IMG/VR virus record: IMGVR_UViG_3300021602_000006
Location: 1-64,000 of that record
Source: a virus
Direction: 5' to 3' (one strand)
Length of the DNA stretch: 64,000 bases
Position numbers and translations under genes: made by a program. This document shows, in pieces, positions 1 through 64,000 of this stretch (positions within the stretch are counted from its first letter, which is position 1; each line of letters starts with the position of its first letter). A model generated the notes under the pieces. That model was given only the letters and a program-made list of their open reading frames with translations. It searched no databases and was not told where the DNA came from.

Positions 1-70
1 GGGTGCGGCAAGGGGTGCGGCAAGTGGTGCGGCAAGTGGTGCGGCATATGGTGCGGCATATGGTGCGGCA
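1..70 (+). repeat. 12-bp tandem repeat (GGTGCGGCAAGT-like)
   Basis: About six copies of a 12-bp unit built on GGTGCGGCA with a variable last codon (AGG, AGT or TAT). They lie in frame in the partial gene and encode Gly-Ala-Ala-x. The array continues to or beyond the left edge. Confidence 0.85.
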
Positions 71-217
71 GTGGCACTCATTGCATGGGACCATTCCTCA
101 AAATATCTTGATATGACACCAGATGAACTGCGTATATGGGGTAAGTTATCAGATGACCCGGCATGTATCTTGTTGCTGCCAATGATTATTGTTTTACAAG
201 AAATGGAGATAGCATGA
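2..217 (+). CDS. Ala/Gly-repeat phage protein (3' end of gene)
   Basis: An open frame enters from the left edge and gives 71 residues. The visible part begins with GAA-x repeats (GAARGAASGAASGAAYGAAY) encoded by 12-bp tandem DNA repeats, followed by a unique tail with LIAWDHSSKYLDM and LLLPMIIVLQEMEIA. From memory this resembles a widespread phage family with long Ala-rich tetrapeptide repeats and a conserved LIAWDD...LLLP tail; no function is known. The stop overlaps the next gene's ATG (ATGA), suggesting translational coupling. The N-terminus is outside the window. Confidence 0.7.
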   Translation, partial: GAARGAASGAASGAAYGAAYGAAVALIAWDHSSKYLDMTPDELRIWGKLSDDPACILLLPMIIVLQEMEIA

Positions 218-462
218 ACGAACGAATTCGAGAACTTGCTGAACAGGCTGGTATGCCTGACGATAAGTTTGGCATGTTCTTTGCCAAAGACAATGGTGTT
301 GATTTAGAAAAGTTCGCCGAACTTATTGTTCGGGAATGTGTAAATATTGTGGATAAAGTATATGATGAACAAACCGGTATGGGTGCGAAAATGTGTCGCA
401 GAGCTACTCCGTACCAAGAGATTGTAAACGAACTTGAAGAACATTTCGGAGTTGGAGAATGA
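214..462 (+). CDS. conserved small phage protein, NERIxEL family (copy 1)
   Basis: 82 aa. Starts MNERIRELAEQAG and contains LEKFAELIVRECVNIVD. The ATG at 214 overlaps the previous stop, and the family's usual first residues start here. It is paralogous to the gene at 1407-1649 (NKRINEL...DKFAELIV). The function is unknown; the sequence is helical and acidic, with no catalytic motif. It ends in an ATGA overlap with the next gene, so the first genes form one translationally coupled string. Confidence 0.8.
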   Translation: MNERIRELAEQAGMPDDKFGMFFAKDNGVDLEKFAELIVRECVNIVDKVYDEQTGMGAKMCRRATPYQEIVNELEEHFGVGE

Positions 463-716
463 AATCACATGAATTGGCAAAGATGCTGCTTGAAAATCCA
501 GATGTGGAATTGATCATGCAGAAAGATAGCGAGGGGAATGGATATTCTCCAATGTCAGGCATTGAATTTGATGTCGTATATGTTCCCGACTCTACTTGGA
601 GTGGGGAAGTGTATTCCAAGAACTACTCCGCCGAATACAACGGCATGGAAGAGGATGAATGGGCAGCATTGAAGAATACCAATTCAGGCTATGCAGTTCT
701 GTTTCCAATAAACTAA
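459..716 (+). CDS. conserved small phage protein (KSHELAKMLLENPD)
   Basis: 85 aa, beginning MKSHELAKMLLENPDVEL. From memory this N-terminus recurs in many tailed phages as an unnamed family that often sits beside NERIxEL-type genes, as here. No motif points to a reaction. It is coupled to the previous gene by ATGA. Confidence 0.8.
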   Translation: MKSHELAKMLLENPDVELIMQKDSEGNGYSPMSGIEFDVVYVPDSTWSGEVYSKNYSAEYNGMEEDEWAALKNTNSGYAVLFPIN

Positions 717-728
717 AGGTTGACGCTT

Positions 729-995
729 ATGAAGAAACAACGATACATGGAACTTATCCTAATGCAGAAGGTGCTGCAAGGCTTGTGTGAGCACGAAGTT
801 ACAGTTCGCACTATCAACGGCCAGTTTCATTGCCGGGTATTCCTTAACGGAGAATTGAATCAAGAAGCTGTATGTCGGGATCGTAAAGATATTGGATACA
901 CTTGCCGCAATCTCTTGCGCTGGGAAGATAAATGCGGTAACATTTCGGCCTTTGCTGGTGCTGCGCGGGAACGACTGAATGTGGTAACTGCATAA
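729..995 (+). CDS. hypothetical protein
   Basis: 88 aa, not recognised. The ATG at 729 is preferred over an in-frame TTG at 720; AAAGG at 716-720 serves as ribosome site. The protein mixes basic and cysteine residues without metal-site spacing. Its TAA shares a base with the next ATG (TAATG). Confidence 0.7.
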   Translation: MKKQRYMELILMQKVLQGLCEHEVTVRTINGQFHCRVFLNGELNQEAVCRDRKDIGYTCRNLLRWEDKCGNISAFAGAARERLNVVTA

Positions 996-1186
996 TGGCA
1001 ACCGGCAATGCAGGAATGAAAACCCCTTATGAGCAAGGGTATGCAGATGGTCAGCAGGGATTGATGTGGCAGCAGATATATGACCAGCTAGGAGAAGAAG
1101 TAGAAGCGGATGATTACAAGCGTGGATTCGAAACTGCCTACAATAAATTCTTTGTGACAATTAAAACATATCAACCAAAGGATTGA
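995..1186 (+). CDS. hypothetical protein (YADGQQG)
   Basis: 63 aa. Contains YEQGYADGQQG and DDYKRGFETAYNKF, a G-Y-x-D-G pattern common in small phage proteins of unknown role. It starts on the overlapping TAATG. Confidence 0.7.
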   Translation: MATGNAGMKTPYEQGYADGQQGLMWQQIYDQLGEEVEADDYKRGFETAYNKFFVTIKTYQPKD

Positions 1187-1200
1187 TTCCGAGATTAAAT

Positions 1201-1410
1201 ATGCGTAAATGGAAACAACAAATATCTACCAAGAAGTATGGTGTCTGTAATGTTGTGGAACATACAGATAGAGAATGCTCCTCGAGTAGAAATAAGGGTG
1301 TACACTTAGCACCATCCAGCCATGGTTTTGTTAACTTGTATAAGGATGGCAAATTTGTTGCATGGTGTGGTATTTTTTATGCAGAAAAACATTTGGTAGA
1401 AATAAAATGA
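1201..1410 (+). CDS. hypothetical protein
   Basis: 69 aa, beginning MRKWKQQIS and ending VAWCGIFYAEKHLVEIK. The ATG at 1201 is preferred to an upstream TTG at 1183. Not recognised. The stop overlaps the next ATG. Confidence 0.6.
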   Translation: MRKWKQQISTKKYGVCNVVEHTDRECSSSRNKGVHLAPSSHGFVNLYKDGKFVAWCGIFYAEKHLVEIK

Positions 1411-1649
1411 ACAAACGAATTAATGAACTATTTGGACAGGCGCTTGACGAGGTGGTGCCCGAGACATGGACTACGTTGAACATGATGCAGGTGAAATTAC
1501 TGAAGGACAAGTTCGCCGAACTAATTGTCAATGACGCTGTGGAACTGGTGCGCGACATAATGCGTGACGAGGAGAGCGAATTGAGTTTGGTGGCTGGAGC
1601 AGAAGTTCAAGCCAGGATGCGCGAATATTTTGGAGTTAGCAATGGATGA
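1407..1649 (+). CDS. conserved small phage protein, NERIxEL family (copy 2)
   Basis: 80 aa. MNKRINELFGQALDE and LKDKFAELIVNDAVELV align by eye with the protein at 214-462, marking a duplication within 1.2 kb. The ATG at 1407 overlaps the previous stop. Function unknown. Confidence 0.75.
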   Translation: MNKRINELFGQALDEVVPETWTTLNMMQVKLLKDKFAELIVNDAVELVRDIMRDEESELSLVAGAEVQARMREYFGVSNG

Positions 1650-1818
1650 TACAGGTCGCATACACGAATATTTTAATGGCATCGTCGAAGGTGTACGATT
1701 GTATGCATGGTGGAAAGATGGTGAACAATATGTTGGTACTTGCGGCAAGACGCTGAAGGAAGCAATCAGTGATATCGAAGAAGACCGCAAGGAAGCATTA
1801 ACTGATAAATATGCATAA
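1642..1818 (+). CDS. hypothetical protein
   Basis: 58 aa, MDDTGRIHEYFNGIVEGVRL... with ISDIEEDRKEAL near the end. GGAG at 1632-1635, six bases before the ATG, fixes the start and lies inside the upstream gene (8-bp overlap). Not recognised. Confidence 0.65.
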   Translation: MDDTGRIHEYFNGIVEGVRLYAWWKDGEQYVGTCGKTLKEAISDIEEDRKEALTDKYA

Positions 1819-1824
1819 CACCAT

Positions 1825-1853
1825 TTGAATTAATTCAATAAGTGTGTTATATT
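1825..1853 (+). promoter_or_regulatory. promoter for 1880-2740
   Basis: TTGAAT, 17-bp spacer, TATATT. It begins after the 1642-1818 gene ends and would drive the toxin-antitoxin-like pair and the gene after it. Confidence 0.55.
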
Positions 1854-1879
1854 ATATACTTATTAAATGGAATCTTATT

Positions 1880-2047
1880 ATGCGCCTAGATGAATTCGTA
1901 GCACCGGAACTCCCGCAATCTCCTATCAGCCAAGAGGATGAAGCTCGTATCATTGCTGTTGCACAGCAAGGCGAATCGGCCTGGTCCAAGCCCTTGTCAT
2001 TAGAAGAAGCTATTGCAATGACAAATAAAGCGGCCGGGATAGCATAA
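1880..2047 (+). CDS. small acidic protein, candidate antitoxin
   Basis: 55 aa, MRLDEFVAPELPQSPISQEDEARIIA..., acidic and lacking a fold signature. It starts the transcript from the promoter at 1825-1853 and ends two bases before the toxin-like gene. The antitoxin role is inferred only from size, charge and position upstream of a YafQ/RelE-like protein. No DNA-binding motif is visible. Confidence 0.5.
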   Translation: MRLDEFVAPELPQSPISQEDEARIIAVAQQGESAWSKPLSLEEAIAMTNKAAGIA

Positions 2048-2048
2048 G

Positions 2049-2429
2049 ATGGCAACAAATAAATCCAATATTGCGCCTATCGGAGCTTCAATTAGAATGT
2101 GTAAATTGCATCTCGAAACAATAGCTGCTCATCCAGAAGCTGTGAAAAAGTTAAATGATTTTATGACAGCCAAGATAGCTAATCCTGCCGCAAGACTAAT
2201 TAAAGATTCTCTATTTGTTTCTGCTGGCCCTATCGGAAAATTAGGACTAAATATGTCCCATGCACATCTTACGCAAGATCTTGCCATCTGTTACAGAATA
2301 CATAGTAGACCTACCTTAATAGATTTATATGGAATTTTCTCACATGCAGAATTAGGAACAGGTAATGCTTCTAAAATCAGAACACAACAGCAAGTAGCAT
2401 CTAGGTTTAATAAACAGAAATTTGATTGA
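2049..2429 (+). CDS. YafQ/RelE-like toxin-family protein (putative)
   Basis: 126 aa. The segment HAHLTQDLAICYRIHSRPTLIDLYGIFSHAELG has the strand pattern and the late 'L-I-x-Y-R-I ... L-x-G-x-x-S-H' spacing of YafQ/ParE-type ribonucleases. From memory similar phage proteins with '(Y/F)GIFSHDELGTG' are annotated YafQ-like. The C-terminus, RTQQQVASRF, is basic. If active it would cleave mRNA on the ribosome. It could instead be a relative that has lost catalysis. Its TGA overlaps the next ATG. Confidence 0.5.
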   Translation: MATNKSNIAPIGASIRMCKLHLETIAAHPEAVKKLNDFMTAKIANPAARLIKDSLFVSAGPIGKLGLNMSHAHLTQDLAICYRIHSRPTLIDLYGIFSHAELGTGNASKIRTQQQVASRFNKQKFD

Positions 2430-2740
2430 TGACAATCTTTGATACATTGCGTTTCTCTAATCCCGACATAGCTAATAACAACGATCTGAAAAATATTCCA
2501 CGAGAAATATTAGAAACATGGATCGCCGAATGTATAGAAGATGTTAATTATCCATTCGAATTAAATCTTAAAGATAAAAGAAATGATTTTTCAGTTATAA
2601 TTTATAACATAATGCTTACAAAGATAAAAGAAACATCCTATACAGCAAGATGGGATACAATAGATATCTTAATAGGACTCCATAAAAAGAGATTCACTAA
2701 TAGCTTGAAGAAGATAATCGCTGCGTACGATCCGCAATGA
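2429..2740 (+). CDS. MTIFDT-family small protein (copy 1)
   Basis: 103 aa. The N-terminus MTIFDTLRFSNPD...LKNIPREILETWI matches the three adjacent paralogues at 16699-17426 (M-T-I-F-D-x-I-R-x ... L-x-x-I-P-x-x-I-x-x-W). The ATG overlaps the upstream stop (TGATG). Function unknown. The stop codon sits in the 5' arm of an 8-bp hairpin (2738-2772). Confidence 0.7.
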   Translation: MTIFDTLRFSNPDIANNNDLKNIPREILETWIAECIEDVNYPFELNLKDKRNDFSVIIYNIMLTKIKETSYTARWDTIDILIGLHKKRFTNSLKKIIAAYDPQ

Positions 2741-2772
2741 ATCTTCAAGGTCAGATTTCTATCTAAGATTCA
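2738..2772 (+). terminator. hairpin at gene end
   Basis: TGAATCTT pairs perfectly with AAGATTCA over a 19-base loop that contains the dispersed CAAGGTCAGATTT sequence. No clear T run follows, so factor-independent termination is uncertain. Confidence 0.35.
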
Positions 2773-2848
2773 TATTCCAAATTCCAAATCTTAAATAGGA
2801 ATCTTGCACAATAATCCTATGTAGGAATACATATACATATCCATTCGC

Positions 2849-2856
2849 GATAAATA
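2849..2856 (+). promoter_or_regulatory. GATAAATA late-promoter-like motif
   Basis: GATAAATA ends 19 bases before the ATG of the peptidase gene at 2876. It matches the NATAAATA late element known from T4-like phages. Confidence 0.55.
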
Positions 2857-2876
2857 ATGGTAGGAGACTACCATTA
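2855..2876 (+). promoter_or_regulatory. GAGA-tetraloop hairpin abutting the start codon
   Basis: TAATGGTAG-GAGA-CTACCATTA is a perfect 9-bp stem with a GNRA loop that includes part of the ribosome site (GGAG). The last stem base is the A of the ATG. It could hide the start region in longer transcripts. A transcript from the adjacent GATAAATA motif would probably lack much of the 5' arm. Confidence 0.55.
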
Positions 2877-3499
2877 TGAAATATACATCTATAGCTTATA
2901 AAATTTATCACTGGCTTGCCTTAATTCCACCAAAGATTCGATGGAGTAAAAAATGTGCAGTTGATGCACATGATAAGGATCATATAGCCGCTGTATTAGC
3001 AAAAGGATATTATGTTATACTCACTGGTAATAAGTCACACCTAAGTGGTGTGCTTGTTAGTCTGTTATCCTGGTTGAAGACGGGCAAGTGGGCACGTTAT
3101 AGTCACGCACTAATGAATTGTGATAATATAGAAGATCCTACCAAGCGTGATGGATTCAAGTTTGTCGAAGCAACATCGGCTGGCGTAGCGTATGCAACAT
3201 TCGACTCTGTGTTCGAATGTGATACGGTTTGCTTATTGACTCCTGCTCAAGTATCTAATTCCGAATGGACTGCTGTGATAGATGCATTAGTTAAGCAGAT
3301 TGGAAAACCTTATGACGATCTATTCGACCTATCTGATTCTACTCGCGTAAGTTGTGTAGAAGTTGTGCTCGATGCGTTAGAGAAAGCTAACTATGTAGAC
3401 GAGTTTAAGAACCTAAACGCAATGATAGAGAAAGAAGGCAATCTTATACCTCAAATGTATAGAGACTGTCCAGATTTTACTGTCACTTTTGAAAGATAA
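2876..3499 (+). CDS. NlpC/P60- or YiiX-like papain-fold hydrolase
   Basis: 207 aa. A permuted papain-fold triad is visible: His77 in RYSHALM, Glu98 in FVEAT and Cys160 in RVSCVEVV, with GKPYDDLFD just before the Cys. This order (His first, Cys late) is typical of YiiX/YebB-type, Peptidase_C92-like members of the NlpC/P60 clan, which cleave or transfer amide or thioester bonds. The N-terminus is basic and hydrophobic without a clear signal peptide. It has its own late-type motif and hairpin, separate from the preceding operon. Confidence 0.7.
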   Translation: MKYTSIAYKIYHWLALIPPKIRWSKKCAVDAHDKDHIAAVLAKGYYVILTGNKSHLSGVLVSLLSWLKTGKWARYSHALMNCDNIEDPTKRDGFKFVEATSAGVAYATFDSVFECDTVCLLTPAQVSNSEWTAVIDALVKQIGKPYDDLFDLSDSTRVSCVEVVLDALEKANYVDEFKNLNAMIEKEGNLIPQMYRDCPDFTVTFER

Positions 3500-3775
3500 G
3501 AACTTCGATATATAAATTCATTTAACGATATACGTTGTTAAATGATTTTCGACATAAGTTTCAATCAAAGAGTTTCAATCAAAGAGTTTCAATCAAAGAG
3601 TTTCGTCTGTCGGGTTTCGTCTGCGGGTTTCAATTGATGGTGTGGTTTTTGGGCAACGGTCGGCAGGTCCGGTCAGATATCTCGTAGTCATCCTTGGTCA
3701 ACCAGCGAGGTTACTATAGATCTACCGACCTCACTATATACAAGCGGTCAGTTCTTCATTTGCTGCATATAACCT
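3500..3775 (+). other. non-coding tract with 14-bp tandem repeats
   Basis: No gene is supported. The tract holds three exact 14-bp tandem copies (AGTTTCAATCAAAG, 3557-3598), then GTTTCGTCTG-type degenerate copies, and an AGCGAG motif near 3711 of the kind spread through the other non-coding regions. Confidence 0.7.
3557..3598 (+). repeat. 14-bp tandem repeat x3
   Basis: AGTTTCAATCAAAG is repeated three times without mismatch, followed by partial copies starting AGTTTCGTC. Related GTTTCGA/GTTTCAG strings occur near 18,480-18,580 at the candidate origin. Confidence 0.9.
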
Positions 3776-3804
3776 TTGACAGGTAGATCCCATGCTGCTA
3801 CAAT
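3776..3804 (+). promoter_or_regulatory. early promoter
   Basis: TTGACA, 17 bp, TACAAT; leader ACACATCACAAAAAAGGAACGAT before the ATG at 3830. Confidence 0.85.
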
Positions 3805-3829
3805 AGACACATCACAAAAAAGGAACGAT

Positions 3830-4165
3830 ATGACTTCTCGTGCAAGAATTGCCAAGGCGATGCGTAAGGCTGTTGAACGGCTGTCAACAGGACGTGTCAA
3901 AGATTACAACAGCCGTTGGTTTATGAATGAGTTCATCTGCCACGCTATCGAGGATGCCAACCTAAGTACGAATCCTTACACATACACAGATGCAGCAAAA
4001 CGGGCCAAGTCTGCAATCCAAGCGCGCCTGGAAGGCTGTCAAACAATGGATAGTTGGCTTATCAATAAGAAAGGTGTACCTCCGGAAGATATTACATTTG
4101 CCCGGATGCAAGCGCATCGCCACAAGTGGCTGAAAATGCTTATTAAGGAATATGAAACAAAGTAG
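3830..4165 (+). CDS. WLKxLIKEYE-family small protein (copy 1)
   Basis: 111 aa. Has TSRARIAKAMRKAVE, FICHAIEDAN and a C-terminus FARMQAHRHKWLKMLIKEYE shared with the paralogues at 19751 and 20076. The basic, helical N-terminus hints at nucleic-acid or protein binding, but no function is recognised. The start is set by AAGGAA eight bases upstream. Confidence 0.8.
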   Translation: MTSRARIAKAMRKAVERLSTGRVKDYNSRWFMNEFICHAIEDANLSTNPYTYTDAAKRAKSAIQARLEGCQTMDSWLINKKGVPPEDITFARMQAHRHKWLKMLIKEYETK

Positions 4166-4194
4166 TTGACAGACTCGCTCCTTGTTGCTATAAT
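4166..4194 (+). promoter_or_regulatory. early promoter
   Basis: TTGACA-17-TATAAT, then AGTCACATCGCAACAAGGAGTAG. It starts at the stop codon of the upstream gene. Confidence 0.9.
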
Positions 4195-4219
4195 AGTCAC
4201 ATCGCAACAAGGAGTAGAT

Positions 4220-4462
4220 ATGCAGTTAGACAAAGCAGTAGTAGATCAGTTAAGGCACCCGATGTGGCTTGTGTGGAACTATATTGGTTCAGATTGCATG
4301 GTCGACGACAACGAATGTGCCATTGAAATGTGCATCGATGCAGACCGGTTGACCACGTGCGCCGAAGCTCCTGAAGCTGACAAGTTGATCGGGGAACTGA
4401 TTAAAGAGCACGGCTACAACAAAGTGCTCAAGTTTCTATCTAAAAACTTTCTTTTCGTTTAA
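4220..4462 (+). CDS. hypothetical early protein
   Basis: 80 aa, acidic, with MWLVWNYIGSDCMVDDNECAIEM and a helical C-terminus ending LSKNFLFV. AAGGAG at 4509-equivalent spacing (five bases before the ATG) fixes the start. Not recognised. Its leader was duplicated to form the leader of the 4610 gene. Confidence 0.75.
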   Translation: MQLDKAVVDQLRHPMWLVWNYIGSDCMVDDNECAIEMCIDADRLTTCAEAPEADKLIGELIKEHGYNKVLKFLSKNFLFV

Positions 4463-4465
4463 TTG

Positions 4466-4494
4466 TTTACAAGGCCTAAGAACCTTGTTATAAT
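4466..4494 (+). promoter_or_regulatory. early promoter with spacer dyad
   Basis: TTTACA-17-TATAAT. ACAAGG and CCTTGT form a 6-bp dyad across -35 and spacer. The -10 and leader copy those at 4189-4219. Confidence 0.8.
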
Positions 4495-4500
4495 AGTCAC

Positions 4501-4609
4501 ATCGCAACAAGGAGTAGATAAGATAAGGCTAAAAGGTTCGAGTCCTAAGCACACTGACATACCGGTGTGCTCCATGGCAGGTAGTCTTATCTTATCTACT
4601 TAATATATC
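4501..4609 (+). promoter_or_regulatory. structured leader bringing the Shine-Dalgarno to a distant ATG
   Basis: AAGGAG lies at 4509-4514 but the gene's ATG is at 4610. Between them 4513-4527 pairs perfectly with 4586-4600 (15 bp, AGTAGATAAGATAAG with its complement), leaving nine bases to the ATG. Inside are a 7-bp stem (48-54 with 65-71 of 45xx, AGCACAC/GTGTGCT), a 7-base TTCGAGT loop like a tRNA T-loop but with only three clean pairs, and a possible TACC/GGTA tertiary pairing. A free-standing small RNA is the alternative reading. Confidence 0.65.
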
Positions 4610-5047
4610 ATGAAATATAATTGGCCTGCTGTAATGACGGAGTTTCGCAAGATTATGCTTGCCAATGTGAATCTATATTCAACACTTGATACCAAAAAGG
4701 TAAGTGAAGGATATACAGAGTATTTCAAAATCCAATTGTTCGAAACAGATACATTCCACCCGTTTGATACAGACGGCGAATTGTCCCGAGCACTGGATAG
4801 GATGCCTGTTCGCTGCAACTATCGCTCGTGTGATTCCTATCATGCGTGGAAGGATGGTCGTAGCTATATTGCCGACGCACTGTATTCGATGATGTCTGAA
4901 GTATCAGACCTGGTGGAGGATCACTTCTCCAATGTTTGGAACTTCCCGCCCGGTGTTAAACTGCCTGAGCGTATTGTTATGCCTAAGGATTGGTCCGACA
5001 TTGCTGACAATTCAGTTGCTCGTATTCTTAAAGCCGCAAGGAGTTGA
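4610..5047 (+). CDS. hypothetical early protein
   Basis: 145 aa, MKYNWPAVMTEFRKIML..., with CNYRSCDSYHAWKDGRSYIADALYSM in the middle. It has no ribosome site directly before the ATG and appears to use the one at 4509 through the leader fold. Not recognised. Confidence 0.75.
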   Translation: MKYNWPAVMTEFRKIMLANVNLYSTLDTKKVSEGYTEYFKIQLFETDTFHPFDTDGELSRALDRMPVRCNYRSCDSYHAWKDGRSYIADALYSMMSEVSDLVEDHFSNVWNFPPGVKLPERIVMPKDWSDIADNSVARILKAARS

Positions 5048-5048
5048 A

Positions 5049-5363
5049 ATGGAAACAAAACTGGTGATACCCGAAGGTAAATGCGTATGTCCCGTTTGTA
5101 AGGGTACGGGGCGGCGTCCATTACCCGAAGATATGCGGCGATATGCTAATGTTATGGCTGGTTATCGTGCATCTGACGATACTCTTAGCTGTAACAACTG
5201 TGGTGGCCAATATATGTTTGGTCAGGCCCGCGGGTATGTTGGTATTAATCGCAACGGCGTAGGCTGTACCCACTCCTATAGCGGCAAGACTGTTGGCAAC
5301 TGTTTGCACGAATATGTCTGTGCCCACTGCGGCGATACATACCAGATTGATTCTGGAGATTAA
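5049..5363 (+). CDS. zinc-ribbon protein with DnaJ-type CPVCKGTG motif
   Basis: 104 aa. Cysteine pairs at CPVC-KGTG (residues 13-20), CNNCGGQ (about 48) and CAHCG (about 95) make two or three zinc knuckles. CxxCxGxG is the hallmark of the DnaJ cysteine-rich domain, but there is no J domain. It probably binds nucleic acid or protein. The ATG at 5049 follows AAGGAGTTGA and the preceding stop. A separate promoter starts just after its stop. Confidence 0.75.
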   Translation: METKLVIPEGKCVCPVCKGTGRRPLPEDMRRYANVMAGYRASDDTLSCNNCGGQYMFGQARGYVGINRNGVGCTHSYSGKTVGNCLHEYVCAHCGDTYQIDSGD

Positions 5364-5365
5364 TG

Positions 5366-5394
5366 TTGACAAGGCTCCTGTTTGGCCGTATAAT
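5366..5394 (+). promoter_or_regulatory. early promoter
   Basis: TTGACA-17-TATAAT; leader AAACACTTCGCAACACATTAAAGGAAACGAT. Confidence 0.9.
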
Positions 5395-5425
5395 AAACAC
5401 TTCGCAACACATTAAAGGAAACGAT

Positions 5426-5755
5426 ATGAAGTTTACTCCTGCATCTGAATGGCAATCAAGCTGGCTTCAGGGAGAAATCAAGACTACTTACGACGAGTTG
5501 GTCAAAGTGTTTGGTCCTGAGCATTCCGACGGCGACGGGTACAAAGTCCAAGCTGAATGGAATCTGACATTCGAAGACGGCACCTATGCAACCATTTACG
5601 ACTGGAAGGAAGGCGATTCCTACAATGGCGAAGGTGAAGGCACTCCGAAGGAGCAGGTCACTTGCTGGCACATCGGTGGCACTCGTGGTGAAGCAGTGGA
5701 TTGTGTATTCGATACGCTTGCAAAAGCAGGCGTCAACGTAAAGGTGATGGCATGA
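5426..5755 (+). CDS. conserved phage protein (LQGEIKTTYDELV)
   Basis: 109 aa. WLQGEIKTTYDELVKVFG, AEWNLTFEDGTYATIYDWK and WHIGG form a pattern I recall from many phages and some bacteria, always unnamed. It is probably an alpha/beta fold. The stop overlaps the next ATG (ATGA). Confidence 0.8.
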   Translation: MKFTPASEWQSSWLQGEIKTTYDELVKVFGPEHSDGDGYKVQAEWNLTFEDGTYATIYDWKEGDSYNGEGEGTPKEQVTCWHIGGTRGEAVDCVFDTLAKAGVNVKVMA

Positions 5756-6021
5756 GCAAAATTGCACACGATGACCAAATCGCCGATATGGCGGAACGTG
5801 CCTGCTTCTATGTGGATCCGTCCGGCAAGTGGTTGCGTATGGACTTCTGCGATATGTAGAGTGGATATTTTCAGTGCCACGACGAAGACGAAGAATCGTA
5901 TGAAGAATATGCTATCGACTTCGAAGATGTCACGCTCGAAGGGCAAGAATGCTTCCACGAACTGGTGAAGATGGAGATCCTTGCGGATCCTAAAGCAGAT
6001 GGTCTCGTATCAGAAGTCTGA
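5752..6021 (+). pseudogene. small gene split by an in-frame amber codon
   Basis: ATG at 5752 gives 35 codons (MSKIAHDDQIADMAERACFY...) to TAG at 5857-5859. The same frame continues for 53 more codons (SGYFQCHDEDEESYEEYAI...) to TGA at 6019. The two halves read like one acidic protein of about 89 aa. Either a nonsense mutation, programmed read-through, or two real ORFs. TAG is a normal stop elsewhere here, so general recoding is unlikely. Confidence 0.6.
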
Positions 6022-6217
6022 GAACGGGTTATTTGTTTTCCGGAACGGAATAATCTGCGGAGAAATTCGCAGAGAGTTCCGTAGAAAGATCTGGGCAGGT
6101 AAACGAGAAATGATCCCCGACAAATGGTATTCGTGGACACGAGTTGGTGAAGATTTCAAATTTGCTGAGTTCAGCCATCTTCGATATGCCAAAGAGTATG
6201 TTGAACAAAACGGTTGA
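5999..6217 (+). CDS. hypothetical protein
   Basis: 72 aa, MVSYQKSENGLFVFRNGIICG..., basic in the middle, ending HLRYAKEYVEQNG. It overlaps the end of the interrupted frame by 23 bases. The ATG at 5999 is chosen over a TTG at 5981. Not recognised. Confidence 0.65.
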   Translation: MVSYQKSENGLFVFRNGIICGEIRREFRRKIWAGKREMIPDKWYSWTRVGEDFKFAEFSHLRYAKEYVEQNG

Positions 6218-6242
6218 CCGAATCGACCAAATGCTGTATAAT
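6214..6242 (+). promoter_or_regulatory. promoter for the AAA+ gene
   Basis: TTGACC-17-TATAAT; the leader ends AAGAAGGGTATTTA before the ATG. The TTGACC overlaps the upstream stop codon. Confidence 0.85.
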
Positions 6243-6268
6243 ATATACTTAAACAAGAAGGGTATTTA

Positions 6269-7405
6269 ATGACTATTAAAGTAAGTATCGTTAAAGGTTT
6301 CCATCGCAATGAAGTTGTTTCCGGCATCTTCCCACTCATTAAACCCTACCAAGAAGGTGCTTTTGGTGGTTTTGTTACCATCTATAATCCCGCACCTAAG
6401 AAAGGTGCAGTATCGCATCAGCGTGTCAAAGTTATGCCTGGCGACTTTACACTCCTGGATGAAGCAGGTGAAGTGTTGTCTGAACACGTCACTATCGCAA
6501 CAGGCAGCGGAAAGATTGAAACAGGTACGAATTACGAGCAAGCATTTGTTTCTGCTGAAACAGATGATGATGCTATGGAGCGTATCAGCGAAACATTCGC
6601 AATGCTCGATAAGATCACAGATGCTTGCGCCCAGGGTGTAGTGCGTGGCCTTGTTGTGTCAGGTCCTCCGGGTATTGGCAAGTCTTACGGTGTCGAAGAG
6701 CAGCTGAAGAAGGCAAATATGTTTCGTAAAATTGCAGGGCAAGATCCGAAATATGAAGTTGTCAGCGGCGGCGTTTCGAGCATCGGCTTGTACCAGAAGC
6801 TTTATTACAATCGCAGCCCGGAACAAGTGCTCGTGTTTGATGATTGTGACGGAATTATGCAAGAGGAAGAGTGTTTGAACTTGCTAAAGGCATCACTGAA
6901 TAGTGGAGATAAACGGCGTATCTGCTGGAATAAAGAAAGTCGTGTACTCGGCGATGGCGAAATTCCTAATGCGTTTGACTTTGAGGGTAGTATTGTTTTT
7001 ATTACAAATATCGACTTTGAAAAGACAATTGCACGTGGCTCGCGTATCGGATCACACCTGGGTGCTATTATGTCACGATGTCACTACTTGGACTTGGAGA
7101 TTGGGTCGATGCGCGATAAATTGCTTCGCATAAAACAGGTATGCAAGGGTGGTATGCTTTCATCATATCACTTTTCTCAAACAGAAGAAGAAGATATTCT
7201 GAAATTTGTTGTAGATAACTCCGAATATATGCGAGAAGTGAGTCTTCGTGCAGTCAAGAAGATTGCCGATTTTGTAAAGATGGATTCTGCAGGATGGTTA
7301 GAACCGACAGAGGCGACATTACTTATTCGCGAAGCAAAATTCAAGCGACTGTTGCTGAAGAAACAAGAAGCCGCTAAACAAGGCTTGGTATTGGCAGATG
7401 TTTAA
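6269..7405 (+). CDS. AAA+ family ATPase
   Basis: 378 aa. Walker A GPPGIGKS at residues 132-139, Walker B VLVFDDCD at 187-194, sensor-1-like IVFITN at 242-247, and Arg-finger candidates at SR 258-259 and 269-270. About 115 N-terminal residues before the ATPase core are unlike known domains. Many tailed phages carry a single-domain ATPase of this size with MoxR/clamp-loader-like motifs; what it remodels is unknown. It has its own promoter and a terminator hairpin placed inside the convergent HNH gene. Confidence 0.85.
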   Translation: MTIKVSIVKGFHRNEVVSGIFPLIKPYQEGAFGGFVTIYNPAPKKGAVSHQRVKVMPGDFTLLDEAGEVLSEHVTIATGSGKIETGTNYEQAFVSAETDDDAMERISETFAMLDKITDACAQGVVRGLVVSGPPGIGKSYGVEEQLKKANMFRKIAGQDPKYEVVSGGVSSIGLYQKLYYNRSPEQVLVFDDCDGIMQEEECLNLLKASLNSGDKRRICWNKESRVLGDGEIPNAFDFEGSIVFITNIDFEKTIARGSRIGSHLGAIMSRCHYLDLEIGSMRDKLLRIKQVCKGGMLSSYHFSQTEEEDILKFVVDNSEYMREVSLRAVKKIADFVKMDSAGWLEPTEATLLIREAKFKRLLLKKQEAAKQGLVLADV

Positions 7406-8082
7406 TTACTGTCAAATGCATTAGGGCCTTTCGGGGCCTTTTTACATTTGTCTCCATGGTAACGAGTATGATTGCTAGTTGTGATATAGGCAGAACAATG
7501 AGTGCAGGTTAAACGTGGCTTCTGTTTTGCAGCTATAGACATATTTAATTTTGCTTGCTCGGTTTTCGGTCCTCTTTGTTTCTTCCGAGTCTCTTCAGAT
7601 ACTTTTACCCCCAATCTTGTTCCGGGATGAGTTTTGAAGTGTTCTATATTTGCTTTACTTAGTTTTTCGCGTGTTTCTGGTGTGTGAGTTATTCCTTTGT
7701 TCCACGCAGGCTTGCCATATGAATTTGAATTCGCTCCGGATTGCGCCTCGGCTAATTGCTTTCGAATTATCTCATACTCACGTGAAGATATTTGGTGCCT
7801 GTCTTGATTTTGATTATTGGCTTTGGCAAGCATATTCAATGCGAATATCATACTTTTTTTGTGTTTCGTATCCAACACCATCCGAACCAACAGCTTATGA
7901 CAGATGAAATGGACCCTACCCGGTATTCTTACAATGTTTATTTTAGCATTGGTACCGCCTAATGATTTTGGTAGTATATGATGATTCTCCGAATATGTTT
8001 CGTTGCTGTATTCTTTTGATACAAGTGAGAGATACCATTTTAGGTATTTGGTATTCTTCGATATTGATTCTATGTTGTTCAT
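7402..8082 (-). CDS. HNH homing endonuclease (copy 1)
   Basis: 226 aa. N-terminal HNH core ENHHILPKSLGG (His-His at 34-35) with VHFICHKLL, a NUMOD3-like segment SNSYGKPAWNKGITHTPETREKLSK, and a C-terminal zinc finger CTHC...HGDKC. The order (nuclease, NUMOD, finger) is that of free-standing phage homing enzymes. It is paralogous to 41002-41622. The ATG at 8082 is preferred to a TTG at 8097. It lies tail-to-tail with the ATPase gene, sharing a TTAA that supplies both stops. Confidence 0.88.
   Translation of the reverse strand: MNNIESISKNTKYLKWYLSLVSKEYSNETYSENHHILPKSLGGTNAKINIVRIPGRVHFICHKLLVRMVLDTKHKKSMIFALNMLAKANNQNQDRHQISSREYEIIRKQLAEAQSGANSNSYGKPAWNKGITHTPETREKLSKANIEHFKTHPGTRLGVKVSEETRKKQRGPKTEQAKLNMSIAAKQKPRLTCTHCSAYITTSNHTRYHGDKCKKAPKGPNAFDSN
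7422..7444 (+). terminator. terminator of the ATPase gene
   Basis: AGGGCC/GGCCT stem with one bulged G and a TTCG loop, followed by TTTTTA. It lies within the 3' end of the opposite HNH gene. Confidence 0.65.
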
Positions 8083-8087
8083 ATAGT

Positions 8088-8095
8088 TATTTATC
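8088..8095 (-). promoter_or_regulatory. GATAAATA motif at HNH start
   Basis: On the minus strand GATAAATA ends five bases before the ATG at 8082, inside a 7-bp inverted repeat (GTTATTT/AAATAAC). A transcript starting here would be nearly leaderless. Confidence 0.45.
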
Positions 8096-8125
8096 AAATA
8101 ACATAGGGTCTCGGGTAAAATATTG

Positions 8126-8154
8126 TTGACATAGCCACTATCTTCCTATATAAT
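8126..8154 (+). promoter_or_regulatory. promoter for a non-coding RNA
   Basis: TTGACA-17-TATAAT, then GCACACATAGCAACAAGGATCAG. No supported reading frame follows before the terminator at 8301-8332. Confidence 0.85.
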
Positions 8155-8160
8155 GCACAC

Positions 8161-8332
8161 ATAGCAACAAGGATCAGAATAAGAATACTAAACATAGGGA
8201 ATCATAGAAACTCCCTTTTTATTATAAAGTGCGAAGCGGTAGGAATCCTGACAAGCACGGATTTATACAACCAACGGAGGATGTGTATTACAATCCAACT
8301 AAGCGGCAATTAGAAATGGTTGCCGCTTTTTC
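8161..8332 (+). ncRNA. small structured RNA with pseudoknot and terminator
   Basis: About 170 bases between a strong promoter and an intrinsic terminator, lacking a plausible gene (the best ATG gives 10 codons with no spacing to its GGAGG). Visible structure: AGGGA/TCCCT hairpin followed by TTTTTATT (8196-8220, a possible early stop); an H-type pseudoknot with GTGC 8229-8232/GCAC 8255-8258 and AATCC 8244-8248/GGATT 8259-8263; and the terminal hairpin. It may be a regulatory RNA or decoy. Confidence 0.65.
8301..8332 (+). terminator. intrinsic terminator
   Basis: AAGCGGCAA/TTGCCGCTT, 9 bp with a 10-base loop, then TTTTTC. It ends where the next -35 begins. Confidence 0.9.
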
Positions 8333-8361
8333 TTGACATTCGTTAGCGAGGCTGCTATAAT
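8333..8361 (+). promoter_or_regulatory. early promoter
   Basis: TTGACA-17-TATAAT with extended -10 (TGC before TATAAT). The spacer contains AGCGAGG. Confidence 0.9.
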
Positions 8362-8388
8362 TAGAACACTTAATAAGGAGTCCATAAC

Positions 8389-8634
8389 ATGGCATTTACA
8401 AAATTAGTCTCGACACAGAAAACATTCTTGGAACAACACTTGCGAGGCACAGGCCGCGCTATGTCGTCTGCCCAAGCTCGTGAAACATATGGTATCTTGA
8501 ATCTCCGCGCTCGCATCTGCGAAATGCGTGCTGCAGGTTTGAAGGTCACCAACACTCGTAACACTGTTGGCAATACTGCTTACACAGTTAGCCGTAGAGA
8601 CCAAGCCGGTGTTCAAGGTAAGATTTACGCTTAA
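8389..8634 (+). CDS. winged-helix-like small DNA-binding protein (HTH_39-like)
   Basis: 81 aa. STQKTFLEQHLRGTGRAMSSAQARETYGI, then LRARICEMRAAGLKVTN and TAYTVSRRD. From memory this fits a phage/bacterial family with a winged helix in which 'AxxxYGIxNLRARIxEMRxxGLxV' is the recognition region. It probably binds DNA as a small regulator. It is monocistronic: own promoter, AAGGAG and terminator. Confidence 0.75.
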   Translation: MAFTKLVSTQKTFLEQHLRGTGRAMSSAQARETYGILNLRARICEMRAAGLKVTNTRNTVGNTAYTVSRRDQAGVQGKIYA

Positions 8635-8655
8635 CCTACCAACCGTGTAAAGAAC

Positions 8656-8682
8656 AGCCTACCAAAGGTAGGCTTTCTTTTT
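8656..8682 (+). terminator. intrinsic terminator
   Basis: AGCCTACC-AAA-GGTAGGCT followed by TTCTTTTT. Confidence 0.9.
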
Positions 8683-8705
8683 GGCTAAATTCTTATCAAA
8701 TCCTA

Positions 8706-8734
8706 TTGACCATAGACTCATCCTATCATATAAT
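8706..8734 (+). promoter_or_regulatory. early promoter
   Basis: TTGACC-17-TATAAT. The 60-base leader holds a GGAC/GTCC hairpin and an in-frame upstream ATG at 8741. Confidence 0.8.
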
Positions 8735-8797
8735 AACGACATGGACAGCAAAAACAGTCCAGAAAAGAATTGTTTACTTATCAGCAGAAAGGTTTAT

Positions 8798-9220
8798 ATG
8801 ACACAAGGAATTCGTGATTTTACAAATGCCAACTTCAGCAAGTATTTGGCAGAACGTGCTGAGTTGGGCGACACTGGTTTCCGTCGTCGCGTGATGGAAG
8901 AAACTGTGATGAACTTCGGCATTAGCATTGCTTCTGCTGCAACGCATTACAACCACAGCCTGAAGGCAGCTCGCTTGGCTAATCCCAAGTCGGTTGAAGG
9001 CTTGGGTCGTCCGGAAGGCAAGAAAGGTGGCCGCAAACCTTTGGTTACAGTGGACGTCATCAAAGTGAAGACGGGTGAAGTGGTTATCAGCGGCATTTCC
9101 AAAGGCGCGGCCAACTTGCTGATTACCACTGCCGTTGCCAAGCACAAAGCAAAGCTGGCAATCAAGACCCCCGAAGCTGCTACGGCAGTCGAGGTGGCCA
9201 CCGAAGCTGCGACAGCTTAA
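8798..9220 (+). CDS. GLGRPEGKKGGRKP-family protein (copy 1)
   Basis: 140 aa. An N-terminal domain (FSKYLAERAELGDTGFRRRVMEETV..ISIASAATHYNHSLKAA) is joined to GLGRPEGKKGGRKP and a variable Ala/Lys/Thr-rich tail. The domain recurs at 11299 and, on the minus strand, at 26683. A helix-turn-helix-like pattern before THYNHA and the basic linker suggest DNA binding, but this is inference. AAAGG before 8798 supports that start; an in-frame ATG at 8741 would add 19 residues. Confidence 0.75.
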   Translation: MTQGIRDFTNANFSKYLAERAELGDTGFRRRVMEETVMNFGISIASAATHYNHSLKAARLANPKSVEGLGRPEGKKGGRKPLVTVDVIKVKTGEVVISGISKGAANLLITTAVAKHKAKLAIKTPEAATAVEVATEAATA

Positions 9221-9231
9221 TCCAAACGGTG

Positions 9232-9257
9232 AAACAAGGCTCGTGGGAGCCTTGTTT
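9232..9257 (+). terminator. hairpin after 8798-9220
   Basis: AAACAAGGCTC-GTGG-GAGCCTTGTTT, an 11-bp perfect stem whose 3' arm supplies the only T run. Confidence 0.7.
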
Positions 9258-9258
9258 G

Positions 9259-9350
9259 GTTAGTGCCTCTAGACTGAAGTCGGGCGAGTTCCGTATACGG
9301 GTCGATGCTATCCATCCGGAGGGTGCAGGCAGGCAGATAAGAGCACTAAC
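9259..9350 (+). ncRNA. closed structured RNA element
   Basis: GTTAGTGC(C)TCT at 9259-9270 pairs with AGAGCACTAAC at 9340-9350 (11 bp, one bulge). Inside are GACT/AGTC, the palindrome CCGTATACGG, and CATCC-GGA-GGGTG. The size and closing stem resemble a tRNA but there is no T-arm, CCA or anticodon arm. No promoter directly precedes it; it could be the 3' part of the upstream transcript. Confidence 0.5.
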
Positions 9351-9362
9351 TAAACAAATAGG

Positions 9363-9392
9363 TTGACTTCATCCATTAGCTCAGTATATAAT
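9363..9392 (+). promoter_or_regulatory. promoter giving a leaderless mRNA
   Basis: TTGACT-18-TATAAT, then ACACAC and immediately ATG. The expected start point falls on or next to the start codon. Confidence 0.75.
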
Positions 9393-9398
9393 ACACAC

Positions 9399-9770
9399 AT
9401 GGACAAACACTTTACAATTACCTTCCCGAAAGAGTATCTGTCTATCGGGCATTATGATAGCGATATCGGTAAGGTCCCGGTTATCAGGACGATCCGGCAA
9501 TTGTCTGGGTGTGGTCTCAAGGAAGCTAAAGATATTTCCGAAATCACAAGCCCGCAGACAATTGGGTTGATCGGTATATTGAACGATGATGCTGTCTTTA
9601 CTGCCTTCAAGATGTTGGAGCGTAATGGCTGCAAAATTACATCTCCCGTTTATAGCATACTTGCCGAGCTCCGTGTTCTTGCCACTCAAGCTATGAAGCA
9701 GGGCGAGGATGAGTTGGCAAGCGAAATCTTGCAGTTGATTACTGCAGAGAAGCTGCGTCGGAAACAATAA
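9399..9770 (+). CDS. protein with ribosomal L7/L12 C-terminal-like domain
   Basis: 123 aa. PVIRTIRQLSGCGLKEAKDISE at about residues 27-48 mirrors the L7/L12 C-terminal helix pair (x-V-I-K-x-V-R-x-x-T-G-L-G-L-K-E-A-K-x-L-V). In L7/L12 this domain contacts translation factors, so the protein could touch the host ribosome factor site; that is inference. The start sits six bases after the -10, so the mRNA is probably leaderless. Confidence 0.65.
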   Translation: MDKHFTITFPKEYLSIGHYDSDIGKVPVIRTIRQLSGCGLKEAKDISEITSPQTIGLIGILNDDAVFTAFKMLERNGCKITSPVYSILAELRVLATQAMKQGEDELASEILQLITAEKLRRKQ

Positions 9771-9787
9771 CCTAAAAGGTGAATAAC

Positions 9788-9955
9788 TTGCCAGAATCTA
9801 ATATTCGTGAAGTTACCGATCGTGTTTCGTATTGGAAAGATACGGGTCACTATTTCTTTTACTGGTGTGGTGACGAATTCCTCCTCAAGGCAACCAACGA
9901 TGAAGATGCTATCAAAGAATCTTATCGCCTCCAATTTGATTTAGAATCTTGTTAA
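9788..9955 (+). CDS. small protein with TTG start, DEDA motif
   Basis: 55 aa from TTG at 9788, with AAAGGTGA upstream. The sequence YWKDTGHYFFYW..EFLLKATNDEDAIKESYRLQFDL resembles the C-terminal motif (F-x-D-E-D-A-x-x-F-K-L-x-F) of the array at 35864-40005, so it may be a distant member. No ATG lies in frame. Confidence 0.6.
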   Translation: MPESNIREVTDRVSYWKDTGHYFFYWCGDEFLLKATNDEDAIKESYRLQFDLESC

Positions 9956-9967
9956 AGAAAGCACACT

Positions 9968-10363
9968 ATGAAAATTGATTGCAACCACCATGTCGCTTCG
10001 TTCTCCCGTGAAGATATTGGTGAGGAAGAACGCTATTTGGTAGATGATACGCCGCTTGGATTGGTGGGTACTTATTCGTTTATGTATCGTTACCCACTTT
10101 CAGTCGAAGTCGGTATCCCCCACCCTCTTATCAGGCTGACAAGCGCAATCGATATCTTGCTCCTGGCAAAGAAGGATTACGAGGATATCTATGCTGCTGA
10201 AGATGCAGCCGTTGGCGAAACACCCAACATTCCGGGTATGCTCAATCGTGACTCGTCCGAAGGTCCCTACGGTATTTGGGGTCACTGCTTGAGCGATCTT
10301 TACTTCGAGCAAATCGAAATCGATACCGTAAAGAAGATCATCAAGTTCTGTATTGGCAGCTAA
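9968..10363 (+). CDS. hypothetical protein
   Basis: 131 aa, MKIDCNHHVASFSREDIGEEERYLVDDTPLG..., acidic. It follows the TTG-start gene by 12 bases with AAAGAAAG upstream. Not recognised. Confidence 0.7.
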   Translation: MKIDCNHHVASFSREDIGEEERYLVDDTPLGLVGTYSFMYRYPLSVEVGIPHPLIRLTSAIDILLLAKKDYEDIYAAEDAAVGETPNIPGMLNRDSSEGPYGIWGHCLSDLYFEQIEIDTVKKIIKFCIGS

Positions 10364-10377
10364 TTATCAAATAGTCA

Positions 10378-10406
10378 TTGACAGGTAGGGAATTTTCCCT
10401 TATAAT
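10378..10406 (+). promoter_or_regulatory. early promoter with spacer dyad
   Basis: TTGACA-17-TATAAT; AGGGA-ATTT-TCCCT in the spacer. Leader ACACACATCGCAACAAAGGAG. Confidence 0.9.
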
Positions 10407-10433
10407 ACACACATCGCAACAAAGGAGTCAATC

Positions 10434-10904
10434 ATGGGTTTGGATATGTATCTGAGTGGTAAGCGTTATCTGTGGAGTTCGGGTGACCATCCGGACAAGA
10501 AGATTGCTACTGATGTGTCAGCAATGTTCCCGGAACTGACGCCACACATCGAATTTGGCACACCGGGTCCTCGTGTGAATGAAATTAGCGCACGGGCAAT
10601 CTATTGGCGCAAGGCTAATGCCATTCATGCATGGTTTGTGAAAAACGTTCAAGACGGAACAGATGATTGCCGTAATTATTATGCCGACCGCGATTTGCTA
10701 ATTGAACTTCGCGATCTGTGCAAAGAAGTGCTGGCTGATCACAGCAAGGCAGAAGAACTACTTCCATCGCAATCGGGCTTCTTCTTCGGAGGTACGGAGT
10801 TTGACGAATACTACTTCGGTGATCTGGAACGTACTGCCAAGGAAATCGACGAGTGTCTTGCATGGCCCGATGACTGGAACTTCGAATATCACTCGAGCTG
10901 GTAA
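10434..10904 (+). CDS. conserved phage protein (MGLDMYLS)
   Basis: 156 aa. MGLDMYLSGKRYLW, YWRKANAIHAWFVKNVQDGTDDC, LLIELRDLC..VL and SGFFFGGTEFDEYYFGDLERT are the landmarks of a very common phage/bacterial family. It is sometimes labelled phosphoglycerate kinase in error; it has none of that enzyme's motifs. Function unknown. Confidence 0.85.
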   Translation: MGLDMYLSGKRYLWSSGDHPDKKIATDVSAMFPELTPHIEFGTPGPRVNEISARAIYWRKANAIHAWFVKNVQDGTDDCRNYYADRDLLIELRDLCKEVLADHSKAEELLPSQSGFFFGGTEFDEYYFGDLERTAKEIDECLAWPDDWNFEYHSSW

Positions 10905-10909
10905 AACAA

Positions 10910-10938
10910 TTGACAGGGAGGCAACTCCTTGCTATACT
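10910..10938 (+). promoter_or_regulatory. early promoter with GCAA hairpin in spacer
   Basis: TTGACA-17-TATACT. Bases 10914-10931 form a 7-bp stem (one GU) with a GCAA tetraloop. Confidence 0.88.
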
Positions 10939-10968
10939 ACACTCATCACAACACACAAAGGATAGAGA

Positions 10969-11238
10969 ATGAAGAAACTGCTTACCACACTCCAGGTCCG
11001 CAAAATCATGCGTAAGCATGGCGGCTACCCTGCTTACACGAACAAGACGACGGGCTATGAAGGCCCTAACCGCCGCGTGAAGGCTTATTACAACGGCAAC
11101 AAGAAGATGCTGAAGGCATTGCAGAAGAAGTGTGGCAAGAAGAATGTCACGCTGACGGACGGTGGCTCGAGTTACCCGTCGGGATTCGGCTATAGTGCCG
11201 GCCTGCCGGGTGTCACTGTTCGCTGCGTACTGGCATAG
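10969..11238 (+). CDS. small basic protein
   Basis: 89 aa, strongly basic: TLQVRKIMRKHGGYPAYTN, VKAYYNGNKKMLKALQKKCGKKN. Ends GVTVRCVLA. I recall short phage proteins with this Lys/Arg-rich layout but no function. It may bind nucleic acid. Confidence 0.75.
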   Translation: MKKLLTTLQVRKIMRKHGGYPAYTNKTTGYEGPNRRVKAYYNGNKKMLKALQKKCGKKNVTLTDGGSSYPSGFGYSAGLPGVTVRCVLA

Positions 11239-11243
11239 AGTGG

Positions 11244-11272
11244 TAGACAGGATGGTAACATCCTGTTATAAT
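11244..11272 (+). promoter_or_regulatory. early promoter with GTAA hairpin in spacer
   Basis: TAGACA-17-TATAAT. Bases 11247-11266 form a perfect 8-bp stem (ACAGGATG/CATCCTGT) with a GTAA loop. Confidence 0.9.
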
Positions 11273-11298
11273 ACACTCATCGCAACAAAGGAACTGAC

Positions 11299-11781
11299 AT
11301 GACTCCAAAAGAAAAAGCAACACGAATTTATGAGCAGCATATTGCTCTTGCTGGCACTGACGGCCGTCTGTTCCGTCGCACTGTGCGCGAGCAAATCATG
11401 GCTGAGATCGGGTGTACAGGGGCCGCTGCCAGCACCTACTATAACAACTGCAAAAAGGCACACGATCCGATTGATGGGCTTGGGCGAGCACCAGTACCAA
11501 AAGGTGTGCGTAAACCTGGCAAACCCGGTGCCAAAGAACAGCTTCAAGACGACAATGAATGCTTCACAGTGATTGAACTTGTGGACGATAAGGTTGCACG
11601 GTGCTACCCGTTCCTCATGCAAGGTGATGCAAGCGAAGATTTCGATTCCAAGATAGAAACTTGGGCTAACAAAGAATGGGTGATGATCCAAGGACTTGGT
11701 CCGAATTCAGGTGACGAGTTCAAACTCGAAACAGGCGAAAAGATTATCAAGCGTTACAAGAAAGAAGAAGTAACTGCTTGA
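11299..11781 (+). CDS. GLGRPEGK-family protein (copy 2)
   Basis: 160 aa. The first 80 residues (GTDGRLFRRTVREQIMAEIGCTGAAASTYYNNCKKAHDPIDGLGRAP) match the N-domain of 8798-9220 and 26683-27216. The C-terminal half is different, with CFTVIELVDDKVARCYPF and WVMIQGLGPNSGDEF. Domain swapping of the tail within the family is visible. Probable DNA/RNA-binding accessory protein, function unknown. Confidence 0.75.
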   Translation: MTPKEKATRIYEQHIALAGTDGRLFRRTVREQIMAEIGCTGAAASTYYNNCKKAHDPIDGLGRAPVPKGVRKPGKPGAKEQLQDDNECFTVIELVDDKVARCYPFLMQGDASEDFDSKIETWANKEWVMIQGLGPNSGDEFKLETGEKIIKRYKKEEVTA

Positions 11782-11806
11782 CAGGCTGGCATCTTGCTGC
11801 TATAAT
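11778..11806 (+). promoter_or_regulatory. early promoter
   Basis: TTGACA-17-TATAAT. The leader differs from the usual and contains GGGAGATT-loop-AATCTCCC (11819-11842). Confidence 0.88.
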
Positions 11807-11863
11807 TAGTCATTGGTTAGGGAGATTCCAATTCTAATCTCCCAGTGTTAGAAGGTTAGTAAA

Positions 11864-12112
11864 ATGGAAAGTCGGGCATTTATACGTTATGCGGCTGGGT
11901 TGGTCGAAGTGATTGAGGAAACTCATGATACTATCGGTACTGCGGTGGAATTGCGTGAGCAACGCGATGAAGTGCAGAAGGACATCAATCAGCTCTTCGC
12001 TGGTTTGAATAACCCTACGCTGCCATCAGCGTTCAAGCTGCGTGATGCAGCTCTGCGTAACGGGTTCCAAGTGAATCCGAAAGTACTCAACGACCTGTCT
12101 CGTTTCGAGTAA
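11864..12112 (+). CDS. hypothetical helical protein
   Basis: 82 aa. VEVIEETHDTIGTAVELREQRDEVQKDINQLF looks like a coiled coil, followed by NNPTLPSAFKLRDAALRNGF. AAGG eight bases before the ATG. Not recognised. Confidence 0.75.
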   Translation: MESRAFIRYAAGLVEVIEETHDTIGTAVELREQRDEVQKDINQLFAGLNNPTLPSAFKLRDAALRNGFQVNPKVLNDLSRFE

Positions 12113-12121
12113 TTGATTTCC

Positions 12122-12154
12122 TGCACCTGGCAACGGGTGTGGGATTTCTTTTTT
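12122..12154 (+). terminator. weak terminator
   Basis: CACC/GGGTG-type hairpin around TGGCAAC, followed by TTTCTTTTTT. Confidence 0.5.
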
Positions 12155-12167
12155 GGAGCAAACAATC

Positions 12168-12662
12168 ATGTCTATCATAGAGAAGCTCAATAAGCTAGGT
12201 GAAGTTGTTTCTGACCTGTACCCTAATATCAATAACGGCGGGTGTTGTGTATTCGCTGCAATGGTCGTGAATGAATTGCAGAAGCAAGGAATTAAGGCTT
12301 CGGGCATTGTAATAGATTCTGGTGCCAGGTCTTCCATACATATCGATGAAGTTCGTCCTTTGATAAAGACTAATACCGTAAACGAATGGCAGAGCAACGG
12401 TGTCTTTTTCTGGCACGTGGCTGTCGAATTTACGATAGGCAATAAGAAACATCACTATGATACAGGTGGTGTCAAAAAGGCTACGAATGCCTTCGGCGAT
12501 ATTCCTGTCTACAAAGGACGTATGAAGTTGGAAGAATTGAAAGATATATCGGCGCGTCAGCCAGGATGGAATCCGGCATTTCGCCGGAAAGATATTCCTG
12601 CAATTCGTAAACTTGTCAAATTTTATTTAAAGGTTGACAAGACTCCTGTTCTTGCCGTATAA
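12168..12662 (+). CDS. transglutaminase/papain-like fold protein
   Basis: 164 aa. A possible Cys-His-Asp triad: Cys26/27 in NNGGCCVFAAMVV, His83 in FFWHVAVEF, Asp98 in HHYDTGG. The order and the helix after the Cys match the transglutaminase-like fold. It parallels the protein at 18795-19205. Substrate unknown. GGAG nine bases upstream sets the ATG at 12168. Confidence 0.6.
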   Translation: MSIIEKLNKLGEVVSDLYPNINNGGCCVFAAMVVNELQKQGIKASGIVIDSGARSSIHIDEVRPLIKTNTVNEWQSNGVFFWHVAVEFTIGNKKHHYDTGGVKKATNAFGDIPVYKGRMKLEELKDISARQPGWNPAFRRKDIPAIRKLVKFYLKVDKTPVLAV

Positions 12663-12663
12663 T
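12634..12663 (+). promoter_or_regulatory. early promoter inside gene end
   Basis: TTGACA-18-TATAAT, overlapping the 3' end of 12168-12662. CAAGA/TCTTG dyad in the spacer. Confidence 0.85.
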
Positions 12664-12687
12664 ATACACATATAACAGGAACACAAA

Positions 12688-12858
12688 ATGACTGACGAAC
12701 AATATGAAACACTTGGTAAATCTATCGTACATTTTCTCGGCCTGAAACCAAACAAGATAACCGGCCGGTACGATACTGAGTGGGGTGATAAAACACTTGT
12801 TGGAATTGGTCGGTGTGTGGAGCGATGCGTCAACGATGTCGCTTCTGTGGTAATTTAA
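12688..12858 (+). CDS. small conserved phage protein
   Basis: 56 aa. LKPNKITGRYDTEWGDKTLVGIGRCVERCV resembles a short phage family with 'RYDTxWGxKTxxGL' from memory. AACAGGAACACAAAATG supplies the ribosome site. Role unknown. Confidence 0.75.
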   Translation: MTDEQYETLGKSIVHFLGLKPNKITGRYDTEWGDKTLVGIGRCVERCVNDVASVVI

Positions 12859-12867
12859 GGAAATCAA

Positions 12868-13074
12868 ATGACCAAAGGCTCGCCGCTAAGGATTGATATG
12901 CGTAGAACTAATAGTGAATGGGGATTCTGGTCCAACGTGATATTTGGCTGGGCCATTTTGCTTGATGCTGTTATTAGTATAGGCACACTCGGTTTCTATT
13001 CCGGCGGTAATCAACTGGATTATGCTCGTTGGCGTACCAAGCGAATGTTTCAAAAGAGAAAGAAGGCATTGTGA
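12868..13074 (+). CDS. small membrane protein
   Basis: 68 aa with one clear membrane segment (WSNVIFGWAILLDAVISIGTLGF, about residues 18-41) and a very basic C-terminus (RWRTKRMFQKRKKAL). Similar in shape to small phage inner-membrane proteins. The stop overlaps the next start. Confidence 0.75.
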   Translation: MTKGSPLRIDMRRTNSEWGFWSNVIFGWAILLDAVISIGTLGFYSGGNQLDYARWRTKRMFQKRKKAL

Positions 13075-13334
13075 TGTTTAATACCCGCGTAGTCGAAACA
13101 GTTCACGAATGCACTGAGGGTGACTGGACATACCGTTTCTTTCAAATCGAAAAAGGTGTGTATGTCAAGAGGACACCGTCTAAAGACCCGCTGTGGTCTC
13201 ACGGTGTTATAACACAAACCTTTGATTCGGAACAGAAAAAGTTTCTTTCACAGTGCATGGGAGGTTGGGCAGAATATTTCGAATCAGTGTCCGAAGCTAA
13301 ACGCGCAATTCAAAAAGTATTGACGGGTATCTAA
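13074..13334 (+). CDS. hypothetical protein
   Basis: 86 aa, MFNTRVVETVHECTEGDWTYRFF..., ending WAEYFESVSEAKRAIQKVLTGI. The promoter of the next gene lies within its last codons. Not recognised. Confidence 0.7.
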   Translation: MFNTRVVETVHECTEGDWTYRFFQIEKGVYVKRTPSKDPLWSHGVITQTFDSEQKKFLSQCMGGWAEYFESVSEAKRAIQKVLTGI

Positions 13335-13348
13335 TTTCCTGTTATAAT
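13320..13348 (+). promoter_or_regulatory. early promoter
   Basis: TTGACG-17-TATAAT; leader AAACACATCGCAACAAGGAG. Confidence 0.88.
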
Positions 13349-13371
13349 AAACACATCGCAACAAGGAGTAG

Positions 13372-13680
13372 ATGATGGCAATAGATCGCAACCGCAAGAT
13401 GATTAGTACTGAAAAAGAGAGTGCTGATCTCGATACATCTTTGGCCTCCGCACTAAACCGAATTCAGTATCTGATCGAAAAGTATGGGCCCGATGCTACG
13501 TTGCAGAACGAATGCGATATGTACGACGAGAGCGAATATCGTTCTTTACGGGTTTATGTTAAAGAACCCGAAAGCGATGCACAAATGAAAAGTCGTATCA
13601 TATACGAAGAGAAATATGCAATTGCTTGTGAAGCGAATGATCGCCTTCAATATGAACGCTTGCAAAAGAAATTTGGTTGA
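13372..13680 (+). CDS. hypothetical protein
   Basis: 102 aa, acidic, with LASALNRIQYLIEKYGPDATLQNECD and a helical C-terminus (IACEANDRLQYERLQKKFG). Two ATGs in tandem at 13372 and 13375; the first is five bases from GGAG. Function unknown. Confidence 0.75.
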   Translation: MMAIDRNRKMISTEKESADLDTSLASALNRIQYLIEKYGPDATLQNECDMYDESEYRSLRVYVKEPESDAQMKSRIIYEEKYAIACEANDRLQYERLQKKFG

Positions 13681-13705
13681 CTGGTAGCCCTTTTTGCGCT
13701 ATAAT
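13677..13705 (+). promoter_or_regulatory. early promoter
   Basis: TTGACT-17-TATAAT, beginning at the upstream stop codon. Leader ACACTCATCGCAACACAGCAGGAG. Confidence 0.9.
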
Positions 13706-13735
13706 ACACTCATCGCAACACAGCAGGAGCAGAAA

Positions 13736-14200
13736 TTGGTTACTAAAGAGTCTATCATCAACCTTCTCCAGACGAATGACCAAGCGGTTGCTCGTGCCCT
13801 TGTAGTGCTTACAGCACGTCAAACAGCCGATGAGCAGGTAAGCGAGCAGACCAAATACTTAAACGGGCAAGGCTATCGTCCGTGTCATGCGCGTATGGGT
13901 GCATCAATGTCCAAGTTCTTTGAACGGAACAAATTTCTTACACCGAAACAAGTGGCCTACTGGCGCATGAAAGACAAGTCCGGAGCAATGCGTATCGGTA
14001 TCTATGCAGGTCAGCTGTTGGAAGTTGCACAAGAAAAGACTGCACAGAAGAATAAGGTAGAGACAGACGAACGGGCTCGCTTGGAATATAATCTGGGTAT
14101 GGTTATCGATAGCGATGATCCTGCTATTGTAGCACCTGCCAAAGATGCGCTGGATGACTTTATTGCAAAGCTTCAGGCAAAAAAATCAAATAAATCTTGA
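13736..14200 (+). CDS. conserved phage protein, TTG start
   Basis: 154 aa from TTG at 13736, six bases after GGAG. ALVVLTARQTADEQ, GYRPCHARMGASMSKFFERNKFLTPKQVAYWR and RIGIYAGQLLEVA are recurring blocks in phage proteins of unknown role, from memory. No in-frame ATG exists near the ribosome site, so the TTG start is well supported. Confidence 0.75.
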   Translation: MVTKESIINLLQTNDQAVARALVVLTARQTADEQVSEQTKYLNGQGYRPCHARMGASMSKFFERNKFLTPKQVAYWRMKDKSGAMRIGIYAGQLLEVAQEKTAQKNKVETDERARLEYNLGMVIDSDDPAIVAPAKDALDDFIAKLQAKKSNKS

Positions 14201-14225
14201 CCAGACCCAACCTCTACGCTATAAT
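14197..14225 (+). promoter_or_regulatory. early promoter
   Basis: TTGACC-17-TATAAT; leader AAACACATAGCAACAAAGGAACACAAG. Confidence 0.9.
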
Positions 14226-14252
14226 AAACACATAGCAACAAAGGAACACAAG

Positions 14253-14585
14253 ATGTCGTTCATCAAAGTAGATACACGCAAATCACGTGCCTATACCTGC
14301 GCCGTATTGGAACTGGTAGATCAGGGTGCGTTGGATCAGAAGGATTTGATAAATGATCTGCTCAGCTGGATGGATGAAGCCGATGTTAAACAATTCTGCA
14401 ACCGACATCTGAGCGAACTGTTCGAAGAGGACGAGGAAGAGTCCGACAAGAATGACGACGACGAAGAATGGGACGCAATGGAACCATGTCTTGAAGATTA
14501 CGAAACAGAGCCTCTGCTTGTAGACGAACCTGAAGAATGGGGCACAATTCATATCCGTGAATGCTCGACGGGAGGAAAGAAATGA
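14253..14585 (+). CDS. very acidic protein
   Basis: 110 aa. A short N-domain (ALDQKDLINDLLSWMDEADVKQFCNRHLSELF) runs into an Asp/Glu tract (EEDEEESDKNDDDEEWDAM). Acidic early proteins of phages often act as DNA mimics or host-factor binders; here that is only a possibility. The stop overlaps the next ATG. Confidence 0.75.
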   Translation: MSFIKVDTRKSRAYTCAVLELVDQGALDQKDLINDLLSWMDEADVKQFCNRHLSELFEEDEEESDKNDDDEEWDAMEPCLEDYETEPLLVDEPEEWGTIHIRECSTGGKK

Positions 14586-14800
14586 AGTACTTACTGATTG
14601 AACTCTACACCGGCAAGAGCCGCTACATCAACACATCCTCACTCAAGGAGTGGGTAGGCAGGAAGAAGGGCAAGGTTGGCCCCGATGGTGTGCGTGTTTG
14701 GTTGGTGGACGATCACATCATCGTGCAGTGCCCCAAGTCGTACGATGAAGACGAGACATTCACTGAAGACGAAATCGACGACGCACACGGCTGGCGATAA
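14582..14800 (+). CDS. hypothetical protein
   Basis: 72 aa. Basic first half (SLKEWVGRKKGKVGPDGVRVWLVDD) and acidic tail (DEDETFTEDEIDD). Translationally coupled to the acidic protein. Not recognised. Confidence 0.7.
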   Translation: MKYLLIELYTGKSRYINTSSLKEWVGRKKGKVGPDGVRVWLVDDHIIVQCPKSYDEDETFTEDEIDDAHGWR

Positions 14801-14832
14801 ATTAGTATTATACCACAAACAAAGGAATCAAT

Positions 14833-15006
14833 ATGGCAGGCAAAGCGACATCCGTTCATTTAACAGTTACCCCAAAAGGTAAACTTGGTAGCGTATTCTA
14901 TAAGGTGTTCTTTACTGCAAAAGAATACAACGAATACGTGAAGTCTGAAGCGTTTATTGAGAAGTATCCATCTACGCTGTTCGACACCTTCAAAGAGGTG
15001 TATTGA
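14833..15006 (+). CDS. small basic protein
   Basis: 57 aa, MAGKATSVHLTVTPKGKLGSVFYKVFFTAKEYNEYV... with AAAGGAA seven bases upstream. A TATTATAC box at about 14806 could be a weak promoter. The stop and next ATG share a base. Confidence 0.7.
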   Translation: MAGKATSVHLTVTPKGKLGSVFYKVFFTAKEYNEYVKSEAFIEKYPSTLFDTFKEVY

Positions 15007-15287
15007 TGCAAGATATGAAGAAGCTCGACAAGTTCTTAACGGTAGACGAAGCTCGCAGCCTGGCAGCGGTTGCGCGTGGGCTTCTTGGTGCATACAAGCG
15101 AGAACAGACTAAGGTTATATTGCTTTCAGTCAAAGAGGCTGCTGAGAAGGGACAGACTTCTGTCACCATTTATTCCAAAGACTGCACCGATCAGGTTATC
15201 ATCGATCGTCTCACAGGGTTAGGATATGCCTTATCAGTCTTTTCAGATCAGCGTGATGGTGATAGCTTAACTATTAATTGGGATTGA
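15006..15287 (+). CDS. conserved small phage protein (GLGYxL...GDSLTINW)
   Basis: 93 aa. LTVDEARSLAAVARGL then SVTIYSKDCTDQVIIDRLTGLGYALSVFSDQRDGDSLTINWD. The C-terminal alpha/beta pattern ending GDxLxIxW recurs in several unnamed phage proteins. ATG at 15006 preferred to TTG at 15003. Confidence 0.7.
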   Translation: MQDMKKLDKFLTVDEARSLAAVARGLLGAYKREQTKVILLSVKEAAEKGQTSVTIYSKDCTDQVIIDRLTGLGYALSVFSDQRDGDSLTINWD

Positions 15288-15311
15288 CAACTCTCAAAAA
15301 GGTGCTATAAT
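15284..15311 (+). promoter_or_regulatory. early promoter
   Basis: TTGACA-16-TATAAT with extended -10 TGC; leader AAACACATAGCAACAAGGAG. Confidence 0.88.
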
Positions 15312-15337
15312 AAACACATAGCAACAAGGAGTAGATC

Positions 15338-15484
15338 ATGCTTGGTTGGGACGTTTATTTGTATTTCAAGTGGATTGACAAAGTGTTCTTCAATGATGCT
15401 GTCACAGCAGAACAAGTGCGGACTTCACTGATCAATCACGACGGGTATGATCCGCGTATCATCGTCAAGGCTGAAAACGAATAA
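15338..15484 (+). CDS. small conserved phage protein (HDGYDPRI)
   Basis: 48 aa: MLGWDVYLYFKWIDKVFF..AEQVRTSLINHDGYDPRIIV. A beta-strand start and 'SL-x-x-HDGYDPxI' end are shared, from memory, with many phage microproteins. Own promoter and AAGGAG. Role unknown. Confidence 0.8.
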   Translation: MLGWDVYLYFKWIDKVFFNDAVTAEQVRTSLINHDGYDPRIIVKAENE

Positions 15485-15521
15485 GGCATATATTGAACCC
15501 GGTATTCAGGAGGAGAAGTAA

Positions 15522-15764
15522 ATGGACGAAGTATGGACAGCACAAGTTGAAGCCAATGCGAAAGCCCTGCAAGTAAAGATGGCGAAAAAGATAGCTGACC
15601 GTCCTTCCGCTAACTGGCAAAACATAGGCGACGTTGATTGGGAAGACATGGACTTCTACGTTGAACAATGTAAGACACGCCCAAGCAAAGATAACTTTGA
15701 AACGGCAATGAAGGTATTGGAATCATTGAAAATTCAAGTGATTGATCGTAAATCTAAGGCTTGA
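15522..15764 (+). CDS. hypothetical protein
   Basis: 80 aa, helical N-terminus (WTAQVEANAKALQVKMAKKIAD) and DWEDMDFYVEQCKTRPS. A strong AGGAGGAG lies upstream. It shares a transcript with 15338-15484. Confidence 0.75.
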   Translation: MDEVWTAQVEANAKALQVKMAKKIADRPSANWQNIGDVDWEDMDFYVEQCKTRPSKDNFETAMKVLESLKIQVIDRKSKA

Positions 15765-15789
15765 CTATGTTCTGATCTGAGTATATAAT
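15761..15789 (+). promoter_or_regulatory. early promoter
   Basis: TTGACT-17-TATAAT; atypical leader ATACACATACAAACAAACAATAGGTCA. Confidence 0.85.
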
Positions 15790-15816
15790 ATACACATACA
15801 AACAAACAATAGGTCA

Positions 15817-15981
15817 ATGATGCGTACATACAAAGCATTCTACAAAGGTAAAACGGTTACGGTTATCGCCGAAACCAGTTATGCAGCACAACAAGAAGCA
15901 GCGAAGTTTTTCAAGGCCAAGAAGTCCTACGAAGTAACTGTTCTCCTTGCCGATGTTCCAGTTGATTGTGCTTCACTTTAG
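15817..15981 (+). CDS. small conserved phage protein (KAKKSYEVTV)
   Basis: 54 aa. RTYKAFYKGKTVTVIAETSYAAQQEAAKFFKAKKSYEVTVLLAD matches a widespread phage microprotein by memory. Tandem ATGs at 15817 and 15820; AGG four bases upstream. Confidence 0.8.
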   Translation: MMRTYKAFYKGKTVTVIAETSYAAQQEAAKFFKAKKSYEVTVLLADVPVDCASL

Positions 15982-15989
15982 GAGTTATT

Positions 15990-16184
15990 ATGATCGATAT
16001 GGGACAAGCAGATTCTTCACTAAGACGTAATCCTGCCACATATACAATTCGTCCTTGCTGGACGGCCTGTCTTAAGAGAGCAGCAAAAGAAATGGGATTC
16101 GATCATTACATGAATGTTCCTATGGACTTAGATGAGGAACTACGCAACAAAGCATATGAAATTGCCGGCATTGTTATCTGTTAG
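15990..16184 (+). CDS. hypothetical protein
   Basis: 64 aa, with CWTACLKRAAKEMGFDHYMNVPMDLDEELRNKAYEIAG. GGAG six bases upstream of 15990. Not recognised. Confidence 0.7.
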   Translation: MIDMGQADSSLRRNPATYTIRPCWTACLKRAAKEMGFDHYMNVPMDLDEELRNKAYEIAGIVIC

Positions 16185-16187
16185 TAG

Positions 16188-16216
16188 TTGACATCATCCA
16201 ACATCTACTATATAAT
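16188..16216 (+). promoter_or_regulatory. early promoter
   Basis: TTGACA-17-TATAAT; leader ACACTCATCGCAGCAAACAAAGACAG. Confidence 0.88.
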
Positions 16217-16246
16217 ACACTCATCGCAGCAAACAAAGACAGTTAA

Positions 16247-16504
16247 ATGAAAACTAATACTCTTACTCCATTACTTGGTTGGGTGTACGAAGAAGTACCT
16301 ATCTACCAACTGTATGTAGGTGACAAGGTACAATTTACCTGCAACGGTCGCGGTCGTGGCGGTCATTATCAAGTAACGGCAGTCGTCACAAAGATAAATC
16401 GCAAGACCTTCCAAGCAACCGAAGCTGATAAAAGCTACAGCCCAGGAACACTGTGGCGTCTTAAACTTGACAGCGAAATTTACATTCTGAAGGGTGTAGA
16501 ATGA
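16247..16504 (+). CDS. hypothetical beta-rich protein
   Basis: 85 aa. VYQL-like start PIYQLYVGDKVQFTCNGRGRGGHYQVTAVVTKINRKTF reads as a small beta barrel (SH3/KOW-like). No name. ATGA overlap with the next gene. Confidence 0.7.
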   Translation: MKTNTLTPLLGWVYEEVPIYQLYVGDKVQFTCNGRGRGGHYQVTAVVTKINRKTFQATEADKSYSPGTLWRLKLDSEIYILKGVE

Positions 16505-16698
16505 AACTTTCTTCGTTTATTGATTATCTTCGAGAGTTGCCAAATCAGAACGCACAGGTAGAAATTCTCTCTTATGACCCTGCCTCTCCTACGCCAGTAA
16601 CTTTGCAGCATGTCAACCCAATCAATATCGAACTCTATATCGATTATGATTCATCCGATAAAGATGTACTCCGTATCGGATATTTTGAATGTATCTGA
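16501..16698 (+). CDS. hypothetical protein
   Basis: 65 aa, MKLSSFIDYLRELPNQNAQVEI..., ending DVLRIGYFECI. Coupled upstream by ATGA and followed directly by a GTG start. Confidence 0.7.
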   Translation: MKLSSFIDYLRELPNQNAQVEILSYDPASPTPVTLQHVNPINIELYIDYDSSDKDVLRIGYFECI

Positions 16699-16890
16699 GT
16701 GAGCCTATTTGATGTTATAAGATATCCAATAAGCAATCCAGCTACTCTGGAAGAACTTCACGCGATCTCCAATCCATTAAAGGTAGAGATACTCAGGGCA
16801 ATACAAGCATCTGGTGTTCAAATCTTTAGCGAAGAAGGAACTGAGCTAATTAGATGGATGATACTTAGGCACGAAGATGACGATATTTGA
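16699..16890 (+). CDS. MTIFDT-family small protein (copy 2, GTG start)
   Basis: 63 aa from GTG at 16699, directly after the previous stop. SLFDVIRYPISNPATLEELHAISNPLKVEIL matches the N-terminus of the neighbours at 16877 and 17133 and of 2429. Shorter than the others, lacking the Trp after the IP-like motif. Confidence 0.65.
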   Translation: MSLFDVIRYPISNPATLEELHAISNPLKVEILRAIQASGVQIFSEEGTELIRWMILRHEDDDI

Positions 16891-17149
16891 CACAATACGT
16901 TATCCAGTAAGCGATAAGCCTACTGTAGAGGAACTCCAACGAATACCTAAACCCATAATACAGATGTGGCGTGATAATACTATGTGGAGAGAGCATGGAA
17001 CAGTTTCGCCCGCCGGCATGTCAGCATGGTACTGGAGACCTCGTACACAAGAGCATGTCAGGACAGAAGATGCTATAGCAGCGGATAAAGCCGAAGTAGC
17101 CTTTCTAAGAAGACTTATTGCTAAGTGGGACGATGATGACCATCTTTGA
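16877..17149 (+). CDS. MTIFDT-family small protein (copy 3)
   Basis: 90 aa. MTIFDTIRYPVSDKPTVEELQRIPKPIIQMW is the best-preserved family N-terminus. The C-terminal part ends FLRRLIAKWDDDDHL. Overlaps the previous gene by 14 bases. Confidence 0.75.
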   Translation: MTIFDTIRYPVSDKPTVEELQRIPKPIIQMWRDNTMWREHGTVSPAGMSAWYWRPRTQEHVRTEDAIAADKAEVAFLRRLIAKWDDDDHL

Positions 17150-17426
17150 TGTTATCAAGTGTCGCATAGACGAAGACTTTCTAATAGAAGACCTAAGGCG
17201 AATACCTCAGCAAATACTATGTGATTGGTGTAGAGAAGAATTAGGTACAGATTCAATGCTGTCTGCTCCAACATGGATACACGAGCATATGAAGTTGACT
17301 GCTCACTATTATAATGGTGGAATGTTTCAAGCACACTATAGAAGAAGATACTTAGACTCATTAAGAAAGAGAATAAGAGAGTATGAAGAACCGTTGAAAC
17401 AAATGGACGAAGAAGGAATAGATTGA
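17133..17426 (+). CDS. MTIFDT-family small protein (copy 4)
   Basis: 97 aa from the first of two ATGs. TIFDVIKCRIDEDFLIEDLRRIPQQILCDWCREEL, later RRRYLDSLRKRIREYEEPL. Third of three tandem copies; the fourth is at 2429. Function unknown. Confidence 0.72.
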   Translation: MMTIFDVIKCRIDEDFLIEDLRRIPQQILCDWCREELGTDSMLSAPTWIHEHMKLTAHYYNGGMFQAHYRRRYLDSLRKRIREYEEPLKQMDEEGID

Positions 17427-18759
17427 CACTCAAGTAAGCATAAAAGCTGGGATAAGTCAGGGGTAGCAATAGAGAAAGATAGGGGAAGGTAGGGGACGTT
17501 AGAGCACTGTAAGGGCAGGTAAAAGTGGGCATAGAAGTGTATGCAAGGGCAGGTAGATGTGATGAAGTGCAATAAAGTGCAAAGATGTGCAATTTTATCA
17601 ACGTATATGGTTTGATTGAATTCGAGCTCGCCTCTCTCGGTAGATTTCAAGGTCAGATTTGGTCTTTAAGGTAGGAATTCTAGGTAGGAATCCTAGGCGA
17701 CATTTCTAGATAGGGTTTTGGGCGCAGATTCGCACGCGGATTTCGCATTCGCGCTCGATAGATGTGTGCGTGTATGCATTTCTACCTATCTCATTGGCTA
17801 TCATTGCTTAAGGTAGATACTCTATCTATCGCTATGCACACAAGGTTGCCATAATGCGATGTTGCCAGGTAGATACCCTATACACATACCTCTACCTATA
17901 CACATACGTCTATTTGAACACCTTCTGATACTCTATCGATACTCTATCTTACCATACAGCTACCGTAAACACTGTATCACCTGCACCATCATGAAGGCAT
18001 AGCAACTGGCATCAGGTAGATACTCTATCGATACTCTACTACACTGTGATGCTCTATATGATAAATAACATTGTAGTAAATTAGATAGATACTCTATTCT
18101 TAAAGTCGCTTACGAGCATTGGCCAGCAGTTAGAAGTTCTATCACATATCTATTACATTTCGCAAACGGGTATAACAGCGAATAATAAATGATAAACCAG
18201 TAGGTATTGAGTCCTATAGTTAGTTGCGGATATCGAATAATGCAGAATAGTCGATATTGATTTACACATTATGCCTGCACGCGCCTACTGCTTCGGCATG
18301 CGATGGACATAGTTAATTTAAAGGGCATCAAGGCCCTATCGCCATTTGTGAAATCCTATCTATACTATGCCTACAGTTTATACTATGTCCGCAGAGAATT
18401 TCTATCTATCTGATACTCTATAGATACTCTTTGATAGGGTATCATTATGAAATCCTTTTCAATATAGAAACTCGAATGCCGAAACTCTATCGAAAGGTGA
18501 AATGGGTATCGAGGGTTTCGAATTTCGATAGAAAGGGTTTCGATAGGGTTAGTTGGTGCTTACTTACCGAAGAGTTTCAGTCTCGGTAGCAGGTTGACCC
18601 AGTAAGCTTAAAGTTACCGAGGCTGCGGCCCAGTGTTAATACCTCGCTAACTGTTTTTCCCAGTGCTCGTAGATGTTACCGAGGCCTGCAAATGTCTCGG
18701 TAGACCAGAGCTCATTGCCTGCAGATTGTATAGCGAGGTATGCCTGCATCTCTACCTTG
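17427..18759 (+). other. 1.3-kb non-coding tract, candidate replication origin
   Basis: No gene is supported. It holds a G-rich start (AGGGGTAGC..GATAGGGGAAGG), the dispersed CAAGGTCAGATTTGG sequence (17,649), about ten GATACTCTATC-type 11-mers (17,816-18,443), several GTTTCGA strings (18,500-18,560), and CTCGGTA/ACCGAGG/AGCGAGG motifs (18,570-18,735). Iteron-like repeats in long AT-rich non-coding DNA suggest an origin or partition-like site. Transcription enters again at 18,760. Confidence 0.6.
17816..18443 (+). repeat. iteron-like 11-mers GATACTCTATC
   Basis: Direct copies or near copies start at 17816, 17872 (CCC variant), 17927, 17938, 18019, 18030, 18048 (variant), 18088, 18412 and 18423; an inverted GATAGGGTATC ends at 18443. 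Two pairs (17927/17938 and 18019/18030, also 18412/18423) are spaced exactly 11 bp, one helical turn. Confidence 0.85.
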
Positions 18760-18788
18760 TTGACATTTGCCTAATACTACCTTACAAT
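18760..18788 (+). promoter_or_regulatory. promoter giving a leaderless mRNA
   Basis: TTGACA-17-TACAAT; the ATG begins six bases after the -10. Confidence 0.78.
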
Positions 18789-18794
18789 AGGAGC

Positions 18795-19205
18795 ATGAAG
18801 AACACACTTGTCACGGCCACGACGATAGCATATACAGTGCGTGACTGGGTTGAAAAGGAAGCATTCCGTAAGAACTATCACCCGGATAACCTATTAGGGT
18901 GGTGTGCAATTGCTTCTGCTGAACTACATAAGCGGCTGAAGAAGGAAGGCATTAAGGCCGATATATGTGTAAGTACGGAGCATTATATGGGGTCACACTG
19001 CTATATCGTAATAGAAGACCATGTTTTAGATGTAACTGCAACACAATTCGATACCTTTAGGAATACGAAAGTAGTTATTATGCACTCTAAGGAAGCAGAA
19101 GTGCATGAAATGTATAGGGCGGAGAAGGTGTTTGGTACAAGCAAGGAGCTTCGGGTGTACCAAAATAAACAGCGTTGGCCATCAAAACAAATTGCATACG
19201 CTTAG
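18795..19205 (+). CDS. transglutaminase-like fold protein
   Basis: 136 aa. Cys37 in LLGWCAIASAELHKRL, His68 in GSHCYIVI and Asp79 in DHVLDVTATQF give the Cys-His-Asp order of the transglutaminase-like superfamily. 'HVLDVTATQF' is typical for that family's Asp region. Substrate unknown; possibly a host-directed peptidase or deamidase. It starts six bases past the -10, so the AGGAG before the ATG would be mostly untranscribed. Confidence 0.7.
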   Translation: MKNTLVTATTIAYTVRDWVEKEAFRKNYHPDNLLGWCAIASAELHKRLKKEGIKADICVSTEHYMGSHCYIVIEDHVLDVTATQFDTFRNTKVVIMHSKEAEVHEMYRAEKVFGTSKELRVYQNKQRWPSKQIAYA

Positions 19206-19213
19206 ATCTATGC

Positions 19214-19339
19214 TATAATAAGGCATAGAGGATATAAGACCGCACTGACGTCTTACAAGCGGCTCAGCGGTAACTGGGCGAAGGAAGTATTACCGTACAT
19301 CTAGATTAGTGCTGTCCTATATACTCTACGAGGATTTAC
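19214..19339 (+). promoter_or_regulatory. promoter and pseudoknotted leader
   Basis: Extended -10 TGCTATAAT (19211-19219). The leader closes with TAGAG-G-ATATA (19226-19236) against TATAT-A-CTCTA (19318-19328). Inside is an H-type pseudoknot: GCTCAG 19262-19267 with CTGGGC 19274-19279, whose loop CGGTAA (19268-19273) pairs with TTACCG (19290-19295) across a purine-rich linker GAAGGAAGTA. A TAAGAC/GTCTTA stem is also possible. It resembles a regulatory leader or riboswitch. Confidence 0.65.
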
Positions 19340-19492
19340 ATGCAAGTACACTGTCCCGAATGTGGTGAAGATCATGATCCAAAGGATGTCACGTTCGTTA
19401 ACATCGAAGAGGATATTAATGGGCGGGACTTGCTGACATTTGTTTGCCCAGTTACCGGAAAAGAAACGAAAGCTTTGGTAACAGGCCGTTGA
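19340..19492 (+). CDS. small zinc-ribbon protein
   Basis: 50 aa. HCPECGEDHDPKDVTFVNIEEDINGRDLLTFVCPVTGKET: CPxC...CPxT, three cysteines and possible His ligand. GAGG 7 bases before the ATG. The only gene behind the pseudoknotted leader before the next promoter. Confidence 0.75.
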   Translation: MQVHCPECGEDHDPKDVTFVNIEEDINGRDLLTFVCPVTGKETKALVTGR

Positions 19493-19517
19493 CAGGGTGG
19501 CTTCTATCTAGTATAAT
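19489..19517 (+). promoter_or_regulatory. early promoter
   Basis: TTGACA-17-TATAAT; the -35 overlaps the stop codon of the zinc-ribbon gene. Confidence 0.9.
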
Positions 19518-19545
19518 ACATACTCAACAACACACAGGAGTCTAT

Positions 19546-19749
19546 ATGACACTCGCAGCAGCAGGTTACAAGACAAAGAAGGACCTTAAGGCATCCGTCG
19601 GCAAGCCGCTTGGCTTCAACGAAACCAGCATGTTCGGCCCGGAGTACAAGGCAGACGGCAAGTTCGCAGTGGTAGGGCCTAGTGCGTACGAACGCAAGTG
19701 GTTCGCCGAAGTGACAATGAAAGAAGGCAAGATTGCCAAGGTGAGCTAA
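19546..19749 (+). CDS. small conserved phage protein (GPxxYxRKWFAxVTM)
   Basis: 67 aa. KASVGKPLGFNETSMFGPEYKADGKFAVVGPSAYERKWFAEVTM is a pattern I recall from many phage microproteins. Beta-rich; function unknown. Confidence 0.8.
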   Translation: MTLAAAGYKTKKDLKASVGKPLGFNETSMFGPEYKADGKFAVVGPSAYERKWFAEVTMKEGKIAKVS

Positions 19750-19750
19750 C

Positions 19751-20074
19751 ATGACAGTCACTAACAAGCAAATTGCACATGTTTTCGGGGCGTCGCTGAA
19801 TCATATCAAGTTGGTACGTGACCCATGGGCCGATGGTGTGAAGTTCATCTGCTGGGCAATCGAAGACTCGTTTGCAGGCACACAGGCTGCACGTGACGCG
19901 GCAAAGCGGGTTATCGGCCAGCGAATCTATCCGTACATTTCGATGGACGATTGGCTGCAACAGCAATTCGGTGTACGAAAGTTCAACCGCGTGTACACTT
20001 TCGAGCGTATGCAGCAGCATCGCGTCGCCTGGTTGAAACAACTCATTGAAGAGTTTGAAACAAAGAAAGACTGA
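19751..20074 (+). CDS. WLKxLIKEYE-family protein (copy 2)
   Basis: 107 aa. FICWAIEDSF, ISMDDWLQQQFGV and RMQQHRVAWLKQLIEEFETKKD align with 3830-4165 and 20076-20420. Starts one base after the previous stop. Function unknown. Confidence 0.78.
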   Translation: MTVTNKQIAHVFGASLNHIKLVRDPWADGVKFICWAIEDSFAGTQAARDAAKRVIGQRIYPYISMDDWLQQQFGVRKFNRVYTFERMQQHRVAWLKQLIEEFETKKD

Positions 20075-20075
20075 C

Positions 20076-20420
20076 ATGCACAAAACCACACGCGCCCGCA
20101 TCCACAAGGCACTTGTCAATGCAGTGCCATATCTCGCGGGCCCCGGGGTAAGGCCCACGTGGCATAGCCCGATTGAATCATACATCTGCTTTGCCATCGA
20201 GTCCGGCAACCACAAACTCGACAATTTCGGCGACCGTAGGCCGACACAATCGGCTAGGATGGCAAGACGAATGATCGAAGAGCGTATTTTTCCTTACTAT
20301 TCGTTGGGCGGGTGGCTCGAACATCAAGCCGGCATCCGTGAGAGAGATCTGACAAACAACCGGATGCAAGCGTACCGGCATGCCTGGCTGAAACAACTCA
20401 TCAAAGAGTTTAGTAAGTAA
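20076..20420 (+). CDS. WLKxLIKEYE-family protein (copy 3)
   Basis: 114 aa. HKTTRARIHKALVNAVPYL (compare TSRARIAKAMRKAVERL in copy 1), YICFAIES and NRMQAYRHAWLKQLIKEFSK. Starts one base after the stop of copy 2; a tandem duplication. Confidence 0.78.
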   Translation: MHKTTRARIHKALVNAVPYLAGPGVRPTWHSPIESYICFAIESGNHKLDNFGDRRPTQSARMARRMIEERIFPYYSLGGWLEHQAGIRERDLTNNRMQAYRHAWLKQLIKEFSK

Positions 20421-20423
20421 TCG

Positions 20424-20452
20424 TTGACAGCGACTCCTTGGTGCGCTATAAT
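20424..20452 (+). promoter_or_regulatory. early promoter
   Basis: TTGACA-17-TATAAT; AGCG/CGCT dyad; leader ACATACATCGCAACAAGGAAC. Confidence 0.9.
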
Positions 20453-20478
20453 ACATACATCGCAACAAGGAACCTACC

Positions 20479-20787
20479 ATGCTTAATCCACTCGTTACAA
20501 TCATCAGCGGCGGCCAAGCTGTTCGTCACCCATACAGCGGCGGAGTGAAGAAGGCCACTGTTACAAAGAAGCATCGCCGGTTGATTTGGGAGTGTATGCT
20601 GGGAACAGTGTACGCATTGGATCCTTTGGATAAGGATATCAATCGCACAGAGAAGTATTTCGATTACGACTATACTGCTGCACACCTGCACGCAAAAGTC
20701 GCGCAATGCACTGACTTGCGGGTATGCAAGCCACGCGGCTACCGTAAGTTCTCCCTGTGGGGCATTCCACCTGCAATAGCAAAGTAA
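20479..20787 (+). CDS. hypothetical basic protein
   Basis: 102 aa, with GGVKKATVTKKHRRLIWECML and VCKPRGYRKFSLWGIPP. Not recognised. Monocistronic. Confidence 0.72.
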   Translation: MLNPLVTIISGGQAVRHPYSGGVKKATVTKKHRRLIWECMLGTVYALDPLDKDINRTEKYFDYDYTAAHLHAKVAQCTDLRVCKPRGYRKFSLWGIPPAIAK

Positions 20788-20790
20788 TCG

Positions 20791-20819
20791 TTGACATATG
20801 GTTCCATAGGCCATATAAT
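20791..20819 (+). promoter_or_regulatory. early promoter with spacer dyad
   Basis: TTGACA-17-TATAAT; ATATGG/CCATAT 6-bp dyad running into the -10. Confidence 0.9.
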
Positions 20820-20844
20820 ACATACATCGCAACAAGGAGTCTAT

Positions 20845-20910
20845 ATGCTGTATCCAATATGTGATTGTGCAGAAGAATTTCACGAGGAACCTGACTATGA
20901 GTATGCTTAA
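20845..20910 (+). CDS. 21-codon leader peptide
   Basis: MLYPICDCAEEFHEEPDYEYA, with AAGGAG correctly spaced. It overlaps the start of the next gene by 14 bases. Probably a translated leader that couples or tunes the downstream gene; it could simply be a very small protein. Confidence 0.55.
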   Translation: MLYPICDCAEEFHEEPDYEYA

Positions 20911-21145
20911 AGCCAACATTGTTATCCGCGGGATTAACCTGGGCTCACGCGAGGTTAGAAGGGCCTTGCAGGCCGGAGGTTACCCTACCGATAAGGTAGA
21001 CGAACGGAAGTTCATTGGGATCAACGGAACTCAGTTCGTGTATTCCATCAACTACCCGGACGACGATGCCCACAAGGGCGTTGGCAATGCTCTTGTGTAT
21101 GTTGAGTGGGATGAGAAACTCAACTGCTTTACTGCAGATTATTAG
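20897..21145 (+). CDS. hypothetical protein
   Basis: 82 aa, MSMLKANIVIRGINLGSREVRRALQAGGYPTDKV..., with ALVYVEWDEKLNCFTADY at the end. ATG within the leader peptide, GAGG nine bases upstream. Not recognised. Confidence 0.7.
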   Translation: MSMLKANIVIRGINLGSREVRRALQAGGYPTDKVDERKFIGINGTQFVYSINYPDDDAHKGVGNALVYVEWDEKLNCFTADY

Positions 21146-21174
21146 TTGACATTTAATCCAAGTTGCGCTATAAT
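21146..21174 (+). promoter_or_regulatory. early promoter
   Basis: TTGACA-17-TATAAT with AGTTGCGC before the -10; starts at the upstream stop. Confidence 0.9.
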
Positions 21175-21199
21175 AGCTACTTCGCAACAAAGGAACATT

Positions 21200-21580
21200 A
21201 TGGTACTCCACTTTAATCCAAACGCTTGTGCAAGCAAGGCGATTGAGAATCACTTCAATGCGTGCATCTCGAGCGGCATTGAAGTTAGTGTTGTCAGCGT
21301 AGACAAGGAGGGTGTTACGCTTGCTCCACACCGCTTTGGTGGCGAGCTTCCAAAGGCATTTACCCTTGTGCAACGCATGGCAGGCAGCGGCGTATGCATT
21401 GGTGGTTACCTCAAGCACGAGTACACGGAAGGCTTCGACTTGAAGGGGAAGAAGTGCTTTGTTACGCTGGGCGGGACAATGCGGTCACCCACTGTGAAGA
21501 TTATGCTGGACTCAGCGGCAAATCGCATGCCTAATAAGGATGTGCGGTTGGTTAGCTTTGACCCCCATTACAGCGAATAA
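21200..21580 (+). CDS. hypothetical protein
   Basis: 126 aa, MVLHFNPNACASKAIENHFNACISSGIEVSVVSVDKEG... and GKKCFVTLGGTMRSPTVKIML. Mixed alpha/beta. Not recognised. Confidence 0.72.
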   Translation: MVLHFNPNACASKAIENHFNACISSGIEVSVVSVDKEGVTLAPHRFGGELPKAFTLVQRMAGSGVCIGGYLKHEYTEGFDLKGKKCFVTLGGTMRSPTVKIMLDSAANRMPNKDVRLVSFDPHYSE

Positions 21581-21584
21581 AAGG

Positions 21585-21613
21585 TTGACTGCGGATACTT
21601 TCCGCAGTATAAT
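21585..21613 (+). promoter_or_regulatory. early promoter with 8-bp spacer hairpin
   Basis: TTGACT-17-TATAAT; ACTGCGGA/TCCGCAGT (21588-21608) with a five-base loop. Confidence 0.9.
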
Positions 21614-21640
21614 ACACTCATCGCAACAAAGGAGACAGTA

Positions 21641-21919
21641 ATGTCTGATACAAAGAAGCTTCGCCAAGCATTCAAGGATGCTGGCTTCCGCCAAGCTAAT
21701 CCCTGGGCGCCCGCTGTGTTCAATGACAAGGCTAAGGACGGTACACGCCGCCTGAAGCTGTGGAATGGCGAGCACATCTTCCATGCTCCGCTGTTTGCAC
21801 AACAGGAGTTGGAGCGTCAACTGAAACGTCAGTTCCAGGGCCGCTACCTCTATGGCATGTTTATCCGCGCAACGGATCGCATGGGCGGCAAGAGTTTTAT
21901 TGTCCGTCTGGTGGACTAA
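21641..21919 (+). CDS. hypothetical protein
   Basis: 92 aa. KLRQAFKDAGFRQANPW then FNDKAKDGTRRLKLWNG and SFIVRLVD. The layout (helix, DKAKDGxRRLK, strand) resembles the protein at 24661-24939 (DKAKDGSKLVAF), so the two may be distant paralogues. Confidence 0.72.
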   Translation: MSDTKKLRQAFKDAGFRQANPWAPAVFNDKAKDGTRRLKLWNGEHIFHAPLFAQQELERQLKRQFQGRYLYGMFIRATDRMGGKSFIVRLVD

Positions 21920-21923
21920 ACGG

Positions 21924-21952
21924 TAGACAGGGAGGGAACTCCCTGCTATAAT
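21924..21952 (+). promoter_or_regulatory. early promoter with GGAA hairpin in spacer
   Basis: TAGACA-17-TATAAT; CAGGGAG-GGAA-CTCCCTG, 7 bp with a GNRA loop (21928-21945). Confidence 0.9.
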
Positions 21953-21981
21953 ACACTTTTACAACAACGTGGAGAGTAAAT

Positions 21982-22131
21982 ATGAAGCGTCTTTTCAAAG
22001 TCAACGGTGAGTTCTATGCATCCAAGGCCGCGGCCAAGGCTGCTCGTGGCGAGCGTGTGAATGGGCCCGATGGTGCACCGGTGTACAAGTACACTGTCCA
22101 AACGGGTCCGGATCACTGGAAGAATCTGTAG
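21982..22131 (+). CDS. small conserved phage protein
   Basis: 49 aa, MKRLFKVNGEFYASKAAAKAARGERVN..YTVQTGPDHWKNL. From memory a common phage microprotein with 'KxAAKAARG' and a GPDHW end. GGAGAG eight bases upstream. Confidence 0.78.
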   Translation: MKRLFKVNGEFYASKAAAKAARGERVNGPDGAPVYKYTVQTGPDHWKNL

Positions 22132-22176
22132 AAGAGGAGGCGACTGCCGCCGGCTTTCGCATGAGTGGAATAAGTG

Positions 22177-22205
22177 TTGACTGTCGGTTCCGATTGCGCT
22201 ATAAT
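22177..22205 (+). promoter_or_regulatory. early promoter
   Basis: TTGACT-17-TATAAT; CGGTTCCG palindrome in the spacer; leader ACCTACATAGCAGCAAGGAG. Confidence 0.9.
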
Positions 22206-22231
22206 ACCTACATAGCAGCAAGGAGCACAAA

Positions 22232-22594
22232 ATGGATTTAGCAGGATGTGACGTTAGTGTATGGTCCTATCTTAAGGACTTTGGCTACACTGAGGACGGC
22301 GAGTCCTTCATCGGCGAAGTCTATTGTGTCTATGTTACTGATGCAAAAGGTAATCGTTGGGTTCACGGCAAAGAGTTTCCTGGTGTGGAGAAGTGGGAAA
22401 ACGAATGGGCAGTAGGATTCAAAGACATTCGCGAAGAGGCCCAAGCACAGTGTAATGCTCTTGCAGCTAAAGTTCTTGAGGCAGGCACTGTTAATTTGGA
22501 TTACTGGTGCACTACCCGCCCTGCATACGGGTCGTATGCTTATGAAGCGTATGGGCGCCATGATGATATGGTGTGGGAAAAGGAAGTAGGTTAA
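22232..22594 (+). CDS. conserved phage protein
   Basis: 120 aa. GESFIGEVYCVYVTDAKGNRWVHGKEFPGV and PAYGSYAYEAYGRHDDMVWEKE. I recall similar unnamed phage proteins. No catalytic pattern. Confidence 0.75.
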   Translation: MDLAGCDVSVWSYLKDFGYTEDGESFIGEVYCVYVTDAKGNRWVHGKEFPGVEKWENEWAVGFKDIREEAQAQCNALAAKVLEAGTVNLDYWCTTRPAYGSYAYEAYGRHDDMVWEKEVG

Positions 22595-22595
22595 T

Positions 22596-22799
22596 ATGAC
22601 AACCGTGGCAAAAATGGGCAACAAGATTGTAGAGATCATGAGGTATGCATGGGAAGTACAGTTCTCGCCGGACAAAGGCTGGGTTCTGGTAGATCCAGAG
22701 CTCGGCGCGCCTGACATGACGGGTTCTACCAGAGCCAATATCAAATGGTATCCAGCCACTACTCGCTTCGAGTGGATAAGAAGTTTCAATTTCAGGTAG
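22596..22799 (+). CDS. hypothetical protein
   Basis: 67 aa, aromatic-rich: YAWEVQFSPDKGWVLVDPELG and WYPATTRFEWIRSFNFR. Starts one base after the previous stop. Not recognised. Confidence 0.7.
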   Translation: MTTVAKMGNKIVEIMRYAWEVQFSPDKGWVLVDPELGAPDMTGSTRANIKWYPATTRFEWIRSFNFR

Positions 22800-22825
22800 A
22801 CACTCGGTTTCTTTGGCCTTATAAT
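22797..22825 (+). promoter_or_regulatory. early promoter
   Basis: TAGACA-17-TATAAT; the -35 overlaps the upstream stop TAG. Leader AAACACATCGCAACACACAAAGG. Confidence 0.9.
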
Positions 22826-22857
22826 AAACACATCGCAACACACAAAGGTCACACAAA

Positions 22858-23688
22858 ATGACAACCCCACAAGCGCAAGTGCTTACAAAATGTAAAGCAG
22901 TGTTTGAAAAGGCCAAGGAACTGTACGGAGTGGACTTGAGCAAGGTTGCTATCCGCTTCGACTTGAAGGGGCGTGTTGGCGGTACAGCCGGGGCGCGTGG
23001 ATTTCCTCGTGCTTACTATATGCGCTTCAATTACGATATGCTGTTGCGTGAAACAGACGAAATGGTTAATGTTGTTGTCCCTCACGAAATTGCACACATC
23101 GTTTGTTTCATGAAGCCTGCATTGGGACGCAATCATGACAGCGGCTGGGCTCGCGTAGATCGCAGCTTGGGCGGCACAGGCAATCGCACACACAGCATGG
23201 ATGTCGTGTACGGCAAGGGCACCACATACGAATACACGACGGATCGTGGGCACAAGGTTCGCTTGAATGATCGCCGTCATGCACACATCCAATCGGGTCG
23301 CACACTGTCCTATCGCAAGGGTTTGGGCACCGTTACCCAACAATGTGCATACAGTGTTGTAGGAGCGCAAGGGCGTTCGTTTGCTGCTCCTGTGGTTAAG
23401 CAAGTAGCACCCACAAAGGAGGTGGCTCCGGCTACCATTATCCCTGTGCAAGTACAGCGCCCTGTAGTTATTACACCAGTGCCCCGCATTGCCCCTGTAA
23501 CGCCCGCAGTGACAGGCGGTAGCAAAGCAGACATTGCTCGTGCATTGATGGTGCAAGGACATCGCGCAGGACAGACATACGAACAGATTATCCAAGCAAT
23601 TATGATTGCCAATGGGCACCCGCGCAACCTTGCTGCTTCGTACTACAAGAACAATGCTGCACGCTGCGGCGTTCCACAACACGCATAA
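22858..23688 (+). CDS. SprT-like zinc metalloprotease
   Basis: 276 aa. HEIAH at residues 76-80 (zinc ligands and Glu) and NHDSGW at 92-97 (third His ligand and the SprT-type H-x-x-G-W) after an SprT-like N-terminus with AIRFDLKGRVGGTAG. A Pro/Val-rich linker (about 175-215) leads to a C-terminal domain (SKADIARALMVQ..YEQIIQAIMIANGHPRNLAASYYKNNAA) resembling the N-domain of the GLGRPEGK family. SprT/Spartan proteins cut DNA-bound proteins, so a role in clearing host proteins from DNA is plausible. Confidence 0.82.
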   Translation: MTTPQAQVLTKCKAVFEKAKELYGVDLSKVAIRFDLKGRVGGTAGARGFPRAYYMRFNYDMLLRETDEMVNVVVPHEIAHIVCFMKPALGRNHDSGWARVDRSLGGTGNRTHSMDVVYGKGTTYEYTTDRGHKVRLNDRRHAHIQSGRTLSYRKGLGTVTQQCAYSVVGAQGRSFAAPVVKQVAPTKEVAPATIIPVQVQRPVVITPVPRIAPVTPAVTGGSKADIARALMVQGHRAGQTYEQIIQAIMIANGHPRNLAASYYKNNAARCGVPQHA

Positions 23689-23694
23689 AATAGA

Positions 23695-23723
23695 TAGACA
23701 GGCAGGATCCATCCTGCTATAAT
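23695..23723 (+). promoter_or_regulatory. early promoter with spacer hairpin
   Basis: TAGACA-17-TATAAT; GCAGGA-TCCA-TCCTGC, 6 bp. Confidence 0.9.
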
Positions 23724-23753
23724 ACACTCATTGCAACACACTAAAGGACTTAT

Positions 23754-23951
23754 ATGGACTTGATTAAGATGCTGAAGGATGCCGGTAATGACATGAAGGC
23801 AGACATGGGCGGCGAAGCTATTGATGACTCAATGGCCTACGAAATGGCAGGCGGGTTGCTCGACGACCCCAAAGTGCTGGCCGCTGCACAGAAAATGTGG
23901 CCGGGCAAGAGCAAGCAGATCTTGCAAGAGATCATGGCAGATCGCATCTAG
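23754..23951 (+). CDS. hypothetical helical protein
   Basis: 65 aa, MDLIKMLKDAGNDMKADMGGEAIDDSMAYEMAGG..., amphipathic helices. AAAGGA upstream. Not recognised. Confidence 0.72.
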   Translation: MDLIKMLKDAGNDMKADMGGEAIDDSMAYEMAGGLLDDPKVLAAAQKMWPGKSKQILQEIMADRI

Positions 23952-23960
23952 GAGTACACT

Positions 23961-24146
23961 GTGGCTAAAGATGTTCTAGGTAAAGAGTTCAGGGCAGGGC
24001 AGAACATTGCTCGCGCTATGTGCCCCAATCGCCTTAGTGCTTACATTGAGGTACAGATTGTTACCCGTGTGGACGGCGACAAAGTGTACCTCAACAACAG
24101 CAAGCAGCCCATGAAGTTTCCCGAGAGACTGGCAATTATTGGTTGA
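23961..24146 (+). CDS. conserved small phage protein, GTG start
   Basis: 61 aa from GTG with GGAG seven bases upstream. DVLGKEFRAGQNIARAM..VTRVDGDKVYLNNSKQPMKFPERLAI. From memory this beta-barrel-like family is very common in phages ('GKVYLDxSKxPMxFPERxxI'). Confidence 0.8.
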   Translation: MAKDVLGKEFRAGQNIARAMCPNRLSAYIEVQIVTRVDGDKVYLNNSKQPMKFPERLAIIG

Positions 24147-24171
24147 CGGTAGGATCCATTCCTGCTATAAT
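24143..24171 (+). promoter_or_regulatory. early promoter with spacer hairpin
   Basis: TTGACG-17-TATAAT; AGGA/TCCT extended by GC and GU pairs around TCCAT; the -35 overlaps the upstream stop. Confidence 0.9.
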
Positions 24172-24195
24172 ACACTCATAGTAACAAAGGACTGT

Positions 24196-24603
24196 ATGGC
24201 AAACAAAGTTAAACTGACGCTAGTTGGCATTGATGGCAATGCGTTTTCCCTTATGGGTGCATTCAAGTCTGCTGCGCGTAAGCAGGGCTGGACAGCAGAT
24301 GAGATCTCGGATGTGATCTTCAAGTGCATGGCGGGTGATTACAACAACCTGCTCTGCACGTTGATGGACAACACAGAACCCGAGGGTGAAGAAGGCAACG
24401 ATGCGGGCGACACTCCAAAGGTAGGCGACCGCTGCTGTGCAGATACAGAAGGGGAAGGCGAATACGGATACGGGGTAATTACTAAGATTGAAGACGGCCT
24501 AGTCTACGCCAATCTGAAAGTGTTTGGTGCAAGCAACTGGGAATTTTGCGGCGATATTCCTACACGCAAAGAAGATGGTGTGTGGATTTGTGACAGCTTT
24601 TAA
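24196..24603 (+). CDS. conserved phage protein (LVGIDGNAFSLMGAF)
   Basis: 135 aa. The N-domain KLTLVGIDGNAFSLMGAFKSAARKQGWTADEI..GDYNNLLCTLM is widespread in phages and plasmids by memory. The C-terminal part (VGDRCCADTEGEGEYGYGVITKIEDGLVYANL) looks like a separate small beta domain, a fusion not usual for the family. Function unknown. Confidence 0.78.
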   Translation: MANKVKLTLVGIDGNAFSLMGAFKSAARKQGWTADEISDVIFKCMAGDYNNLLCTLMDNTEPEGEEGNDAGDTPKVGDRCCADTEGEGEYGYGVITKIEDGLVYANLKVFGASNWEFCGDIPTRKEDGVWICDSF

Positions 24604-24632
24604 TTGACAGGATGGAAACATCCTGCTATAAT
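24604..24632 (+). promoter_or_regulatory. early promoter with GAAA hairpin in spacer
   Basis: TTGACA-17-TATAAT; CAGGATG-GAAA-CATCCTG, 7 bp with a GNRA loop (24608-24625). Confidence 0.92.
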
Positions 24633-24660
24633 ACACTCATAGCAACACAAAGGAAACAAA

Positions 24661-24939
24661 ATGTTCGCAAACACTTTACAAGTTCGTGCAGTTGTCCACA
24701 GTTTAGGCCTTTCACGCCGCAAGACGTGGACAGACAAAGCTAAAGACGGCAGCAAGCTCGTTGCTTTCGAAATCGTGGAAGACGGCGATGTTGCTGTTGC
24801 ACAAGTCCAGAAGGAATTCAAGAAGCTGGGCTACACCAACCGCGTCACTACTACCATAAGCCCTGAAGGCTTACGCTACGGCGGTATTACCTACCTGCGT
24901 ATCAAAGCGGCTCCCCGCCCTTTCAATCGTTTTCGTTGA
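24661..24939 (+). CDS. hypothetical basic protein
   Basis: 92 aa. TLQVRAVVHSLGLSRRKTW, DKAKDGSKLVAFEIV, KKLGYTNRVTTT and RIKAAPRPFNRFR. Possibly a distant paralogue of 21641-21919. Strongly basic C-terminus. Confidence 0.72.
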   Translation: MFANTLQVRAVVHSLGLSRRKTWTDKAKDGSKLVAFEIVEDGDVAVAQVQKEFKKLGYTNRVTTTISPEGLRYGGITYLRIKAAPRPFNRFR

Positions 24940-24964
24940 CATTACCTTAACAAGGTAGTATAAT
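24936..24964 (+). promoter_or_regulatory. early promoter with spacer hairpin
   Basis: TTGACA-17-TATAAT; TACCTT-AAC-AAGGTA, 6 bp; the -35 overlaps the end of 24661-24939. Confidence 0.9.
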
Positions 24965-24981
24965 ACTATTTTAGGAAAAAT

Positions 24982-25191
24982 ATGCAAAACTTTATTCTTG
25001 TCATCGGCGGTGTACTACTCTTCGGAGCTGTCATCTGTGCAGCTGGCTTACTGTTCTCCATCCCTGTGTGGGCGCTGTGGAATGGTTGCTTGGTTGGTGC
25101 TGTAGCAGGTGTGTCTGAGATTACTTGGCTGCAGGCCTGGGGTATCTTGATCTTGTCTGGCTTCCTGTTCAAGTCGTCTACAAGTAAATAA
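24982..25191 (+). CDS. small two-span membrane protein
   Basis: 69 aa. First span FILVIGGVLLFGAVICAAGLLF, second about WLQAWGILILSGFLF, between them PVWALWNGCLVGAVAGVSEITWLQAWG. Matches, by memory, a common phage inner-membrane microprotein family with 'P-x-W-x-L-W-N ... I-T-x-L-Q-A'. Role unknown. Confidence 0.8.
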   Translation: MQNFILVIGGVLLFGAVICAAGLLFSIPVWALWNGCLVGAVAGVSEITWLQAWGILILSGFLFKSSTSK

Positions 25192-25193
25192 GG

Positions 25194-25222
25194 TAGACAG
25201 GGCATTAATGTCCTGTTATACT
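25194..25222 (+). promoter_or_regulatory. promoter giving a leaderless mRNA, with spacer hairpin
   Basis: TAGACA-17-TATACT; 8-bp stem ACAGGGCA/TGTCCTGT (one GU) around TTAA. The ATG begins five bases after the -10. Confidence 0.85.
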
Positions 25223-25227
25223 AATGC

Positions 25228-25416
25228 ATGAGCACACAACCTAACCCCAAAATAGAGACACTTGTAAACAGCATGATGCTGGAAGGTGTCCCGCGTTACG
25301 AAGCAGAAGCAATTGCCGCTGCGATAGAGTTTGCACTAGACAGTGCCAACTACGCAAAAATTTATGGGGCGAAGTCTGTTGACTCGCTCAATCATTTCCT
25401 TGATCGGCTAACATGA
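25228..25416 (+). CDS. hypothetical protein, leaderless
   Basis: 62 aa, TQPNPKIETLVNSMMLEGVPRYEAEAIAAAIEFALDSANYA.... No ribosome site is possible before the ATG. ATGA overlap with the next gene. Confidence 0.7.
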   Translation: MSTQPNPKIETLVNSMMLEGVPRYEAEAIAAAIEFALDSANYAKIYGAKSVDSLNHFLDRLT

Positions 25417-25661
25417 TCAAGTTTCTGTTTGCACTCTTCTTTATGATGTTTGTCTACGGACTTGTGTCGGGGCAAGTAGTTATAGGTTTGTTCTGCTTGT
25501 TCTGTGGCCTTTGCCTGTGTTACTTTAGTAACAAGATGACTATGCGTGAGGCTGCATGGCGCGCAAGCCCTGCAGCAGCTAAAGCACCCCCGAGCACGGA
25601 CAACATGTTAGATAGACATGCATGTGAGTGCTCGTGCCGCATTTGCCACCCTAAGTTTTAA
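25413..25661 (+). CDS. small membrane protein with Cys-rich tail
   Basis: 82 aa. One or two membrane spans (IKFLFALFFMMFVYGLVSG, VVIGLFCLFCGLCLCYF) and a cytoplasmic tail with CECSCRICHPKF, a possible metal site. Not recognised. Confidence 0.72.
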   Translation: MIKFLFALFFMMFVYGLVSGQVVIGLFCLFCGLCLCYFSNKMTMREAAWRASPAAAKAPPSTDNMLDRHACECSCRICHPKF

Positions 25662-25698
25662 AGACAAATCACGAGGTCAGATTTGGTCTTTTAATTTG
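25661..25698 (+). terminator. intrinsic terminator
   Basis: AAGAC-AAATC pairs with GATTT-G-GTCTT (one bulge) around ACGAGGTCA, followed by TTAATTT. The 3' half is the dispersed GGTCAGATTTGGTCTTT sequence also seen near 17,650. Confidence 0.65.
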
Positions 25699-25752
25699 GG
25701 AATTTGCGACAGATTCCTGCACAGATTTCCTGCCTATGTGCCTAAACAGGCA

Positions 25753-25781
25753 TAGACCTTTGCTCCTATAGGCACTATAAT
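25753..25781 (+). promoter_or_regulatory. early promoter
   Basis: TAGACC-17-TATAAT; CCTATAGG palindrome in the spacer; leader ACACTCATAGCACACTACACACAGGAG. Confidence 0.85.
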
Positions 25782-25814
25782 ACACTCATAGCACACTACA
25801 CACAGGAGTAACAG

Positions 25815-26009
25815 ATGGCTAAGTTCTTTGTTAAGGTAGCGGAAGTCCACACTCAAGTGATTGAAGTAGAAGCCATCGACGAAGAGGATGCACGTAAGAA
25901 GGCATCATGGGCCTTGGCAACTGGCATACAGGAAGACGGCTCCGTACTCCCCGATGACACGGGATACGACTACACAATCGAGAGCAGTGAGTGGCTTGTG
26001 TTCCAGTAA
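25815..26009 (+). CDS. hypothetical protein
   Basis: 64 aa. FFVKVAEVHTQVIEVEAIDEEDARKKASWALATG is a strand-helix pattern with a DEEDA motif like small 'tail-of-array' phage domains; ends YDYTIESSEWLVFQ. GGAG upstream. Confidence 0.75.
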   Translation: MAKFFVKVAEVHTQVIEVEAIDEEDARKKASWALATGIQEDGSVLPDDTGYDYTIESSEWLVFQ

Positions 26010-26444
26010 AGTAGCTGTTTAGATTACCCATTTTTTGGTGAATCTACATACAGCGTGAGCTAAGTATATACCTACAGCAGTATGCCTTTGATCAGTGGGT
26101 TGCTCCCAGGCGCTGATGGGCATCTACGTAAGCCTGTGGTTTGAATATAGAGTCGCGCACGTCCCTGGCATATATGCGGTCATTTAGAATACTGCATATC
26201 ACTGCTTCACGGGAGAGTGGGAAAGGTAGGTACGGATCTAAAACGTCCTATCTATCTTTCATTTTAAGAATCGCGTTAGTGCATAAAGAGCGATCTCAGA
26301 TCACTAAGCGAGATTAACAATCCTAGGATATATCGTAGACTACGAGTTATTAGTCACTATCCTAGTTATTGTTTGGTAAGTGCCTTTAATGCTACAACTA
26401 GGTAGCCTCTTTCTTGGCCGGCGCGTAGAGTCGCTGACAGGCAC
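26010..26444 (+). other. non-coding tract
   Basis: No gene is supported. A TAGATT..AATCTA hairpin (26018-26044) follows the upstream stop. AGCGAG occurs at 26,307, and direct CTATCCTAG/TCCTAGGATA-like strings surround it. No promoter was recognised on either strand. Confidence 0.55.
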
Positions 26445-26588
26445 CTATCCTTTGTTCTGTTCCACCAGGATCTCCCGGATATGGTAGAGTGCACGTGACG
26501 CGGCTTTCTTCCATCCCTCCATGTACCCTAGCACATATGTCGCGGTCACGCTAATGGCCCATATGATGATTATCCACGAGGCATCCAT
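26445..26588 (-). CDS. small membrane protein (minus strand)
   Basis: 47 aa: MDASWIIIIWAISVTATYVLGYMEGWKKAASRAL.... One N-terminal membrane span then a basic amphipathic helix (HIREILVEQNKG). AAAGGGGAAAG before the ATG. It lies downstream of and codirectional with no close gene; convergent with the early genes. Not recognised. Confidence 0.55.
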   Translation of the reverse strand: MDASWIIIIWAISVTATYVLGYMEGWKKAASRALYHIREILVEQNKG

Positions 26589-26655
26589 AAGCTTTCCCCT
26601 TTGTCAATCTCGGTGTGTAGGTAGATGGCCCTGACACTGCAGGACTGCGGTCAAA

Positions 26656-26677
26656 AGGAAAGGGGCCGTAGCCCCTA
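26656..26677 (-). terminator. terminator of 26683-27216
   Basis: On the minus strand GGGGC-TACG-GCCCC followed by TTTCCTTTT. Confidence 0.85.
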
Positions 26678-26682
26678 ACCCC

Positions 26683-27216
26683 TTACACGAAGTACAGTGC
26701 CGCCTTCTTAGCAGCTTTGGCCTTTGCCACAAGTGCAGTGGCATCTGCGAAGCTAAACGTGCCAACAACAGTGTCGTCACCCTTCTTCTTCACTGTGAAC
26801 ACTGTCTGCTCCGGTGCAGTTTCGCCTGCATCGTTGCTGTCGTCTGCCGCCGGGTTAACAGTGACCGTCTGCGTTGACGTGTTCTCCTTGATGCCTTCCG
26901 AAAGCAGCACAGCAGCTTCGGGCGTGTAACCCAACAGCAGCGCCACAGCTTCTGCAACAACAACTGCCTTCTTCTTGCGACCGCCGTTGTTCTTGCCTTC
27001 CGGACGGCCCAGGCCAATGACCAGCTCGGGGTTCACCTTCTTGCACTCCTGGAATGCATGGTTGTAATGCGTTGCAGCAGCAGGGTTGGTGCAGCCGAAC
27101 TCCTCCATCACGTAGAACATCACGTTCTTGCGAAACGCAGTGTTCCCGATGTCAGCGCGGGTGGGGAGCAACTCCAAAAACTTGGCGTTGCACGCGGGGC
27201 GGATTCCTTTGTCCAT
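26683..27216 (-). CDS. GLGRPEGK-family protein (copy 3, minus strand)
   Basis: 177 aa. N-domain FLELLPTRADIGNTAFRKNVMFYVMEEFGCTNPAAATHYNHAFQECKK.., then GLGRPEGKNNGGRKKK, as in 8798-9220 and 11299-11781, and a longer Ala/Thr-rich tail ending VFTVKKKGDDTVVGTFSFADATALVAK. It is the only early-type gene on this strand and has the same promoter-leader module as the plus-strand genes. Confidence 0.8.
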   Translation of the reverse strand: MDKGIRPACNAKFLELLPTRADIGNTAFRKNVMFYVMEEFGCTNPAAATHYNHAFQECKKVNPELVIGLGRPEGKNNGGRKKKAVVVAEAVALLLGYTPEAAVLLSEGIKENTSTQTVTVNPAADDSNDAGETAPEQTVFTVKKKGDDTVVGTFSFADATALVAKAKAAKKAALYFV

Positions 27217-27243
27217 TTCTGGCTCCTTTGTTGCGAAGTGTTA

Positions 27244-27272
27244 ATTATACTGCAGAAATTACTTTCTGTCAA
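27244..27272 (-). promoter_or_regulatory. early promoter, minus strand, with GTAA hairpin
   Basis: On the minus strand TTGACA-17-TATAAT; CAGAAA-GTAA-TTTCTG in the spacer; leader ACACTTCGCAACAAAGGAG. Confidence 0.9.
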
Positions 27273-27447
27273 CTACTTTTTGCATTTTGTTGCAAACTGT
27301 TTTTGAAGTAGTGTGTTTCTGCATGTCTGTATTATGTCCCCATAGGAAGCTTCCGTCAAGTCTTTTCCTACTCTGTTACATCTTAAATATCTCGCCCATG
27401 CCTAAGCTTATGACCGGTAGATGTATAGCGAGGCCGGCAAATAGATG

Positions 27448-27476
27448 TTGACTCACAATTCCATTTGCGCTATAAT
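27448..27476 (+). promoter_or_regulatory. early promoter
   Basis: TTGACT-17-TATAAT with TTTGCGC before the -10; leader ACATACATAGCAACAAAGGAG. Confidence 0.9.
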
Positions 27477-27503
27477 ACATACATAGCAACAAAGGAGTAT
27501 CGT

Positions 27504-27734
27504 ATGAAATCACTTGCAAACGTAGCACGTAATATACACAGTATGCGTGACTTCGCAGAAGCTTGCAAAGGCCTCAGCTTTGATCAGATCTATGCACTGT
27601 TTGAAGACGAGATCTCACAAGACTTACGCGATGAGATTTACAGCACGTTTTGGAGCATCTCGCCCGAACCTTGTCGTGCTGCATTGCATCAGCTCGGCGC
27701 ACGTTATTGCATACACGAATTAGAAGCGTATTAA
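27504..27734 (+). CDS. hypothetical protein
   Basis: 76 aa, helical: NVARNIHSMRDFAEACKGLSFDQIYALFEDEISQDLRDEIYSTF. Not recognised. Monocistronic. Confidence 0.72.
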   Translation: MKSLANVARNIHSMRDFAEACKGLSFDQIYALFEDEISQDLRDEIYSTFWSISPEPCRAALHQLGARYCIHELEAY

Positions 27735-27746
27735 GTGTAACAGTGC

Positions 27747-27775
27747 TTGACTGCACTGTTCCTTTGCGTTATAAT
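27747..27775 (+). promoter_or_regulatory. early promoter
   Basis: TTGACT-17-TATAAT preceded by TGTAACAGTGC, an upstream sequence shared with promoters at 30822 and 33136. Confidence 0.9.
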
Positions 27776-27800
27776 AGCACATCGCAACAAGGAGTACAGC

Positions 27801-28025
27801 ATGATCAAAACAACCCTCCCTAAATACACTCCGAGTAAAGTAACTGTGGGTGCTCGCGTCGAACTGGGTGAGATGACGGGTGAAGATTTACCTCGTGGAC
27901 TCTGCGGTACTGTCACACATATAGCCGAGATCTTTGACAACGAGCAGGACATTAGCGTTAAGTGGGATAACGGTCGAACCCTTAGCCTGATTTACCCGTT
28001 AGATGACTTTAAAGTACTCGACTAA
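27801..28025 (+). CDS. hypothetical beta-rich protein
   Basis: 74 aa. SKVTVGARVELGEMTGEDLPRGLCGTVTHIAE..SVKWDNGRTLSLIYPLDDFKVL has the layout of a small SH3-like barrel (G-x-x-V-x-L ... G-x-x-G-x-V ... V-x-W-D-x-G-R). Possible nucleic-acid or protein binder; from memory similar phage proteins are unnamed. Confidence 0.75.
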   Translation: MIKTTLPKYTPSKVTVGARVELGEMTGEDLPRGLCGTVTHIAEIFDNEQDISVKWDNGRTLSLIYPLDDFKVLD

Positions 28026-28036
28026 CAAAATAGTTG

Positions 28037-28065
28037 TTGACGCACAGTTCTATTTGCGTTATAAT
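28037..28065 (+). promoter_or_regulatory. early promoter
   Basis: TTGACG-17-TATAAT; ACGCA/TGCGT dyad. Confidence 0.9.
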
Positions 28066-28091
28066 AAACACATCGCAACAAGGAGTCTAAC

Positions 28092-28280
28092 ATGAAGTAT
28101 GCACTCGTCAGCAAACGCGCAAAGCTTATCGCAGGCACAGACGGCCACCTGTACACACTGGAGCCTACCGTGCTCGTACACAGTGATCCTGCGATGATCC
28201 TGTTCCGCGACAAAGCAGAAGCCGAGCGTATGCAGGCTCACTATGTCAGCCCCAAATTCAAAATCGTAGAAATTGCTTGA
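28092..28280 (+). CDS. hypothetical protein
   Basis: 62 aa, KYALVSKRAKLIAGTDGHLYTLEPTVLVHSDPAMILFRDKAEAERM.... Strand-strand-helix. The next promoter starts at its stop. Confidence 0.72.
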   Translation: MKYALVSKRAKLIAGTDGHLYTLEPTVLVHSDPAMILFRDKAEAERMQAHYVSPKFKIVEIA

Positions 28281-28305
28281 CTGCACTGTTCCAATGCGCT
28301 ATAAT
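28277..28305 (+). promoter_or_regulatory. early promoter with long leader
   Basis: TTGACT-17-TATAAT; TGCA/TGCG near-dyad. The ATG is 163 bases further on. Confidence 0.88.
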
Positions 28306-28311
28306 AAACAC

Positions 28312-28467
28312 ATAGCAAAGCAAACAAGACATTGTTTGTTATTCTCCGGTTAGTTGTATCGCATTTCGGGGCCGGTGGTTGAACAATGGAAAAGCGATGT
28401 GAAGGGTACTTCCATAAGCGTTGCAGCAATGCAGATGCTTATGATAATATCTTTACAGGAGTCTACC
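28312..28467 (+). promoter_or_regulatory. long structured leader
   Basis: Stems seen: CAAACAA-GACA-TTGTTTG (28321-28338); ATCGC 28358-28362 with GCGAT 28394-28398, interleaved with CCGG 28347/28371 (possible pseudoknot); CATAAGC 28413-28419 with GCTTATG 28437-28443 enclosing TGCA-GCAA-TGCA with a GNRA loop. The ribosome site CAGGAG follows the last stem. An ATG at 28386 opens an overlapping frame but lacks a ribosome site. Confidence 0.6.
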
Positions 28468-28806
28468 ATGGAAAAGGTCCACGCATACAAACGCTTAACG
28501 CACGGTTATGCCGATGGCTGGCGGCACCTGGACAAGGATGTGTACCTGGGTTCTGTCAACATGACACCGGCGGTAGTTACCGAGGAGCCAGGCGGTTACG
28601 ATGAGGGCGGGGCCTATGTGCAATATGCACGCGCACCCTCGAAGGTAGACATCAGGCAGCTCATACAAGCATTGCGCGACACACTAGGCGGTAGCAACTG
28701 CCGTCATGAGCATGACTGCTGCGGCTGTGCAATCCGCTATGTTAGCATCAAACATCTGGGCTCGCGTCGTCTGCAAATCCGCACACGGGTTAGCTACAAC
28801 TATTAA
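28468..28806 (+). CDS. hypothetical protein
   Basis: 112 aa, MEKVHAYKRLTHGYADGWRHLDKDVYLG..., with GGSNCRHEHDCCGCAIRYVSIKHLGSRRLQIRTRVSYNY; Cys/His spacing (C-x2-H-x2-H-x-C-C-x-C) suggests a zinc site. Translation start fixed by AGGAG. Not recognised. Confidence 0.72.
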   Translation: MEKVHAYKRLTHGYADGWRHLDKDVYLGSVNMTPAVVTEEPGGYDEGGAYVQYARAPSKVDIRQLIQALRDTLGGSNCRHEHDCCGCAIRYVSIKHLGSRRLQIRTRVSYNY

Positions 28807-28821
28807 GGATGTGAGTAACCA

Positions 28822-28962
28822 ATGATCAACATAATCTGCGCTCTCATCTCCGGTGTCATTGCTGTCTACTGCTTCAAGCTCGGCAATAACTTCGGTGGAT
28901 GGGCCAATCTTGCAGCAAGTTCTTTAAACGTGGCGTTTGCCCTAGTACGGTTGACATCCTAA
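28822..28962 (+). CDS. small hydrophobic protein
   Basis: 46 aa, MINIICALISGVIAVYCFKLGNNFGGWANLAASSLNVAFALVRLTS. Two hydrophobic stretches suggest membrane insertion. Its stop overlaps the -35 of the next promoter. AAGGATGTGAG upstream. Confidence 0.6.
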   Translation: MINIICALISGVIAVYCFKLGNNFGGWANLAASSLNVAFALVRLTS

Positions 28963-28979
28963 TTCAGTTGCGCTATAAT
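28951..28979 (+). promoter_or_regulatory. early promoter
   Basis: TTGACA-17-TATAAT with CAGTTGCGC before the -10. Confidence 0.9.
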
Positions 28980-29007
28980 ACATACATCGCACACTAAGGA
29001 ACCCACT

Positions 29008-29346
29008 ATGTCAATGAACATTCATATCAGCGCAGAGCGCACAGTCACTGTCAACAAGACGGGAAAACAAAGCACTCAGCGAGTGAGCTTCGATTGTTAC
29101 CAAACTCCGACTAAGGTGACTTACGAGATCTTAGCTACGCCAGCACCAATCGAAGCCTATAAGGCATGGGCCCTGTCGATCAGCAAGGATGAAGAAGAAG
29201 AAGTGTTTGCCGCAGACGACTATATGTGCGACACCCCAATTGGGAAGAAGACTGTCAACTACGGCAAGCAGCATATCACAGAGCTAGAAGCGTTCGTGGC
29301 TGAATGTGAAGCCGAAGGATACGAGATTGAAGTCTACGACCTTTGA
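29008..29346 (+). CDS. hypothetical acidic protein
   Basis: 112 aa. NIHISAERTVTVNKTGKQSTQRVSFDCYQTPTKVTYEI then DEEEEVFAADDYM and HITELEAFVAECEAEGYEIEVY. The N-terminal strand pattern is known in phage microproteins ('xxxxGKxxxQxxxFxxxQTPT') by memory. Function unknown. Confidence 0.75.
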   Translation: MSMNIHISAERTVTVNKTGKQSTQRVSFDCYQTPTKVTYEILATPAPIEAYKAWALSISKDEEEEVFAADDYMCDTPIGKKTVNYGKQHITELEAFVAECEAEGYEIEVYDL

Positions 29347-29348
29347 GG

Positions 29349-29377
29349 TTGACAGGTCCTTGTTGCGACAGTATAAT
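29349..29377 (+). promoter_or_regulatory. early promoter
   Basis: TTGACA-17-TATAAT; leader ACATACATCGCAACAAGGAG. Confidence 0.9.
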
Positions 29378-29403
29378 ACATACATCGCAACAAGGAGTCT
29401 AGT

Positions 29404-29652
29404 ATGAACTTCCGGTCACAACAGTTTGAGTACAACCCAGCAACTAAAACCTATGTTGCGGATGCGAGCGACCTGCAGATTGGCACGCCCGGCGAGTACA
29501 TAAGCATAGACGGCTATGCCTTTGTCTTTTCTAGTAAAGACATGGACTCAAGCGGCGAGGATACATATGGCTGGCGTTACAAGCCCACAGGCAATAGCAT
29601 TAGCCTTAACAGTGCGCTCGCATACTGCACTGCTCTTATTATAAACGACTAA
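29404..29652 (+). CDS. hypothetical protein
   Basis: 82 aa, beta-rich: FEYNPATKTYVADASDLQIGTPGEYISIDGYAFVF, then DTYGWRYKPTGNSI. AAGGAG upstream. Not recognised. A terminator follows. Confidence 0.72.
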   Translation: MNFRSQQFEYNPATKTYVADASDLQIGTPGEYISIDGYAFVFSSKDMDSSGEDTYGWRYKPTGNSISLNSALAYCTALIIND

Positions 29653-29671
29653 GCAAGCGGGGCAAGTCACG

Positions 29672-29695
29672 GGGGCCTAAGCCCCTATTATTTTG
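29672..29695 (+). terminator. intrinsic terminator
   Basis: GGGGC-CTAA-GCCCC then TATTATTTT. Confidence 0.85.
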
Positions 29696-30821
29696 ACTGC
29701 ACACTCTCGTAAATCAGGCTTATAGTCCAGGCTAACAACCGAGATTGACCTTTGTGTCTAATCTCCGTGCCTAAAACCTGCAGACAAATCCCCGAACCAG
29801 ATTCGCCTTTGTGCGTGCTTTATACACGCGAGTTATGTGCGCGAGTATATACATACACATACGCGCATAAGCATAGTAATCCCTGATGCCTAAGATGTTT
29901 GTTCTCGGTAAAGGATCTGAACCGGCCTCAAGACGGAGAACGAGACATCGTCTGACTAAGTCTAAAGTCTGTCGTCGTTTCCCTTAACCTTTGACATTTT
30001 AGCCTAACATCGCGTTCTTTGTCTTGAACCGGTTCAGAAGTCAGCATCGAGACATCGACTTTGCTAGTCGATCTCTAAAGGATCATAGTAACATCTCGCT
30101 TTATAGCTAAGATGAACCATAGATTCTATCTTACGTTTAGCGAGACTTTAGTTGATTCTTTAAAGATCAATGGCCTTAAATTGTGTATGTCTCGGCAACG
30201 TTGCACGCAATAACCTGTGTTGTACAGACACTACCGAGGCACGTTCCAAGCGTTAGTCAAGGGACTGGCTGCTCACGCATTTATAACGAAATTATAAGGT
30301 AAGACGCAGGTCTTGTCAACGATTTTTGTCATTAACATCTATGTAGTCTCGCTATCTTAGGTATAGGCCTTGTAGGTTAAACTCTAAACAGCGAGACTTA
30401 CTGTTAAAGACTCTAAGGTCCTGTGATTCGCCGGCGATCCTTAGATGATTCAGACTAATATCTCGCTCAGACTTCTTATGGTATCTTATGGTGGAGAACG
30501 CGAACTTACACAACTCTGATCAACTAACAGACTAACTTGATTCAAAGATTATAGACTAATAGTCATTATACTGGGCCGATAGGGAAGTAAGCACTAACAC
30601 ACTTAAGAGTTAGTTGGTGCCTACTTACCTGTCTCGCTCTCCAAAAAAGGTTCTTCCTGAGAAGTCGTAACTAGCAAGCGAGGTTGGTAGATAGGGCTAT
30701 CTCGCTCTCCAAAAAAGGTTCTTCCTGAGAAGTCTAACCTGCAAGCGAGGTTGCCCTAACGTCTCGCCCTCTAAGCACGCCCCTAACACTGCCACACACG
30801 GTTATAAAGATGTAACAGTGC
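29696..30821 (+). other. 1.1-kb non-coding tract with repeats
   Basis: No gene is supported. It contains eight or more CTCGCT/AGCGAG motifs, two 35-bp direct repeats (30632 and 30700, period 68), a 21-bp sequence shared with 18548-18568 (one mismatch), and alternating CGCGCA/ACACAT strings at 29,825-29,865. It may hold an origin, packaging or structural-protein site. A promoter begins at 30,822. Confidence 0.6.
30632..30734 (+). repeat. 35-bp direct repeat x2 (period 68)
   Basis: TCTCGCTCTCCAAAAAAGG and the following 16 bases are identical at 30632-30666 and 30700-30734. Each copy is followed by GCAAGCGAGGTT, so CTCGCT and AGCGAG bracket a 44-46 base potential hairpin in both. Confidence 0.9.
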
Positions 30822-30850
30822 TTGCGTTTGCTTTCATTTTGCGTTATAAT
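30822..30850 (+). promoter_or_regulatory. TTGCGT-class promoter
   Basis: TTGCGT-17-TATAAT preceded by TGTAACAGTGC; leader AACTGCATAGCAACAAAGG. Confidence 0.8.
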
Positions 30851-30875
30851 AACTGCATAGCAACAAAGGACTTAT

Positions 30876-31043
30876 ATGCTTAACGTCATTGCAAACTACG
30901 CTCAAAAACACAATACTGTTACATTGCTGCGTACAATAGAGCACATGGGCAACAGCTTTGAGGATCTCACTGCACAAGAGCAACTTGCATATGAGAACTT
31001 GTACGACGAGATGATGCAGTTTGTGCAGCAGCAAAATAGCTAA
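30876..31043 (+). CDS. small helical protein
   Basis: 55 aa, MLNVIANYAQKHNTVTLLRTIEHMGNSFEDLTAQEQLAYENLYDEMMQFV. Probably one or two helices. AAAGGA upstream. Not recognised. First gene of the compositionally unusual block. Confidence 0.7.
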   Translation: MLNVIANYAQKHNTVTLLRTIEHMGNSFEDLTAQEQLAYENLYDEMMQFVQQQNS

Positions 31044-31051
31044 AATAAAGC

Positions 31052-31080
31052 TTGCGCTTTGTTTCACTTTGCAGTATAAT
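31052..31080 (+). promoter_or_regulatory. TTGCGC-class promoter
   Basis: TTGCGC-17-TATAAT; leader AATTGCATAGCAACAAACAAAGCG. Confidence 0.8.
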
Positions 31081-31110
31081 AATTGCATAGCAACAAACAA
31101 AGCGCACAAA

Positions 31111-31401
31111 ATGCAAAACGCAAACACACTGTACTACAGCGTTAGTATGCAAAGCAACAAGCAAGCACTTTTTATAGTGTTTAGCTTTGCACAGCCCAAA
31201 CTTACCGTGTCGCAGCGCACAGCGCACGCAGTTATTACTTGCGACAAAAAGCTTACAACTGCAAAGCTTGCACAAATTGTTGCCGAGCAAGCAAAGTTTG
31301 ACAAAGCTTATTGCACACGAGAGTGCAACAGCACAAGCATTGCAAAACTGTTGCGTAAAAACGACAACCCTGTCGCGCAGCAAGTTAACTACTATTGCTA
31401 A
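31111..31401 (+). CDS. hypothetical protein of biased composition
   Basis: 96 aa, MQNANTLYYSVSMQSNKQALFIVFSFAQP.... It has no Gly and no Trp, and its DNA contains no GG. AAGCG lies upstream, so the ribosome site is weak. Not recognised; codon use differs sharply from genes before 30 kb. Confidence 0.65.
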   Translation: MQNANTLYYSVSMQSNKQALFIVFSFAQPKLTVSQRTAHAVITCDKKLTTAKLAQIVAEQAKFDKAYCTRECNSTSIAKLLRKNDNPVAQQVNYYC

Positions 31402-31440
31402 AAGCCGCCCGATATAAATGCAAGCATTAGCAAATAGTGC

Positions 31441-31469
31441 TTGCATTTAGTTTCATTTTGCGTTATAAT
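31441..31469 (+). promoter_or_regulatory. TTGCAT-class promoter
   Basis: TTGCAT-17-TATAAT; leader AACTGCATAGCAGCAAAAAGG. Confidence 0.8.
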
Positions 31470-31496
31470 AACTGCATAGCAGCAAAAAGGAATTGT

Positions 31497-31652
31497 ATGG
31501 ATCGTCAAGTTTATGTAATTTATTACAAGTATAAGGGCCGTACGCATACAAGCATTACGCGCCCATGTACGCTTGCAGAAGCAACAGCAGCATTCCACGA
31601 GGAACTAAACAGCTTAAATACATTTAAGTTGTTACGCATTGTTGCAAAATAA
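31497..31652 (+). CDS. small basic protein
   Basis: 51 aa, MDRQVYVIYYKYKGRTHTSITRPCTLAEATAAFHEELNSLNTFKLLRIVAK. Strand-strand-helix-strand. AAAAGGAA upstream. From memory similar phage microproteins exist; function unknown. Confidence 0.68.
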   Translation: MDRQVYVIYYKYKGRTHTSITRPCTLAEATAAFHEELNSLNTFKLLRIVAK

Positions 31653-31656
31653 CAGC

Positions 31657-31685
31657 TTGACAACTGCACTCCTTTGTGCTATTAT
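31657..31685 (+). promoter_or_regulatory. early promoter
   Basis: TTGACA-17-TATTAT; leader AAATACATGTACAAAGGAG. Confidence 0.82.
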
Positions 31686-31710
31686 AAATACATGTACAAA
31701 GGAGTTTGAC

Positions 31711-32055
31711 ATGAAGAAGACACTAATCGCATTTGCAGCAGCACTGGCCCTGGTAGGCGCTGCTCAGGCACAACACAACAACGAACACCGCCCTGGACAC
31801 TGGCCAGCATCCAACTACAGGGGTGGACCCGGCGGGATTGGTTGGTTCGTGCCAGCTTTGATCACAGGTGCAATTGTCTACGGCGCGACCCGCCCTAGCG
31901 AGCCTGCACAGGTGGTAGTTGTCCCAGCCCAACCCCCACAGCAGCAGCCTATCTGCCCCTACGGCACAGACGCAACTTACTCGCGTATGTATGTCCAGGA
32001 TGCTTCCGGACGCTTTATCGAGACCTACAAGTTCACAGGATGTTTGGCTCGCTAG
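31711..32055 (+). CDS. secreted/periplasmic protein
   Basis: 114 aa. Signal peptide MKKTLIAFAAALALVGAAQA with likely cleavage after residue 20 (AQA-Q). The mature part has HRPGHWPASNYRGGPGGIGWFVPALITGAIVYGA (possible membrane-touching segment) and a Pro/Gln stretch (VVPAQPPQQQPICPYG), with two cysteines for a disulfide. Base composition is back to normal. Perhaps acts on the cell envelope; similar to bacterial envelope proteins of unknown role. Confidence 0.75.
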   Translation: MKKTLIAFAAALALVGAAQAQHNNEHRPGHWPASNYRGGPGGIGWFVPALITGAIVYGATRPSEPAQVVVVPAQPPQQQPICPYGTDATYSRMYVQDASGRFIETYKFTGCLAR

Positions 32056-32056
32056 T

Positions 32057-32158
32057 ATGTCACTAGTTGGCCTCATATTCCTACTCGCTGGCATCGTACT
32101 CCTGGTAGACGGCCACCCTATACTAGGAATACTTTGCCTGTTAATTTTACTATTGTAG
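32057..32158 (+). CDS. 33-residue membrane microprotein
   Basis: MSLVGLIFLLAGIVLLVDGHPILGILCLLILLL: almost entirely hydrophobic, two short spans split by DGHP. Begins one base after the preceding stop (TAGTATG). No strong ribosome site, so translational coupling is likely. Confidence 0.55.
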   Translation: MSLVGLIFLLAGIVLLVDGHPILGILCLLILLL

Positions 32159-32187
32159 TTGACAGTCACTTCCAGTTGCGCTATAAT
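32159..32187 (+). promoter_or_regulatory. early promoter
   Basis: TTGACA-17-TATAAT with CAGTTGCGC before the -10; leader AAACACATCGCAACAAACAAAGG. Confidence 0.9.
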
Positions 32188-32217
32188 AAACACATCGCAA
32201 CAAACAAAGGAAAGCAA

Positions 32218-32493
32218 ATGTCACTTAAAAAGTTTATCGACCAGGAGAACCGTGTCGCCAAGTTTTGGGAACCCACAGCACCCGCACTTGATATCAAGAA
32301 TCTGTCCGCCGAGGACAAGAAGAACTTGGCCAACCGCCTGCTCACTTGCCTTAGCCCGGAGTGCCTGACATGTGATGGCGAACTGCGCGGTGCAAAACTC
32401 ATTGCCAAGTCCCGTATGCTCAACCAAGCGAAGGCCGATCTCGAAGCAATGGGTCAGAAGGTGGAAGAGGACTACTCGGCATACTACGCCTAA
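32218..32493 (+). CDS. hypothetical protein
   Basis: 91 aa, MSLKKFIDQENRVAKFWEPTAPALDIKNLSAEDKKNLANRLLTCLSPECLTCDGELRGAKLI.... Helical with a CxxxxxCxxC group. Possibly related to phage proteins that start 'LSxEDxxxLxxRLLTCLSPECLxCDGELR', which I recall as common but unnamed. Confidence 0.78.
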   Translation: MSLKKFIDQENRVAKFWEPTAPALDIKNLSAEDKKNLANRLLTCLSPECLTCDGELRGAKLIAKSRMLNQAKADLEAMGQKVEEDYSAYYA

Positions 32494-32510
32494 CACAATT
32501 GTAACAGGGG

Positions 32511-32539
32511 TTGACTTAACACTCAATCCCTGTTATACT
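32511..32539 (+). promoter_or_regulatory. early promoter with wide dyad
   Basis: TTGACT-17-TATACT. TAACAGGG just before the -35 pairs with CCCTGTTA running into the -10. Confidence 0.82.
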
Positions 32540-32562
32540 GACTGCATCAGCAAAGGAACACT

Positions 32563-32850
32563 ATGGACAAGCAACCGGACAATTGGGACAAAGCAGAGGA
32601 CTGGGGCATGAAGAACATCCGCCCTACAGTTGACAAGTGGTACTCCTTGCACATTGTTTTCAAGATATTGCTTATCTATGGTGCAATCTGCCTGTTCCCT
32701 CCCCTTGCAGCAGTCCTTGTCCTGTGGGGTGTATACCGCTGGCTCAAGTGGGCAGCTCACGCAGATCCAGAGAGCACTGCCAGCAAGGTTGTAGTAGGGC
32801 TAGGAGCAGCCGCTGCGCTACACGAGCTAAAGAAGTCCCTGAAGAAGTAG
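32563..32850 (+). CDS. small membrane protein
   Basis: 95 aa. One long or two short spans (HIVFKILLIYGAICLFPPLAAVLVLWGVYRWL, about 28-60), then STASKVVVGLGAAAALHELKKSLKK. AAAGGAAC upstream. Not recognised. Confidence 0.72.
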   Translation: MDKQPDNWDKAEDWGMKNIRPTVDKWYSLHIVFKILLIYGAICLFPPLAAVLVLWGVYRWLKWAAHADPESTASKVVVGLGAAAALHELKKSLKK

Positions 32851-33135
32851 CCGCCCTATCTAGTCTAAGGTTCCTAGGTTGGTCACCGAGACCAATCTCC
32901 GCACAGAAAACAGGTAGATAAAAGTTAAAGATGGATTTGGAATTATAGGCGGAAATCCTAGGCGGAAATCCTAAATAGGCGACAGAATTGAGAACCTATC
33001 GCGTTCTCCTCCTTGAGATGCTAAGATTGGTAGGTGCCAGACATTACTAAGGAAGGTAAGCACCACGTTCTCCTCCTTGAGATGCTAAGATTGGTAGGTG
33101 GTAGGCATTGCATATGTAAATAGATGTAACAGTGC
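32851..33135 (+). other. non-coding tract with 35-bp direct repeats
   Basis: No gene is supported. GGCGGAAATCCTA occurs twice at 32948-32971, and a 35-bp sequence (CGTTCTCCTCCTTGAG plus 19 bases) is exact at 33002-33036 and 33066-33100 (period 64). Confidence 0.7.
33002..33100 (+). repeat. 35-bp direct repeat x2 (period 64)
   Basis: Exact copies at 33002-33036 and 33066-33100. They contain CTCCTCCTT, the reverse of a strong ribosome site. Comparable in size and spacing to the repeat pair at 30632/30700. Confidence 0.9.
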
Positions 33136-33164
33136 TTGCTTGAAATGTTTTGTTGCAGTATAAT
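33136..33164 (+). promoter_or_regulatory. TTGCTT-class promoter
   Basis: TTGCTT-17-TATAAT preceded by TGTAACAGTGC; leader AAACACTTAGCAGCAAACAGGAG. Confidence 0.8.
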
Positions 33165-33193
33165 AAACACTTAGCAGCAAACAGGAGCAGCAA

Positions 33194-33382
33194 ATGGAAA
33201 ACGATGATTACATTGTACTGGATACAGCTGATGCTGGTGCGTACGAAGGCAATAGCTTGACAACGTACACAATACAGTGTAAAGCAACTGGCGAAGTACG
33301 CTTGCTGGAAGCTTGCATGACACTGGACATGGAAGTGTTTGATGCGGAGGATTTTGAACAGTGTGACACTGTTACAAAATAA
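33194..33382 (+). CDS. small acidic protein
   Basis: 62 aa, MENDDYIVLDTADAGAYEGNSLTTYTIQCKATGEVRLLEACMTLDMEVFDAEDFEQCDTV. Beta-rich and acidic. AGGAG upstream. Not recognised. Confidence 0.7.
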   Translation: MENDDYIVLDTADAGAYEGNSLTTYTIQCKATGEVRLLEACMTLDMEVFDAEDFEQCDTVTK

Positions 33383-33385
33383 AGC

Positions 33386-33414
33386 TTGCAATGAAATGCT
33401 TTGTGCAGTATAAT
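33386..33414 (+). promoter_or_regulatory. TTGCAA-class promoter
   Basis: TTGCAA-17-TATAAT; AAAGC/GCTTT dyad; leader AAACACTTAGCAACACAAAGG. Confidence 0.8.
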
Positions 33415-33442
33415 AAACACTTAGCAACACAAAGGAAGCATT

Positions 33443-33718
33443 ATGTTTAACGCAGCTTACAAAACAAACAGCGGGCTTACAGTGCAAGACGTTGACATGG
33501 GCGTGCAGTACAGTTACAACAAACACACGATGTTGTTTATTGGCGAGCAAGAGCAAGGCGACGTTGACGTTGACGACAAGCATTACGCTGATTATGTGTT
33601 TGACAGCGCACAAGACGCAATTGTGTTGTACGATAGCAACAATGTTGCATTTGCAACTATTGCTAACACAGATACAGCTTACGAAGCGTATGTGTTACAA
33701 CTGTTACAAAGTTTGTAG
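33443..33718 (+). CDS. hypothetical protein, YpC-depleted gene
   Basis: 91 aa, acidic and Tyr-rich: MGVQYSYNKHTMLFIGEQEQGDVDVDDKHYADYVFDSAQDAIVLYDSNN.... By eye the coding strand has no TC and no CC; every Ser codon is AGC or AGT. Contains a DSAQDAIVLYD segment reminiscent of DxxDAxxF motifs. Function unknown. Confidence 0.7.
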   Translation: MFNAAYKTNSGLTVQDVDMGVQYSYNKHTMLFIGEQEQGDVDVDDKHYADYVFDSAQDAIVLYDSNNVAFATIANTDTAYEAYVLQLLQSL

Positions 33719-34293
33719 CATTTAAACAACAGTGTGTACTTTGTTACACACTGTTGCAATTGTAACATTTTGTTACAATTGCTTTGTCGCGTTTGCAATT
33801 AAACCCACTGCGCCGGAAAAGCGAGATACATGCATTGCTTTGTCGCGTTTGCAATTTTGGCACGCACATATTTTACCCCCGAGGCTTGCCACGTTGCTAT
33901 GCAAAGTTGTGTTTAGCGTCTTCATGTATGCATTGTATTGCAGAACAACCCTACCTGTCAACTCAGTCGCGCTCGCTAAAATAATCCTACATATAGGTTT
34001 TTCTGCGTTAGCGAGATTATGTTTTTTGCTACTTTGTTTTTTTATAAAAAGCAATGTTTAGCGAGATTATGTTTTAGTTAGTAAAGTCTCGCTACTGCAT
34101 TTTTAATCTAAAATTAGCACTAACGCGATACAGCAAAAACTTAACCTCGCTACTGCATCTTTAATCTAAAATTAGCACTAACGCGATACAGCAAAAACTT
34201 AACCTCGCTAACACATACGCAACTAAACTTAGCACACACGATATATATTTGCATTGTTGCACAAATACAACACACGAAACATAAAAAATGCGC
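33719..34293 (+). other. non-coding tract with several repeat families
   Basis: No gene is supported. It carries a 22-bp direct repeat (33779-33800 and 33835-33856), GCGAGATTATGTTTT twice (34,012 and 34,061), a 58-bp tandem duplication (34088-34210) and a segment copied upstream of the 35219 gene. Inverted TGTGTACTTTGTTACACA strings occur at 33,731. Composition matches the Gly/Glu-free gene that follows. Confidence 0.65.
34088..34212 (+). repeat. 58-bp tandem repeat, two copies plus stub
   Basis: Copies start at 34088 and 34146 (one mismatch visible, CATTTTT/CATCTTT) and a third begins at 34204 with CTCGCTA. Each opens with CTCGCTACTGCAT and ends CAGCAAAAACTTAAC. Confidence 0.92.
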
Positions 34294-34299
34294 TATAAT
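34231..34299 (+). promoter_or_regulatory. promoter without -35, preceded by a duplicated element
   Basis: TATAAT at 34294-34299 with CACACG instead of a -35. GCACACACGATATAT...TTGTTGCACAAATACAACACAC (34231-34277) recurs before the 35219 gene, suggesting a shared activator site. Confidence 0.6.
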
Positions 34300-34318
34300 A
34301 CAAGCACTGCACAACATT

Positions 34319-34963
34319 ATGCAGCAACTAGTAAAGCAAAAGTACACTATGCAAAAACAACTTACATTAGCGCAAGCGCAAGCTGCAACACTGTTGCACG
34401 CAAACAACAACACCCTAACTGTTGCACAAGTGCAGCAGCTACTTGCTAACGCGAGCGTTACGTTTGCACAAATACTGTATGTAACAGCAGTCCAAACAGC
34501 AGCCGCGCACAAAGCACAAAACATACAAAAAGTAACTAGCGCGAACGTAATACTTTGCAGCAACATTAACGCCCATACAAGCGTATATGCTAACAAAGTA
34601 AAGCGCAGCGCGGCGAAGTACAGCAACAATAATGCAGCAGCAATAGCAGCGTTTACAGCGCAGCAAAACTACTTTGTACATACCGCAGTGTACAGCATTG
34701 TGCAACACGCACAGCACAGCGACAAGTTTTATTTGTATGCAATATACAACAACGCAAACAGCGTGTATATGCACAATAATGCTATTGTAAGCAAACAACA
34801 CATTGCACAATACCTTACTGCAAGCGCAGCTAAAGCACTGTTGCAGCCTAGCGACACTGTACACAATGTTACACATAACATAACGCACAACGTCGCAGTA
34901 CGCACTATTGCATTAAGCAACATAGTAAGCGTGACAGCACGTAAGCAGCTACTAACTAAGTAG
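34319..34963 (+). CDS. Ala/Asn/Gln-rich protein with no Gly, Glu or Trp
   Basis: 214 aa with zero Gly, Glu and Trp, two Asp, one Pro and three Arg; rich in Ala, Asn, Gln, Thr, Val, His and Tyr. GG, GA and TC dinucleotides are nearly absent from the gene. Helical N-half (QKQLTLAQAQAATLLHANNNTLTVAQVQQLLANASVTFAQILYV) could be two helix-hairpins; the rest has no known motif. The ATG is only about 13 bases past the expected start point and has no ribosome site; ATG at 34349 is an alternative. Might be structural or a low-complexity nucleoid-like protein; unknown. Confidence 0.65.
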   Translation: MQQLVKQKYTMQKQLTLAQAQAATLLHANNNTLTVAQVQQLLANASVTFAQILYVTAVQTAAAHKAQNIQKVTSANVILCSNINAHTSVYANKVKRSAAKYSNNNAAAIAAFTAQQNYFVHTAVYSIVQHAQHSDKFYLYAIYNNANSVYMHNNAIVSKQHIAQYLTASAAKALLQPSDTVHNVTHNITHNVAVRTIALSNIVSVTARKQLLTK

Positions 34964-35118
34964 TGTAGCGTACACGCAACACTGTGCTAGTGTACAGTGT
35001 TGCGCTATAGCAACAAGCAGCGCAGCACACAGTAGCCGCGCTATGCAGTATTGGGTTTGCTATGCAGCGGGCGAGGCTGCATAACACGCATTGTCTCGCC
35101 CGCCCATGGCAGCGCACA

Positions 35119-35191
35119 TTTTTGCACACACGATATATTTTTGCTTTGTTGCACAAATACAACACACAGCGCAAAGTATTTGCAGTATAAT
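35119..35191 (+). promoter_or_regulatory. promoter without -35, with the duplicated element
   Basis: TATAAT at 35186-35191; CACACA at the -35 position. Bases 35119-35167 repeat the element at 34231-34277. Leader AAACACTTAGCAACAAAAAGG. Confidence 0.62.
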
Positions 35192-35218
35192 AAACACTTA
35201 GCAACAAAAAGGGGTTTT

Positions 35219-35413
35219 ATGCTTAACGCAATGCAACAACAACGCGCATGTATGCGTAATGCAATACAGCAGCTCGCGCATTACAACTGTGCAAGTGTTA
35301 TGTGGGATAACGTGGAACGCATAGCGCGTGAGTGTGGGCTTGCACACACTAGCGGCCGCGTTAGCGACGACTTGCAAGAGGAACTAGTCAACGAGGCATT
35401 AAAGCAAAAGTAA
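35219..35413 (+). CDS. hypothetical protein
   Basis: 64 aa, MLNAMQQQRACMRNAIQQLAHYNCASVMWDNVERIARECGLAHTSGRVSDDLQEELVNEALKQK. All helical. AAGGGG upstream. Last gene of the early-type region. Confidence 0.7.
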   Translation: MLNAMQQQRACMRNAIQQLAHYNCASVMWDNVERIARECGLAHTSGRVSDDLQEELVNEALKQK

Positions 35414-35863
35414 CAACGTGTAACTGTTGTAGCAGCTAATGTAAACTGTTACAACATTAACAAAGTAAAGTCTCGTTATATTTGCGCGGTCAGCACTATA
35501 AATGCGCGAGACTGTTGTTTTTTTACAACAGCGGCATGCCGCGGGACCATTTTTCTATCTAATCTCTATAGGTCCCGATTTTTCTATCTAATCTCTATAG
35601 GTCCGATTTTTCTATCTAATCTCTATAGGTCCCGATTTTACTATCTATCTGACTATAGTGATGGGTTCTACTATCTAATCTCTATAGGACCCGGGTTCTG
35701 CTACCTATCTAACCATGACCCCAGATTCTAAACTTTGGTCGGTCTATTTTTCCATACCTTAGAAAATTTTTACAGAAATTTTTCTATGATGCAAAGGTAG
35801 GCCCTACCTACACTACTATATGAACTCTTGAACTACTCAGCTGAAGAGTGTATACTGTACTGC
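35414..35863 (+). other. non-coding tract with 29-bp tandem repeats
   Basis: No gene is supported up to about 35,828. TGTAACTGTTG/TAACAACAC-like palindromes lie just after 35,413, then the tandem array (35550-35690) and AT-rich DNA (35,750-35,820). No promoter for the following array was recognised. Confidence 0.65.
35550..35692 (+). repeat. 28/29-bp tandem repeat
   Basis: CTATCTAATCTCTATAGG starts at 35555, 35584, 35612 and 35671, separated by TCCCGATTTTT-type spacers; a degenerate copy lies at 35641. The core carries CTATAG palindromes. Confidence 0.9.
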
Positions 35864-36094
35864 ATGATGTCCCCGATCCTATATGGTTCAGCCAATGTAC
35901 CTATAACAAAGACTTTATATAAGTTCTATGTTAGACAACGTACTGATATTACTTACTATAAGATAATGCGTGCCTGGTTGGATTCAAATTGTACAAAGAA
36001 CTGGCAATGGTACAGTTTAATCGATAGTATAGTGTTCTGGGACGAGCAGGATGCAATAGCTTTTAAACTCAAGTTTCATGAATTCATAGAATGA
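35864..36094 (+). CDS. DAxAFKLKF-array protein 1
   Basis: 76 aa. KIMRAWLDSNCTKNWQWYSLIDSIVFWDEQDAIAFKLKFHEF shows the array motif: W-L-x-x-N ... N-W-x-W ... F-x-D-E-x-D-A-I-A-F-K-L-K-F. The start is uncertain: tandem ATGs at 35864/35867 or TTG at 35828 in frame. From memory, short phage proteins ending 'DAxxFKLxW' are common in T4-like phages and unnamed. Confidence 0.7.
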   Translation: MMSPILYGSANVPITKTLYKFYVRQRTDITYYKIMRAWLDSNCTKNWQWYSLIDSIVFWDEQDAIAFKLKFHEFIE

Positions 36095-36315
36095 CTTACG
36101 TAGGACTCTTCAAGAATAAAACGCGGCAGCGTTCTATCACTATGGACTGGAAGTATAGTAAAAAACTGTATGGAGAGTATGTTGAGTGGTTAAACAGTAA
36201 TGCTGGGCCAGAAGGGTATGAATGGTGGTGGAAGAGAGGAGACTTGGTAGGGGAAGGTATTCACTTCAAGGATGATGCAGTGGCTATTATGTTTAGGTTA
36301 AAGTTTGAATTATGA
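36091..36315 (+). CDS. DAxAFKLKF-array protein 2
   Basis: 74 aa. YVEWLNSNAGPEGYEWWWKRGDLVGEGIHFKDDAVAIMFRLKFEL. A basic N-terminal extension (FKNKTRQRSITMDW) precedes the conserved domain. ATGA overlap on both sides. Confidence 0.75.
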   Translation: MTYVGLFKNKTRQRSITMDWKYSKKLYGEYVEWLNSNAGPEGYEWWWKRGDLVGEGIHFKDDAVAIMFRLKFEL

Positions 36316-36503
36316 GTATAGGGTGGGTTTATATAGAGGAACCCGAATATGTTCAGCCACCTTTATACTTTATATGGTATATGTGGTTAAACGATAATGT
36401 AGGTAAAGGCAACTGGCGATGGAATAATTGTCAAGGTAGAAATTTTATTACCTTCTCTAATAAGGTAGATGCAGTAGCATTTAAATTAAAGTTTGAATTA
36501 TGA
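36312..36503 (+). CDS. DAxAFKLKF-array protein 3
   Basis: 63 aa. YMWLNDNVGKGNWRWNNCQGRNFITFSNKVDAVAFKLKFEL is the clearest single-domain version. ATGA overlaps on both sides. Confidence 0.78.
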   Translation: MSIGWVYIEEPEYVQPPLYFIWYMWLNDNVGKGNWRWNNCQGRNFITFSNKVDAVAFKLKFEL

Positions 36504-36700
36504 GTTATGTTAGCTTTTCAAGTAGGCATCGGGATCAGGACGACCGACTCGATAAAGAGTTGGAAGACTGGGTAGTAGATAATGTTACCGAAATACAAAT
36601 AAACTATGCTTCGTGGCGAGTAAGCGGTAAAAGAGTAATGGTAGGTGTAATGTTAGATAAAGAGCAGCAGGTATTCTTTAGGTTAAAGTTTGGAAAATAA
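36500..36700 (+). CDS. DAxAFKLKF-array protein 4
   Basis: 66 aa. ELEDWVVDNVTEIQINYASWRVSGKRVMVGVMLDKEQQVFFRLKFGK. The DA pair is replaced by QQ while FRLKFG is kept, a diverged copy. Confidence 0.72.
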   Translation: MSYVSFSSRHRDQDDRLDKELEDWVVDNVTEIQINYASWRVSGKRVMVGVMLDKEQQVFFRLKFGK

Positions 36701-36954
36701 TGCGTAAATGGAAGTATGTAGTGCCTTACACCGATGCTATGAGAAGGTGTTGCTCGGCATCGTCTATGTCCCATGAATATCTTCGAATGCTTAAATGGTT
36801 TGCAGATCACGATTTAGAGCGTGGAGAAGATTATGAATGGTCGATGCCGATTACTATATACATAGGAAATATCGAATTTGAAGATATGCCTTTGTTTGTT
36901 TATTTTGATTATGAGGAAGATAGATTAGTTTTTAAATTAATGTTTGGTGTATGA
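36700..36954 (+). CDS. DAxAFKLKF-array protein 5
   Basis: 84 aa. LKWFADHDLERGEDYEWSMPITIYIGNIEFEDMPLFVYFDYEEDRLVFKLMFGV. The motif is degraded to EEDRLVFKLMF. Starts on TAATG. Confidence 0.72.
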   Translation: MRKWKYVVPYTDAMRRCCSASSMSHEYLRMLKWFADHDLERGEDYEWSMPITIYIGNIEFEDMPLFVYFDYEEDRLVFKLMFGV

Positions 36955-37037
36955 AATTTGAATTGCATGATGACCAGGTTCTATATTTTGCAAGGGAAGA
37001 TGACGCTATAGCATTTAGATTAAAGTTTGGATTATAG
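36951..37037 (+). CDS. 28-residue mini-gene: array motif only
   Basis: MKFELHDDQVLYFAREDDAIAFRLKFGL, starting in an ATGA overlap and ending directly before the next ATG. Only the last conserved strand-helix of the family remains. It may be a degenerating copy or a functional microprotein. Confidence 0.6.
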   Translation: MKFELHDDQVLYFAREDDAIAFRLKFGL

Positions 37038-37511
37038 ATGTATAACGTATATTACGAATTGCATAGTGACCATAAATGGGGTTGTAGGTACTGGGTCGAA
37101 AATAATGTCAGGAATAGTGGTGGTAACGGAATTATCTACCATAACTATACTATGAATATTGCCGATAGGGCTTGGTTAGAAAGTGATTATACTGTTAATT
37201 TGGTAAAAAATAGGCATGGCGAATCAGGAATATTGCCATCTACTATCTTGGAAGATTTTAAATATGTTAAATTGAAAGCAAGGAATCTAACTATGATGTC
37301 TATGAGAAAATTTAGTGAGGGTATGGTATATGTTGCCTTCCCGCCTGTAGACAGAAACAATTACAGTGTGGTAGATTGTAAAATACCCGACGGAGTCGAG
37401 GAATGGTTAACGAAGAATACTAAATGTGATTGGAGTACTATTGGTGATAGACGTACTGGAGTATTTCTGAAAGATGAGGATGCGGTTGCATTTAAGTTAA
37501 AATGGATGTAG
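37038..37511 (+). CDS. DAxAFKLKF-array protein 6 (long)
   Basis: 157 aa. CRYWVENNVRNSGGNGIIYHNYT near the start and VEEWLTKNTKCDWSTIGDRRTGVFLKDEDAVAFKLKWM at the end: the W-x-x-x-N start of the domain seems to occur twice, so this may be two fused or nested copies. Confidence 0.75.
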   Translation: MYNVYYELHSDHKWGCRYWVENNVRNSGGNGIIYHNYTMNIADRAWLESDYTVNLVKNRHGESGILPSTILEDFKYVKLKARNLTMMSMRKFSEGMVYVAFPPVDRNNYSVVDCKIPDGVEEWLTKNTKCDWSTIGDRRTGVFLKDEDAVAFKLKWM

Positions 37512-37590
37512 TTATAAACGCATAGAACCAAGGCGAAAAATTTGCGCTTAACTGCGCTTCGCGCCAGGTACACCGGGCCTAACTCGATAT

Positions 37591-39264
37591 TTAATTTTCA
37601 GGTAGATATTCGACCATAATATTTTTAATCAAGTAAGGCGACGGGATAGCATGTTGAAATAGCATTGTGCCTCTGCTCTTTGCATTAGTTTCATTATCAC
37701 TTTCGACTTCAGTAGTATAAGATTTATCTTCGCCATTTCTCACATATTCGAATATTACCTTATACTTGTTCTGCTTTATATCGGCGCGTCTTTTATCCTG
37801 TTTGTCATACTGTGAAGCTTTATGGGTATATTCGTGCCATAATAAATCACTCTGTTTTAATGTATTAAGTATTTCTTCTGGCTGAGATCTATCTAAGGCA
37901 TATATCATTACAGCATATCTGCCTAACTGAGATATTTCTTCATGCTTATCCGGTCGTAAATCTCTTGACATAGCATGTTCACCAGCTTCGAATCGTTTCT
38001 TATATGTGTTTCCGTAATAGACGGCAGCTTCTCCTTGGTCTGCAATTTCGTTCAAAACATCCTTCGGTATCTGTAATCTGGCACCGTAGAATCCCTCTAT
38101 TAGATAACATAGTTCACCTATACCCATGTCGTCTGAATAATAGTATTTAAGGAGAGATTCTTTTCCAAGTTTAACCATTTCTTCAGTTAATGTATATGAG
38201 TGCCTGCGTAATTCTCTCAATGTATTGTAGTCATGAGATATAGCTATAAGAATTGCTTTTTCACTTATTTCAATGGTCCAGTTGTTATCAAGGAATTTCG
38301 AAATTACTTCCGATGCATTATTGTCACTTCTATTACACCAGGCTATCTGTACTTGTTCATTCAACAAGTCTTTATCGTCAGCTGCGCCGACGGCAAATGC
38401 AATGTCAGCTATTTTATGAATACTAAAGTTGGCGCATCTTAATAGTACTTCAGTAGTTACATAACCTTCATGTATCATACTGGTTATTTTATTAATGTTG
38501 CTTAATTGTATTTCTTCTGCTATTTCTTGAGGATCTATGTCTCCGACCATTTTAACAATTTCATCATCGTCATTATATAAGTTAGACGGAACAACAAATA
38601 TACCTGCTAATTTCTTAGATGAATTTATTTTGTCAGCCCAATTATTTACTGTCTGTGCAAACCAGGGAGGAGGATTACCGTATACTGTATTACTTACACC
38701 TAATGCTACGTCACCACTATTTTTATTAATGAAGGGTTTTATTAATACTCGCGCTACGGGTTTACTGATATTATTGTCGCCGGGACCGACAAGGTATGCT
38801 ATAATTGTGCCTTCTTTAACATCTGCTGCTATATACTTTTTATTGGAACCAGTTTCGAGATTCATGCACGACGACCAGCCTCGATCGGTACTCATACCTG
38901 CAACATCATACGGGTGGCGACTTATAATAATTTTAGATTTATTGCTAAGATTAGAGCCGGCCCTAGCAGGATCATTGGTAAAACGCTTTATTATATTTGG
39001 ATCAGTCAGAATTTTACCTATTCGTATTTGTCTATTATCTTTCTTTGCCAATCCTGCTTTGTAATCTGATATTTCGTAGCCAGCAGCTTTTATAGCTCTT
39101 TCGACATACGGATCTGGTTGGGCAGATGTATTATCTTCCGGAGTAGGTAATTCTATACGATACTTTCCATCAAAGATATCGTTATACTTAGACTTATCCC
39201 ATCCTTTCACATATTTTCTATATTGACTAGGTTTGAGTGCTTCGACTAATTCTTGTATTCTCAT
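37591..39264 (-). CDS. large phage protein of unknown function
   Basis: 557 aa. Landmarks: MRIQELVEALKPSQYRKY, YVERAIKAAGYEI, SRHPYDVAGMSTDRGWSSCMNLETG (about 115-140), KEGTIIAYLVGPGDNN, and a helical C-half of repeated 'xxIADxAFAVGA / HEISQLGRYAVMIYALDRS' blocks. The AGMSTDRGW-x-SCMNL motif is, from memory, shared by proteins of several large phages with no assigned function. It lies opposite and between two halves of the array, suggesting later insertion. Confidence 0.72.
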   Translation of the reverse strand: MRIQELVEALKPSQYRKYVKGWDKSKYNDIFDGKYRIELPTPEDNTSAQPDPYVERAIKAAGYEISDYKAGLAKKDNRQIRIGKILTDPNIIKRFTNDPARAGSNLSNKSKIIISRHPYDVAGMSTDRGWSSCMNLETGSNKKYIAADVKEGTIIAYLVGPGDNNISKPVARVLIKPFINKNSGDVALGVSNTVYGNPPPWFAQTVNNWADKINSSKKLAGIFVVPSNLYNDDDEIVKMVGDIDPQEIAEEIQLSNINKITSMIHEGYVTTEVLLRCANFSIHKIADIAFAVGAADDKDLLNEQVQIAWCNRSDNNASEVISKFLDNNWTIEISEKAILIAISHDYNTLRELRRHSYTLTEEMVKLGKESLLKYYYSDDMGIGELCYLIEGFYGARLQIPKDVLNEIADQGEAAVYYGNTYKKRFEAGEHAMSRDLRPDKHEEISQLGRYAVMIYALDRSQPEEILNTLKQSDLLWHEYTHKASQYDKQDKRRADIKQNKYKVIFEYVRNGEDKSYTTEVESDNETNAKSRGTMLFQHAIPSPYLIKNIMVEYLPEN

Positions 39265-39268
39265 CGAC

Positions 39269-39276
39269 TATTTATC
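39269..39276 (-). promoter_or_regulatory. GATAAATA motif at start of 37591-39264
   Basis: On the minus strand GATAAATA ends four bases before the ATG (GATAAATAGTCGATG). Confidence 0.5.
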
Positions 39277-39288
39277 GTACAATACCTA

Positions 39289-39317
39289 TTGACATTCTTT
39301 ATTAAATACTGTACAAT
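39289..39317 (+). promoter_or_regulatory. plus-strand promoter for the second array part
   Basis: TTGACA-17-TACAAT. The leader holds a 13-codon frame before the ATG at 39352. Confidence 0.7.
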
Positions 39318-39351
39318 ATTTAAATGATTTATGTAGATCAAATCTCGAAAT

Positions 39352-39573
39352 ATGGTAATTGTTAAATTCAGTCTATTTAAAGAGTGGAAGCCGTATGATT
39401 TATTCATGTCATTGGAATTTTTTGATAAGGTTACAGTTTTTTGTAAAGATAAATTTGATATGGTTGTATTAGATAACTTGATGGATAATTATAGGGATGG
39501 AATATGTCCTGATCATATTGAGTTTGAAGATGAGGCAGACGCAATTATATTCATATTAGGATTTTGGGGATGA
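39352..39573 (+). CDS. DAxAFKLKF-array protein 7
   Basis: 73 aa. Motif at the end: HIEFEDEADAIIFILGFWG; the N-terminal part (KEWKPYDLFMSLEFFDKVTVFCKDKF) is diverged. Weak ribosome site. Confidence 0.7.
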   Translation: MVIVKFSLFKEWKPYDLFMSLEFFDKVTVFCKDKFDMVVLDNLMDNYRDGICPDHIEFEDEADAIIFILGFWG

Positions 39574-39794
39574 TTAGATTTGATATCGAGTGGGACATTC
39601 ATGGTGCAGAAAAATGGTGTTCGAAAAATATAGGTGAACGAACTTATTGGATACATAATAAGATAGGCGGGCATGGCTGGGAGATAAGGGAGAATAAAGA
39701 AGGATTAGGAAAACCTGATCGTGGGCCAAGATTCTTTATTATATTTCAAGATGAAGCCGATGCTATTGTATATAGACTAGCGTATGGTAAATAA
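39570..39794 (+). CDS. DAxAFKLKF-array protein 8
   Basis: 74 aa. GAEKWCSKNIGERTYWIHNKIGGHGWEIRENK..FFIIFQDEADAIVYRLAYGK. The W-C-x-x-N start, a long middle and the DEADA end are clear. ATGA overlap, TTGGGG upstream. Confidence 0.75.
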   Translation: MIRFDIEWDIHGAEKWCSKNIGERTYWIHNKIGGHGWEIRENKEGLGKPDRGPRFFIIFQDEADAIVYRLAYGK

Positions 39795-40005
39795 TTGGAT
39801 GTCAGATGAATACTTTATTTCATGTAATGAAGGTGGTGTATTTTTCGAACATCACGACAATAAATACCGAATATGGTTAAACAAGAATATAGGCAGACAA
39901 AATTGGCAGTTCTATGGAGCGGGTAGTACACATCCTCTTACACTACGCTTCGAGACAAGAGAAGATGCATTAGCATTTAAACTATACTTCAATTTAAATA
40001 ACTAA
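39784..40005 (+). CDS. DAxAFKLKF-array protein 9
   Basis: 73 aa. YRIWLNKNIGRQNWQFYGAGSTHPLTLRFETREDALAFKLYFNLNN. Well-preserved domain. Overlaps the previous gene by 11 bases; ATG at 39799 is an alternative start. Confidence 0.75.
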   Translation: MVNNWMSDEYFISCNEGGVFFEHHDNKYRIWLNKNIGRQNWQFYGAGSTHPLTLRFETREDALAFKLYFNLNN

Positions 40006-40011
40006 AGGAAA

Positions 40012-40176
40012 ATGATGTTAATAAAAAGCGATGTAGAACGCATCATAGAAAATGTTCTAAGGAATCTCAGTATAGAAGTAGTTTCGGCAGAAGTGCGCGA
40101 TCCTAATATTCAGACTATCATATTGAAGTTAGAAGATAAGGAAATTTCTCGTACATATATTGATGTGAGTTCTTAA
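40012..40176 (+). CDS. small hypothetical protein
   Basis: 54 aa: MMLIKSDVERIIENVLRNLSIEVVSAEVRDPNIQTIILKLEDKEISRTYIDVSS. Helix followed by a strand pair. AAAGGA directly upstream of tandem ATGs. Not recognised. Confidence 0.7.
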   Translation: MMLIKSDVERIIENVLRNLSIEVVSAEVRDPNIQTIILKLEDKEISRTYIDVSS

Positions 40177-40177
40177 G

Positions 40178-40369
40178 ATGTTTGAATTATTAGCATTTAT
40201 TTTCGTAGTCTTTGTTATGTTCATTCCTGCAATTGTCGCAAGGCAGAGACACTTGGTACGCAGGAAAGCGTGCTTCTGGCTTAACTTATTATTGGGTTGG
40301 ACGGTCATTATATGGCTTCCTTTATTGGTGTGGGCATTGCTAACCAATAGCGTGGAAAAAGAAGTATGA
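40178..40369 (+). CDS. superinfection immunity-like membrane protein
   Basis: 63 aa, two membrane spans (LLAFIFVVFVMFIPAIVA and LGWTVIIWLPLLVWALL) joined by RQRHLVRRKACFWLNLL. The pattern 'R-x-x-x-x-x-x-x-x-x-x-N-L-L-L-G-W-T-x-I-x-W-x-x-x-L-V-W-A' is that of the superinfection immunity family (T4 Imm-related Pfam). Such proteins sit in the inner membrane and block entry of later phage DNA. Confidence 0.75.
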   Translation: MFELLAFIFVVFVMFIPAIVARQRHLVRRKACFWLNLLLGWTVIIWLPLLVWALLTNSVEKEV

Positions 40370-40632
40370 GCGACGCAGAAAAAAGAAACATAGAACAACT
40401 AAAGACGTTGCCTATCTCTGAACTTATCAAGTATAGGAGTGCAGCAACAAATACGAAAATAGGAATTAACGTTGTCGGTATTTTCTTTTTTCTTATTATA
40501 TTCATATTTTCAGGAAACCTTTTTCTTTCAATACCACTAATATTAGTAATATCTCTGTTAGCTAATATAGGCGTAGGTATAGATAATTTTCTGGTCGAAA
40601 TTAAAAAGAATCTCCTAACTAAAATTGGCTGA
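40366..40632 (+). CDS. small membrane protein
   Basis: 88 aa. A soluble helical N-terminus (EKRNIEQLKTLPISELIKYRSA) and two spans (INVVGIFFFLIIFIFSG, IPLILVISLLANIGVG). ATGA-coupled to the immunity-like gene, so a joint membrane role is possible. Confidence 0.7.
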   Translation: MSDAEKRNIEQLKTLPISELIKYRSAATNTKIGINVVGIFFFLIIFIFSGNLFLSIPLILVISLLANIGVGIDNFLVEIKKNLLTKIG

Positions 40633-40638
40633 TAAATA
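40631..40638 (+). promoter_or_regulatory. GATAAATA motif before 40643
   Basis: GATAAATA ends four bases before the ATG, the same spacing as at 39269 on the minus strand. Confidence 0.5.
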
Positions 40639-40642
40639 ATAG

Positions 40643-41005
40643 ATGCAATACCCTTATCCAAATTTAGCAGTATCAACAAATCAAAATACCATAGCGTTAA
40701 ATGCTAATGTGGCAGCAGTTGTTAATGCTATCAACTACAAAACAATTATTCCGTATGGCGATTATGGCGGCCCTACTGTATATTATTTCCAAGTAATAAA
40801 CAACGGGTTAGGTAATATAATCTATACGATGTTTGATAAAGATACAACACTCGGGCTTGCAAGTTTTATGGTAAGGTATGGTGCAGCTACTACAATTAGA
40901 GATGTCATTCTAATGCCTTTCCCAAGATCGCAAATAGATTTACAACACTTAATACTACCTTATATTCCTATCCAAACTTTGGAAAATGGAACTGTAACAC
41001 CTTAA
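40643..41005 (+). CDS. possible virion-associated protein
   Basis: 120 aa, MQYPYPNLAVSTNQNTIALNANVAAVVNAINYKTIIPYGDYGGPTVYYFQVI.... Asn/Tyr/Ile-rich beta-type sequence like tail or neck components and a late-type motif in front; not recognised. Shares TTAA with the convergent HNH gene. Confidence 0.6.
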   Translation: MQYPYPNLAVSTNQNTIALNANVAAVVNAINYKTIIPYGDYGGPTVYYFQVINNGLGNIIYTMFDKDTTLGLASFMVRYGAATTIRDVILMPFPRSQIDLQHLILPYIPIQTLENGTVTP

Positions 41006-41622
41006 ACTTTCTCTTTACAATTATCAAAGTGCCATCTATTCATATTTCCGATATTTTTACTTGTTAATCCGCAGTGCGGGCAAGTAATTTCGGGTCTATT
41101 TTTCCATGCCGCTTTCATATCATCTTTTGTTTCCGTTGTATGTTTCTTCCCATAAAAGAAATTATTGGATCCAGTATTAGACTCCTTAATTCTAGAAATT
41201 TGCCATTCAGAAATTTCTTTACCAGTATGTAATTTACTTAAGAGTAATTTAACTTTGTCGGAATGTGTTTTTCCAAACATAGGATTATAGGCACCTGTGT
41301 TATATTCTGATAAACCCTTTCGTAAATACTCAAACTGTCTCGATGTTAGTTTATGTCTATGTTGTCTATATTTGCTTTGAGTCATCTTATTTAACGCATT
41401 GAACATTTTCTTTTTAGCCATACCGTCTACCATTTTAGTTAATAAATAATGGCATATAAAATGTTCCCTTGCAGTCAATCGAACCATATTGTTGGGTGTA
41501 TTATCGCCGCCTAACGATTTAGGAATAATATGATGATTTTCTGCATAACACGCTAATTGTCTATTCTTAGCGCGTAGAATTAATTTATTATACCATAATG
41601 TATATTTGCTATTATTAAACAT
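41002..41622 (-). CDS. HNH homing endonuclease (copy 2)
   Basis: 206 aa. HNH core ENHHIIPKSLGGDN (His30-His31) with REHFICHYLLTKMV, NUMOD3-like NPMFGKTHSDKVKLLLSK, and C-terminal finger CPHC..HFDNC. Domain order and many residues match the gene at 7402-8082, so the two are recent relatives. Inserted against the operon direction, ending in the same TTAA arrangement. Confidence 0.88.
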   Translation of the reverse strand: MFNNSKYTLWYNKLILRAKNRQLACYAENHHIIPKSLGGDNTPNNMVRLTAREHFICHYLLTKMVDGMAKKKMFNALNKMTQSKYRQHRHKLTSRQFEYLRKGLSEYNTGAYNPMFGKTHSDKVKLLLSKLHTGKEISEWQISRIKESNTGSNNFFYGKKHTTETKDDMKAAWKNRPEITCPHCGLTSKNIGNMNRWHFDNCKEKV

Positions 41623-41672
41623 CGGTTGACCTTATTGTTAAAATATTATACAATAATACAAAGGATAAAACA

Positions 41673-42191
41673 ATGAAAAATTCAAGAAATATATCTATCG
41701 ACTGTGAATCAGACGGCCCCTGTCCGGGAATGCATTCACTCATTTGTTTTGGCGCCGTGATTGTTGAAGCTGGGCTTCAACGGACTTTCTATGCTCAGTT
41801 AAGACCTATCTCAGAAATCTATATACCCGAAGCACTTGCTATTAGCGGGTTTTCTCGTGAGGAAACTTTGAAATTCCCCGAACCACGCGATGCAATGCAA
41901 AATTTTGAAATTTGGCTCAATAAAAATATAGAGGGTCGCCCAATAATGTGGTCTGATAATCCAGGATATGATTCTCAATTTTTAAATTATTATTTCTGGC
42001 AGCAATTAGGTCGTAACCCATTCGGATGGTCATCTGCACACATAGGTTCTTTCTATAAAGGCATAACCGGTGACGTGCATAAGACATTCAAACACCTACG
42101 TCAAACAAAGCATACACATCATCCAGTAGATGATGCAAAGGGTAATGCCGAAGCATTGCTGAAAATGTTTGAAATGATAAAGAAGAAATAA
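41673..42191 (+). CDS. DEDDh 3'-5' exonuclease
   Basis: 172 aa. Asp10 and Glu12 in SIDCESDG, Asp100 in NPGYDSQFL, and the terminal H-x-(4)-D in HHPVDDAKGNA (His about 151, Asp about 155) give the DEDDh set of RNase T/DnaQ-type exonucleases. It probably trims RNA or DNA ends in the phage cycle. AAAGGA before the ATG and TATACAAT-like box at 41,650. Confidence 0.82.
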   Translation: MKNSRNISIDCESDGPCPGMHSLICFGAVIVEAGLQRTFYAQLRPISEIYIPEALAISGFSREETLKFPEPRDAMQNFEIWLNKNIEGRPIMWSDNPGYDSQFLNYYFWQQLGRNPFGWSSAHIGSFYKGITGDVHKTFKHLRQTKHTHHPVDDAKGNAEALLKMFEMIKKK

Positions 42192-42192
42192 T

Positions 42193-42399
42193 GTGACTAA
42201 ATTAACTCATGTAAAATGGATTAGTAGTAATCTACCTGTTATCATACTTAATAGAAATGATAACAGACTTTATGTGACTAAACTCGAACTTAAGGAATTA
42301 AGAGACGAGATAGATAAATTCATCACATATTATAAAGAAGATTTCGAAGAGACCAATATTAATTACGACGACTTCGACGAATGGAAAGATTATGAATGA
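42193..42399 (+). CDS. small hypothetical protein, GTG start
   Basis: 68 aa from GTG at 42193 (the overlapping ATG reads ATG TGA). TKLTHVKWISSNLPVIILNRNDNRLYVTKLELKELRDEIDKFITYYKED. Acidic C-terminus. Overlaps the next gene by 8 bases. Confidence 0.65.
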   Translation: MTKLTHVKWISSNLPVIILNRNDNRLYVTKLELKELRDEIDKFITYYKEDFEETNINYDDFDEWKDYE

Positions 42400-42610
42400 T
42401 TATGATAGAAGCAATCTGGATTTTCTGTTAACCATTAGTGCAGCTACGTTGAAAGATTGGTATAATAAAATGAGTAATGACGACATCGAATATGCTAATG
42501 ATATAATGGCGCAATATAGTGCAGAACTAGATGTGAAGTCGGCGCTGCTAGACGACGATGTGGACGATATTAGCATTGCTTCAGATCTATTAAAGAAGTA
42601 TAGGTTATGA
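42392..42610 (+). CDS. small acidic helical protein
   Basis: 72 aa, DRSNLDFLLTISAATLKDWYNKMSNDDIEYANDIMAQYSAELD.... Resembles short phage proteins with 'WYxxMxxDDxxYAxxIxxxYxxEL', name unknown. ATGA overlap. Confidence 0.72.
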   Translation: MNDYDRSNLDFLLTISAATLKDWYNKMSNDDIEYANDIMAQYSAELDVKSALLDDDVDDISIASDLLKKYRL

Positions 42611-43095
42611 GTCTTGTAGGTCCATGGCTATCTACCACTTCAACAAAGAAACGTAGTGAGAAAATAACTAAGTCGAAGCAGGAAGAATTCGAGCGTGGGT
42701 GGCGTGAAAGAAATATACGGTTAAGAGAAATGCATCTTCCTAAGGAAACATTCGAACAATATATGGAATGGGTTTATGGGCGCGGCAAAAAAACGAAGAA
42801 GGAAACTCGAATGGATGAAGTCTATAAGACGGCCGTTACCAAAACGACTTCGGGGTCGACTAAGACGAAGACGGTTATGGGCACAGAGTCGTGTTCTACT
42901 ACTCCCTACATACGTCCCACCGAAAATAAAAAACACTTATCGCGTACGACCCCCGGAACCGGTTCCGGGACGCTTAAACCGACGCCAACGTATACGGGAT
43001 CGAATATCTTAGGTATTTCGCAAATGGCTAAATCAAATGCTGTGCCGGTTTTTAGTAAAGACGAAATGATAGAAATAGCAAGGATGAGAAGATGA
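42607..43095 (+). CDS. conserved phage protein (SLVGPWLSTT)
   Basis: 162 aa. MSLVGPWLSTTSTKKRSEKITKSKQEEFERGW is an N-terminus I recall from many large phages. The middle is a Thr/Lys-rich linker (TTSGSTKTKTVMG, TPGTGSGTLKPTPTYTG) and the end is SKDEMIEIARMRR. Function unknown; low complexity suggests a flexible connector. Confidence 0.78.
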   Translation: MSLVGPWLSTTSTKKRSEKITKSKQEEFERGWRERNIRLREMHLPKETFEQYMEWVYGRGKKTKKETRMDEVYKTAVTKTTSGSTKTKTVMGTESCSTTPYIRPTENKKHLSRTTPGTGSGTLKPTPTYTGSNILGISQMAKSNAVPVFSKDEMIEIARMRR

Positions 43096-43370
43096 AACAA
43101 ATATATTTGTCTGAAGATTTCATAGCGCGTGATTATGTAGCAGACATGTTTCTACTAAATCCGGATGCTTCTAAAGAGCGAGAATATTTAAAAACTATTC
43201 CTCGCGAAGATATGATAAAGTTTCATCATACGGAAGGTAGGTATATTAGAAATAAGTATAACCTATGGGATCCGGACCGTCCTCTGACTAAGGATGCACA
43301 CCCGGACGACGTTAGCATGAATATATTATATAAAATTTGGGATATACTTAATGGACCTATTACGCAGTGA
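43092..43370 (+). CDS. hypothetical protein
   Basis: 92 aa, MKQIYLSEDFIARDYVADMFLLNPDASKEREYLKTIPREDMIKFHHTEGRYIRN.... Has a D-x-x-K-E-R-E-Y-L-x-x-I-P pattern common in this phage's small proteins. ATGA overlap. Confidence 0.7.
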   Translation: MKQIYLSEDFIARDYVADMFLLNPDASKEREYLKTIPREDMIKFHHTEGRYIRNKYNLWDPDRPLTKDAHPDDVSMNILYKIWDILNGPITQ

Positions 43371-43581
43371 AAATTTCGATAAAGATGTTGTGCCGGACAA
43401 ATGGTTCTATTTTGAAATAATGGATCGAGCACATATGCTATGTAATCATATAGATAGCGCATTTACTGATCATCCAGGATTAGATGAAGAACACTCGGCC
43501 ATGGCAATGAAGGCAAGCGAGCTCATCGGTGAAATATATCAGTGGGCCGGCCGCAAGATGGACGAGGTTTGTGATGATTAA
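43351..43581 (+). CDS. hypothetical protein
   Basis: 76 aa, MDLLRSENFDKDVVPDKWFYFEIMDRAHMLCNHIDSAFTDHPGLDEEHSAMAMKASELIGEIYQWAG. Helical and acidic. Overlaps its neighbours by 20 and 8 bases. Confidence 0.7.
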   Translation: MDLLRSENFDKDVVPDKWFYFEIMDRAHMLCNHIDSAFTDHPGLDEEHSAMAMKASELIGEIYQWAGRKMDEVCDD

Positions 43582-44020
43582 GATAGCACATCGCGGCAAT
43601 TATAGAGGCAGAGACGAACTACGAGAAAATACATCTGCATATATAGAGGAAGCAATTGCGGCAGGATACAATGTCGAAATAGATGTATGGTTACTCGGCA
43701 ATGTTTGGTATCTGGGTCACGATTTTCCAAAAGAAGAGATTACTTTATCGTTTATGGAACGTCCCCAGATATGGTCTCACGCTAAAGATTTAAGAGGCTA
43801 TATCAGTCTGTATAATAACCCAAGAGTACATGTATTTTGGCACGACAGGGACGATTTTGTATTCACATCAAAAGGTATCAAGTGGGCAAGGGCTGGCATA
43901 AGAACACATGACGGGATAATGGTAATGCCCAACAACAGCGAGGTTATCGGTAAAATTCGTGACAAAGAACTAACACCTTTGGGAATTTGTTGTGACGATT
44001 TCAAAATTTATGATGTCTGA
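43574..44020 (+). CDS. glycerophosphodiester phosphodiesterase-like protein
   Basis: 148 aa. GDPD hallmarks: HRGN at 6-9, E18-N19-T20, Glu35 and Asp37 in NVEIDVW, His49-Asp50 in LGHDFP. GDPD enzymes hydrolyse glycerophosphodiesters. It is shorter than bacterial enzymes (about 250 aa) and similar short versions occur near polysaccharide genes. It overlaps the convergent nucleotidyltransferase by 20 bases. Confidence 0.78.
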   Translation: MIKIAHRGNYRGRDELRENTSAYIEEAIAAGYNVEIDVWLLGNVWYLGHDFPKEEITLSFMERPQIWSHAKDLRGYISLYNNPRVHVFWHDRDDFVFTSKGIKWARAGIRTHDGIMVMPNNSEVIGKIRDKELTPLGICCDDFKIYDV

Positions 44021-44738
44021 TATATTCCTCTAAATCTTCGGGAGTTCCCACGCCATCCATGCTATCTACTGTAGAAATAGATATTTTCTGACCTGCCGAT
44101 ATATTTTCATTATATGTCGGGCATAGATAGAATTCGTTATTTACTCTGATATTCTTTAATATCATAGATTTAGCAGCAGATACAAAGTCTTCCCCTCGTT
44201 TCCAAATATACATTCCGGCAGTTGCGTTGTCTGATATCGGATCTTTTTCGGCAACATCTGTAACATAGCCGTTATTTCCTATACGTGCAAAACTCCACTT
44301 GGGGTCAGTATCTTTGAAACATAATATAAGACCATCTGCATCGCTATTCATAAATTTATCAAATACAATATTTGATTTCCATCCTATTATATTATCTGAA
44401 TTAATGACAATAAGAGGGTTGCTATTGTCGATATGAGATTCAGCAAGAAGGACTGAACATGCCGCACCTTCTGTGACTCCGCCCCCAGTATCAATAATTG
44501 TACACCCAGGACATATTGCGTTTAATATCTCGTCCAGATTATAGTCTTCCCTGTGTGTTTTTTGCACAATAAAGACCCATTTTCCGTCGATGCCCACGCT
44601 CTTTATTACGTGCTCTATCATGGGTTTCCCGAAGATAGGAATCAGTGGTTTTATGTTGATATAACCTGCATTACTAAATCTTGTCCCCATCCCCGCCATC
44701 GGTACTACTATTATTGGTGTTAATTTTGATGATGACAT
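44001..44738 (-). CDS. sugar-1-phosphate nucleotidyltransferase
   Basis: 245 aa. GT-A-type nucleotidyltransferase signature PMAGMGTRFSNAGY..KPLIPIFGKPMIEHVI, metal/ sugar region VINSDNI, and VGTPEDLEEY near the end (the usual G-T-P-E-D end). It would make an NDP-activated sugar or alcohol. Overlap of 65 bases with the HAD gene; the pair probably supplies an activated sugar to the nearby glycosyltransferases. Confidence 0.85.
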   Translation of the reverse strand: MSSSKLTPIIVVPMAGMGTRFSNAGYINIKPLIPIFGKPMIEHVIKSVGIDGKWVFIVQKTHREDYNLDEILNAICPGCTIIDTGGGVTEGAACSVLLAESHIDNSNPLIVINSDNIIGWKSNIVFDKFMNSDADGLILCFKDTDPKWSFARIGNNGYVTDVAEKDPISDNATAGMYIWKRGEDFVSAAKSMILKNIRVNNEFYLCPTYNENISAGQKISISTVDSMDGVGTPEDLEEYIRHHKF

Positions 44739-45333
44739 CTTGAATATTCCTTAGTGTAACATCGGACATATCGTTAACAGGAAATAGATATGCACCCGAT
44801 GCTATAGCTGCATATTTACCTGAACAAGAGTCTTCTAATATTAGTGTTTCGGAGGGAGTTACATTTTCCCTACTCATAACAGTAAGAAATATTTCAGGAT
44901 CCGGCTTGTGATTTATTACATCGCTGTTTGAAAGAATATTTGAAAAATAGGAAGTTATACCGAGTATACTTAACAAAAGTGTTACATTTTCTTGTCTGGA
45001 GTTGCTTGCTATAGCAAGTTTGTAGTCATTTTTTAGCGTACGAAATATATTATCCTGATCGGGAAGTGTTTTAAGTGGTTGATAGAAATGCTCGATCACA
45101 TTTTTTTGCTTACTGTCGTCGATCAGAGATAATTGTAGATCAGTTAATCCGAAGTTCTGTTTTAATATACTTAGTTTATGTTTAGTTGTTTTTCCGCCCC
45201 GGTCTATAAGATGAACAAACATATCTTCGTCCATACCTGTTATAGATGATACTGCACGAATAAGACACTCTCGGTGAATACATTCGGTATCGACGAGTAC
45301 GCCGTCGAGGTCAAATATTATTAGTTTTATCAT
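44674..45333 (-). CDS. HAD-family phosphatase / phosphoglucomutase-like
   Basis: 219 aa. Motif I FDLDGVLVDT (Asp8, Asp10), motif II ASNS, motif III Lys in HKPDPEIF, motif IV LEDSCSG. The cap after residue 16 and DLDGVLVDTE start match the beta-phosphoglucomutase-like subgroup. Probably a sugar-phosphate phosphatase or mutase in the pathway of the adjacent nucleotidyltransferase. Confidence 0.85.
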   Translation of the reverse strand: MIKLIIFDLDGVLVDTECIHRECLIRAVSSITGMDEDMFVHLIDRGGKTTKHKLSILKQNFGLTDLQLSLIDDSKQKNVIEHFYQPLKTLPDQDNIFRTLKNDYKLAIASNSRQENVTLLLSILGITSYFSNILSNSDVINHKPDPEIFLTVMSRENVTPSETLILEDSCSGKYAAIASGAYLFPVNDMSDVTLRNIQDVIIKINTNNSSTDGGDGDKI

Positions 45334-46142
45334 ATGTATTTGTTAAAATATCCGCAATCCCATTTAGTATTAGCATTACTAATAACTTCTGCAGGCCATA
45401 TGCTGCCGTCATCGAGCCATTTGGTACCTATTAGATCGATCTCATATAGTAATCTTAAATCGCGCCAGTCGTGGTAAATATTGTGCACCTCACTAAACGT
45501 GTGGTCAGATGTCGCCCAATATCTGCAGAATGTTAAATTATCAAACTCAGAGGAGTTAATTATATTTGGAAAGAGATTATATACAAATTTGTACCACCAT
45601 ATATGCCAATCATATTCCTTATCGGTTAACCATATATCTATATTTAGCGAATCAAATAATTTAGACATATTATTATATGATGAAATAAAAAGTATATCCC
45701 CTAATTTATTAATATGTAGCGACGTTGCCCATGCAAAACCTATACCATTATCATATTTTTCTAAAGATTTTAAGTCAGGTGGTGATATAAATTGAAAAAA
45801 TAAATCAGTCCTCAAAACCAATACATAATTGTACTCGATACCGCTATTTTTAATCATTTCAAATCCAGTCAGCCACCGATCGATCATTTTGCAGTTATAC
45901 TTCGTTTCTTTTATATAATTGTGATTATCGATCCTTATATTTGCATATTTTCCTAAGTCTTTTAAGATAATTTCTTTATTAACATCGTGTTCTTGTAAAA
46001 AATTAATTTTATTATTAGAGTATACAGTCTTGTCCCATGTACAAATATAAATGTCGGCATCCGAATTGTCTAGAAACGTCATTGTTTTTCTTGTTATATC
46101 AAATTTTCTATATTCTCCCGATATTAAGATTGCGATTTTCAT
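45330..46142 (-). CDS. glycosyltransferase-like protein
   Basis: 270 aa from the ATG at 46142 (a TTG 24 bases earlier is less likely). MKIAILISGEYRKF start, YVLVLRTDLFF (D-x-D-like region about residue 112) and FCRYWATSDHTF. Similar to unnamed phage/bacterial GT-like proteins. Acceptor unknown. ATGA overlap with the methyltransferase upstream. Confidence 0.6.
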   Translation of the reverse strand: MKIAILISGEYRKFDITRKTMTFLDNSDADIYICTWDKTVYSNNKINFLQEHDVNKEIILKDLGKYANIRIDNHNYIKETKYNCKMIDRWLTGFEMIKNSGIEYNYVLVLRTDLFFQFISPPDLKSLEKYDNGIGFAWATSLHINKLGDILFISSYNNMSKLFDSLNIDIWLTDKEYDWHIWWYKFVYNLFPNIINSSEFDNLTFCRYWATSDHTFSEVHNIYHDWRDLRLLYEIDLIGTKWLDDGSIWPAEVISNANTKWDCGYFNKYI

Positions 46143-46723
46143 CAGAGTGTAAAACTCCAGACACAACTATTTTTGTGCAGTGTCACCGATTTCCCAATCA
46201 TAATACTTAGCCGATCTATATTTATATTTACATCGGGGTAATGTATGGTATTACTATTCTCGGCAGTATAATAATCGTGCCCGCATATTATTCCGCCGTG
46301 CTTAATCTTAGGTAACCAATACATTATTGTTTGCCAATCGGTTGGATTTGTATGTGCAGCATCGATGAAGAATAGATCTATGTCGTGGCCCTCCCAGCGA
46401 TAATCTAAGTTATTGTCGACTATATTTGGCACAATATTTTGGTATACCTTAGTAAATAATTTGAAAGTATCGAGTGTGTTTGATCTGATAATATTATCTG
46501 ACGCTTTTATATCGTTTCCCGGCCAGTAATCGTAACAATATATTGTTGCATCGGGTGCCGCTGACGCCATACAACATGCCGATTTACCGTGCATAGAACC
46601 CACCTCAACGATAATACCGCCTGCATGAACTAAACTGGCTATGGTCGAAATTGCATCCTGGTCCCCTGTGCCGAGCCATCCAGGAACCAAATTATTATAT
46701 ATCTTATTCTCTTGTGTCTGCAT
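46142..46723 (-). CDS. class I SAM-dependent methyltransferase
   Basis: 193 aa. Motif I IIVEVGSMHGKSA (38-49), acidic loop YCYDYWPG, motif IV DLFFIDAAH (116-124), and GGIICGHDYY. Matches the Methyltransf_24-type family seen in sugar or capsule methylation clusters. Adjacent radical SAM and GT genes support a role in glycan decoration. Confidence 0.82.
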   Translation of the reverse strand: MQTQENKIYNNLVPGWLGTGDQDAISTIASLVHAGGIIVEVGSMHGKSACCMASAAPDATIYCYDYWPGNDIKASDNIIRSNTLDTFKLFTKVYQNIVPNIVDNNLDYRWEGHDIDLFFIDAAHTNPTDWQTIMYWLPKIKHGGIICGHDYYTAENSNTIHYPDVNINIDRLSIMIGKSVTLHKNSCVWSFTL

Positions 46724-48121
46724 TTAAATTGTCCCTTTTATCGACTTATAGAACTCTTCTAGGCCAGCGAATGTTTTCAAAAAATTTGTGTTACGACGAC
46801 TGTCGTGTTCATCGACAAATTTAATAAAGTCTTGGCGGTATTTATTTACTTCTGCGTTCTCTGTATTACTATATATTAAATCTCTGATGCGTTTCATCTT
46901 TTCTGCTTCGAACTTCCCAAATCCGTAATTTATACCGTTTTCGTATTCTTGATTTTTATTTATAAACTCGAGTTGATCGTCGAGATGATGGAAAAATTCG
47001 GTCGGCATAATAAATATGCTCTGATGAGGGGGATATCGTAGATAAGGGATATCGAGCAATAAACGTGTTTGTGCGGTAAGCCATGCACTCTTAGACGGGA
47101 AGGCCTTCTTTATTTCGTATATGTCTTTAAGAAAATCTTTATACCCCACCACACTAAGAGCATTGTACGTACTCATTACTGTGATATTAAGTCCCGGGAT
47201 CTCCTCTAACAACCTATATATATTTCTTAACCAAAGCGCATAATCCATTCCAAAACGAATATATTCTGCCTGCTTGCCTGCGGCTTCTGCACTAGTAAAT
47301 ATTTTTAATTGCTTTACTTTTCCTTCGTTTATGATGATTTTAATTTTTTCTATAAATGCGTCAAGCAATGCAGCAGGTGGACAAAGATTAGAATTGATAC
47401 TAAGATCCAATACTGGGTTCGGATTTTCAATAATATAGTCTAGTACTCTGAATGTATTCTTGCTTAACAAAGGTTCCCCACCGGTTATTCTGAAATGCTC
47501 TAACGAGTTGTACATCCTGGGCCACCATTCCCAGAATGCATCCACGTAAGGATTTTCATCTCTGCTCGGGATAGGAATCATGTTTTGTGAACGCGGCCAA
47601 TCCAGGTTATTAAATCGGCCGCTAGTCGGGTACGCCCCGTATTTTTCTAATTCATCTAACCATTGACTACTAGCATGTGGACCACAATAACTACATTTGA
47701 AATTACATACATTACTGAAGCTTACTTCGACATAGCTAGGATCTACGTTATCATCCCATGATTTAGATGTTATGTCCTTAATATGAGGTAATGCCCAACT
47801 ATCCGAACTTTTTACAGTCCTGTCACTGATATTTCCCTGATCTTCTACTCTCCAGCAATAATCACATTCTGGAGGTCGAATACCGCTCAACATTAACTTT
47901 CGCTGTTGTTTTTTATACTCTGTATTATGTAAGGCAGTGGGGTTACGTTTAATTTCAGATAAGGGAATAAAATGTGTAGATGGGTGGTGGCAGCTATGTG
48001 TGTGGCCATTCTGAAGGTGCATTGTTACTTGCTTCCATTTTGCTACACAGAAACTAGGACTAACTTCGTTTATCTCTTCCCTTACATTTTCTAAATACTC
48101 TGTATATTTCTGGTTACTCAT
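46724..48121 (-). CDS. radical SAM enzyme
   Basis: 465 aa. C139-x3-C143-x2-C146 (NVCNFKCSYCGPH) binds the 4Fe-4S cluster; ITGGEPLL is the GGE motif. Additional Cys in the N-terminal part (C44, C86, C89 with PPECDYC) could hold a second cluster. Related 'twitch' radical SAM proteins are known from T4-like phages, substrate unknown. Located between two methyltransferase-like genes. Confidence 0.88.
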   Translation of the reverse strand: MSNQKYTEYLENVREEINEVSPSFCVAKWKQVTMHLQNGHTHSCHHPSTHFIPLSEIKRNPTALHNTEYKKQQRKLMLSGIRPPECDYCWRVEDQGNISDRTVKSSDSWALPHIKDITSKSWDDNVDPSYVEVSFSNVCNFKCSYCGPHASSQWLDELEKYGAYPTSGRFNNLDWPRSQNMIPIPSRDENPYVDAFWEWWPRMYNSLEHFRITGGEPLLSKNTFRVLDYIIENPNPVLDLSINSNLCPPAALLDAFIEKIKIIINEGKVKQLKIFTSAEAAGKQAEYIRFGMDYALWLRNIYRLLEEIPGLNITVMSTYNALSVVGYKDFLKDIYEIKKAFPSKSAWLTAQTRLLLDIPYLRYPPHQSIFIMPTEFFHHLDDQLEFINKNQEYENGINYGFGKFEAEKMKRIRDLIYSNTENAEVNKYRQDFIKFVDEHDSRRNTNFLKTFAGLEEFYKSIKGTI

Positions 48122-48714
48122 ATCTTTCCTATCACCATATATCTTGTATACATGGGCATTATTAATTTGCCTGAATATAATATATTCGTAAGGCCTGTTT
48201 GTTCTATAAACTCTTCCTCGCTATGAACACAATTAATGTGCCCATTTCCACTATCATAATTATTTGATTGTAAAATTAATAATTTATTTTCAGGGATTAA
48301 TGATATCCATCCACAAATGTCTGCAATATGCTCGCAGCTTGTATTAACTATAATATCTTCATTATAATCATATTTATACATGTCCGCTGTTATGCATCTT
48401 ATGTCCTGCATGTTATAAATCATGTTATTAATAAATCTTTCACAACGTGGATCTATATCTAACATATTCACTTTAACGCCAGGAAATTGAGCGTGTATTA
48501 ACATTCCTAAGGTGCCATACCAAGCACCTGCTATAAGAAATGTTTTATCTTCGCATAGAGGGTATAAATCAATAAGCTTTTCTATCACCCACTCTTTACT
48601 GCGAATTTGCCCAAGACTAAACATATCACGAAATTCGTCATACCTGGGTGCAAATTCGGCAGGTGTTGAATATAAAGCATTAGTATACCTTATAATAAAA
48701 TTGGAATCTATCAC
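48118..48714 (-). CDS. SAM-methyltransferase-like protein, GTG start
   Basis: 198 aa from GTG. Motif-I-like FLIAGAWYGTLGMLIHAQFPGVKVNMLDIDPRCERFI (about 55-92) and NTSCEHIADICGWISLI. The strand order fits a Rossmann methyltransferase with an unusual G-A-W-Y-G loop. GTGA overlap with the upstream gene. Confidence 0.7.
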   Translation of the reverse strand: MIDSNFIIRYTNALYSTPAEFAPRYDEFRDMFSLGQIRSKEWVIEKLIDLYPLCEDKTFLIAGAWYGTLGMLIHAQFPGVKVNMLDIDPRCERFINNMIYNMQDIRCITADMYKYDYNEDIIVNTSCEHIADICGWISLIPENKLLILQSNNYDSGNGHINCVHSEEEFIEQTGLTNILYSGKLIMPMYTRYMVIGKI

Positions 48715-49712
48715 TTATTTGTTTTCCTAAGTTCCGAAAGCTCTGACTCAGTAAACATTTTATTCATGCGCGGTGTATTGTATTGTGCTGCTTTATAGAA
48801 CTTACTCTGTATTTCGTCAAGCTCAGCTAATTCCATACCTAACCCTTTTCTGAGTTCGTCGCCCAAACTTTCTATCGCTGCCCATAGGCGTGTCTTATCC
48901 CACCTGTAGTCGGTTTTATAGCATCTTTCAAAATCGTTAGATAATGTATCTGCTTCAAACTTCGGCATAATTTCGCCGGAAAAGAAATTATTTAACCAAT
49001 CGAAGTCTCTTACATTCAAATAGTCCCAGTCAGTCAAGTTAGTCATTTGGCAACCCAATCTTGTACCATACATCGACCATAAACCGTTTTCAACATCTGC
49101 ACCAACGCTGCACCAAGTGATCAATCGTTTATAATTTCCAATCCATATTATTTTCTTAAAATTGTCGGCCTCTATCTTTCCGCCCTGATTCAATCCCATC
49201 TTAACGCCTTCTCTGAATCCTGCACGGAATGCTTGGCGTGGACTACCGTTAGGGTAAGTAATGCTGTATTGGTTAATCATTTGTACATAGCTATCTTCCC
49301 AGCAGAAATCTACCTGATTTCTTTCGTCATCGCTATATGCATTTTCGTGTGTATGCATATCTAATACATATTGTTTTGGCCAGCATTTTAGCCCGCCATT
49401 ACCGTATTCCAGCCCGTTTATAACATTCTTAGCTGTCCAGCTAACTGCTTTATCTTTTAGTTTCGGATGTTCGAAATCTAATTCCATATCAAAGAAGTCC
49501 GGGTCTACGATGTTATCACCGTCAACAGAGATAAATCTGTCAGTATCTGATAAATTTGCTGCTGCTTTATGGGCAGCGTCGGAACCTTTTACTCCATGAA
49601 CTCTTTTAGCCCACGGCACTTTGTTTTGTAAATCCGCCCAATTCTCTTCACAATTCTCTTCGTCGTAGCTAATAAAAATAGTATCTAACGAATTCATTAA
49701 TGTAAATGCCAT
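48711..49712 (-). CDS. glycosyltransferase-like protein
   Basis: 333 aa. TIFISYDEENCEENWADLQNKVPWAKRVHGVKGSDAAHKAAANLSDTDRFISVDGDNIVDPDFF: a GT-A fold with the VDGDN (D-x-D) metal site at about residue 63. Similar to T4-like phage glycosyltransferases by memory. Possibly modifies host surface, DNA or virion protein. Confidence 0.72.
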   Translation of the reverse strand: MAFTLMNSLDTIFISYDEENCEENWADLQNKVPWAKRVHGVKGSDAAHKAAANLSDTDRFISVDGDNIVDPDFFDMELDFEHPKLKDKAVSWTAKNVINGLEYGNGGLKCWPKQYVLDMHTHENAYSDDERNQVDFCWEDSYVQMINQYSITYPNGSPRQAFRAGFREGVKMGLNQGGKIEADNFKKIIWIGNYKRLITWCSVGADVENGLWSMYGTRLGCQMTNLTDWDYLNVRDFDWLNNFFSGEIMPKFEADTLSNDFERCYKTDYRWDKTRLWAAIESLGDELRKGLGMELAELDEIQSKFYKAAQYNTPRMNKMFTESELSELRKTNK

Positions 49713-50329
49713 TACTCTGCCTTTTCTTTATATTCATAACCGCCTACTAATTTTTTAGTATATGCGCTCACATTAGTGTAGCTGCCAGTATAGTTAAAAT
49801 ACAACCTTTCAGTATCGAATAATGCCCTGGGTGCCAAAACAAACGAAAATAATAAATGATAAGGGTTATTTCGTTTAGTTATATAAACTGTAGACGGTCC
49901 TTTATTTAAAAAATCAGAAACACGTTCCTGTTCTTCTTCTGTTCCGTTTTTATACATATCTTTAATATCTGTGGATAACCGTACACTAAAAACTTTATTT
50001 TCTGTGTTATTTGTGATAATAATTCCACTAAAATATTGTTCTTTTGTATCGGTGGTTTCTACTTTGGTAAGATATGAATCTAAAGATCTGGTATAATTGA
50101 TGGTAACTAGTTTCTTTAGCAGAACATATGTTATACCGGACGATTTTTCTACTTTCTTTACTTTGTAGTCAAATGTATTGCTTACACCCGTCAAAAATTT
50201 CTCCACCAAAGGGAGAGGGAATGTAGCTACCGAAAAGTGCGCCGAAAAATTTTCATCCAGCGCAGGTGTTATAGCTTTTATGTCGCCGTTTACATCATAG
50301 AAAACATACATTAAAATTAAGGATGCCAT
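49712..50329 (-). CDS. hypothetical protein, perhaps virion-linked
   Basis: 205 aa, beta-rich: LILMYVFYDVNGDIKAITPALDENF, SYLTKVETTDTKEQYFSGIIITNN, FSVRLSTDIKDMY. Not recognised. Between two glycosyltransferase-like genes; overlaps each end (13 and 1 bases). Confidence 0.6.
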   Translation of the reverse strand: MASLILMYVFYDVNGDIKAITPALDENFSAHFSVATFPLPLVEKFLTGVSNTFDYKVKKVEKSSGITYVLLKKLVTINYTRSLDSYLTKVETTDTKEQYFSGIIITNNTENKVFSVRLSTDIKDMYKNGTEEEQERVSDFLNKGPSTVYITKRNNPYHLLFSFVLAPRALFDTERLYFNYTGSYTNVSAYTKKLVGGYEYKEKAE

Positions 50330-51174
50330 ATATTAACCCTCTTTTCTAAAATAGCAATCATATCGTCAGTTAACCAATCTTTTGTATTATAATGGAACGG
50401 AAGCGTCTGCTCGTAGTTACCTATCTTAAATGTTCCTTCATCCGTAAAATAGGTAGGGATACATTTTGTCCAATCATCGGTTAAATATTTCTCGTTTATA
50501 TTCTGCAAATGTGATTTCATATGAACAAAGGACGGCATTGACGATGCATTTCCGAAACATTCCTTTTCTATTCCCAATAACTTAATAGCCAATGCATAAG
50601 CTACATCGCCCGATAATACTTTTGGGCGAGTTTCGTCTAAATAGTTGTAGTAGAATCTTTCCCAATTTTCAAATATTAGTTCTACCATTTTAAATAATTC
50701 TGCTGTTAAGGTAGTTTTCTTAAAATACATAAATGCAGTGTATACATTAGGTAATTCGTTGGCAACAAAAGTTTCTCTATATTTTGTAGATGTAATCACT
50801 TCTCCGCGGAATGTTCTCGGTTTATCTGTGATCCAGATATCTTTATGCGACATTATATCCCACCAATCAGTTATATCAGCCGGAAAAAGCATATCTGCAT
50901 CTAACACGACAGTTTCGTCGAACGGAGTCATGTGGTAATATTTCCACTTATTGTTTATCTTCCATTTAGAATACAATGCTTGGTCGGTCCACGGTATATC
51001 CACTATGTGATCAAATACATCAGCATACTTATCAGGAACACTGTCTGTAGTTGCTAAAGCAACCTGGTGCACACCGGCTTGTGTATTTTTAATACTTAGT
51101 GCTAAGGCATAAGCAAGCCTGACATAGTCGTCCTTCTTAGTATTCTGTGCTAAAATTAAATATCCACGAGTCAT
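50317..51174 (-). CDS. glycosyltransferase-like protein (GT8-like, copy A)
   Basis: 285 aa. TRGYLILAQNTKKDDYVRLAYALALSIKNTQ, FDETVVLDADMLFPAD (D-x-D, about residue 92) and VYTAFMYFKKT. The N-terminus and metal site match the paralogue at 51794-52675 (SRGVLMVAHNNTEIDYFKIACANALMV, FIDCDYL). Transfers an unknown sugar. Confidence 0.75.
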   Translation of the reverse strand: MTRGYLILAQNTKKDDYVRLAYALALSIKNTQAGVHQVALATTDSVPDKYADVFDHIVDIPWTDQALYSKWKINNKWKYYHMTPFDETVVLDADMLFPADITDWWDIMSHKDIWITDKPRTFRGEVITSTKYRETFVANELPNVYTAFMYFKKTTLTAELFKMVELIFENWERFYYNYLDETRPKVLSGDVAYALAIKLLGIEKECFGNASSMPSFVHMKSHLQNINEKYLTDDWTKCIPTYFTDEGTFKIGNYEQTLPFHYNTKDWLTDDMIAILEKRVNIWHP

Positions 51175-51797
51175 ACTTGTTCCTTTTTTAATCTATTATA
51201 GAATGTTTGATAAAGAATATTATGGGCTTTTGCAGCAGATTTAATCGATACGTATTCTTTTCCGTCGTATGTGATAGGTATGGTATTTTTTGGCAGTTTG
51301 CCAAACATAACATTCTTATCCCCTAGTTGTCTTGCTGTCATATATTCTTTACTTTTCTTCGAGTATATTCTTTTGCTGGGCTGCGATTTTCCAATTTTCA
51401 ATTTAGTATCTTCTGATTGTTTTGTGCCGAATAGCGGACTTTTATCACCTGTCCGATTAGCGGAAAATATTAACCGTTGCTCATCCGTCCATACCCGTCC
51501 TGTGCCGCCTTCACCGCCGTTGGTTAAATTTAACAAAGGCCCTAGTTTTAAATCTTTTCTGCCAAGTTTTGCTATTAGTTCCTCTTCTAAGAATAATGCA
51601 AATTCTCTGTCCAACTCCGTATAAATTCCTATATTAGGTTTAATATTATTCTTTTTCATAAATTGCAATCGCTGAATGAACGGGCTCTTTCGTTTAGCTC
51701 TCAAATGATCCCAGGCCCTGTTCTTTTGACCCATACCAACATATATGGGTTCGTTGTTTCTCGATGGATCATAATAAATATAAGTGTAGAAATTCAT
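51171..51797 (-). CDS. GIY-YIG homing endonuclease
   Basis: 208 aa. N-terminal GIY-YIG variant YTYIYYDPSRNNEPIYVGMG with catalytic Arg in NRAWDHLR, Glu in LEEELIAKLG and LTNGGEGG; then NUMOD3 SPLFGTKQSEDTKLKIGKS and a C-terminal helix-turn-helix (YVSIKSAAKAHNILYQTFYNRLKK). Placed seamlessly between two glycosyltransferase genes by ATGA overlaps at both ends. Confidence 0.88.
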   Translation of the reverse strand: MNFYTYIYYDPSRNNEPIYVGMGQKNRAWDHLRAKRKSPFIQRLQFMKKNNIKPNIGIYTELDREFALFLEEELIAKLGRKDLKLGPLLNLTNGGEGGTGRVWTDEQRLIFSANRTGDKSPLFGTKQSEDTKLKIGKSQPSKRIYSKKSKEYMTARQLGDKNVMFGKLPKNTIPITYDGKEYVSIKSAAKAHNILYQTFYNRLKKEQV

Positions 51798-52675
51798 TTA
51801 TACAAATCTATTAAACGGTCTGCCACTCTTACCACGGCCCATTTATTAATGATATGGACATCTGTATTCTTTAATCGTGTTAATAAGAATACGCCCGGGT
51901 GCCCTTCTTTTTCTACATACAACGTAATGTCATTAATATCGTTTATTTCTTGTATGTCATTGGTATCCCAACTCATTAATAAACCTGTGATAGGCAATTC
52001 TTGTACTGATGAATCTTCATTAATATAACCATTCATCATATGAATAGCTATGCTAAATGCGTTATCATTCCTGAACATTCCACTTGTGAAATAATACAGA
52101 TCTCGATAATATCCATAATTTTCCTGAATATTTTTAACCAAAGAAAATAAATGCTCTGCAACTGGAGATTTTTTAAAATACACCACTGTCGCCCAATATA
52201 GTGTTATACTCATATCATCGATAGTTCTTGTATAAGGTTCACAAGTATCAAACGGTGAAAAGATTTTGTGATTAATCATTACATCATTATTGCTTCCCCA
52301 ACAATTACTTAATGCTGTGCTCATTATCAAATAATCACAGTCTATAAATAATGTCTCATCGTAGGGTGATAGATCATAAATTTGCCAATGATTACAATTA
52401 TAAAATTGAAGAGGTTTTGTACTAAATCTTGTATCAGAAAAATTTCGAGTATTATCGAACATATAGTCTCTATCTACAACAATGGTATTTTCAAAACAAC
52501 TATTAACAAAGTCTTCTGTTAATGCAGTCTTCCCCCATTCGAGTGTACCGTTATCTGTAACTAAAGTAACAGGTACGTTCAGATTCTTTTTTACCATTAA
52601 TGCATTAGCACAAGCAATCTTAAAATAATCTATTTCAGTATTGTTGTGTGCAACCATTAATACGCCGCGGCTCAT
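51794..52675 (-). CDS. glycosyltransferase-like protein (GT8-like, copy B)
   Basis: 293 aa. SRGVLMVAHNNTEIDYFKIACANALMVKKNLNVPVTLVTDNG, LSPYDETLFIDCDYLIM (D-x-D) and WATVVYFKKSPVAEHLFSLVKNI. Paralogue of copy A, separated from it only by the homing endonuclease. Confidence 0.75.
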   Translation of the reverse strand: MSRGVLMVAHNNTEIDYFKIACANALMVKKNLNVPVTLVTDNGTLEWGKTALTEDFVNSCFENTIVVDRDYMFDNTRNFSDTRFSTKPLQFYNCNHWQIYDLSPYDETLFIDCDYLIMSTALSNCWGSNNDVMINHKIFSPFDTCEPYTRTIDDMSITLYWATVVYFKKSPVAEHLFSLVKNIQENYGYYRDLYYFTSGMFRNDNAFSIAIHMMNGYINEDSSVQELPITGLLMSWDTNDIQEINDINDITLYVEKEGHPGVFLLTRLKNTDVHIINKWAVVRVADRLIDLYK

Positions 52676-53031
52676 TCATTATCCTTTATGTCTAGTACAG
52701 ACTTTACGTTTCTTAATTTTCTGATAGACTGATATTCTTTTAAGTAATCATTAGTTACTTCGAAATATCTTTTTGTTATTTCTTTTAAGAATCCTGCTAT
52801 ATCAGCGATATGTACCGGCGAATTATCTTTATCGAGAATATTTGTTTCTGTCAACCCAGTTCTAATTAAATAATCCAGGAAACAAATCAGTTCTTGATTT
52901 ATTACAAAATTGCCACCGTTTTTAGCAAACAGAAGAAGACCTTCTGCTCTGATTTTTACTTTATGTAATTGATTGTTAAGTGTTTGTCTGTAGTTAACAA
53001 ACTCGAGTGCTTTTTCTAATCTTTCTTCCAT
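52672..53031 (-). CDS. hypothetical helical protein
   Basis: 119 aa: EERLEKALEFVNYRQTLNNQLHKVKIRAEGLLLFAKNGGNFVINQELICFL. From memory small phage proteins of this kind occur near tail genes, sometimes as chaperone-like factors. AACGGAGG upstream and a GATAAATA motif make it a late gene. Confidence 0.65.
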   Translation of the reverse strand: MEERLEKALEFVNYRQTLNNQLHKVKIRAEGLLLFAKNGGNFVINQELICFLDYLIRTGLTETNILDKDNSPVHIADIAGFLKEITKRYFEVTNDYLKEYQSIRKLRNVKSVLDIKDNE

Positions 53032-53050
53032 GCAAAACCTCCGTTTACAC

Positions 53051-53058
53051 TATTTATC
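53051..53058 (-). promoter_or_regulatory. GATAAATA late motif before 52672-53031
   Basis: Minus-strand GATAAATA, 19 bases before the ATG, with GGAGG between them; good late-promoter geometry. Confidence 0.65.
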
Positions 53059-53096
53059 AATAGCTTTAACGGAGGTTATTTGTTTCGAATCAACTG

Positions 53097-54389
53097 TTAC
53101 GGATTCAGTACGTTACTGTTCATCGACCAAACAACTGGAACATTTGCTGTCTGTGGCGACCCTGCGCTATCTGTTACTGTACATAATGCGTTTCCAGAAG
53201 CAATTTCACCTGATGTCATACTTCTACTGAATGTTGTAGAAGTTGCACCAGCAGTAACCTGATGTTGATTGCTAAACGTAACAGTGCCAGATTCATTTGT
53301 CCAATCGTATGTATATGGTGATGTACCTCCTGCTGCTGTGACAGATACAGACGCCGTTGTTGCTGTTCCGGCGCCATTTATAATACCGGCAAGCGTAGTA
53401 GGAGAACTCACTAATGTCAGCGGCACAGGGGTTGTTCCGGAAGAAGCAATCGAGGATATTCCTAAATTAGTGATAGAAGCGGCAGTGCCTGCATAAGGTA
53501 CTGTACCCGCAGCCTGCAGCAATCCTATACTATACGTAATTGCCGACGCAGTTTTTGCATTAGGTGTAGGATCATTATCGATTAATTCTATTCTAAATCC
53601 AATCTTCCCGGATGTTCCTATAGCATCGGTTAATGTAGCATATACAGCAATATAGTTATTAGAGTAGTTAGGGAAAGGGCCATAAGCAGCAGTTAGCCTT
53701 TCGAAAATCTTTGCCCAACTACCATTCGTTAAACCATAAAAACCTTTTGTAGATGCTGCACCAGCCACCGGATTAGTATTATGCCAATTAGTCTGCATGG
53801 GTGTAGCAGCAAGTGGATCCATAGCCGCAGCCAGCATTGCGGTCCAAAAAATATCCTCACCAGTTGCTCCACTTCCGGTGCCGCCGAATGTAACGGAGCC
53901 GCCCGTATTAAAGAAATATCGTGCATTATTCCAGGAACCGAAATCTACCTGAAATTCGAATCTCAGACCTGTTGTCCATGCGGAATATGCACCCGAAGTT
54001 ATACCTGCTATCACAGATCTTTGGCCTGTCGCAACAATAAGTCTATTTGCAATTAATTTACTAATAACGTCGGTTAATGTCGAAGTTGTTAAATAATTAT
54101 TGTAAGCAGCAATCAAGTCACCTGTACTAACCGAAGCAGGTATAGGTGTAACACTGGTACCTTGATGGGTACCGATAGCAGTAATCTTAGAAAAGAGTGC
54201 TGTCCATTGTGCCGCAGTTATGTTATTTCCAATTGCTACATTAGCAACAGTTGCAGCCTGACCATATCCATAGTCCGCAGTAGCTTCTGTGGTAGATCCC
54301 GAATTTGTATCTGCATACAAGCTGTTTATAATGGCTGCATAGGCATTATATGTCCCTGCTTGTATTACTCCGTATTTGTTATAGGTCAT
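53097..54389 (-). CDS. tail-fibre-like virion protein with Ig-like domain
   Basis: 430 aa. N-part GVIQAGTYNAYAAIINSLY..ITAAQWTALFSKITAIGTHQG, middle FQVDFGSWNNARYFFNTGGSVTFGG (a block I recall in T4-like cyanophage structural proteins), and C-terminal PKD/Ig-like domain (SVTAAGGTSPYTYDWTNESGTVTFSNQ..CTVTDSAGSPQTA). Ser/Thr/Ala-rich throughout. Probably on the tail or neck. Confidence 0.75.
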   Translation of the reverse strand: MTYNKYGVIQAGTYNAYAAIINSLYADTNSGSTTEATADYGYGQAATVANVAIGNNITAAQWTALFSKITAIGTHQGTSVTPIPASVSTGDLIAAYNNYLTTSTLTDVISKLIANRLIVATGQRSVIAGITSGAYSAWTTGLRFEFQVDFGSWNNARYFFNTGGSVTFGGTGSGATGEDIFWTAMLAAAMDPLAATPMQTNWHNTNPVAGAASTKGFYGLTNGSWAKIFERLTAAYGPFPNYSNNYIAVYATLTDAIGTSGKIGFRIELIDNDPTPNAKTASAITYSIGLLQAAGTVPYAGTAASITNLGISSIASSGTTPVPLTLVSSPTTLAGIINGAGTATTASVSVTAAGGTSPYTYDWTNESGTVTFSNQHQVTAGATSTTFSRSMTSGEIASGNALCTVTDSAGSPQTANVPVVWSMNSNVLNP

Positions 54390-54405
54390 TTAATAATTCT
54401 GCCTT

Positions 54406-54888
54406 TTAAGAATATATTGCCGGGAATATTTGACGCCAGGATCCGCCAGCAGATATAGAAATAACAGACCCCACTATTTGCATATCACCATCTTTAGGTG
54501 TTCCTGACGGATTAATAATAGGTACTGTGCCTGTTTCAGAATTACTAACAGATAATAATCTTTCCCAATTTGCTATACCGCCTGAGACAGCGGCCGATAC
54601 TCTTACATATAAGTTTCCTGTGGTCGGAGTTAGTATATTAAACCAACACTGCCCTTGTAAAGCAGTATCGTCGCTTGGAAAAGTCAATGCAGAGCTTGCA
54701 AAGTTTTCAGTTATCTGTAAGAAATTTTGAGCAGTTGCGGCGCCATAGTTAATTGTATTTCTGCCAATTAATTGAAATCCTTGCCCAGCACCAGTAGTTC
54801 CTCCTATAGGGTTGTAATAACTATCGTCAATTGCATTATCGATAATCGTTACCGCGGTGCCATTTGATTTATGAATTGTATATGCCAT
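54406..54888 (-). CDS. probable virion protein
   Basis: 160 aa: MAYTIHKSNGTAVTIIDNAIDDSYYNPIGGTTGAGQGFQLIGRNTINYGAATAQNFLQITENFASS.... This N-terminal block is, from memory, typical of baseplate or fibre proteins of cyanophage-like T4 relatives. AAAGGA upstream, and a GATAAATA motif. Confidence 0.75.
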   Translation of the reverse strand: MAYTIHKSNGTAVTIIDNAIDDSYYNPIGGTTGAGQGFQLIGRNTINYGAATAQNFLQITENFASSALTFPSDDTALQGQCWFNILTPTTGNLYVRVSAAVSGGIANWERLLSVSNSETGTVPIINPSGTPKDGDMQIVGSVISISAGGSWRQIFPAIYS

Positions 54889-54912
54889 AAACTTAAAATT
54901 CCTTTGTTCTGT

Positions 54913-54920
54913 TATTTATC
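54913..54920 (-). promoter_or_regulatory. GATAAATA late motif before 54406-54888
   Basis: Minus-strand GATAAATA, 24 bases before the ATG; overlaps the end of the upstream gene. Confidence 0.65.
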
Positions 54921-55671
54921 ATATTGCGCCCATTTGTATTCTTAGAGTATATACAATTTCGAGTGATCTGTTAGCAGATTTCTGAATAGGGTGAAAAACA
55001 ACATGCGTTAACATTAATTTAGACTTGCTGCCACTTGTGAAATTGGGCCTTTGGAGTATAAAATTTTCTACATCACTCACTGTAGTTGTATTGCCGCCGA
55101 TGAATAAGTCGTTTGACCCGGAGAATAAACCAATTTCATTAAAGACTAGCGTATCGGGATTAAATGTTGGTGGCTGGCTTTCCGATACATTTCCCACAAA
55201 AGTAGAGTTATCTATTAGCGTCTGCTGAATTGTTGTAGATGATATGGCCCCGGTAGGCGGCTCGTTATATCCAAATACAACATCTACGATAATATCTTCA
55301 TAGTTTGTAGCATAGTTTTCAGATATTATATATGCTTGTCCATAACTAGCATTGTATGTTGCATCATTAGATAGTTTCTTTACATAGATTGTGTTATATA
55401 AATTAGCAGTAGGATTCTTAATTAAACTGCCGGGGCCACCTAATGAAGGCTTGTATGATATAGTTCCTGTAGGGCCGACATATGCGCCACCGTTACCAAA
55501 TGCCATATAATATAAAAAACTATTACTGTTGCCTATAAGTGAATGTGCTAAGGCAGCTGACATATTTCCATACAATACGTCATTATGTGTATCTACCAAG
55601 ATTTCCTTAGTTTCTTTGTCAGTAATTTTGACAAAGCCCTGGATAGAAGCACTAACTATATCTTGCATCAT
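54919..55671 (-). CDS. virion/baseplate-like protein
   Basis: 250 aa from ATG at 55671 (AAAAGGGG seven bases upstream; a TTG at 55677 is less likely). IQGFVKITDKETKEILVDTHNDVLYGNMSAALAHSLIGNSNSFLYYMAFGNGG..: a structural pattern familiar from T4-like phages. Ends with a strand HVVFHPIQKSANRSLEIVYTLRIQ. Near the giant protein gene. Confidence 0.75.
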   Translation of the reverse strand: MMQDIVSASIQGFVKITDKETKEILVDTHNDVLYGNMSAALAHSLIGNSNSFLYYMAFGNGGAYVGPTGTISYKPSLGGPGSLIKNPTANLYNTIYVKKLSNDATYNASYGQAYIISENYATNYEDIIVDVVFGYNEPPTGAISSTTIQQTLIDNSTFVGNVSESQPPTFNPDTLVFNEIGLFSGSNDLFIGGNTTTVSDVENFILQRPNFTSGSKSKLMLTHVVFHPIQKSANRSLEIVYTLRIQMGAI

Positions 55672-55673
55672 TA

Positions 55674-55826
55674 TCAACCCCTTTTATTTACAATTATTTC
55701 GCCTGTTTCTTTATCTTTAATAATTAGATGACACTGAACATCCATATGTGCTGTATCAATTAATCCTGAATCTTTCTTAAGATCAGGTATCTCTTTTTTA
55801 TTATCGTTTTCTTTATTTATCATCAT
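55674..55826 (-). CDS. 50-residue N-terminal fragment paralogue
   Basis: MMINKENDNKKEIPDLKKDSGLIDTAHMDVQCHLIIKDKETGEIIVNKRG. The last 18 residues (LIIKDKETGEIIVNKRG) match VKITDKETKEILVDTHN of the next gene. It ends one base inside the downstream gene's ribosome-site region. Either a truncated duplicate or a separate microprotein. Confidence 0.6.
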   Translation of the reverse strand: MMINKENDNKKEIPDLKKDSGLIDTAHMDVQCHLIIKDKETGEIIVNKRG

Positions 55827-55844
55827 TATTATCTACTCATTTAA

Positions 55845-58800
55845 TTAAGGTATACTTTTGCCCATTTCCTCTTTTAAGAATATGGCTTCGGGTGTTTGGG
55901 CATACCAAAGTCCGCCCAACGGAGTGCTCGTTATGCTAGTATATGCAGGATCTACAACTAATGTCCACATTAAGGAATTGGTAACAGGGTCATATTGATT
56001 TTGAAATTCATGTATCAACTCGTTAGCTGAGTAATTATTGCCTAAGTAATATACTCTTGTATTAGGTTGATATGCAATTTTGCTAAAGTCGTCAGGCCCG
56101 GGATCAGGCACAGGACTAGCTGCCCAATCGTTATATGATGCTTCCGTGGTCGGGTCTGCGGTCGGGTCTGCTGCATTCCATACAGTATCCTCGGCTGTAA
56201 TTGGCATAATATTATCTTTTTCTACCCATACTGTATCTGATATAATATGTACAGTAGGAGCAGTCCCATTTGTTCCTCTGCGAATTAAACCTAATTCCCA
56301 CGTATTAGCTAATATCGGGTCTGGAGTTTTCAGTCTATATTCTATTCTTTCACCATTTATCCATAAGACACCCGGTATAAGTGTCGGGTCAGGTAAGATA
56401 TGGGTTGTAATAGGGTGCGTTATAGGATCTACAAAGACTATAATTGTATCTAAGTTCTCAGTTAATGTAGTAGGTATAGGTATATTATTCATTAATGTTC
56501 CGGAGAATGCATCTGCATTTCTGTAGAAATCCTGACCTGTATTCACATTTGTATTTTCTTTGAAACTTATTGTATTAGGTAACAACATCAGATATTCGTC
56601 TTGCGAACTTTCTGGAGCATCCCACGGTACCGAATCAGTGCCGCCAGCATCTATTAATATCTGTGATACAACAGGGTCACCCACTGCATCCCATATTTCT
56701 CCCCATCCCACATACGGTGCAACAGTTAATGGTGCCAATATACTACTGATATCGTTAACTGGTAACTTTGTATCTGCATTAGCAACTAAATCATCTACTG
56801 CATTGCCGATAGCGGTCTCATTTCTATCTACATAATTATTAGCGATTAATAGTTGGCCACCATCAAACCACACAAATGCCACTAAAGAAGAGGCCCCGCT
56901 AGGATCATTATAGAAATATACAGTATATGTACTATCATCATTATACTCTACATAATAGTCCTGACCGTATAATAGTATTATCGAATCTTTATAGACTGCT
57001 ACTATATCACGCGGTGTTATAAATGTTTGTGGATTATTTTCAGTCAAAAGACTGAAAGTATAAGGATATAATTGTGAATATCCTTTCTTTGATGGATCGG
57101 GTGTTGTTAATTCGACAGTGAATACATTGTCCATGCCATTTGTAAGACTTCTGTCTACTATTTGGGCAAGTGTATTACCATCCAATATATAAGAAGACGG
57201 GGAAATAATATCTCCTGCCCAATCTGGCCCGAATTGTATCTTAGATCTTAATTTAGGGTATATACCTAATGCATTAGGGTCAGGATATGCAACCGGTTGT
57301 CCATCTACCATAATATGTAATACACCATCCGATGATCCGCCTGGTGCTAAATCCGATGTTACATAAGCACTGGTATAATCTCGTACCTGTGTGTGATAAG
57401 GTTTAGAATCTGTAATAAAATTAATAATGTTATTGATCTGATCAGGCACATATAATCTGTCTTGAGTCAACGGTATATTATTTTCTTTAATATATATGTA
57501 AGATGATTTAAATACCCAATCTGGATTCTTTTGCTCGCTGATTACATAGTTTATCATAGAAAAGAATAATTCGTTCTGATCTATTAAGTATTGTTCTATC
57601 ATAATCTGTGTTCTAAATGCATTAAGTAACTCTCTTAATTCGACAGATAAATTATATAAATTCTTTACTGTATATAGTGTGTCTAGTAACATAATTGCAC
57701 TATTTTCAATACCCACCGTTTCGAGACTAAGTACAGGACTTGCTGCATCTAGTTGTACCACAGCATATAATATAAACCGATTGTCTATTGTTCCGTTAGA
57801 TACCTCTACTATATCACCTACTTTAAGCTGTGATGTAGTTAGTGCTGTATTTGCTTCAGCCAATGTTTGAAACACTACCGTAGGTATTATGTCTTCATAC
57901 CCGATTGCATACCAATTAGTATATGCCCAGAAGTTATTAGATGACACACTCGAATTCCATCCGGGGTTATTATCTCTGATAGGTATATACTTTAATAAAG
58001 AATTTGCTGATTGAACAAATACTTTTCTCGAATTGTCTAATGATATAAACATGCTTTGACGAGGACGGTATTCTGCACCGTATTTTTCACTGTTACTTAA
58101 CATAGGATCTGGTATAGCAAATACTTCACCCTGCTCGACAATATCCCAGCCGTATATATCCCACGGCATATCACGGACGATGGTGATAGCAGACATATTA
58201 TCTGAGGTCGAGAAGGTTTGTGTATATCCACACAGACTATCGACCATTTTATTCCAGAATTGATCTGTTACTATGGATGTATTATCACCTTCCCTGAAAA
58301 ATGCCCACTGAGCATGTTCTTGGTCGTCTCTCTCAGATAACCTATATTTAATCTGTACATTATTACCTTTATATGCTAATATCGACTGTACATTATAGAA
58401 CATATAAGAATTATTTGTCGATGTCTGCTGTATAGGGCAGAAGAATGCAAATCCCTGACTCTTGGGTGACTGTAACATTGAAGATACATCTAACGCCGCC
58501 ATTGTCCTATTTTCTACATTAGGTTTATCTGTAGTATTTAGAACCCAGAAATAATAATTGACCTGTGATATATTAGTAAATCTATTGGATGAAGTATATT
58601 GGACGTATGTTGTCGTATCTCTCGGAATTCCTGTACCTGTATATAGAGCAGGAGGAACTGAACTCTTCACCCATTCATATATGGCTACTGTACTGCCCGG
58701 GAATAGTTGACCCCAGTGATCTCTCCTGTATATATCATTATCTGTCTCAGTCTCACTGCCATCTAATGCAATCGGCTGTTCATAATATACATATTTTAAG

Positions 58801-61800
58801 GAAGATAAATCCCACCATAATTGACCTACCTGACGTTCAGCAAATATTATATTCTCGCTGAATAAAGTAGGATCGCCCGTTACATTATAACTAGCAGGAT
58901 CTTGTGGCGAAATGTATGTTATATTTTGTTTTGCAGGCCCAGGTAATATATTCTTAAATGGGTCATAGATAGGTAACTGAATAATTTCTGTATTATCTAA
59001 TACTCCGAATATACTTGCACTCTCAAATAAAGATGTATTGATTAAGTCTGCTTGTTGTCTGAAGGGTATTAAAGCATACCACTCGCCACTGGGTTCCCAC
59101 ATCGATACATTCCATTTACCGGCTATATCGTCCACCCAAATTTTCTCATTAAGTTGTATATAATCTAGCGGCCAGCCCCAATCCGGACTGACAGCAAATC
59201 GCATAGTCTTAAATAATAACATATTTGTAAAATCTGCATAATTGCCTATATCACTATTTGTTATAGGTACACCGGCTAGTGTTGTTATGTAGTATGCATT
59301 ATATGTTATAAGAGTATCGGGGTCTGTGTATGTGCCCGGTGCATTATAATCGGTTGTTGTATAAGGTAATATACCTACGGCATAATTATTGGCAGGAATA
59401 GGTTTTCCGTTTACAACTTGCTGTAGTGATATCATATTACCAAAATCAGTTCTTTCGCCCGTTGCCGAATCCCATAACTGCGGGATTATAGTTACATTAG
59501 CAACAGGTGCATAACCGCTATTAGTCGTTGGATTAAGAACGGTTACTGTAAGAATTTCACCGACTACGCCTGTCGTAATCGAGAATGTTGCATCAATATC
59601 TGATAGTGAGCCGGGTGTTGCTCTTGCTGCAACAATAGTATCAGCAACAGTATAATCAATACCTGCTTCTATGATATTAACTGAGACGATACGACCAGAC
59701 CAATCAACGACTGGCTCTAATACTGCATTAGCACCTATACCACCGAATGCTAGATTAATCGATAATGTAGATACTACGCCGTAATCAGTTAATAATAATA
59801 AATCATTATTATTATCTTTAGTAATAGACCAGTTATTATTAAAGTTTGTCATCTTATAGACAGACCAGTCTTCGACAAAATTCTTTGCTACCCATACAGT
59901 ATCATTTTCTGTAGGATTTAAATCTGCTGTACCCCAGCCCACTGCTGTCTGCGTTACATCAAACGATGACCAAGTTACATCATTAAAATTTACATATCCA
60001 GCATTAGGTAGTGGATAATCTATATTAGTGGTGGTAGGGAATACTAAAGAATATGCAGGATCGGCCGGCCTTACTGTCCATAATGCTGTATCATTTATAT
60101 CTATATCTATAATATTATCTCTAGCTGCATCTTTAATGATGTCGCCCTGCCAAACAGCATATAGGTTATCTAGTGCATGAGATTCTGATCCCGAATTAAG
60201 ATCGATAATGGGTGCCTTCAAATATCCGGCGCCATTATCTGTCATATCTACTCTGGAAATTTTACCTAGATTGTTTAATATAATATAAGCCTTAGCAACC
60301 CGTGTTGTTAAGGTCAGTGTCCAATAAGTACTGGTTGACGATGGTGTATTCCATTGGTTGTCGGCTACATTGCTAGAATAATATAGCTTATTGCTATAAA
60401 TATCCGGATACATTACTACAGCTTTTTCTGCATAATTTACCGATCCATCCCAATCTGTCCATCCCGGTAAAGGTTCGGCATCAGGCTCACCAATAACTAC
60501 TTTAGGTACAGACGTATATATATTTTCTGCATTCAGTACATTAATCCGTTTAACTGTCCCTAATGTCGATGGAACATAGTTTAATCTAGCAACAATAATA
60601 TCACCTGTATTTTGCTCGGGTTCTAAAATAAATTCCGTAGATACCTGCTCGATTGTATTACCAAATTTACTAAGTCTTAAAGCCCATTCTTCGAATACCT
60701 GTATAATTTCGTTGCTCTGAATCTTCGTAGACCTAAACAATTTTTCAAATGCCTGCTTAGTACCTTTCTGCCTAATAGCACCTTGATAGAACAAATATTG
60801 AACGTCGTTGGCAACTTGCAGATTATCTAGATAGCTTTTACTTTCATATCCTATCAGATGTCGACCTAAATCTTCTAAAGAAGGGTTATCGATTGTCACA
60901 TTGGGATCATAGTAGTATCTCATATTATCTACTATTGTATCGAAGTTAGGCATAAGCTGATTATCTAATACAAGATAACCAGGAGCTTCCATTTTGCCGT
61001 ACCAGCCATTACTTCTAAATCCATTGAATCGAATACGTTGTTGTCTCGATCTTAGTAAAGGAATATAGACAGTGTCATTGAAACTAGTTACATTATCTAT
61101 TATAATTACGTGCTCGGTCTCCGATGTGTTGACTTGCAAATAGTAAATTCCTCCAGATGCAAGTGACGTAGGCTCTACAGATATAGTCCTACCTTCTCTA
61201 TCAGTAGTTGTATTATTTGGCGGCATAGCAACACCAAACTTATCTAAAATACTATATACACCGTTAGAGAGTGATTCAACATCGTTTGGATATCCTCGAG
61301 AAACAGTTAGTGTCGCTTTGTTACTTAAAGGGCTTAATTGAATAGATGCATCTGGTGCCCAACTTGAGTTCAGCCAAAATAAGAATTGTTTTGCAGAAGT
61401 TAACCAATCATTCAATATATTTGTGTCTTGATTCACATCTTGGAATTGCCAACCTCTGGATTCTAAATAGGCACCCCAACCTATTAGAAAATCAAATACT
61501 GCCTGAGATGTCTTTAATACTGTACCGTAAGGAATCTTAGTTATTGTTTGACTCGATACGGGTTTATATATTACAGATACACCACCTTTTATAGGTAACG
61601 ATTTAAGCTTTTCAAAACTGCCTGTTCTGAATTGCTGTACTGTCTGTGTAACTAAACTAAGATAATATATACCATTATATCTAACAATATCACCAGCATT
61701 ATATGTGGAACCTGCTACAAAATATAAGAATGGTTCAGGTGTGCCGCCTATAGTTACATCTATTAATATAGAATCTGATCTATCGAGTGTTATAAATTCT

Positions 61801-64000
61801 GCATTAAGTAGGTCATATCCATAGACCGCAAATGTACCGTCAACAAGTGCTCTAACTATAACACCGCTATAAGAATATGTATCGACTACCGGACTCTTGT
61901 GTAACAATACACTAAAGTCGGTAGATGGAATAATTAGACTATTTGTTGTTGCATTCGGACTAACTGATTCAATATAAATATTTGTCGTATCTTTGTTTGT
62001 AAAGCCTGCTAATTTATTTGCTAAATTAACATCTAGTGTTCGAATTTTTTGGCCAAAAGTAGATGTAATATCTTTTCCTAAGAAAAGAATTCTATCACTA
62101 ATCCATCGCTGATATCCGTATCTAACCTGAATAATATTATCTACTGATTCTGCATGAACGAGTTGTGTCGAATTTTTTGGTCTCATCCAAGCAAATAATG
62201 GATCGCTATTTGTATAGGTATCATTTTGTACATATTGCCAATTTGTATTTGACATCACTGGACCGTCTTCACCTGGTACCGATAACATACCTGCAGATAT
62301 TTGTGTTCCTGATGTATCCCACATTAATTCACCGTACGATGCTGGCTTCATCAGATATAAAAATTCTTGTATATTGAAGGCATAAGATGAAGTAGACATC
62401 CATGCTTGCTCAACCGGCGATCCATCACCGTATTTCCATTCTTTATCAAAATGCGTAAAGGGTGCTGTATCCGAAGCAATGGCTATATCAAATAATGCAG
62501 GTATTGGTATAATTTGACCAGTACTATCTACAGGTATAATTGCAGATAATCCGGGACGCGCCCATATCGCTTGTTCTTGCGGCAATAGTGTGACAGGATT
62601 ATAAATTGCAGAGGGGCCTTGCCGAATAATACCGTATTCCAAATCGTGCCACATTAAAGAATATGTCGGGGTATTCGGCCATACATTAGATAAAGCAGGT
62701 CCGTCAGGATTTACAATGCCCGGGCCGTATTGACTATTCCACCAAGACGGTTTTTCAGAAAAGCCTAACATCTCCCATGGGCGAGTATTAGGATAGCAAG
62801 TATCATAGTAATACTGATATATACCTTTCCAATTTCCAGGTAAGAAATATGCTGGTGCACCTAAGAGTGGCACTAACCCAATTACGGCATCGGTATAATT
62901 ATATAATTTCCATAACTCATTTGTTGGTGTAACTAAACTCGACGAATACCAATCATTGGCACGATAGTTAGCACGATTTTTTGCACACCATTTATTTAGA
63001 TATGATTCCGTTATATCTAAATATTCCTGTCTCGAATATCTTGTTTCTCTAAAATATCCAGATTTTACTTCTTCCACCCTTACTGGCAAATAATATTGAT
63101 GTCTGAACTTATACTGTATTAAATTATAGATTCGCTTTTCGAGTTCAAGTAATAACTGATCTCTGTAGTCTTTCTCTACAAGTACCTGACCGACATATTT
63201 ACTATATGCTATTGTCTTAGAACCGTCGTGACCTATGATTACGTGTGTAGGTATCGCATAAGACGTATCATATTCAATTCTTGGCAGATATGTCGGGTAT
63301 GCACCAATTTTAGAAGGTGTAGAAGGAATGTATGCAGGCAACGAGTTTTTATACAGAGCTATGAATAAGGTATTGCCGATTCTATCTGCATTAACTTGTA
63401 TGTCGATAGGTATAGTCGATGATACAATTTCATAATCTTTACCTATAACAAGTAATTCTTCTGCACCGGTGATAGGATCTATATCATAAATATACATCGC
63501 ATTCTTGGGATCCGATAAATCTACGTAACTTGTTACTGTTATACTACCGGATAAAGGTACAATTTGTGTTTCACTAAAACGAGGACTACCGTTGGCAATC
63601 ATATAAGAATATGCAAATGCAGACGAAAATTCGTTAGATATATTAGTAATCTTTAATATTTCTTCTACCCAGGCGCTAATTACTATAGTATTATTATGAT
63701 ACTGAACAGGATTGAATCCTTGATTAATAAGTTGTAATGCAGTTCTTAAATATTTATTCTTAAATTTTGTATATTCATCCTGGCTAAATCTTTCACTAAC
63801 AATAAAATCTAAATCGTCAGACGACGATACTAACATAGTCTTTGTTAGTGGTGCAAGATTCTGAAGAATAAACGAACCAACTGACCTATTTTTTCTTGTA
63901 TCTCGATAGTTATTGGCTCCTTCGGGGTTACCCTCCTCTGTCTCCGAGGCATATCCCCCTTCTTCATCTATTTGATTACCTATGATGGAGGAAAATTGTT
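55845..64000 (-). CDS. giant virion structural protein (N-terminus beyond window)
   Basis: 2,663 codons follow the ATG at 63836, but the frame stays open upstream to the window edge (residues ...IGNQIDEEGG and RSVGSFILQNLAPL), so the true protein is longer. Start of the visible part: RFSQDEYTKFKNKYLRTALQLINQGF. Repeated beta-sandwich-like units with aromatic and Gly residues, e.g. YNAGDIVRYNGIYYLSL, PSTDFSVLLHKSPV, GWTDWDGSVNYAEKAVV, IRIDPI-like strands. No enzyme motif was seen. Probably the long tail-associated or baseplate protein known in large T4-like phages. Confidence 0.8.
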   Translation of the reverse strand, partial: QFSSIIGNQIDEEGGYASETEEGNPEGANNYRDTRKNRSVGSFILQNLAPLTKTMLVSSSDDLDFIVSERFSQDEYTKFKNKYLRTALQLINQGFNPVQYHNNTIVISAWVEEILKITNISNEFSSAFAYSYMIANGSPRFSETQIVPLSGSITVTSYVDLSDPKNAMYIYDIDPITGAEELLVIGKDYEIVSSTIPIDIQVNADRIGNTLFIALYKNSLPAYIPSTPSKIGAYPTYLPRIEYDTSYAIPTHVIIGHDGSKTIAYSKYVGQVLVEKDYRDQLLLELEKRIYNLIQYKFRHQYYLPVRVEEVKSGYFRETRYSRQEYLDITESYLNKWCAKNRANYRANDWYSSSLVTPTNELWKLYNYTDAVIGLVPLLGAPAYFLPGNWKGIYQYYYDTCYPNTRPWEMLGFSEKPSWWNSQYGPGIVNPDGPALSNVWPNTPTYSLMWHDLEYGIIRQGPSAIYNPVTLLPQEQAIWARPGLSAIIPVDSTGQIIPIPALFDIAIASDTAPFTHFDKEWKYGDGSPVEQAWMSTSSYAFNIQEFLYLMKPASYGELMWDTSGTQISAGMLSVPGEDGPVMSNTNWQYVQNDTYTNSDPLFAWMRPKNSTQLVHAESVDNIIQVRYGYQRWISDRILFLGKDITSTFGQKIRTLDVNLANKLAGFTNKDTTNIYIESVSPNATTNSLIIPSTDFSVLLHKSPVVDTYSYSGVIVRALVDGTFAVYGYDLLNAEFITLDRSDSILIDVTIGGTPEPFLYFVAGSTYNAGDIVRYNGIYYLSLVTQTVQQFRTGSFEKLKSLPIKGGVSVIYKPVSSQTITKIPYGTVLKTSQAVFDFLIGWGAYLESRGWQFQDVNQDTNILNDWLTSAKQFLFWLNSSWAPDASIQLSPLSNKATLTVSRGYPNDVESLSNGVYSILDKFGVAMPPNNTTTDREGRTISVEPTSLASGGIYYLQVNTSETEHVIIIDNVTSFNDTVYIPLLRSRQQRIRFNGFRSNGWYGKMEAPGYLVLDNQLMPNFDTIVDNMRYYYDPNVTIDNPSLEDLGRHLIGYESKSYLDNLQVANDVQYLFYQGAIRQKGTKQAFEKLFRSTKIQSNEIIQVFEEWALRLSKFGNTIEQVSTEFILEPEQNTGDIIVARLNYVPSTLGTVKRINVLNAENIYTSVPKVVIGEPDAEPLPGWTDWDGSVNYAEKAVVMYPDIYSNKLYYSSNVADNQWNTPSSTSTYWTLTLTTRVAKAYIILNNLGKISRVDMTDNGAGYLKAPIIDLNSGSESHALDNLYAVWQGDIIKDAARDNIIDIDINDTALWTVRPADPAYSLVFPTTTNIDYPLPNAGYVNFNDVTWSSFDVTQTAVGWGTADLNPTENDTVWVAKNFVEDWSVYKMTNFNNNWSITKDNNNDLLLLTDYGVVSTLSINLAFGGIGANAVLEPVVDWSGRIVSVNIIEAGIDYTVADTIVAARATPGSLSDIDATFSITTGVVGEILTVTVLNPTTNSGYAPVANVTIIPQLWDSATGERTDFGNMISLQQVVNGKPIPANNYAVGILPYTTTDYNAPGTYTDPDTLITYNAYYITTLAGVPITNSDIGNYADFTNMLLFKTMRFAVSPDWGWPLDYIQLNEKIWVDDIAGKWNVSMWEPSGEWYALIPFRQQADLINTSLFESASIFGVLDNTEIIQLPIYDPFKNILPGPAKQNITYISPQDPASYNVTGDPTLFSENIIFAERQVGQLWWDLSSLKYVYYEQPIALDGSETETDNDIYRRDHWGQLFPGSTVAIYEWVKSSVPPALYTGTGIPRDTTTYVQYTSSNRFTNISQVNYYFWVLNTTDKPNVENRTMAALDVSSMLQSPKSQGFAFFCPIQQTSTNNSYMFYNVQSILAYKGNNVQIKYRLSERDDQEHAQWAFFREGDNTSIVTDQFWNKMVDSLCGYTQTFSTSDNMSAITIVRDMPWDIYGWDIVEQGEVFAIPDPMLSNSEKYGAEYRPRQSMFISLDNSRKVFVQSANSLLKYIPIRDNNPGWNSSVSSNNFWAYTNWYAIGYEDIIPTVVFQTLAEANTALTTSQLKVGDIVEVSNGTIDNRFILYAVVQLDAASPVLSLETVGIENSAIMLLDTLYTVKNLYNLSVELRELLNAFRTQIMIEQYLIDQNELFFSMINYVISEQKNPDWVFKSSYIYIKENNIPLTQDRLYVPDQINNIINFITDSKPYHTQVRDYTSAYVTSDLAPGGSSDGVLHIMVDGQPVAYPDPNALGIYPKLRSKIQFGPDWAGDIISPSSYILDGNTLAQIVDRSLTNGMDNVFTVELTTPDPSKKGYSQLYPYTFSLLTENNPQTFITPRDIVAVYKDSIILLYGQDYYVEYNDDSTYTVYFYNDPSGASSLVAFVWFDGGQLLIANNYVDRNETAIGNAVDDLVANADTKLPVNDISSILAPLTVAPYVGWGEIWDAVGDPVVSQILIDAGGTDSVPWDAPESSQDEYLMLLPNTISFKENTNVNTGQDFYRNADAFSGTLMNNIPIPTTLTENLDTIIVFVDPITHPITTHILPDPTLIPGVLWINGERIEYRLKTPDPILANTWELGLIRRGTNGTAPTVHIISDTVWVEKDNIMPITAEDTVWNAADPTADPTTEASYNDWAASPVPDPGPDDFSKIAYQPNTRVYYLGNNYSANELIHEFQNQYDPVTNSLMWTLVVDPAYTSITSTPLGGLWYAQTPEAIFLKEEMGKSIP

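Follow-up and report, generated by a model that had tools for sequence, protein, structure and literature searches.

The window analysed here, the first 64,000 bases of IMG/VR record G000 (70,489 bases), contains a gene-free tract between a group of tandem paralogues and a gene with its own sigma-70-like promoter. The following features were recorded in and beside it.

17427-18797: gene-free tract (1371 bp), from the end of an ORF at 17426 to the YunG-like gene
17564-17599, + strand: GTGCAA repeats, with counterparts in the relatives G013, G005 and G010 (inverted in G010)
17629-17746, + strand: outer conserved blocks CCTCTCTCGGTAGATTTC, GGTCAGATTTGG/AGGAATCCTAGG (box A), TGGGCGCAGATT and CGCGGATTTCGC
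17816-18098, + strand: upstream GATACTCTATC array, copies at 17816, 17872, 17927, 17938, 18019, 18030, 18048 and 18088
18059-18075, + strand: predicted late-promoter block TGATAAATAACATTGTA (17 nt), exact in the window, G001 and G013, with the GATAAATA box at 18060-18067
18072-18350, + strand: conserved core, the proposed late noncoding RNA, with a predicted 5' end
18094-18143, + strand: 50-nt block, identical in the window and G013
18159-18182, + strand: hairpin H1, TTCGC / GCGAA
18200-18217, + strand: hairpin H2, GTAGG-TATTGAGT-CCTAT, its 8-nt loop identical in four phages
18229-18258, + strand: hairpin H3, GATATCGA / TCGATATT, two pairs changed on both sides (three phages)
18322-18337, + strand: hairpin H4, AGGGC / GCCCT
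18412-18491, + strand: downstream GATACTCTATC array, copies at 18412, 18423 and 18481, with an inverted copy at 18433
18504-18543, + strand: GGGTTTCGA repeats, three copies in the window
18563-18705, + strand: TCTCGGTA / TACCGAG elements, part of which form hairpins
18760-18788, + strand: sigma-70-like promoter of the downstream gene, TTGACA-N17-TACAAT
18798-19205, + strand: downstream gene, weakly YunG-like, below the Pfam cut-off

A coding explanation of the tract was rejected: no ORF of at least 60 codons lies in 17651-18662, and the best small ORF, as we read the alignment, loses its frame in G013. The 36-codon ORF at 18303-18413 is retained in G001 with a 3-nt in-frame insertion (judged by eye) and loses its frame in G013 (by our reading of the alignment). 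No tRNA genes were found in the window and no terminator-like site in the tract. The downstream YunG-like gene has a homologue in five of the six relatives searched. Upstream, at 16699-17426, lie three tandem paralogues starting M(S/T)(L/I)FD(V/T)I, and more copies of these directly precede the tract in G001 and G013.

Repeat arrays and their turnover among relatives

An earlier note on this DNA had reported ten direct copies and one inverted copy of GATACTCTATC in the tract, and these were recovered. Four copies are exact (17816, 17927, 17938 and 18019); allowing up to two mismatches adds 17872, 18030, 18048, 18088, 18412 and 18423, giving ten direct copies in 17816-18433, together with the inverted copy at 18433-18443 and an eleventh direct copy at 18481. 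These 12 copies (11 on the + strand, one on the - strand) compare with 0.70 in dinucleotide shuffles. The commonest 8-mer of the tract occurs eight times, which none of 300 shuffles matched, and the array is the densest repeat cluster of the 70.5-kb record. The spacing of exactly 11 bp that the note had described was seen in three adjacent pairs (17927/17938, 18019/18030 and 18412/18423). The helical phasing it had ascribed to the repeats, however, does not extend to the array as a whole (Rayleigh R 0.07 at 10.5 bp, a value reached by 94% of random placements). Each unit is an imperfect dyad, GATA-CTC-TATC (GATA-N3-TATC). The additional repeat families claimed for the tract are also present, with three copies of the GGGTTTCGA/TTTCGATAG family and four of the TCTCGGTA family at up to one mismatch.

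The phages concerned form a family of very large, uncultured bacterial viruses. Eight of the 16 records of the set, G000 included, were read whole; G003, G004, G007, G008, G011, G012, G014 and G015 (18-61 kb) were scanned. G002 is a fragment, while G006 and G009 are near-complete. The gene caller used was a simple one, and the early genes of G000 are undercalled. In G001, the nearest relative, the DNA polymerase shares 77-100% identity (best segment) with 48 of 59 loci in the viral_contigs collection, its own locus counted, and the records so matched include sizes of 210-385 kb. Its identity to the polymerases of named jumbo phages (Sinorhizobium phage Phosso, Agrobacterium phage Atu_ph07, Vibrio phage 2.275.O and others) is about 38-43%. 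The clade encodes T4-type gp41, UvsX, gp44 and gp46/47, and its replisome is, to judge by sequence, of the T4 type.

The tract is found in the same place in G001, with 94.3% identity over 17131-19322; no other noncoding gap of that 101-kb record is as large, and ten GATACTCTATC copies lie in it. G013 also has it in the same place, at 1282 bp and strongly diverged outside the core. A diverged copy lies on the minus strand of G005 at 4120-3050, with a score reached by none of 200 shuffles. If the ends of that record join, the YunG homologue would be about 6 kb away. At 209590-210700 of G010 the outer blocks alone are present, in the same order except for the inverted GTGCAA repeats, and the core is absent. 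This tract is probably homologous: the grading reflects a whole-tract similarity that 7 of 200 shuffles reached, and the case rests on the shared order of the blocks. Box A by itself was rejected as proof of homology because it is a dispersed intergenic repeat that also occurs outside the tract. Neither tract nor core was found in G006 and G009, and the tract was not found in the fragment G002. Candidate tracts next to the YunG homologues of G009 and G010 were discarded, those stretches being coding.

Further relatives were sought with three core patterns and a promoter-plus-loop pattern, which in viral_contigs matched only G001 and G013; the promoter-plus-loop pattern had no match in the genome_contigs collection. 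A host or plasmid copy of the core was dismissed, a 23-mer of the core being without match in genome_contigs, and comparison of the core with plasmids and phages yielded only short, weak matches (E 0.3-0.9).

The repeats themselves turn over. Where the window and G001 have GATACTC-type repeats, G013 has GCATAG/CTATGCTA (CTATGC-type) repeats, and in G010 CTATAGT repeats perhaps replace GATACTCTATC. Both motifs were chosen after looking, and the shuffle tests apply to the repeat-bearing parts. For G013 the observed repetition was reached by 0, 9 and 2 of 300 shuffles for 6-, 7- and 8-mers respectively, weakening over the whole tract to 35 of 300 (7-mer) and 11 of 300 (8-mer); for CTATAGT in G010 the figures were 0 of 300 for 6- and 7-mers and 291 of 300 for 8-mers. 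Significant repeats were not found in the G005 tract. The GGGTTTCGA repeats persist, in clusters of five in G013 and six in G010; none of the eight records has another cluster of at least four. The earlier note had made its proposal of an origin depend on the presence of the repeats in close relatives: they are kept in G001, and the exact motif is gone from the G013 and G005 tracts.

It is very unlikely, in our view, that the repeats arose by recent duplication and have no function, the tract being retained for some other reason. Their lineage-specificity and the degeneracy of several copies would suit such an origin of the repeats. However, the copies flank the core on both sides, nearly all in one orientation and without a single tandem run, and other motifs are enriched at the same place in G013 and G010. 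Moreover, repeats differ from those of G001 at 7 of 132 positions, compared with 53 of 545 in the rest of the same stretch, the latter figure being inflated by one 24-nt gap.

Late-promoter motif and conserved core

Between the two arrays lie a late-promoter motif and a conserved core, both of which the earlier note overlooked. The word GATAAATA is enriched upstream of genes in every clade record read and is the most enriched upstream word in five of six records tested. Across eight records, a called start follows within 100 nt at 286 of its 394 sites; for comparison, the means for its anagrams are 0.6-7.2 per record. It stands one letter from the T4 late promoter TATAAATA and contains ATAAATA, the late motif of CBB/GAP32 (PMC5259590). 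We read it as the clade's T4-type late promoter box. One weak match to a gp55-type sigma factor (E 6.5e-4) was obtained among the eight records, in G013.

The + strand of the first 37 kb of the window carries three GATAAATA boxes, one of them inside the tract. Unlike the late promoters of T4 and CBB/GAP32, this box precedes no gene (none follows for 738 nt), and G005 has CATAAATA, with CATAAATAGCATTGTAG at the position equivalent to the box. The 17-nt block around the box stays exact amid diverged surroundings. An automatic test for orphan promoters missed this promoter because of chance ORFs such as 18303-18413. A suspected orphan late promoter at G002:4620 was rejected, as it reads as a gene start.

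The core spans about 290 bp (18060-18350) and is common to four of the five tracts (window, G001, G013 and G005). It is the best-conserved part of the tract against G013, with 66-86% identity in 50-bp steps over 18077-18376 as opposed to 24-68% in the steps around it, leaving aside the mostly gapped first step at 17427. In G005 it is recognisable at a score reached by none of 500 shuffles. On these alignments the late promoter and core are better conserved than the GATACTCTATC repeat, which is not the conserved part of the locus.

Four hairpins lie within the core. The stem of H2 occurs as GTAGG/CCTAT, ATAGG/CCTAT and GTGGG/CCCGC, which are compensatory changes, and U-G pairs in H2 (G005) and G-U in H3 are consistent with the + strand as RNA. 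H1 aligns ambiguously in G005, where neither H3 nor H4 is apparent. Covariation in H2 and H3 is statistically weak, with few sequences: pairs changed on both sides number two in H3 and two in H2, and 49 of 500 and 119 of 500 shuffles do as well. In the eight records and 59 loci, the H2 loop is found six times in exact form on a full stem, and the trio of late box, H1-like hairpin and H2 is confined to the four tracts.

Folding of the core is unremarkable. In the window it is no more stable than shuffles on either strand (z +1.20 and +0.10), and the + strand fares no better in G013 (z +0.94) or G005 (z -0.61). Stretch-by-stretch z-scores are similarly ordinary except at 18401-18550 (-3.10 on the + strand, -2.43 on the - strand). 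A known RNA gene was rejected, no Rfam match being obtained (gathering cut-off; E up to 5). With folding of this kind, and with shuffle controls that are unclear, we infer transcription, the ends of the RNA and any role for it mainly from the promoter, the conservation and the absence of genes.

Such folding, together with several independent repeat families and dyads in one tract, agrees with a site that acts as DNA only, where arrays and core would bind protein in packaging (terminase), as an operator array for the neighbours or in recombination, and any core RNA would be irrelevant. We regard this as quite improbable. The best-conserved outer signal is, on the contrary, a transcription start motif, and the invariant 50-nt block has no visible repeat or dyad character.

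Proposed function of the locus

The most likely reading, which we hold tentatively, is that the locus is a unit for a late noncoding RNA, with protein-binding arrays that differ by lineage on either side. The ordinary folding, the unclear shuffle controls, the absence of a terminator-like site and the small ORF retained in G001 count against it. The tract would be a cis-acting locus with the late promoter and noncoding RNA as its working centre. Late in infection, RNA polymerase with a phage gp55-type sigma factor would start at the GATAAATA box (18060), and transcription would proceed rightward across the core with its hairpins (about 18072 to 18350). GATACTCTATC would be the binding site of a putative dimeric phage protein. 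Because its copies flank the box closely, one ending a single base before it and another sitting about 16-26 nt into the proposed transcript, the bound protein may gate the late promoter or open the DNA there. If the specificity of this protein shifts quickly between phages, the repeats would therefore change and the core would stay.

Repeats and core separate between relatives, so both functions may be tested separately: the window, G001 and G013 have core and repeats, G005 has the core without significant repeats, and G010, the probable homologue, has repeats without the core. One locus joins repeats, a predicted late promoter and a conserved noncoding core, and the core, if transcribed, would be a phage RNA without an Rfam match. 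Among titles and abstract openings on jumbo-phage origins and iterons, intergenic noncoding RNA and GATAAATA, in a largely open-access literature, no description of the locus was found. To our knowledge, little has been established of how replication starts in jumbo phages with a T4-type replisome.

The earlier note had put forward the repeats as a candidate replication origin. What stands of this is that a conserved noncoding tract carries iteron-like arrays; no positive evidence that replication begins here was found. An initiator would here bind the GATACTC array, and the late transcript would serve as an R-loop primer or open the core, the RNA being primer or by-product. We consider an origin possible, if somewhat doubtful, and it is compatible with the late noncoding-RNA unit. 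Arrays flanking a conserved core in a gene-free tract argue for it, as does the T4-type replisome, and there are partial precedents. PMC3016281 describes 12-nt direct repeats clustered at T4 oriE, with an ill-defined role, and a late-mode promoter suggested for T4 oriC from unpublished data. Short direct repeats, a T4-type replisome and an adjoining promoter, here a predicted one, are common to both cases, and the oriE cluster moderates the earlier claim that iterons are uncommon among T4-like phages. Unlike the tract repeats, which are noncoding, the strong repeats near oriE lie inside gene 5 with a period of 24 nt. They were the only strong repeats found there (T4 record L192:2403-2570), and for that period and position they may be coding repeats.

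Two further origins invite comparison. That of the phage satellite PLE (PMC7145576) is a noncoding region with RepA_N iterons proposed to bind protein; the tract is likewise a repeat-bearing noncoding region and candidate protein binder, but contains in addition a putative late promoter and the conserved core. Mycobacterial prophages have noncoding-RNA origins (PMC7157519) and share with the tract a gene-free region and a noncoding RNA, in our case proposed from sequence; those are prophage replicons near parABS, whereas the tract belongs to a jumbo phage. GOLLD RNA (RF02032) is a large phage noncoding RNA present in G006 and G009, yet the core matches neither GOLLD nor any other Rfam family.

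Several observations weigh against an origin. Firstly, GC skew is unchanged at the tract and gene direction shows no strand switch there; skew was rejected as evidence for an origin, having no shift at the tract, and an unchanged skew does not exclude one. Secondly, the initiator gene that the earlier note had suggested seeking elsewhere did not appear as a Rep_3-type protein, none of seven records having a member of that family over the cut-off (G000 itself is incomplete). Thirdly, the tract is missing from the near-complete G006 and G009, and the G005 core lacks significant repeats. Finally, in T4 the late genes are normally transcribed in coupling with replication, so a late promoter would fit a secondary rather than a first origin. 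A more specific version, in which a structured initiator RNA is transcribed late in infection from a gp55-type promoter, between re-specifiable initiator-binding arrays, with scaffold and RNA kept while initiator and repeats coevolve in each lineage, is in our estimate unlikely. If true, this late-phase RNA-primed origin would provide a natural example of what has only been conjectured for T4 oriC, an origin with a late promoter.

Other observations in the window and its relatives

A second gene-free tract at 29653-30833 of the window combines TCTCGCT/AGCGAGAC repeats with a duplication of about 34 nt. It has GTTAGTTGGTGC in common with the first tract and is partly similar to a tract at G013:92039-93421. 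A dispersed intergenic element with AGATTTC, GGTCAGATTTGG and GGAATC-type words was noted at 17629-17696, 25668-25733 and 2745-2825 of the window, as well as at G006:323529-323597 and G010:223779-223832.

Positions 1-37000 of the window form an early block, in which sigma-70 promoters number 32 on the + strand and two on the - strand. The 32 are near-perfect (TTGAC-N17-19-TATAAT), and many are followed by a shared leader like ACACATCGCAACAAAGGAG, making up a dispersed early-promoter repeat.

GOLLD RNAs over the Rfam cut-off lie at G006:160815-161233 and G009:169065-169531 (minus), near the tRNA genes of these records (45-54 per record), and G009 also has a match to a permuted tmRNA. Within the window, a small protein at 9363-9770 matches the ribosomal L7/L12 C-terminal domain over the Pfam cut-off, a homing endonuclease with NUMOD3 is encoded at 7402-8097 (-) and a radical SAM protein at 46724-48121 (-).

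What the first reader, a model, noticed from the sequence alone, without database searches (positions are those of the whole stretch)
34319..34963. 214-codon gene without Gly, Glu or Trp and with almost no GG, GA or TC
The protein has no G, E or W. In the DNA, G is nearly always followed by C or T. On both strands this equals depletion of YpC/GpR, the footprint expected if cytosines after T or C were deaminated, or if selection removes a family of sites. The neighbours 31111-31401 and 33443-33718 show weaker versions (the latter lacks TC and CC on the coding strand only).
Basis: partly seen in the sequence, partly recalled or inferred. Interest (0 to 1): 0.85.

Follow-up and report, generated by a model that had tools for sequence, protein, structure and literature searches.

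The report
Phage genes purged of two dinucleotides
A cluster of small genes in a giant-phage lineage has been kept by selection almost entirely free of four two-letter DNA words (GG, GA, TC and CC), sometimes on both strands and sometimes only on the strand that matches the RNA, which suggests these genes must stay readable when some unknown agent marks, blocks or cuts those words elsewhere in the virus.

Summary
The gene (true start probably 34349) has 18 GG/GA/TC/CC steps where 53±6 are expected for its own protein. Two islands of the window (about 30.85-31.5 and 33.1-35.45 kb), including non-coding DNA, are depleted; nothing else is. Fifteen distinct relatives were found on IMG/VR giant-phage contigs. 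Several, as little as 59% identical to each other in DNA, have none of the four steps; one has no depletion at all. Two classes exist. Class A units lack the steps on both strands. Class B genes lack only TC/CC on the coding strand, whichever DNA strand that is. Promoters of both classes have -35 TTGC/TTGT instead of TTGA (0 of 17 TTGR, against 152 of 182 for ordinary genes). Lost YC sites became mostly C-to-purine or upstream Y-to-purine changes, seldom C-to-T, so this is selection, not deamination. I favour, at modest confidence, a DNA-level agent that marks G before a purine, with the islands as units host RNA polymerase can still read. Related phages carry guanine-modification genes (FolE, QueD, QueE), but no transferase was found and no modification is shown. 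RNA-level rivals (YC-specific RNase, Rho) remain open. I know of no precedent.

The parts
34349..34963 (+). Main gene, 204 codons, class A (both strands depleted); product very basic, no G, E or W. Family of unknown function
   Evidence: YC 11, GR 7 against about 37 and 18 expected for the 34319 form; orthologues 56-74% identical; dN/dS well below 1
34294..34299 (+). TATAAT, probable -10 box of the main gene; no clear -35 at 16-18 bp
   Evidence: read from sequence
34026..35300 (.). Class A island, coding and non-coding, GG/GA/TC/CC-poor on both strands
   Evidence: 300-base windows with both odds below 0.35
33076..33875 (.). Class B stretch: TC/CC nearly absent on + strand, GG/GA normal to moderately low
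33194..33382 (+). Class B gene, acidic 62-aa product, YC 0, GR 27
33443..33718 (+). Class B gene, acidic 91-aa product, YC 0, GR 21
33136..33164 (+). Promoter-like site TTGCTT-17-TATAAT before 33194
33386..33414 (+). Promoter-like site TTGCAA-17-TATAAT before 33443
30951..31500 (.). First class A island
31111..31401 (+). Class A gene, 96 aa; similar protein in G002 849-1130, also depleted on both strands (similarity read by eye)
31052..31080 (+). Promoter-like site TTGCGC-17-TATAAT before 31111
30876..31043 (+). Gene with low sense YC (4) and normal GR (13), promoter-like site TTGCGT-17-TATAAT at 30822-30850
35219..35413 (+). Weak class B gene (YC 3 of 7.4 expected, GR 16 of 20.9)

Best explanation
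SHOWN: purifying selection keeps a small set of promoter-gene-terminator units in this giant-phage lineage free of GpR/YpC steps. The coding strand is always purged of YC. In class A units GR is purged too. The -35 box is TTGY instead of TTGA in both classes. INFERRED: the selective agent acts on DNA and concerns guanine followed by a purine. The likeliest form is a sequence-specific guanine modification of the packaged genome (of the 7-deazaguanine kind) that spoils the -35 sequence TTGACA and hinders host RNA polymerase when it lies in the template strand; on the non-template strand it is tolerated better. Island units contain no modifiable G where it matters, so unaltered host polymerase can read them from incoming, fully modified DNA. 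The other genes would be read later, from fresh unmodified copies or by altered polymerase.
For: Both-strand zeros, exactly reverse-complementary steps, in several diverged relatives. Selection, not mutation. Untranscribed -35 boxes avoid GA: TTGA 2/51 against 253/465; upstream of genes, TTGR 0/10 class A and 0/7 class B against 152/182 ordinary genes. Class B follows the gene's own strand, also for a minus-strand gene in G001 and the minus-strand genes of G024, as template-strand damage would. In G019 two class B units have normal YC in the -35/-10 spacer but almost none after the start of transcription. An isolated class A unit in G026 is clean from about 80 bases before the start to its terminator. 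FolE, QueD and/or QueE occur in PA5oct, G018, G008, G009, G010. A phage modification at GA and GGC, both GpR, is known: CAjan (PMC10002423).
Against: No modification is shown. No TGT/DpdA-type transferase and no confident QueC was found. G008 has FolE, QueD and QueE but no island, and CAjan, truly modified at GA/GGC, has no comparable island (first 50 kb). Most promoters of these phages, TTGACA type, are not depleted, so the model needs them to be silent or slow at first, which is untested. 7-deazaguanines are not known to me to block RNA polymerase. Different strictness of class A and B within one genome is not explained. Strict contigs are fragments lacking the region that holds these genes in PA5oct.
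Confidence: 0.35

Rival explanations
1. RNA-level evasion of a ribonuclease that cuts at U|C or C|C. Island messages lack the site and survive when others are cut, as ACA-less messages survive MazF. The enzyme could be a host abortive-infection toxin or the phage's own shut-off nuclease.
For: Sense YC is the constraint common to both classes; avoidable YC obs/exp in class B is 0-0.22 in every genome, while GR is often unconstrained. 5' untranslated regions of class B: YC 0 of 63 expected. In G019 the constraint begins with the transcribed region. Single-site strictness fits cutting.
Against: Does not explain loss of GR in class A unless a second enzyme has exactly the complementary specificity, nor loss of GA from untranscribed -35 boxes. 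Untranslated leaders are copied cassettes, so they are not independent evidence. Residual YC is not hidden in stems.
Confidence: 0.22
2. Evasion of Rho-dependent termination. Rho's primary sites bind YC dimers (my knowledge, not tested here), so YC-free RNA cannot load Rho.
For: Exact match of YC and of the strand rule. Class A messages lack Shine-Dalgarno sequences and may be poorly translated (inference from sequence).
Against: Rho needs many YC over tens of bases; near-absolute loss, also in class B genes with Shine-Dalgarno sequences, is more than it needs. Loss of GR is the opposite of what would help (G-rich RNA resists Rho). The promoter effect is unexplained.
Confidence: 0.13
3. Avoidance of a double-strand nuclease or nicking enzyme of host defence with a very short target, in the DNA that must be expressed first.
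For: Symmetric loss on both strands in class A, including non-coding DNA.
Against: One cut anywhere would kill the phage, so purging a few kb of a roughly 300-kb genome should not help; class B keeps GR freely. A strand-specific nick that only matters in the template would rescue the idea.
Confidence: 0.1
4. Cytosine deamination footprint.
For: The words lost equal the YpC preference of APOBEC-like enzymes; class B is on the non-template strand.
Against: C-to-T is a minority of the differences (11 of 79); C content is not reduced; CC most often became CA rather than CT; no candidate enzyme.
Confidence: 0.02
5. Two promoter/gene classes with an unrelated compositional habit, for example a different holoenzyme preferring TTGC and selection on codon use or structure that happens to remove YC.
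For: Promoter cassettes are copied between units of a phage; island units share leaders with hairpins.
Against: Loss is frame-independent and reaches exact zero in diverged relatives; both TTGC and TTGT occur.
Confidence: 0.08

Closest known systems
Restriction-site avoidance in phage genomes
   Same: Selection removes short words from coding and non-coding phage DNA.
   Different: Known cases (from memory) remove 4-6 bp sites genome-wide; here two-base steps vanish from a few kb only, with a one-strand version tied to gene orientation.
preQ0 / 7-deazaguanine DNA modification of phage CAjan and relatives (FolE, QueD, QueE, QueC, DpdA)
   Same: Modified motifs GA and GGC are GpR (PMC10002423). 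Relatives of this phage encode FolE, QueD and QueE.
   Different: No DpdA or confident QueC found here; CAjan shows no purged islands; no modification shown in this lineage.
ACA-less messages surviving MazF (single-protein production; from memory)
   Same: A message free of an RNase site is the only one left standing.
   Different: Engineered, one RNA site; here natural, and untranscribed -35 boxes are changed as well.
Pseudomonas phage PA5oct and relatives (Arenbergviridae, Wroclawvirus)
   Same: Many collinear proteins, mostly at 30-60% identity.
   Different: PA5oct has only weak, mostly non-coding tracts of this kind, and deposited phages gave no tblastn match to the main gene product.

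Membership tests
7-deazaguanine-modified phages (Dpd type) | preQ0 synthesis genes FolE, QueD, QueE | tested here: inconclusive
   Present in PA5oct; FolE and QueE in G018, G008, G009 (QueE also in G010); QueD in PA5oct and G008. QueD not found in the window's 70-kb record or other strict contigs, which are fragments not covering that region
7-deazaguanine-modified phages (Dpd type) | DpdA/TGT-like base-exchange enzyme | tested here: not met
   PF01702 no hit in G000-G007 or PA5oct; CAjan DpdA gave no phmmer hit among ORFs of 17 sequences including G008 and G018. A distant DpdA could be missed
7-deazaguanine-modified phages (Dpd type) | QueC | tested here: inconclusive
   Only below-cut-off matches in G018 and G008
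7-deazaguanine-modified phages (Dpd type) | Modified G in DNA | not testable with these tools
   Needs native DNA
APOBEC-like deamination target | YC replaced by YT (GR by AR) | tested here: not met
   11 of 79 YC sites
APOBEC-like deamination target | Lowered C content | tested here: not met
   C 25% in gene, 20% in window
Restriction-site avoidance | Genome-wide depletion of the word | tested here: not met
   Other genes near obs/exp 1 in every genome tested
Rho-evading transcripts | Sense RNA without YC | tested here: met
   Class B YC obs/exp 0.12
Rho-evading transcripts | No constraint on GR or on untranscribed DNA | tested here: not met
   Class A lacks GR; -35 boxes changed
RNase-site-free messages (MazF-like) | Avoidance confined to the transcript | tested here: inconclusive
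   Yes for spacer YC in two G019 units; no for -35 GA
Arenbergviridae (PA5oct relatives) | Collinear structural and replication proteins | tested here: met
   formal family membership not tested by phylogeny

The most novel reading that the evidence does not exclude
The phage uses guanine modification at GpR as an epigenetic timer. Packaged DNA is modified, so host polymerase can read only units whose -35 box and template are free of modifiable G; these units are kept free of GpR/YpC by selection and form an 'unmodifiable' immediate-early programme, and all other genes open only on new unmodified DNA.
Probability: 0.25. Interest if true: 0.92.

Novelty: categorically new. Interest (0 to 1): 0.85.

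Why it matters
Complete loss of two of the ten distinct DNA steps from whole transcription units, with a one-strand version that follows gene direction, is an unusually clean signature of an unseen agent in phage-host conflict. It gives a sequence-only readout of where and on which strand that agent acts, and points at genes a phage must express under it. If the agent is a base modification it would reveal a modification-gated gene-expression switch; if it is an RNase, a natural counterpart of engineered cleavage-proof messages. Either is testable with one isolate. 'Categorically new' refers to the pattern, not to a proven mechanism; the literature search was limited to an open-access library.

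Tried and rejected
Alternative genetic code for the left half: not supported. Residual YC hidden in RNA stems: no more paired than other C. General depletion at all sigma-70-like promoters: absent. Gene content separating strict from unconstrained phages: no candidate agent. Fold of the main gene product: model pLDDT 68, no PDB match; four remote viral matches of unknown function. Pfam/PHROG/tblastn for island proteins: nothing firm except a weak winged-helix match in G001. Bacterial genomes: no relative. CAjan as positive control for modification-driven islands: none. CRISPR PAM avoidance (CC, TTC) considered and rejected because the rest of the genome keeps the words and class B is strand-specific.

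Full report
Setting. The window is the first 64 kb of a 70,489-base virus record. Its large protein at 55845-63836 matches PA5oct-type giant Pseudomonas phages at about 37%, and G000-G007 share many collinear proteins with PA5oct. The left 37 kb holds many small genes read by the standard code.

The observation. The gene and its surroundings lack GG, GA, TC and CC far beyond chance, in all codon phases and beyond what its protein demands. Two islands exist, about 30.85-31.5 and 33.1-35.45 kb; the rest of the window is ordinary. Orthologues fix the start at 34349. I write GR for GG+GA and YC for TC+CC; each is the other's reverse complement.

Relatives. Iterated searches of IMG/VR gave 16 loci besides the window's own gene, in records G001-G007 and G018-G026; G005 and G006 are near-duplicates, so 15 are distinct. 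None was found among deposited phages or bacterial genomes. In G001, G002, G006 and G024 the gene has none of the four steps; G007, G021 and G022 have two or three; G000, G003, G004 and G019 have 8 to 18; G018, G020 and G023 are relaxed; G026 is nearly and G025 fully unconstrained. Among the strict G001, G002 and G006 the nucleotide identity is only 59-76%, and dN/dS in the family is clearly below 1. The protein is therefore real, and the purge has been kept while synonymous sites turned over. Its odd composition is a consequence: relaxed orthologues contain G, D, E and P.

Two classes. Conditioned on their proteins, class A genes have YC 0.17 and GR 0.30 of expectation (zero in the strictest), class B genes YC 0.12 but GR 0.87, and neighbouring genes 1.12 and 0.92. 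The classes were defined by these depletions, so the informative points are the zeros, the separation of YC from GR, and the strand rule. Class B follows the gene's own strand: on the minus strand in G001 10589-10831 and in G024. Avoidable GR in class B varies between phages, from 0.18 in G021 to about 1.3-1.4 in G002 and G003, whereas avoidable YC is 0-0.22 everywhere. Class A products are basic, class B mostly acidic. Outside the islands genes sit close to expectation.

Anatomy. Units consist of promoter, short leader often with a hairpin, gene, and terminator (read from sequence). Boundaries between units keep GR/YC-containing palindromes that differ between phages. In G021 about 8 kb holds roughly fifteen units. 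The -35 box is TTGY: upstream of genes, 0/10 class A and 0/7 class B have TTGR, against 152/182 ordinary genes of the same phages; a pattern scan gave TTGA 2/51 against 253/465. In class A this partly restates local GR loss, but class B is not otherwise strongly GR-depleted in its coding sequence. In G019, two class B promoters have normal YC in the spacer, while the transcribed part has almost none. In G026 an isolated class A unit is clean from about 80 bases upstream of the start to its terminator, between ordinary DNA.

Selection, not deamination. At sites where a relaxed orthologue has YC, the strict one shows C-to-purine 32, upstream Y-to-purine 15, C-to-T 11, other 21. These changes were counted on selected pairs, so the numbers are descriptive.

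Mechanism. The loss on both strands of complementary steps and the change in untranscribed -35 boxes point to DNA. The strand rule of class B points to transcription: template GR is worse than non-template GR. A mark on G before a purine explains both, and TTGACA contains its only G in that context. CAjan modifies GA and GGC (PMC10002423). Related phages have FolE, QueD and QueE, in G018 beside a phosphoribosyltransferase and an IMP dehydrogenase-like gene. But no transferase was found, G008 has the pathway without islands, and CAjan has no islands. An RNA-level cause (RNase or Rho acting on YC) explains the universal part, sense YC, equally well but not GR or the -35 change. I therefore hold the DNA model at 0.35.

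Limits. Hosts and expression are unknown; most strict contigs are fragments; the G019 evidence rests on two units; promoter cassettes within one phage are not independent; starts of transcription are inferred from -10 boxes.

Noticed in passing
window 30640-30770, 32890-33130, 35545-35720: Intergenic repeated blocks (for example TTTTTCTATCTAATCTCTATAGGTCC in near-tandem copies) that keep GR/YC words and border the islands.
   Followed up: no
window 34439-34888, minus strand: Long antisense open frame conserved in relatives; expected because loss of TC removes TCA, hence antisense TGA stops. Probably not a gene.
   Followed up: partly
L172 12506-12820 (G018 52506-52820); also G006 24856-25203, G004 17412-17762: A second class A family with a KRKYTKR motif accompanies the main gene; partly relaxed in G018.
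   Followed up: partly
L016 12362-12667 (G001): 101-aa protein without G, D or E that still resembles a winged-helix (MarR-like) regulator, weak E-values.
   Followed up: partly
L182 4246-8421 (G018 244-248 kb): Cluster FolE, phosphoribosyltransferase, IMPDH-like, HIT protein, QueE-like: looks like guanine-derivative metabolism.
   Followed up: partly
PA5oct NC_071039 about 267340-267560 (L014) and 239310-239460 (L013): Non-coding tracts nearly free of GR/YC; the first has duplicated promoter-like sequence directly before the tRNA cluster.
   Followed up: partly
L216 12000-15000 (G024 52000-55000), minus strand: TTGACACTAGCGC...GCGCTAGTGT elements in which a hairpin overlaps a promoter -35 box, repeated between several small genes.
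   Followed up: no
window 44674-52675: Minus-strand cluster with a HAD-like hydrolase, a radical SAM protein and several unknown proteins, some shared with G003 and G007.
   Followed up: no
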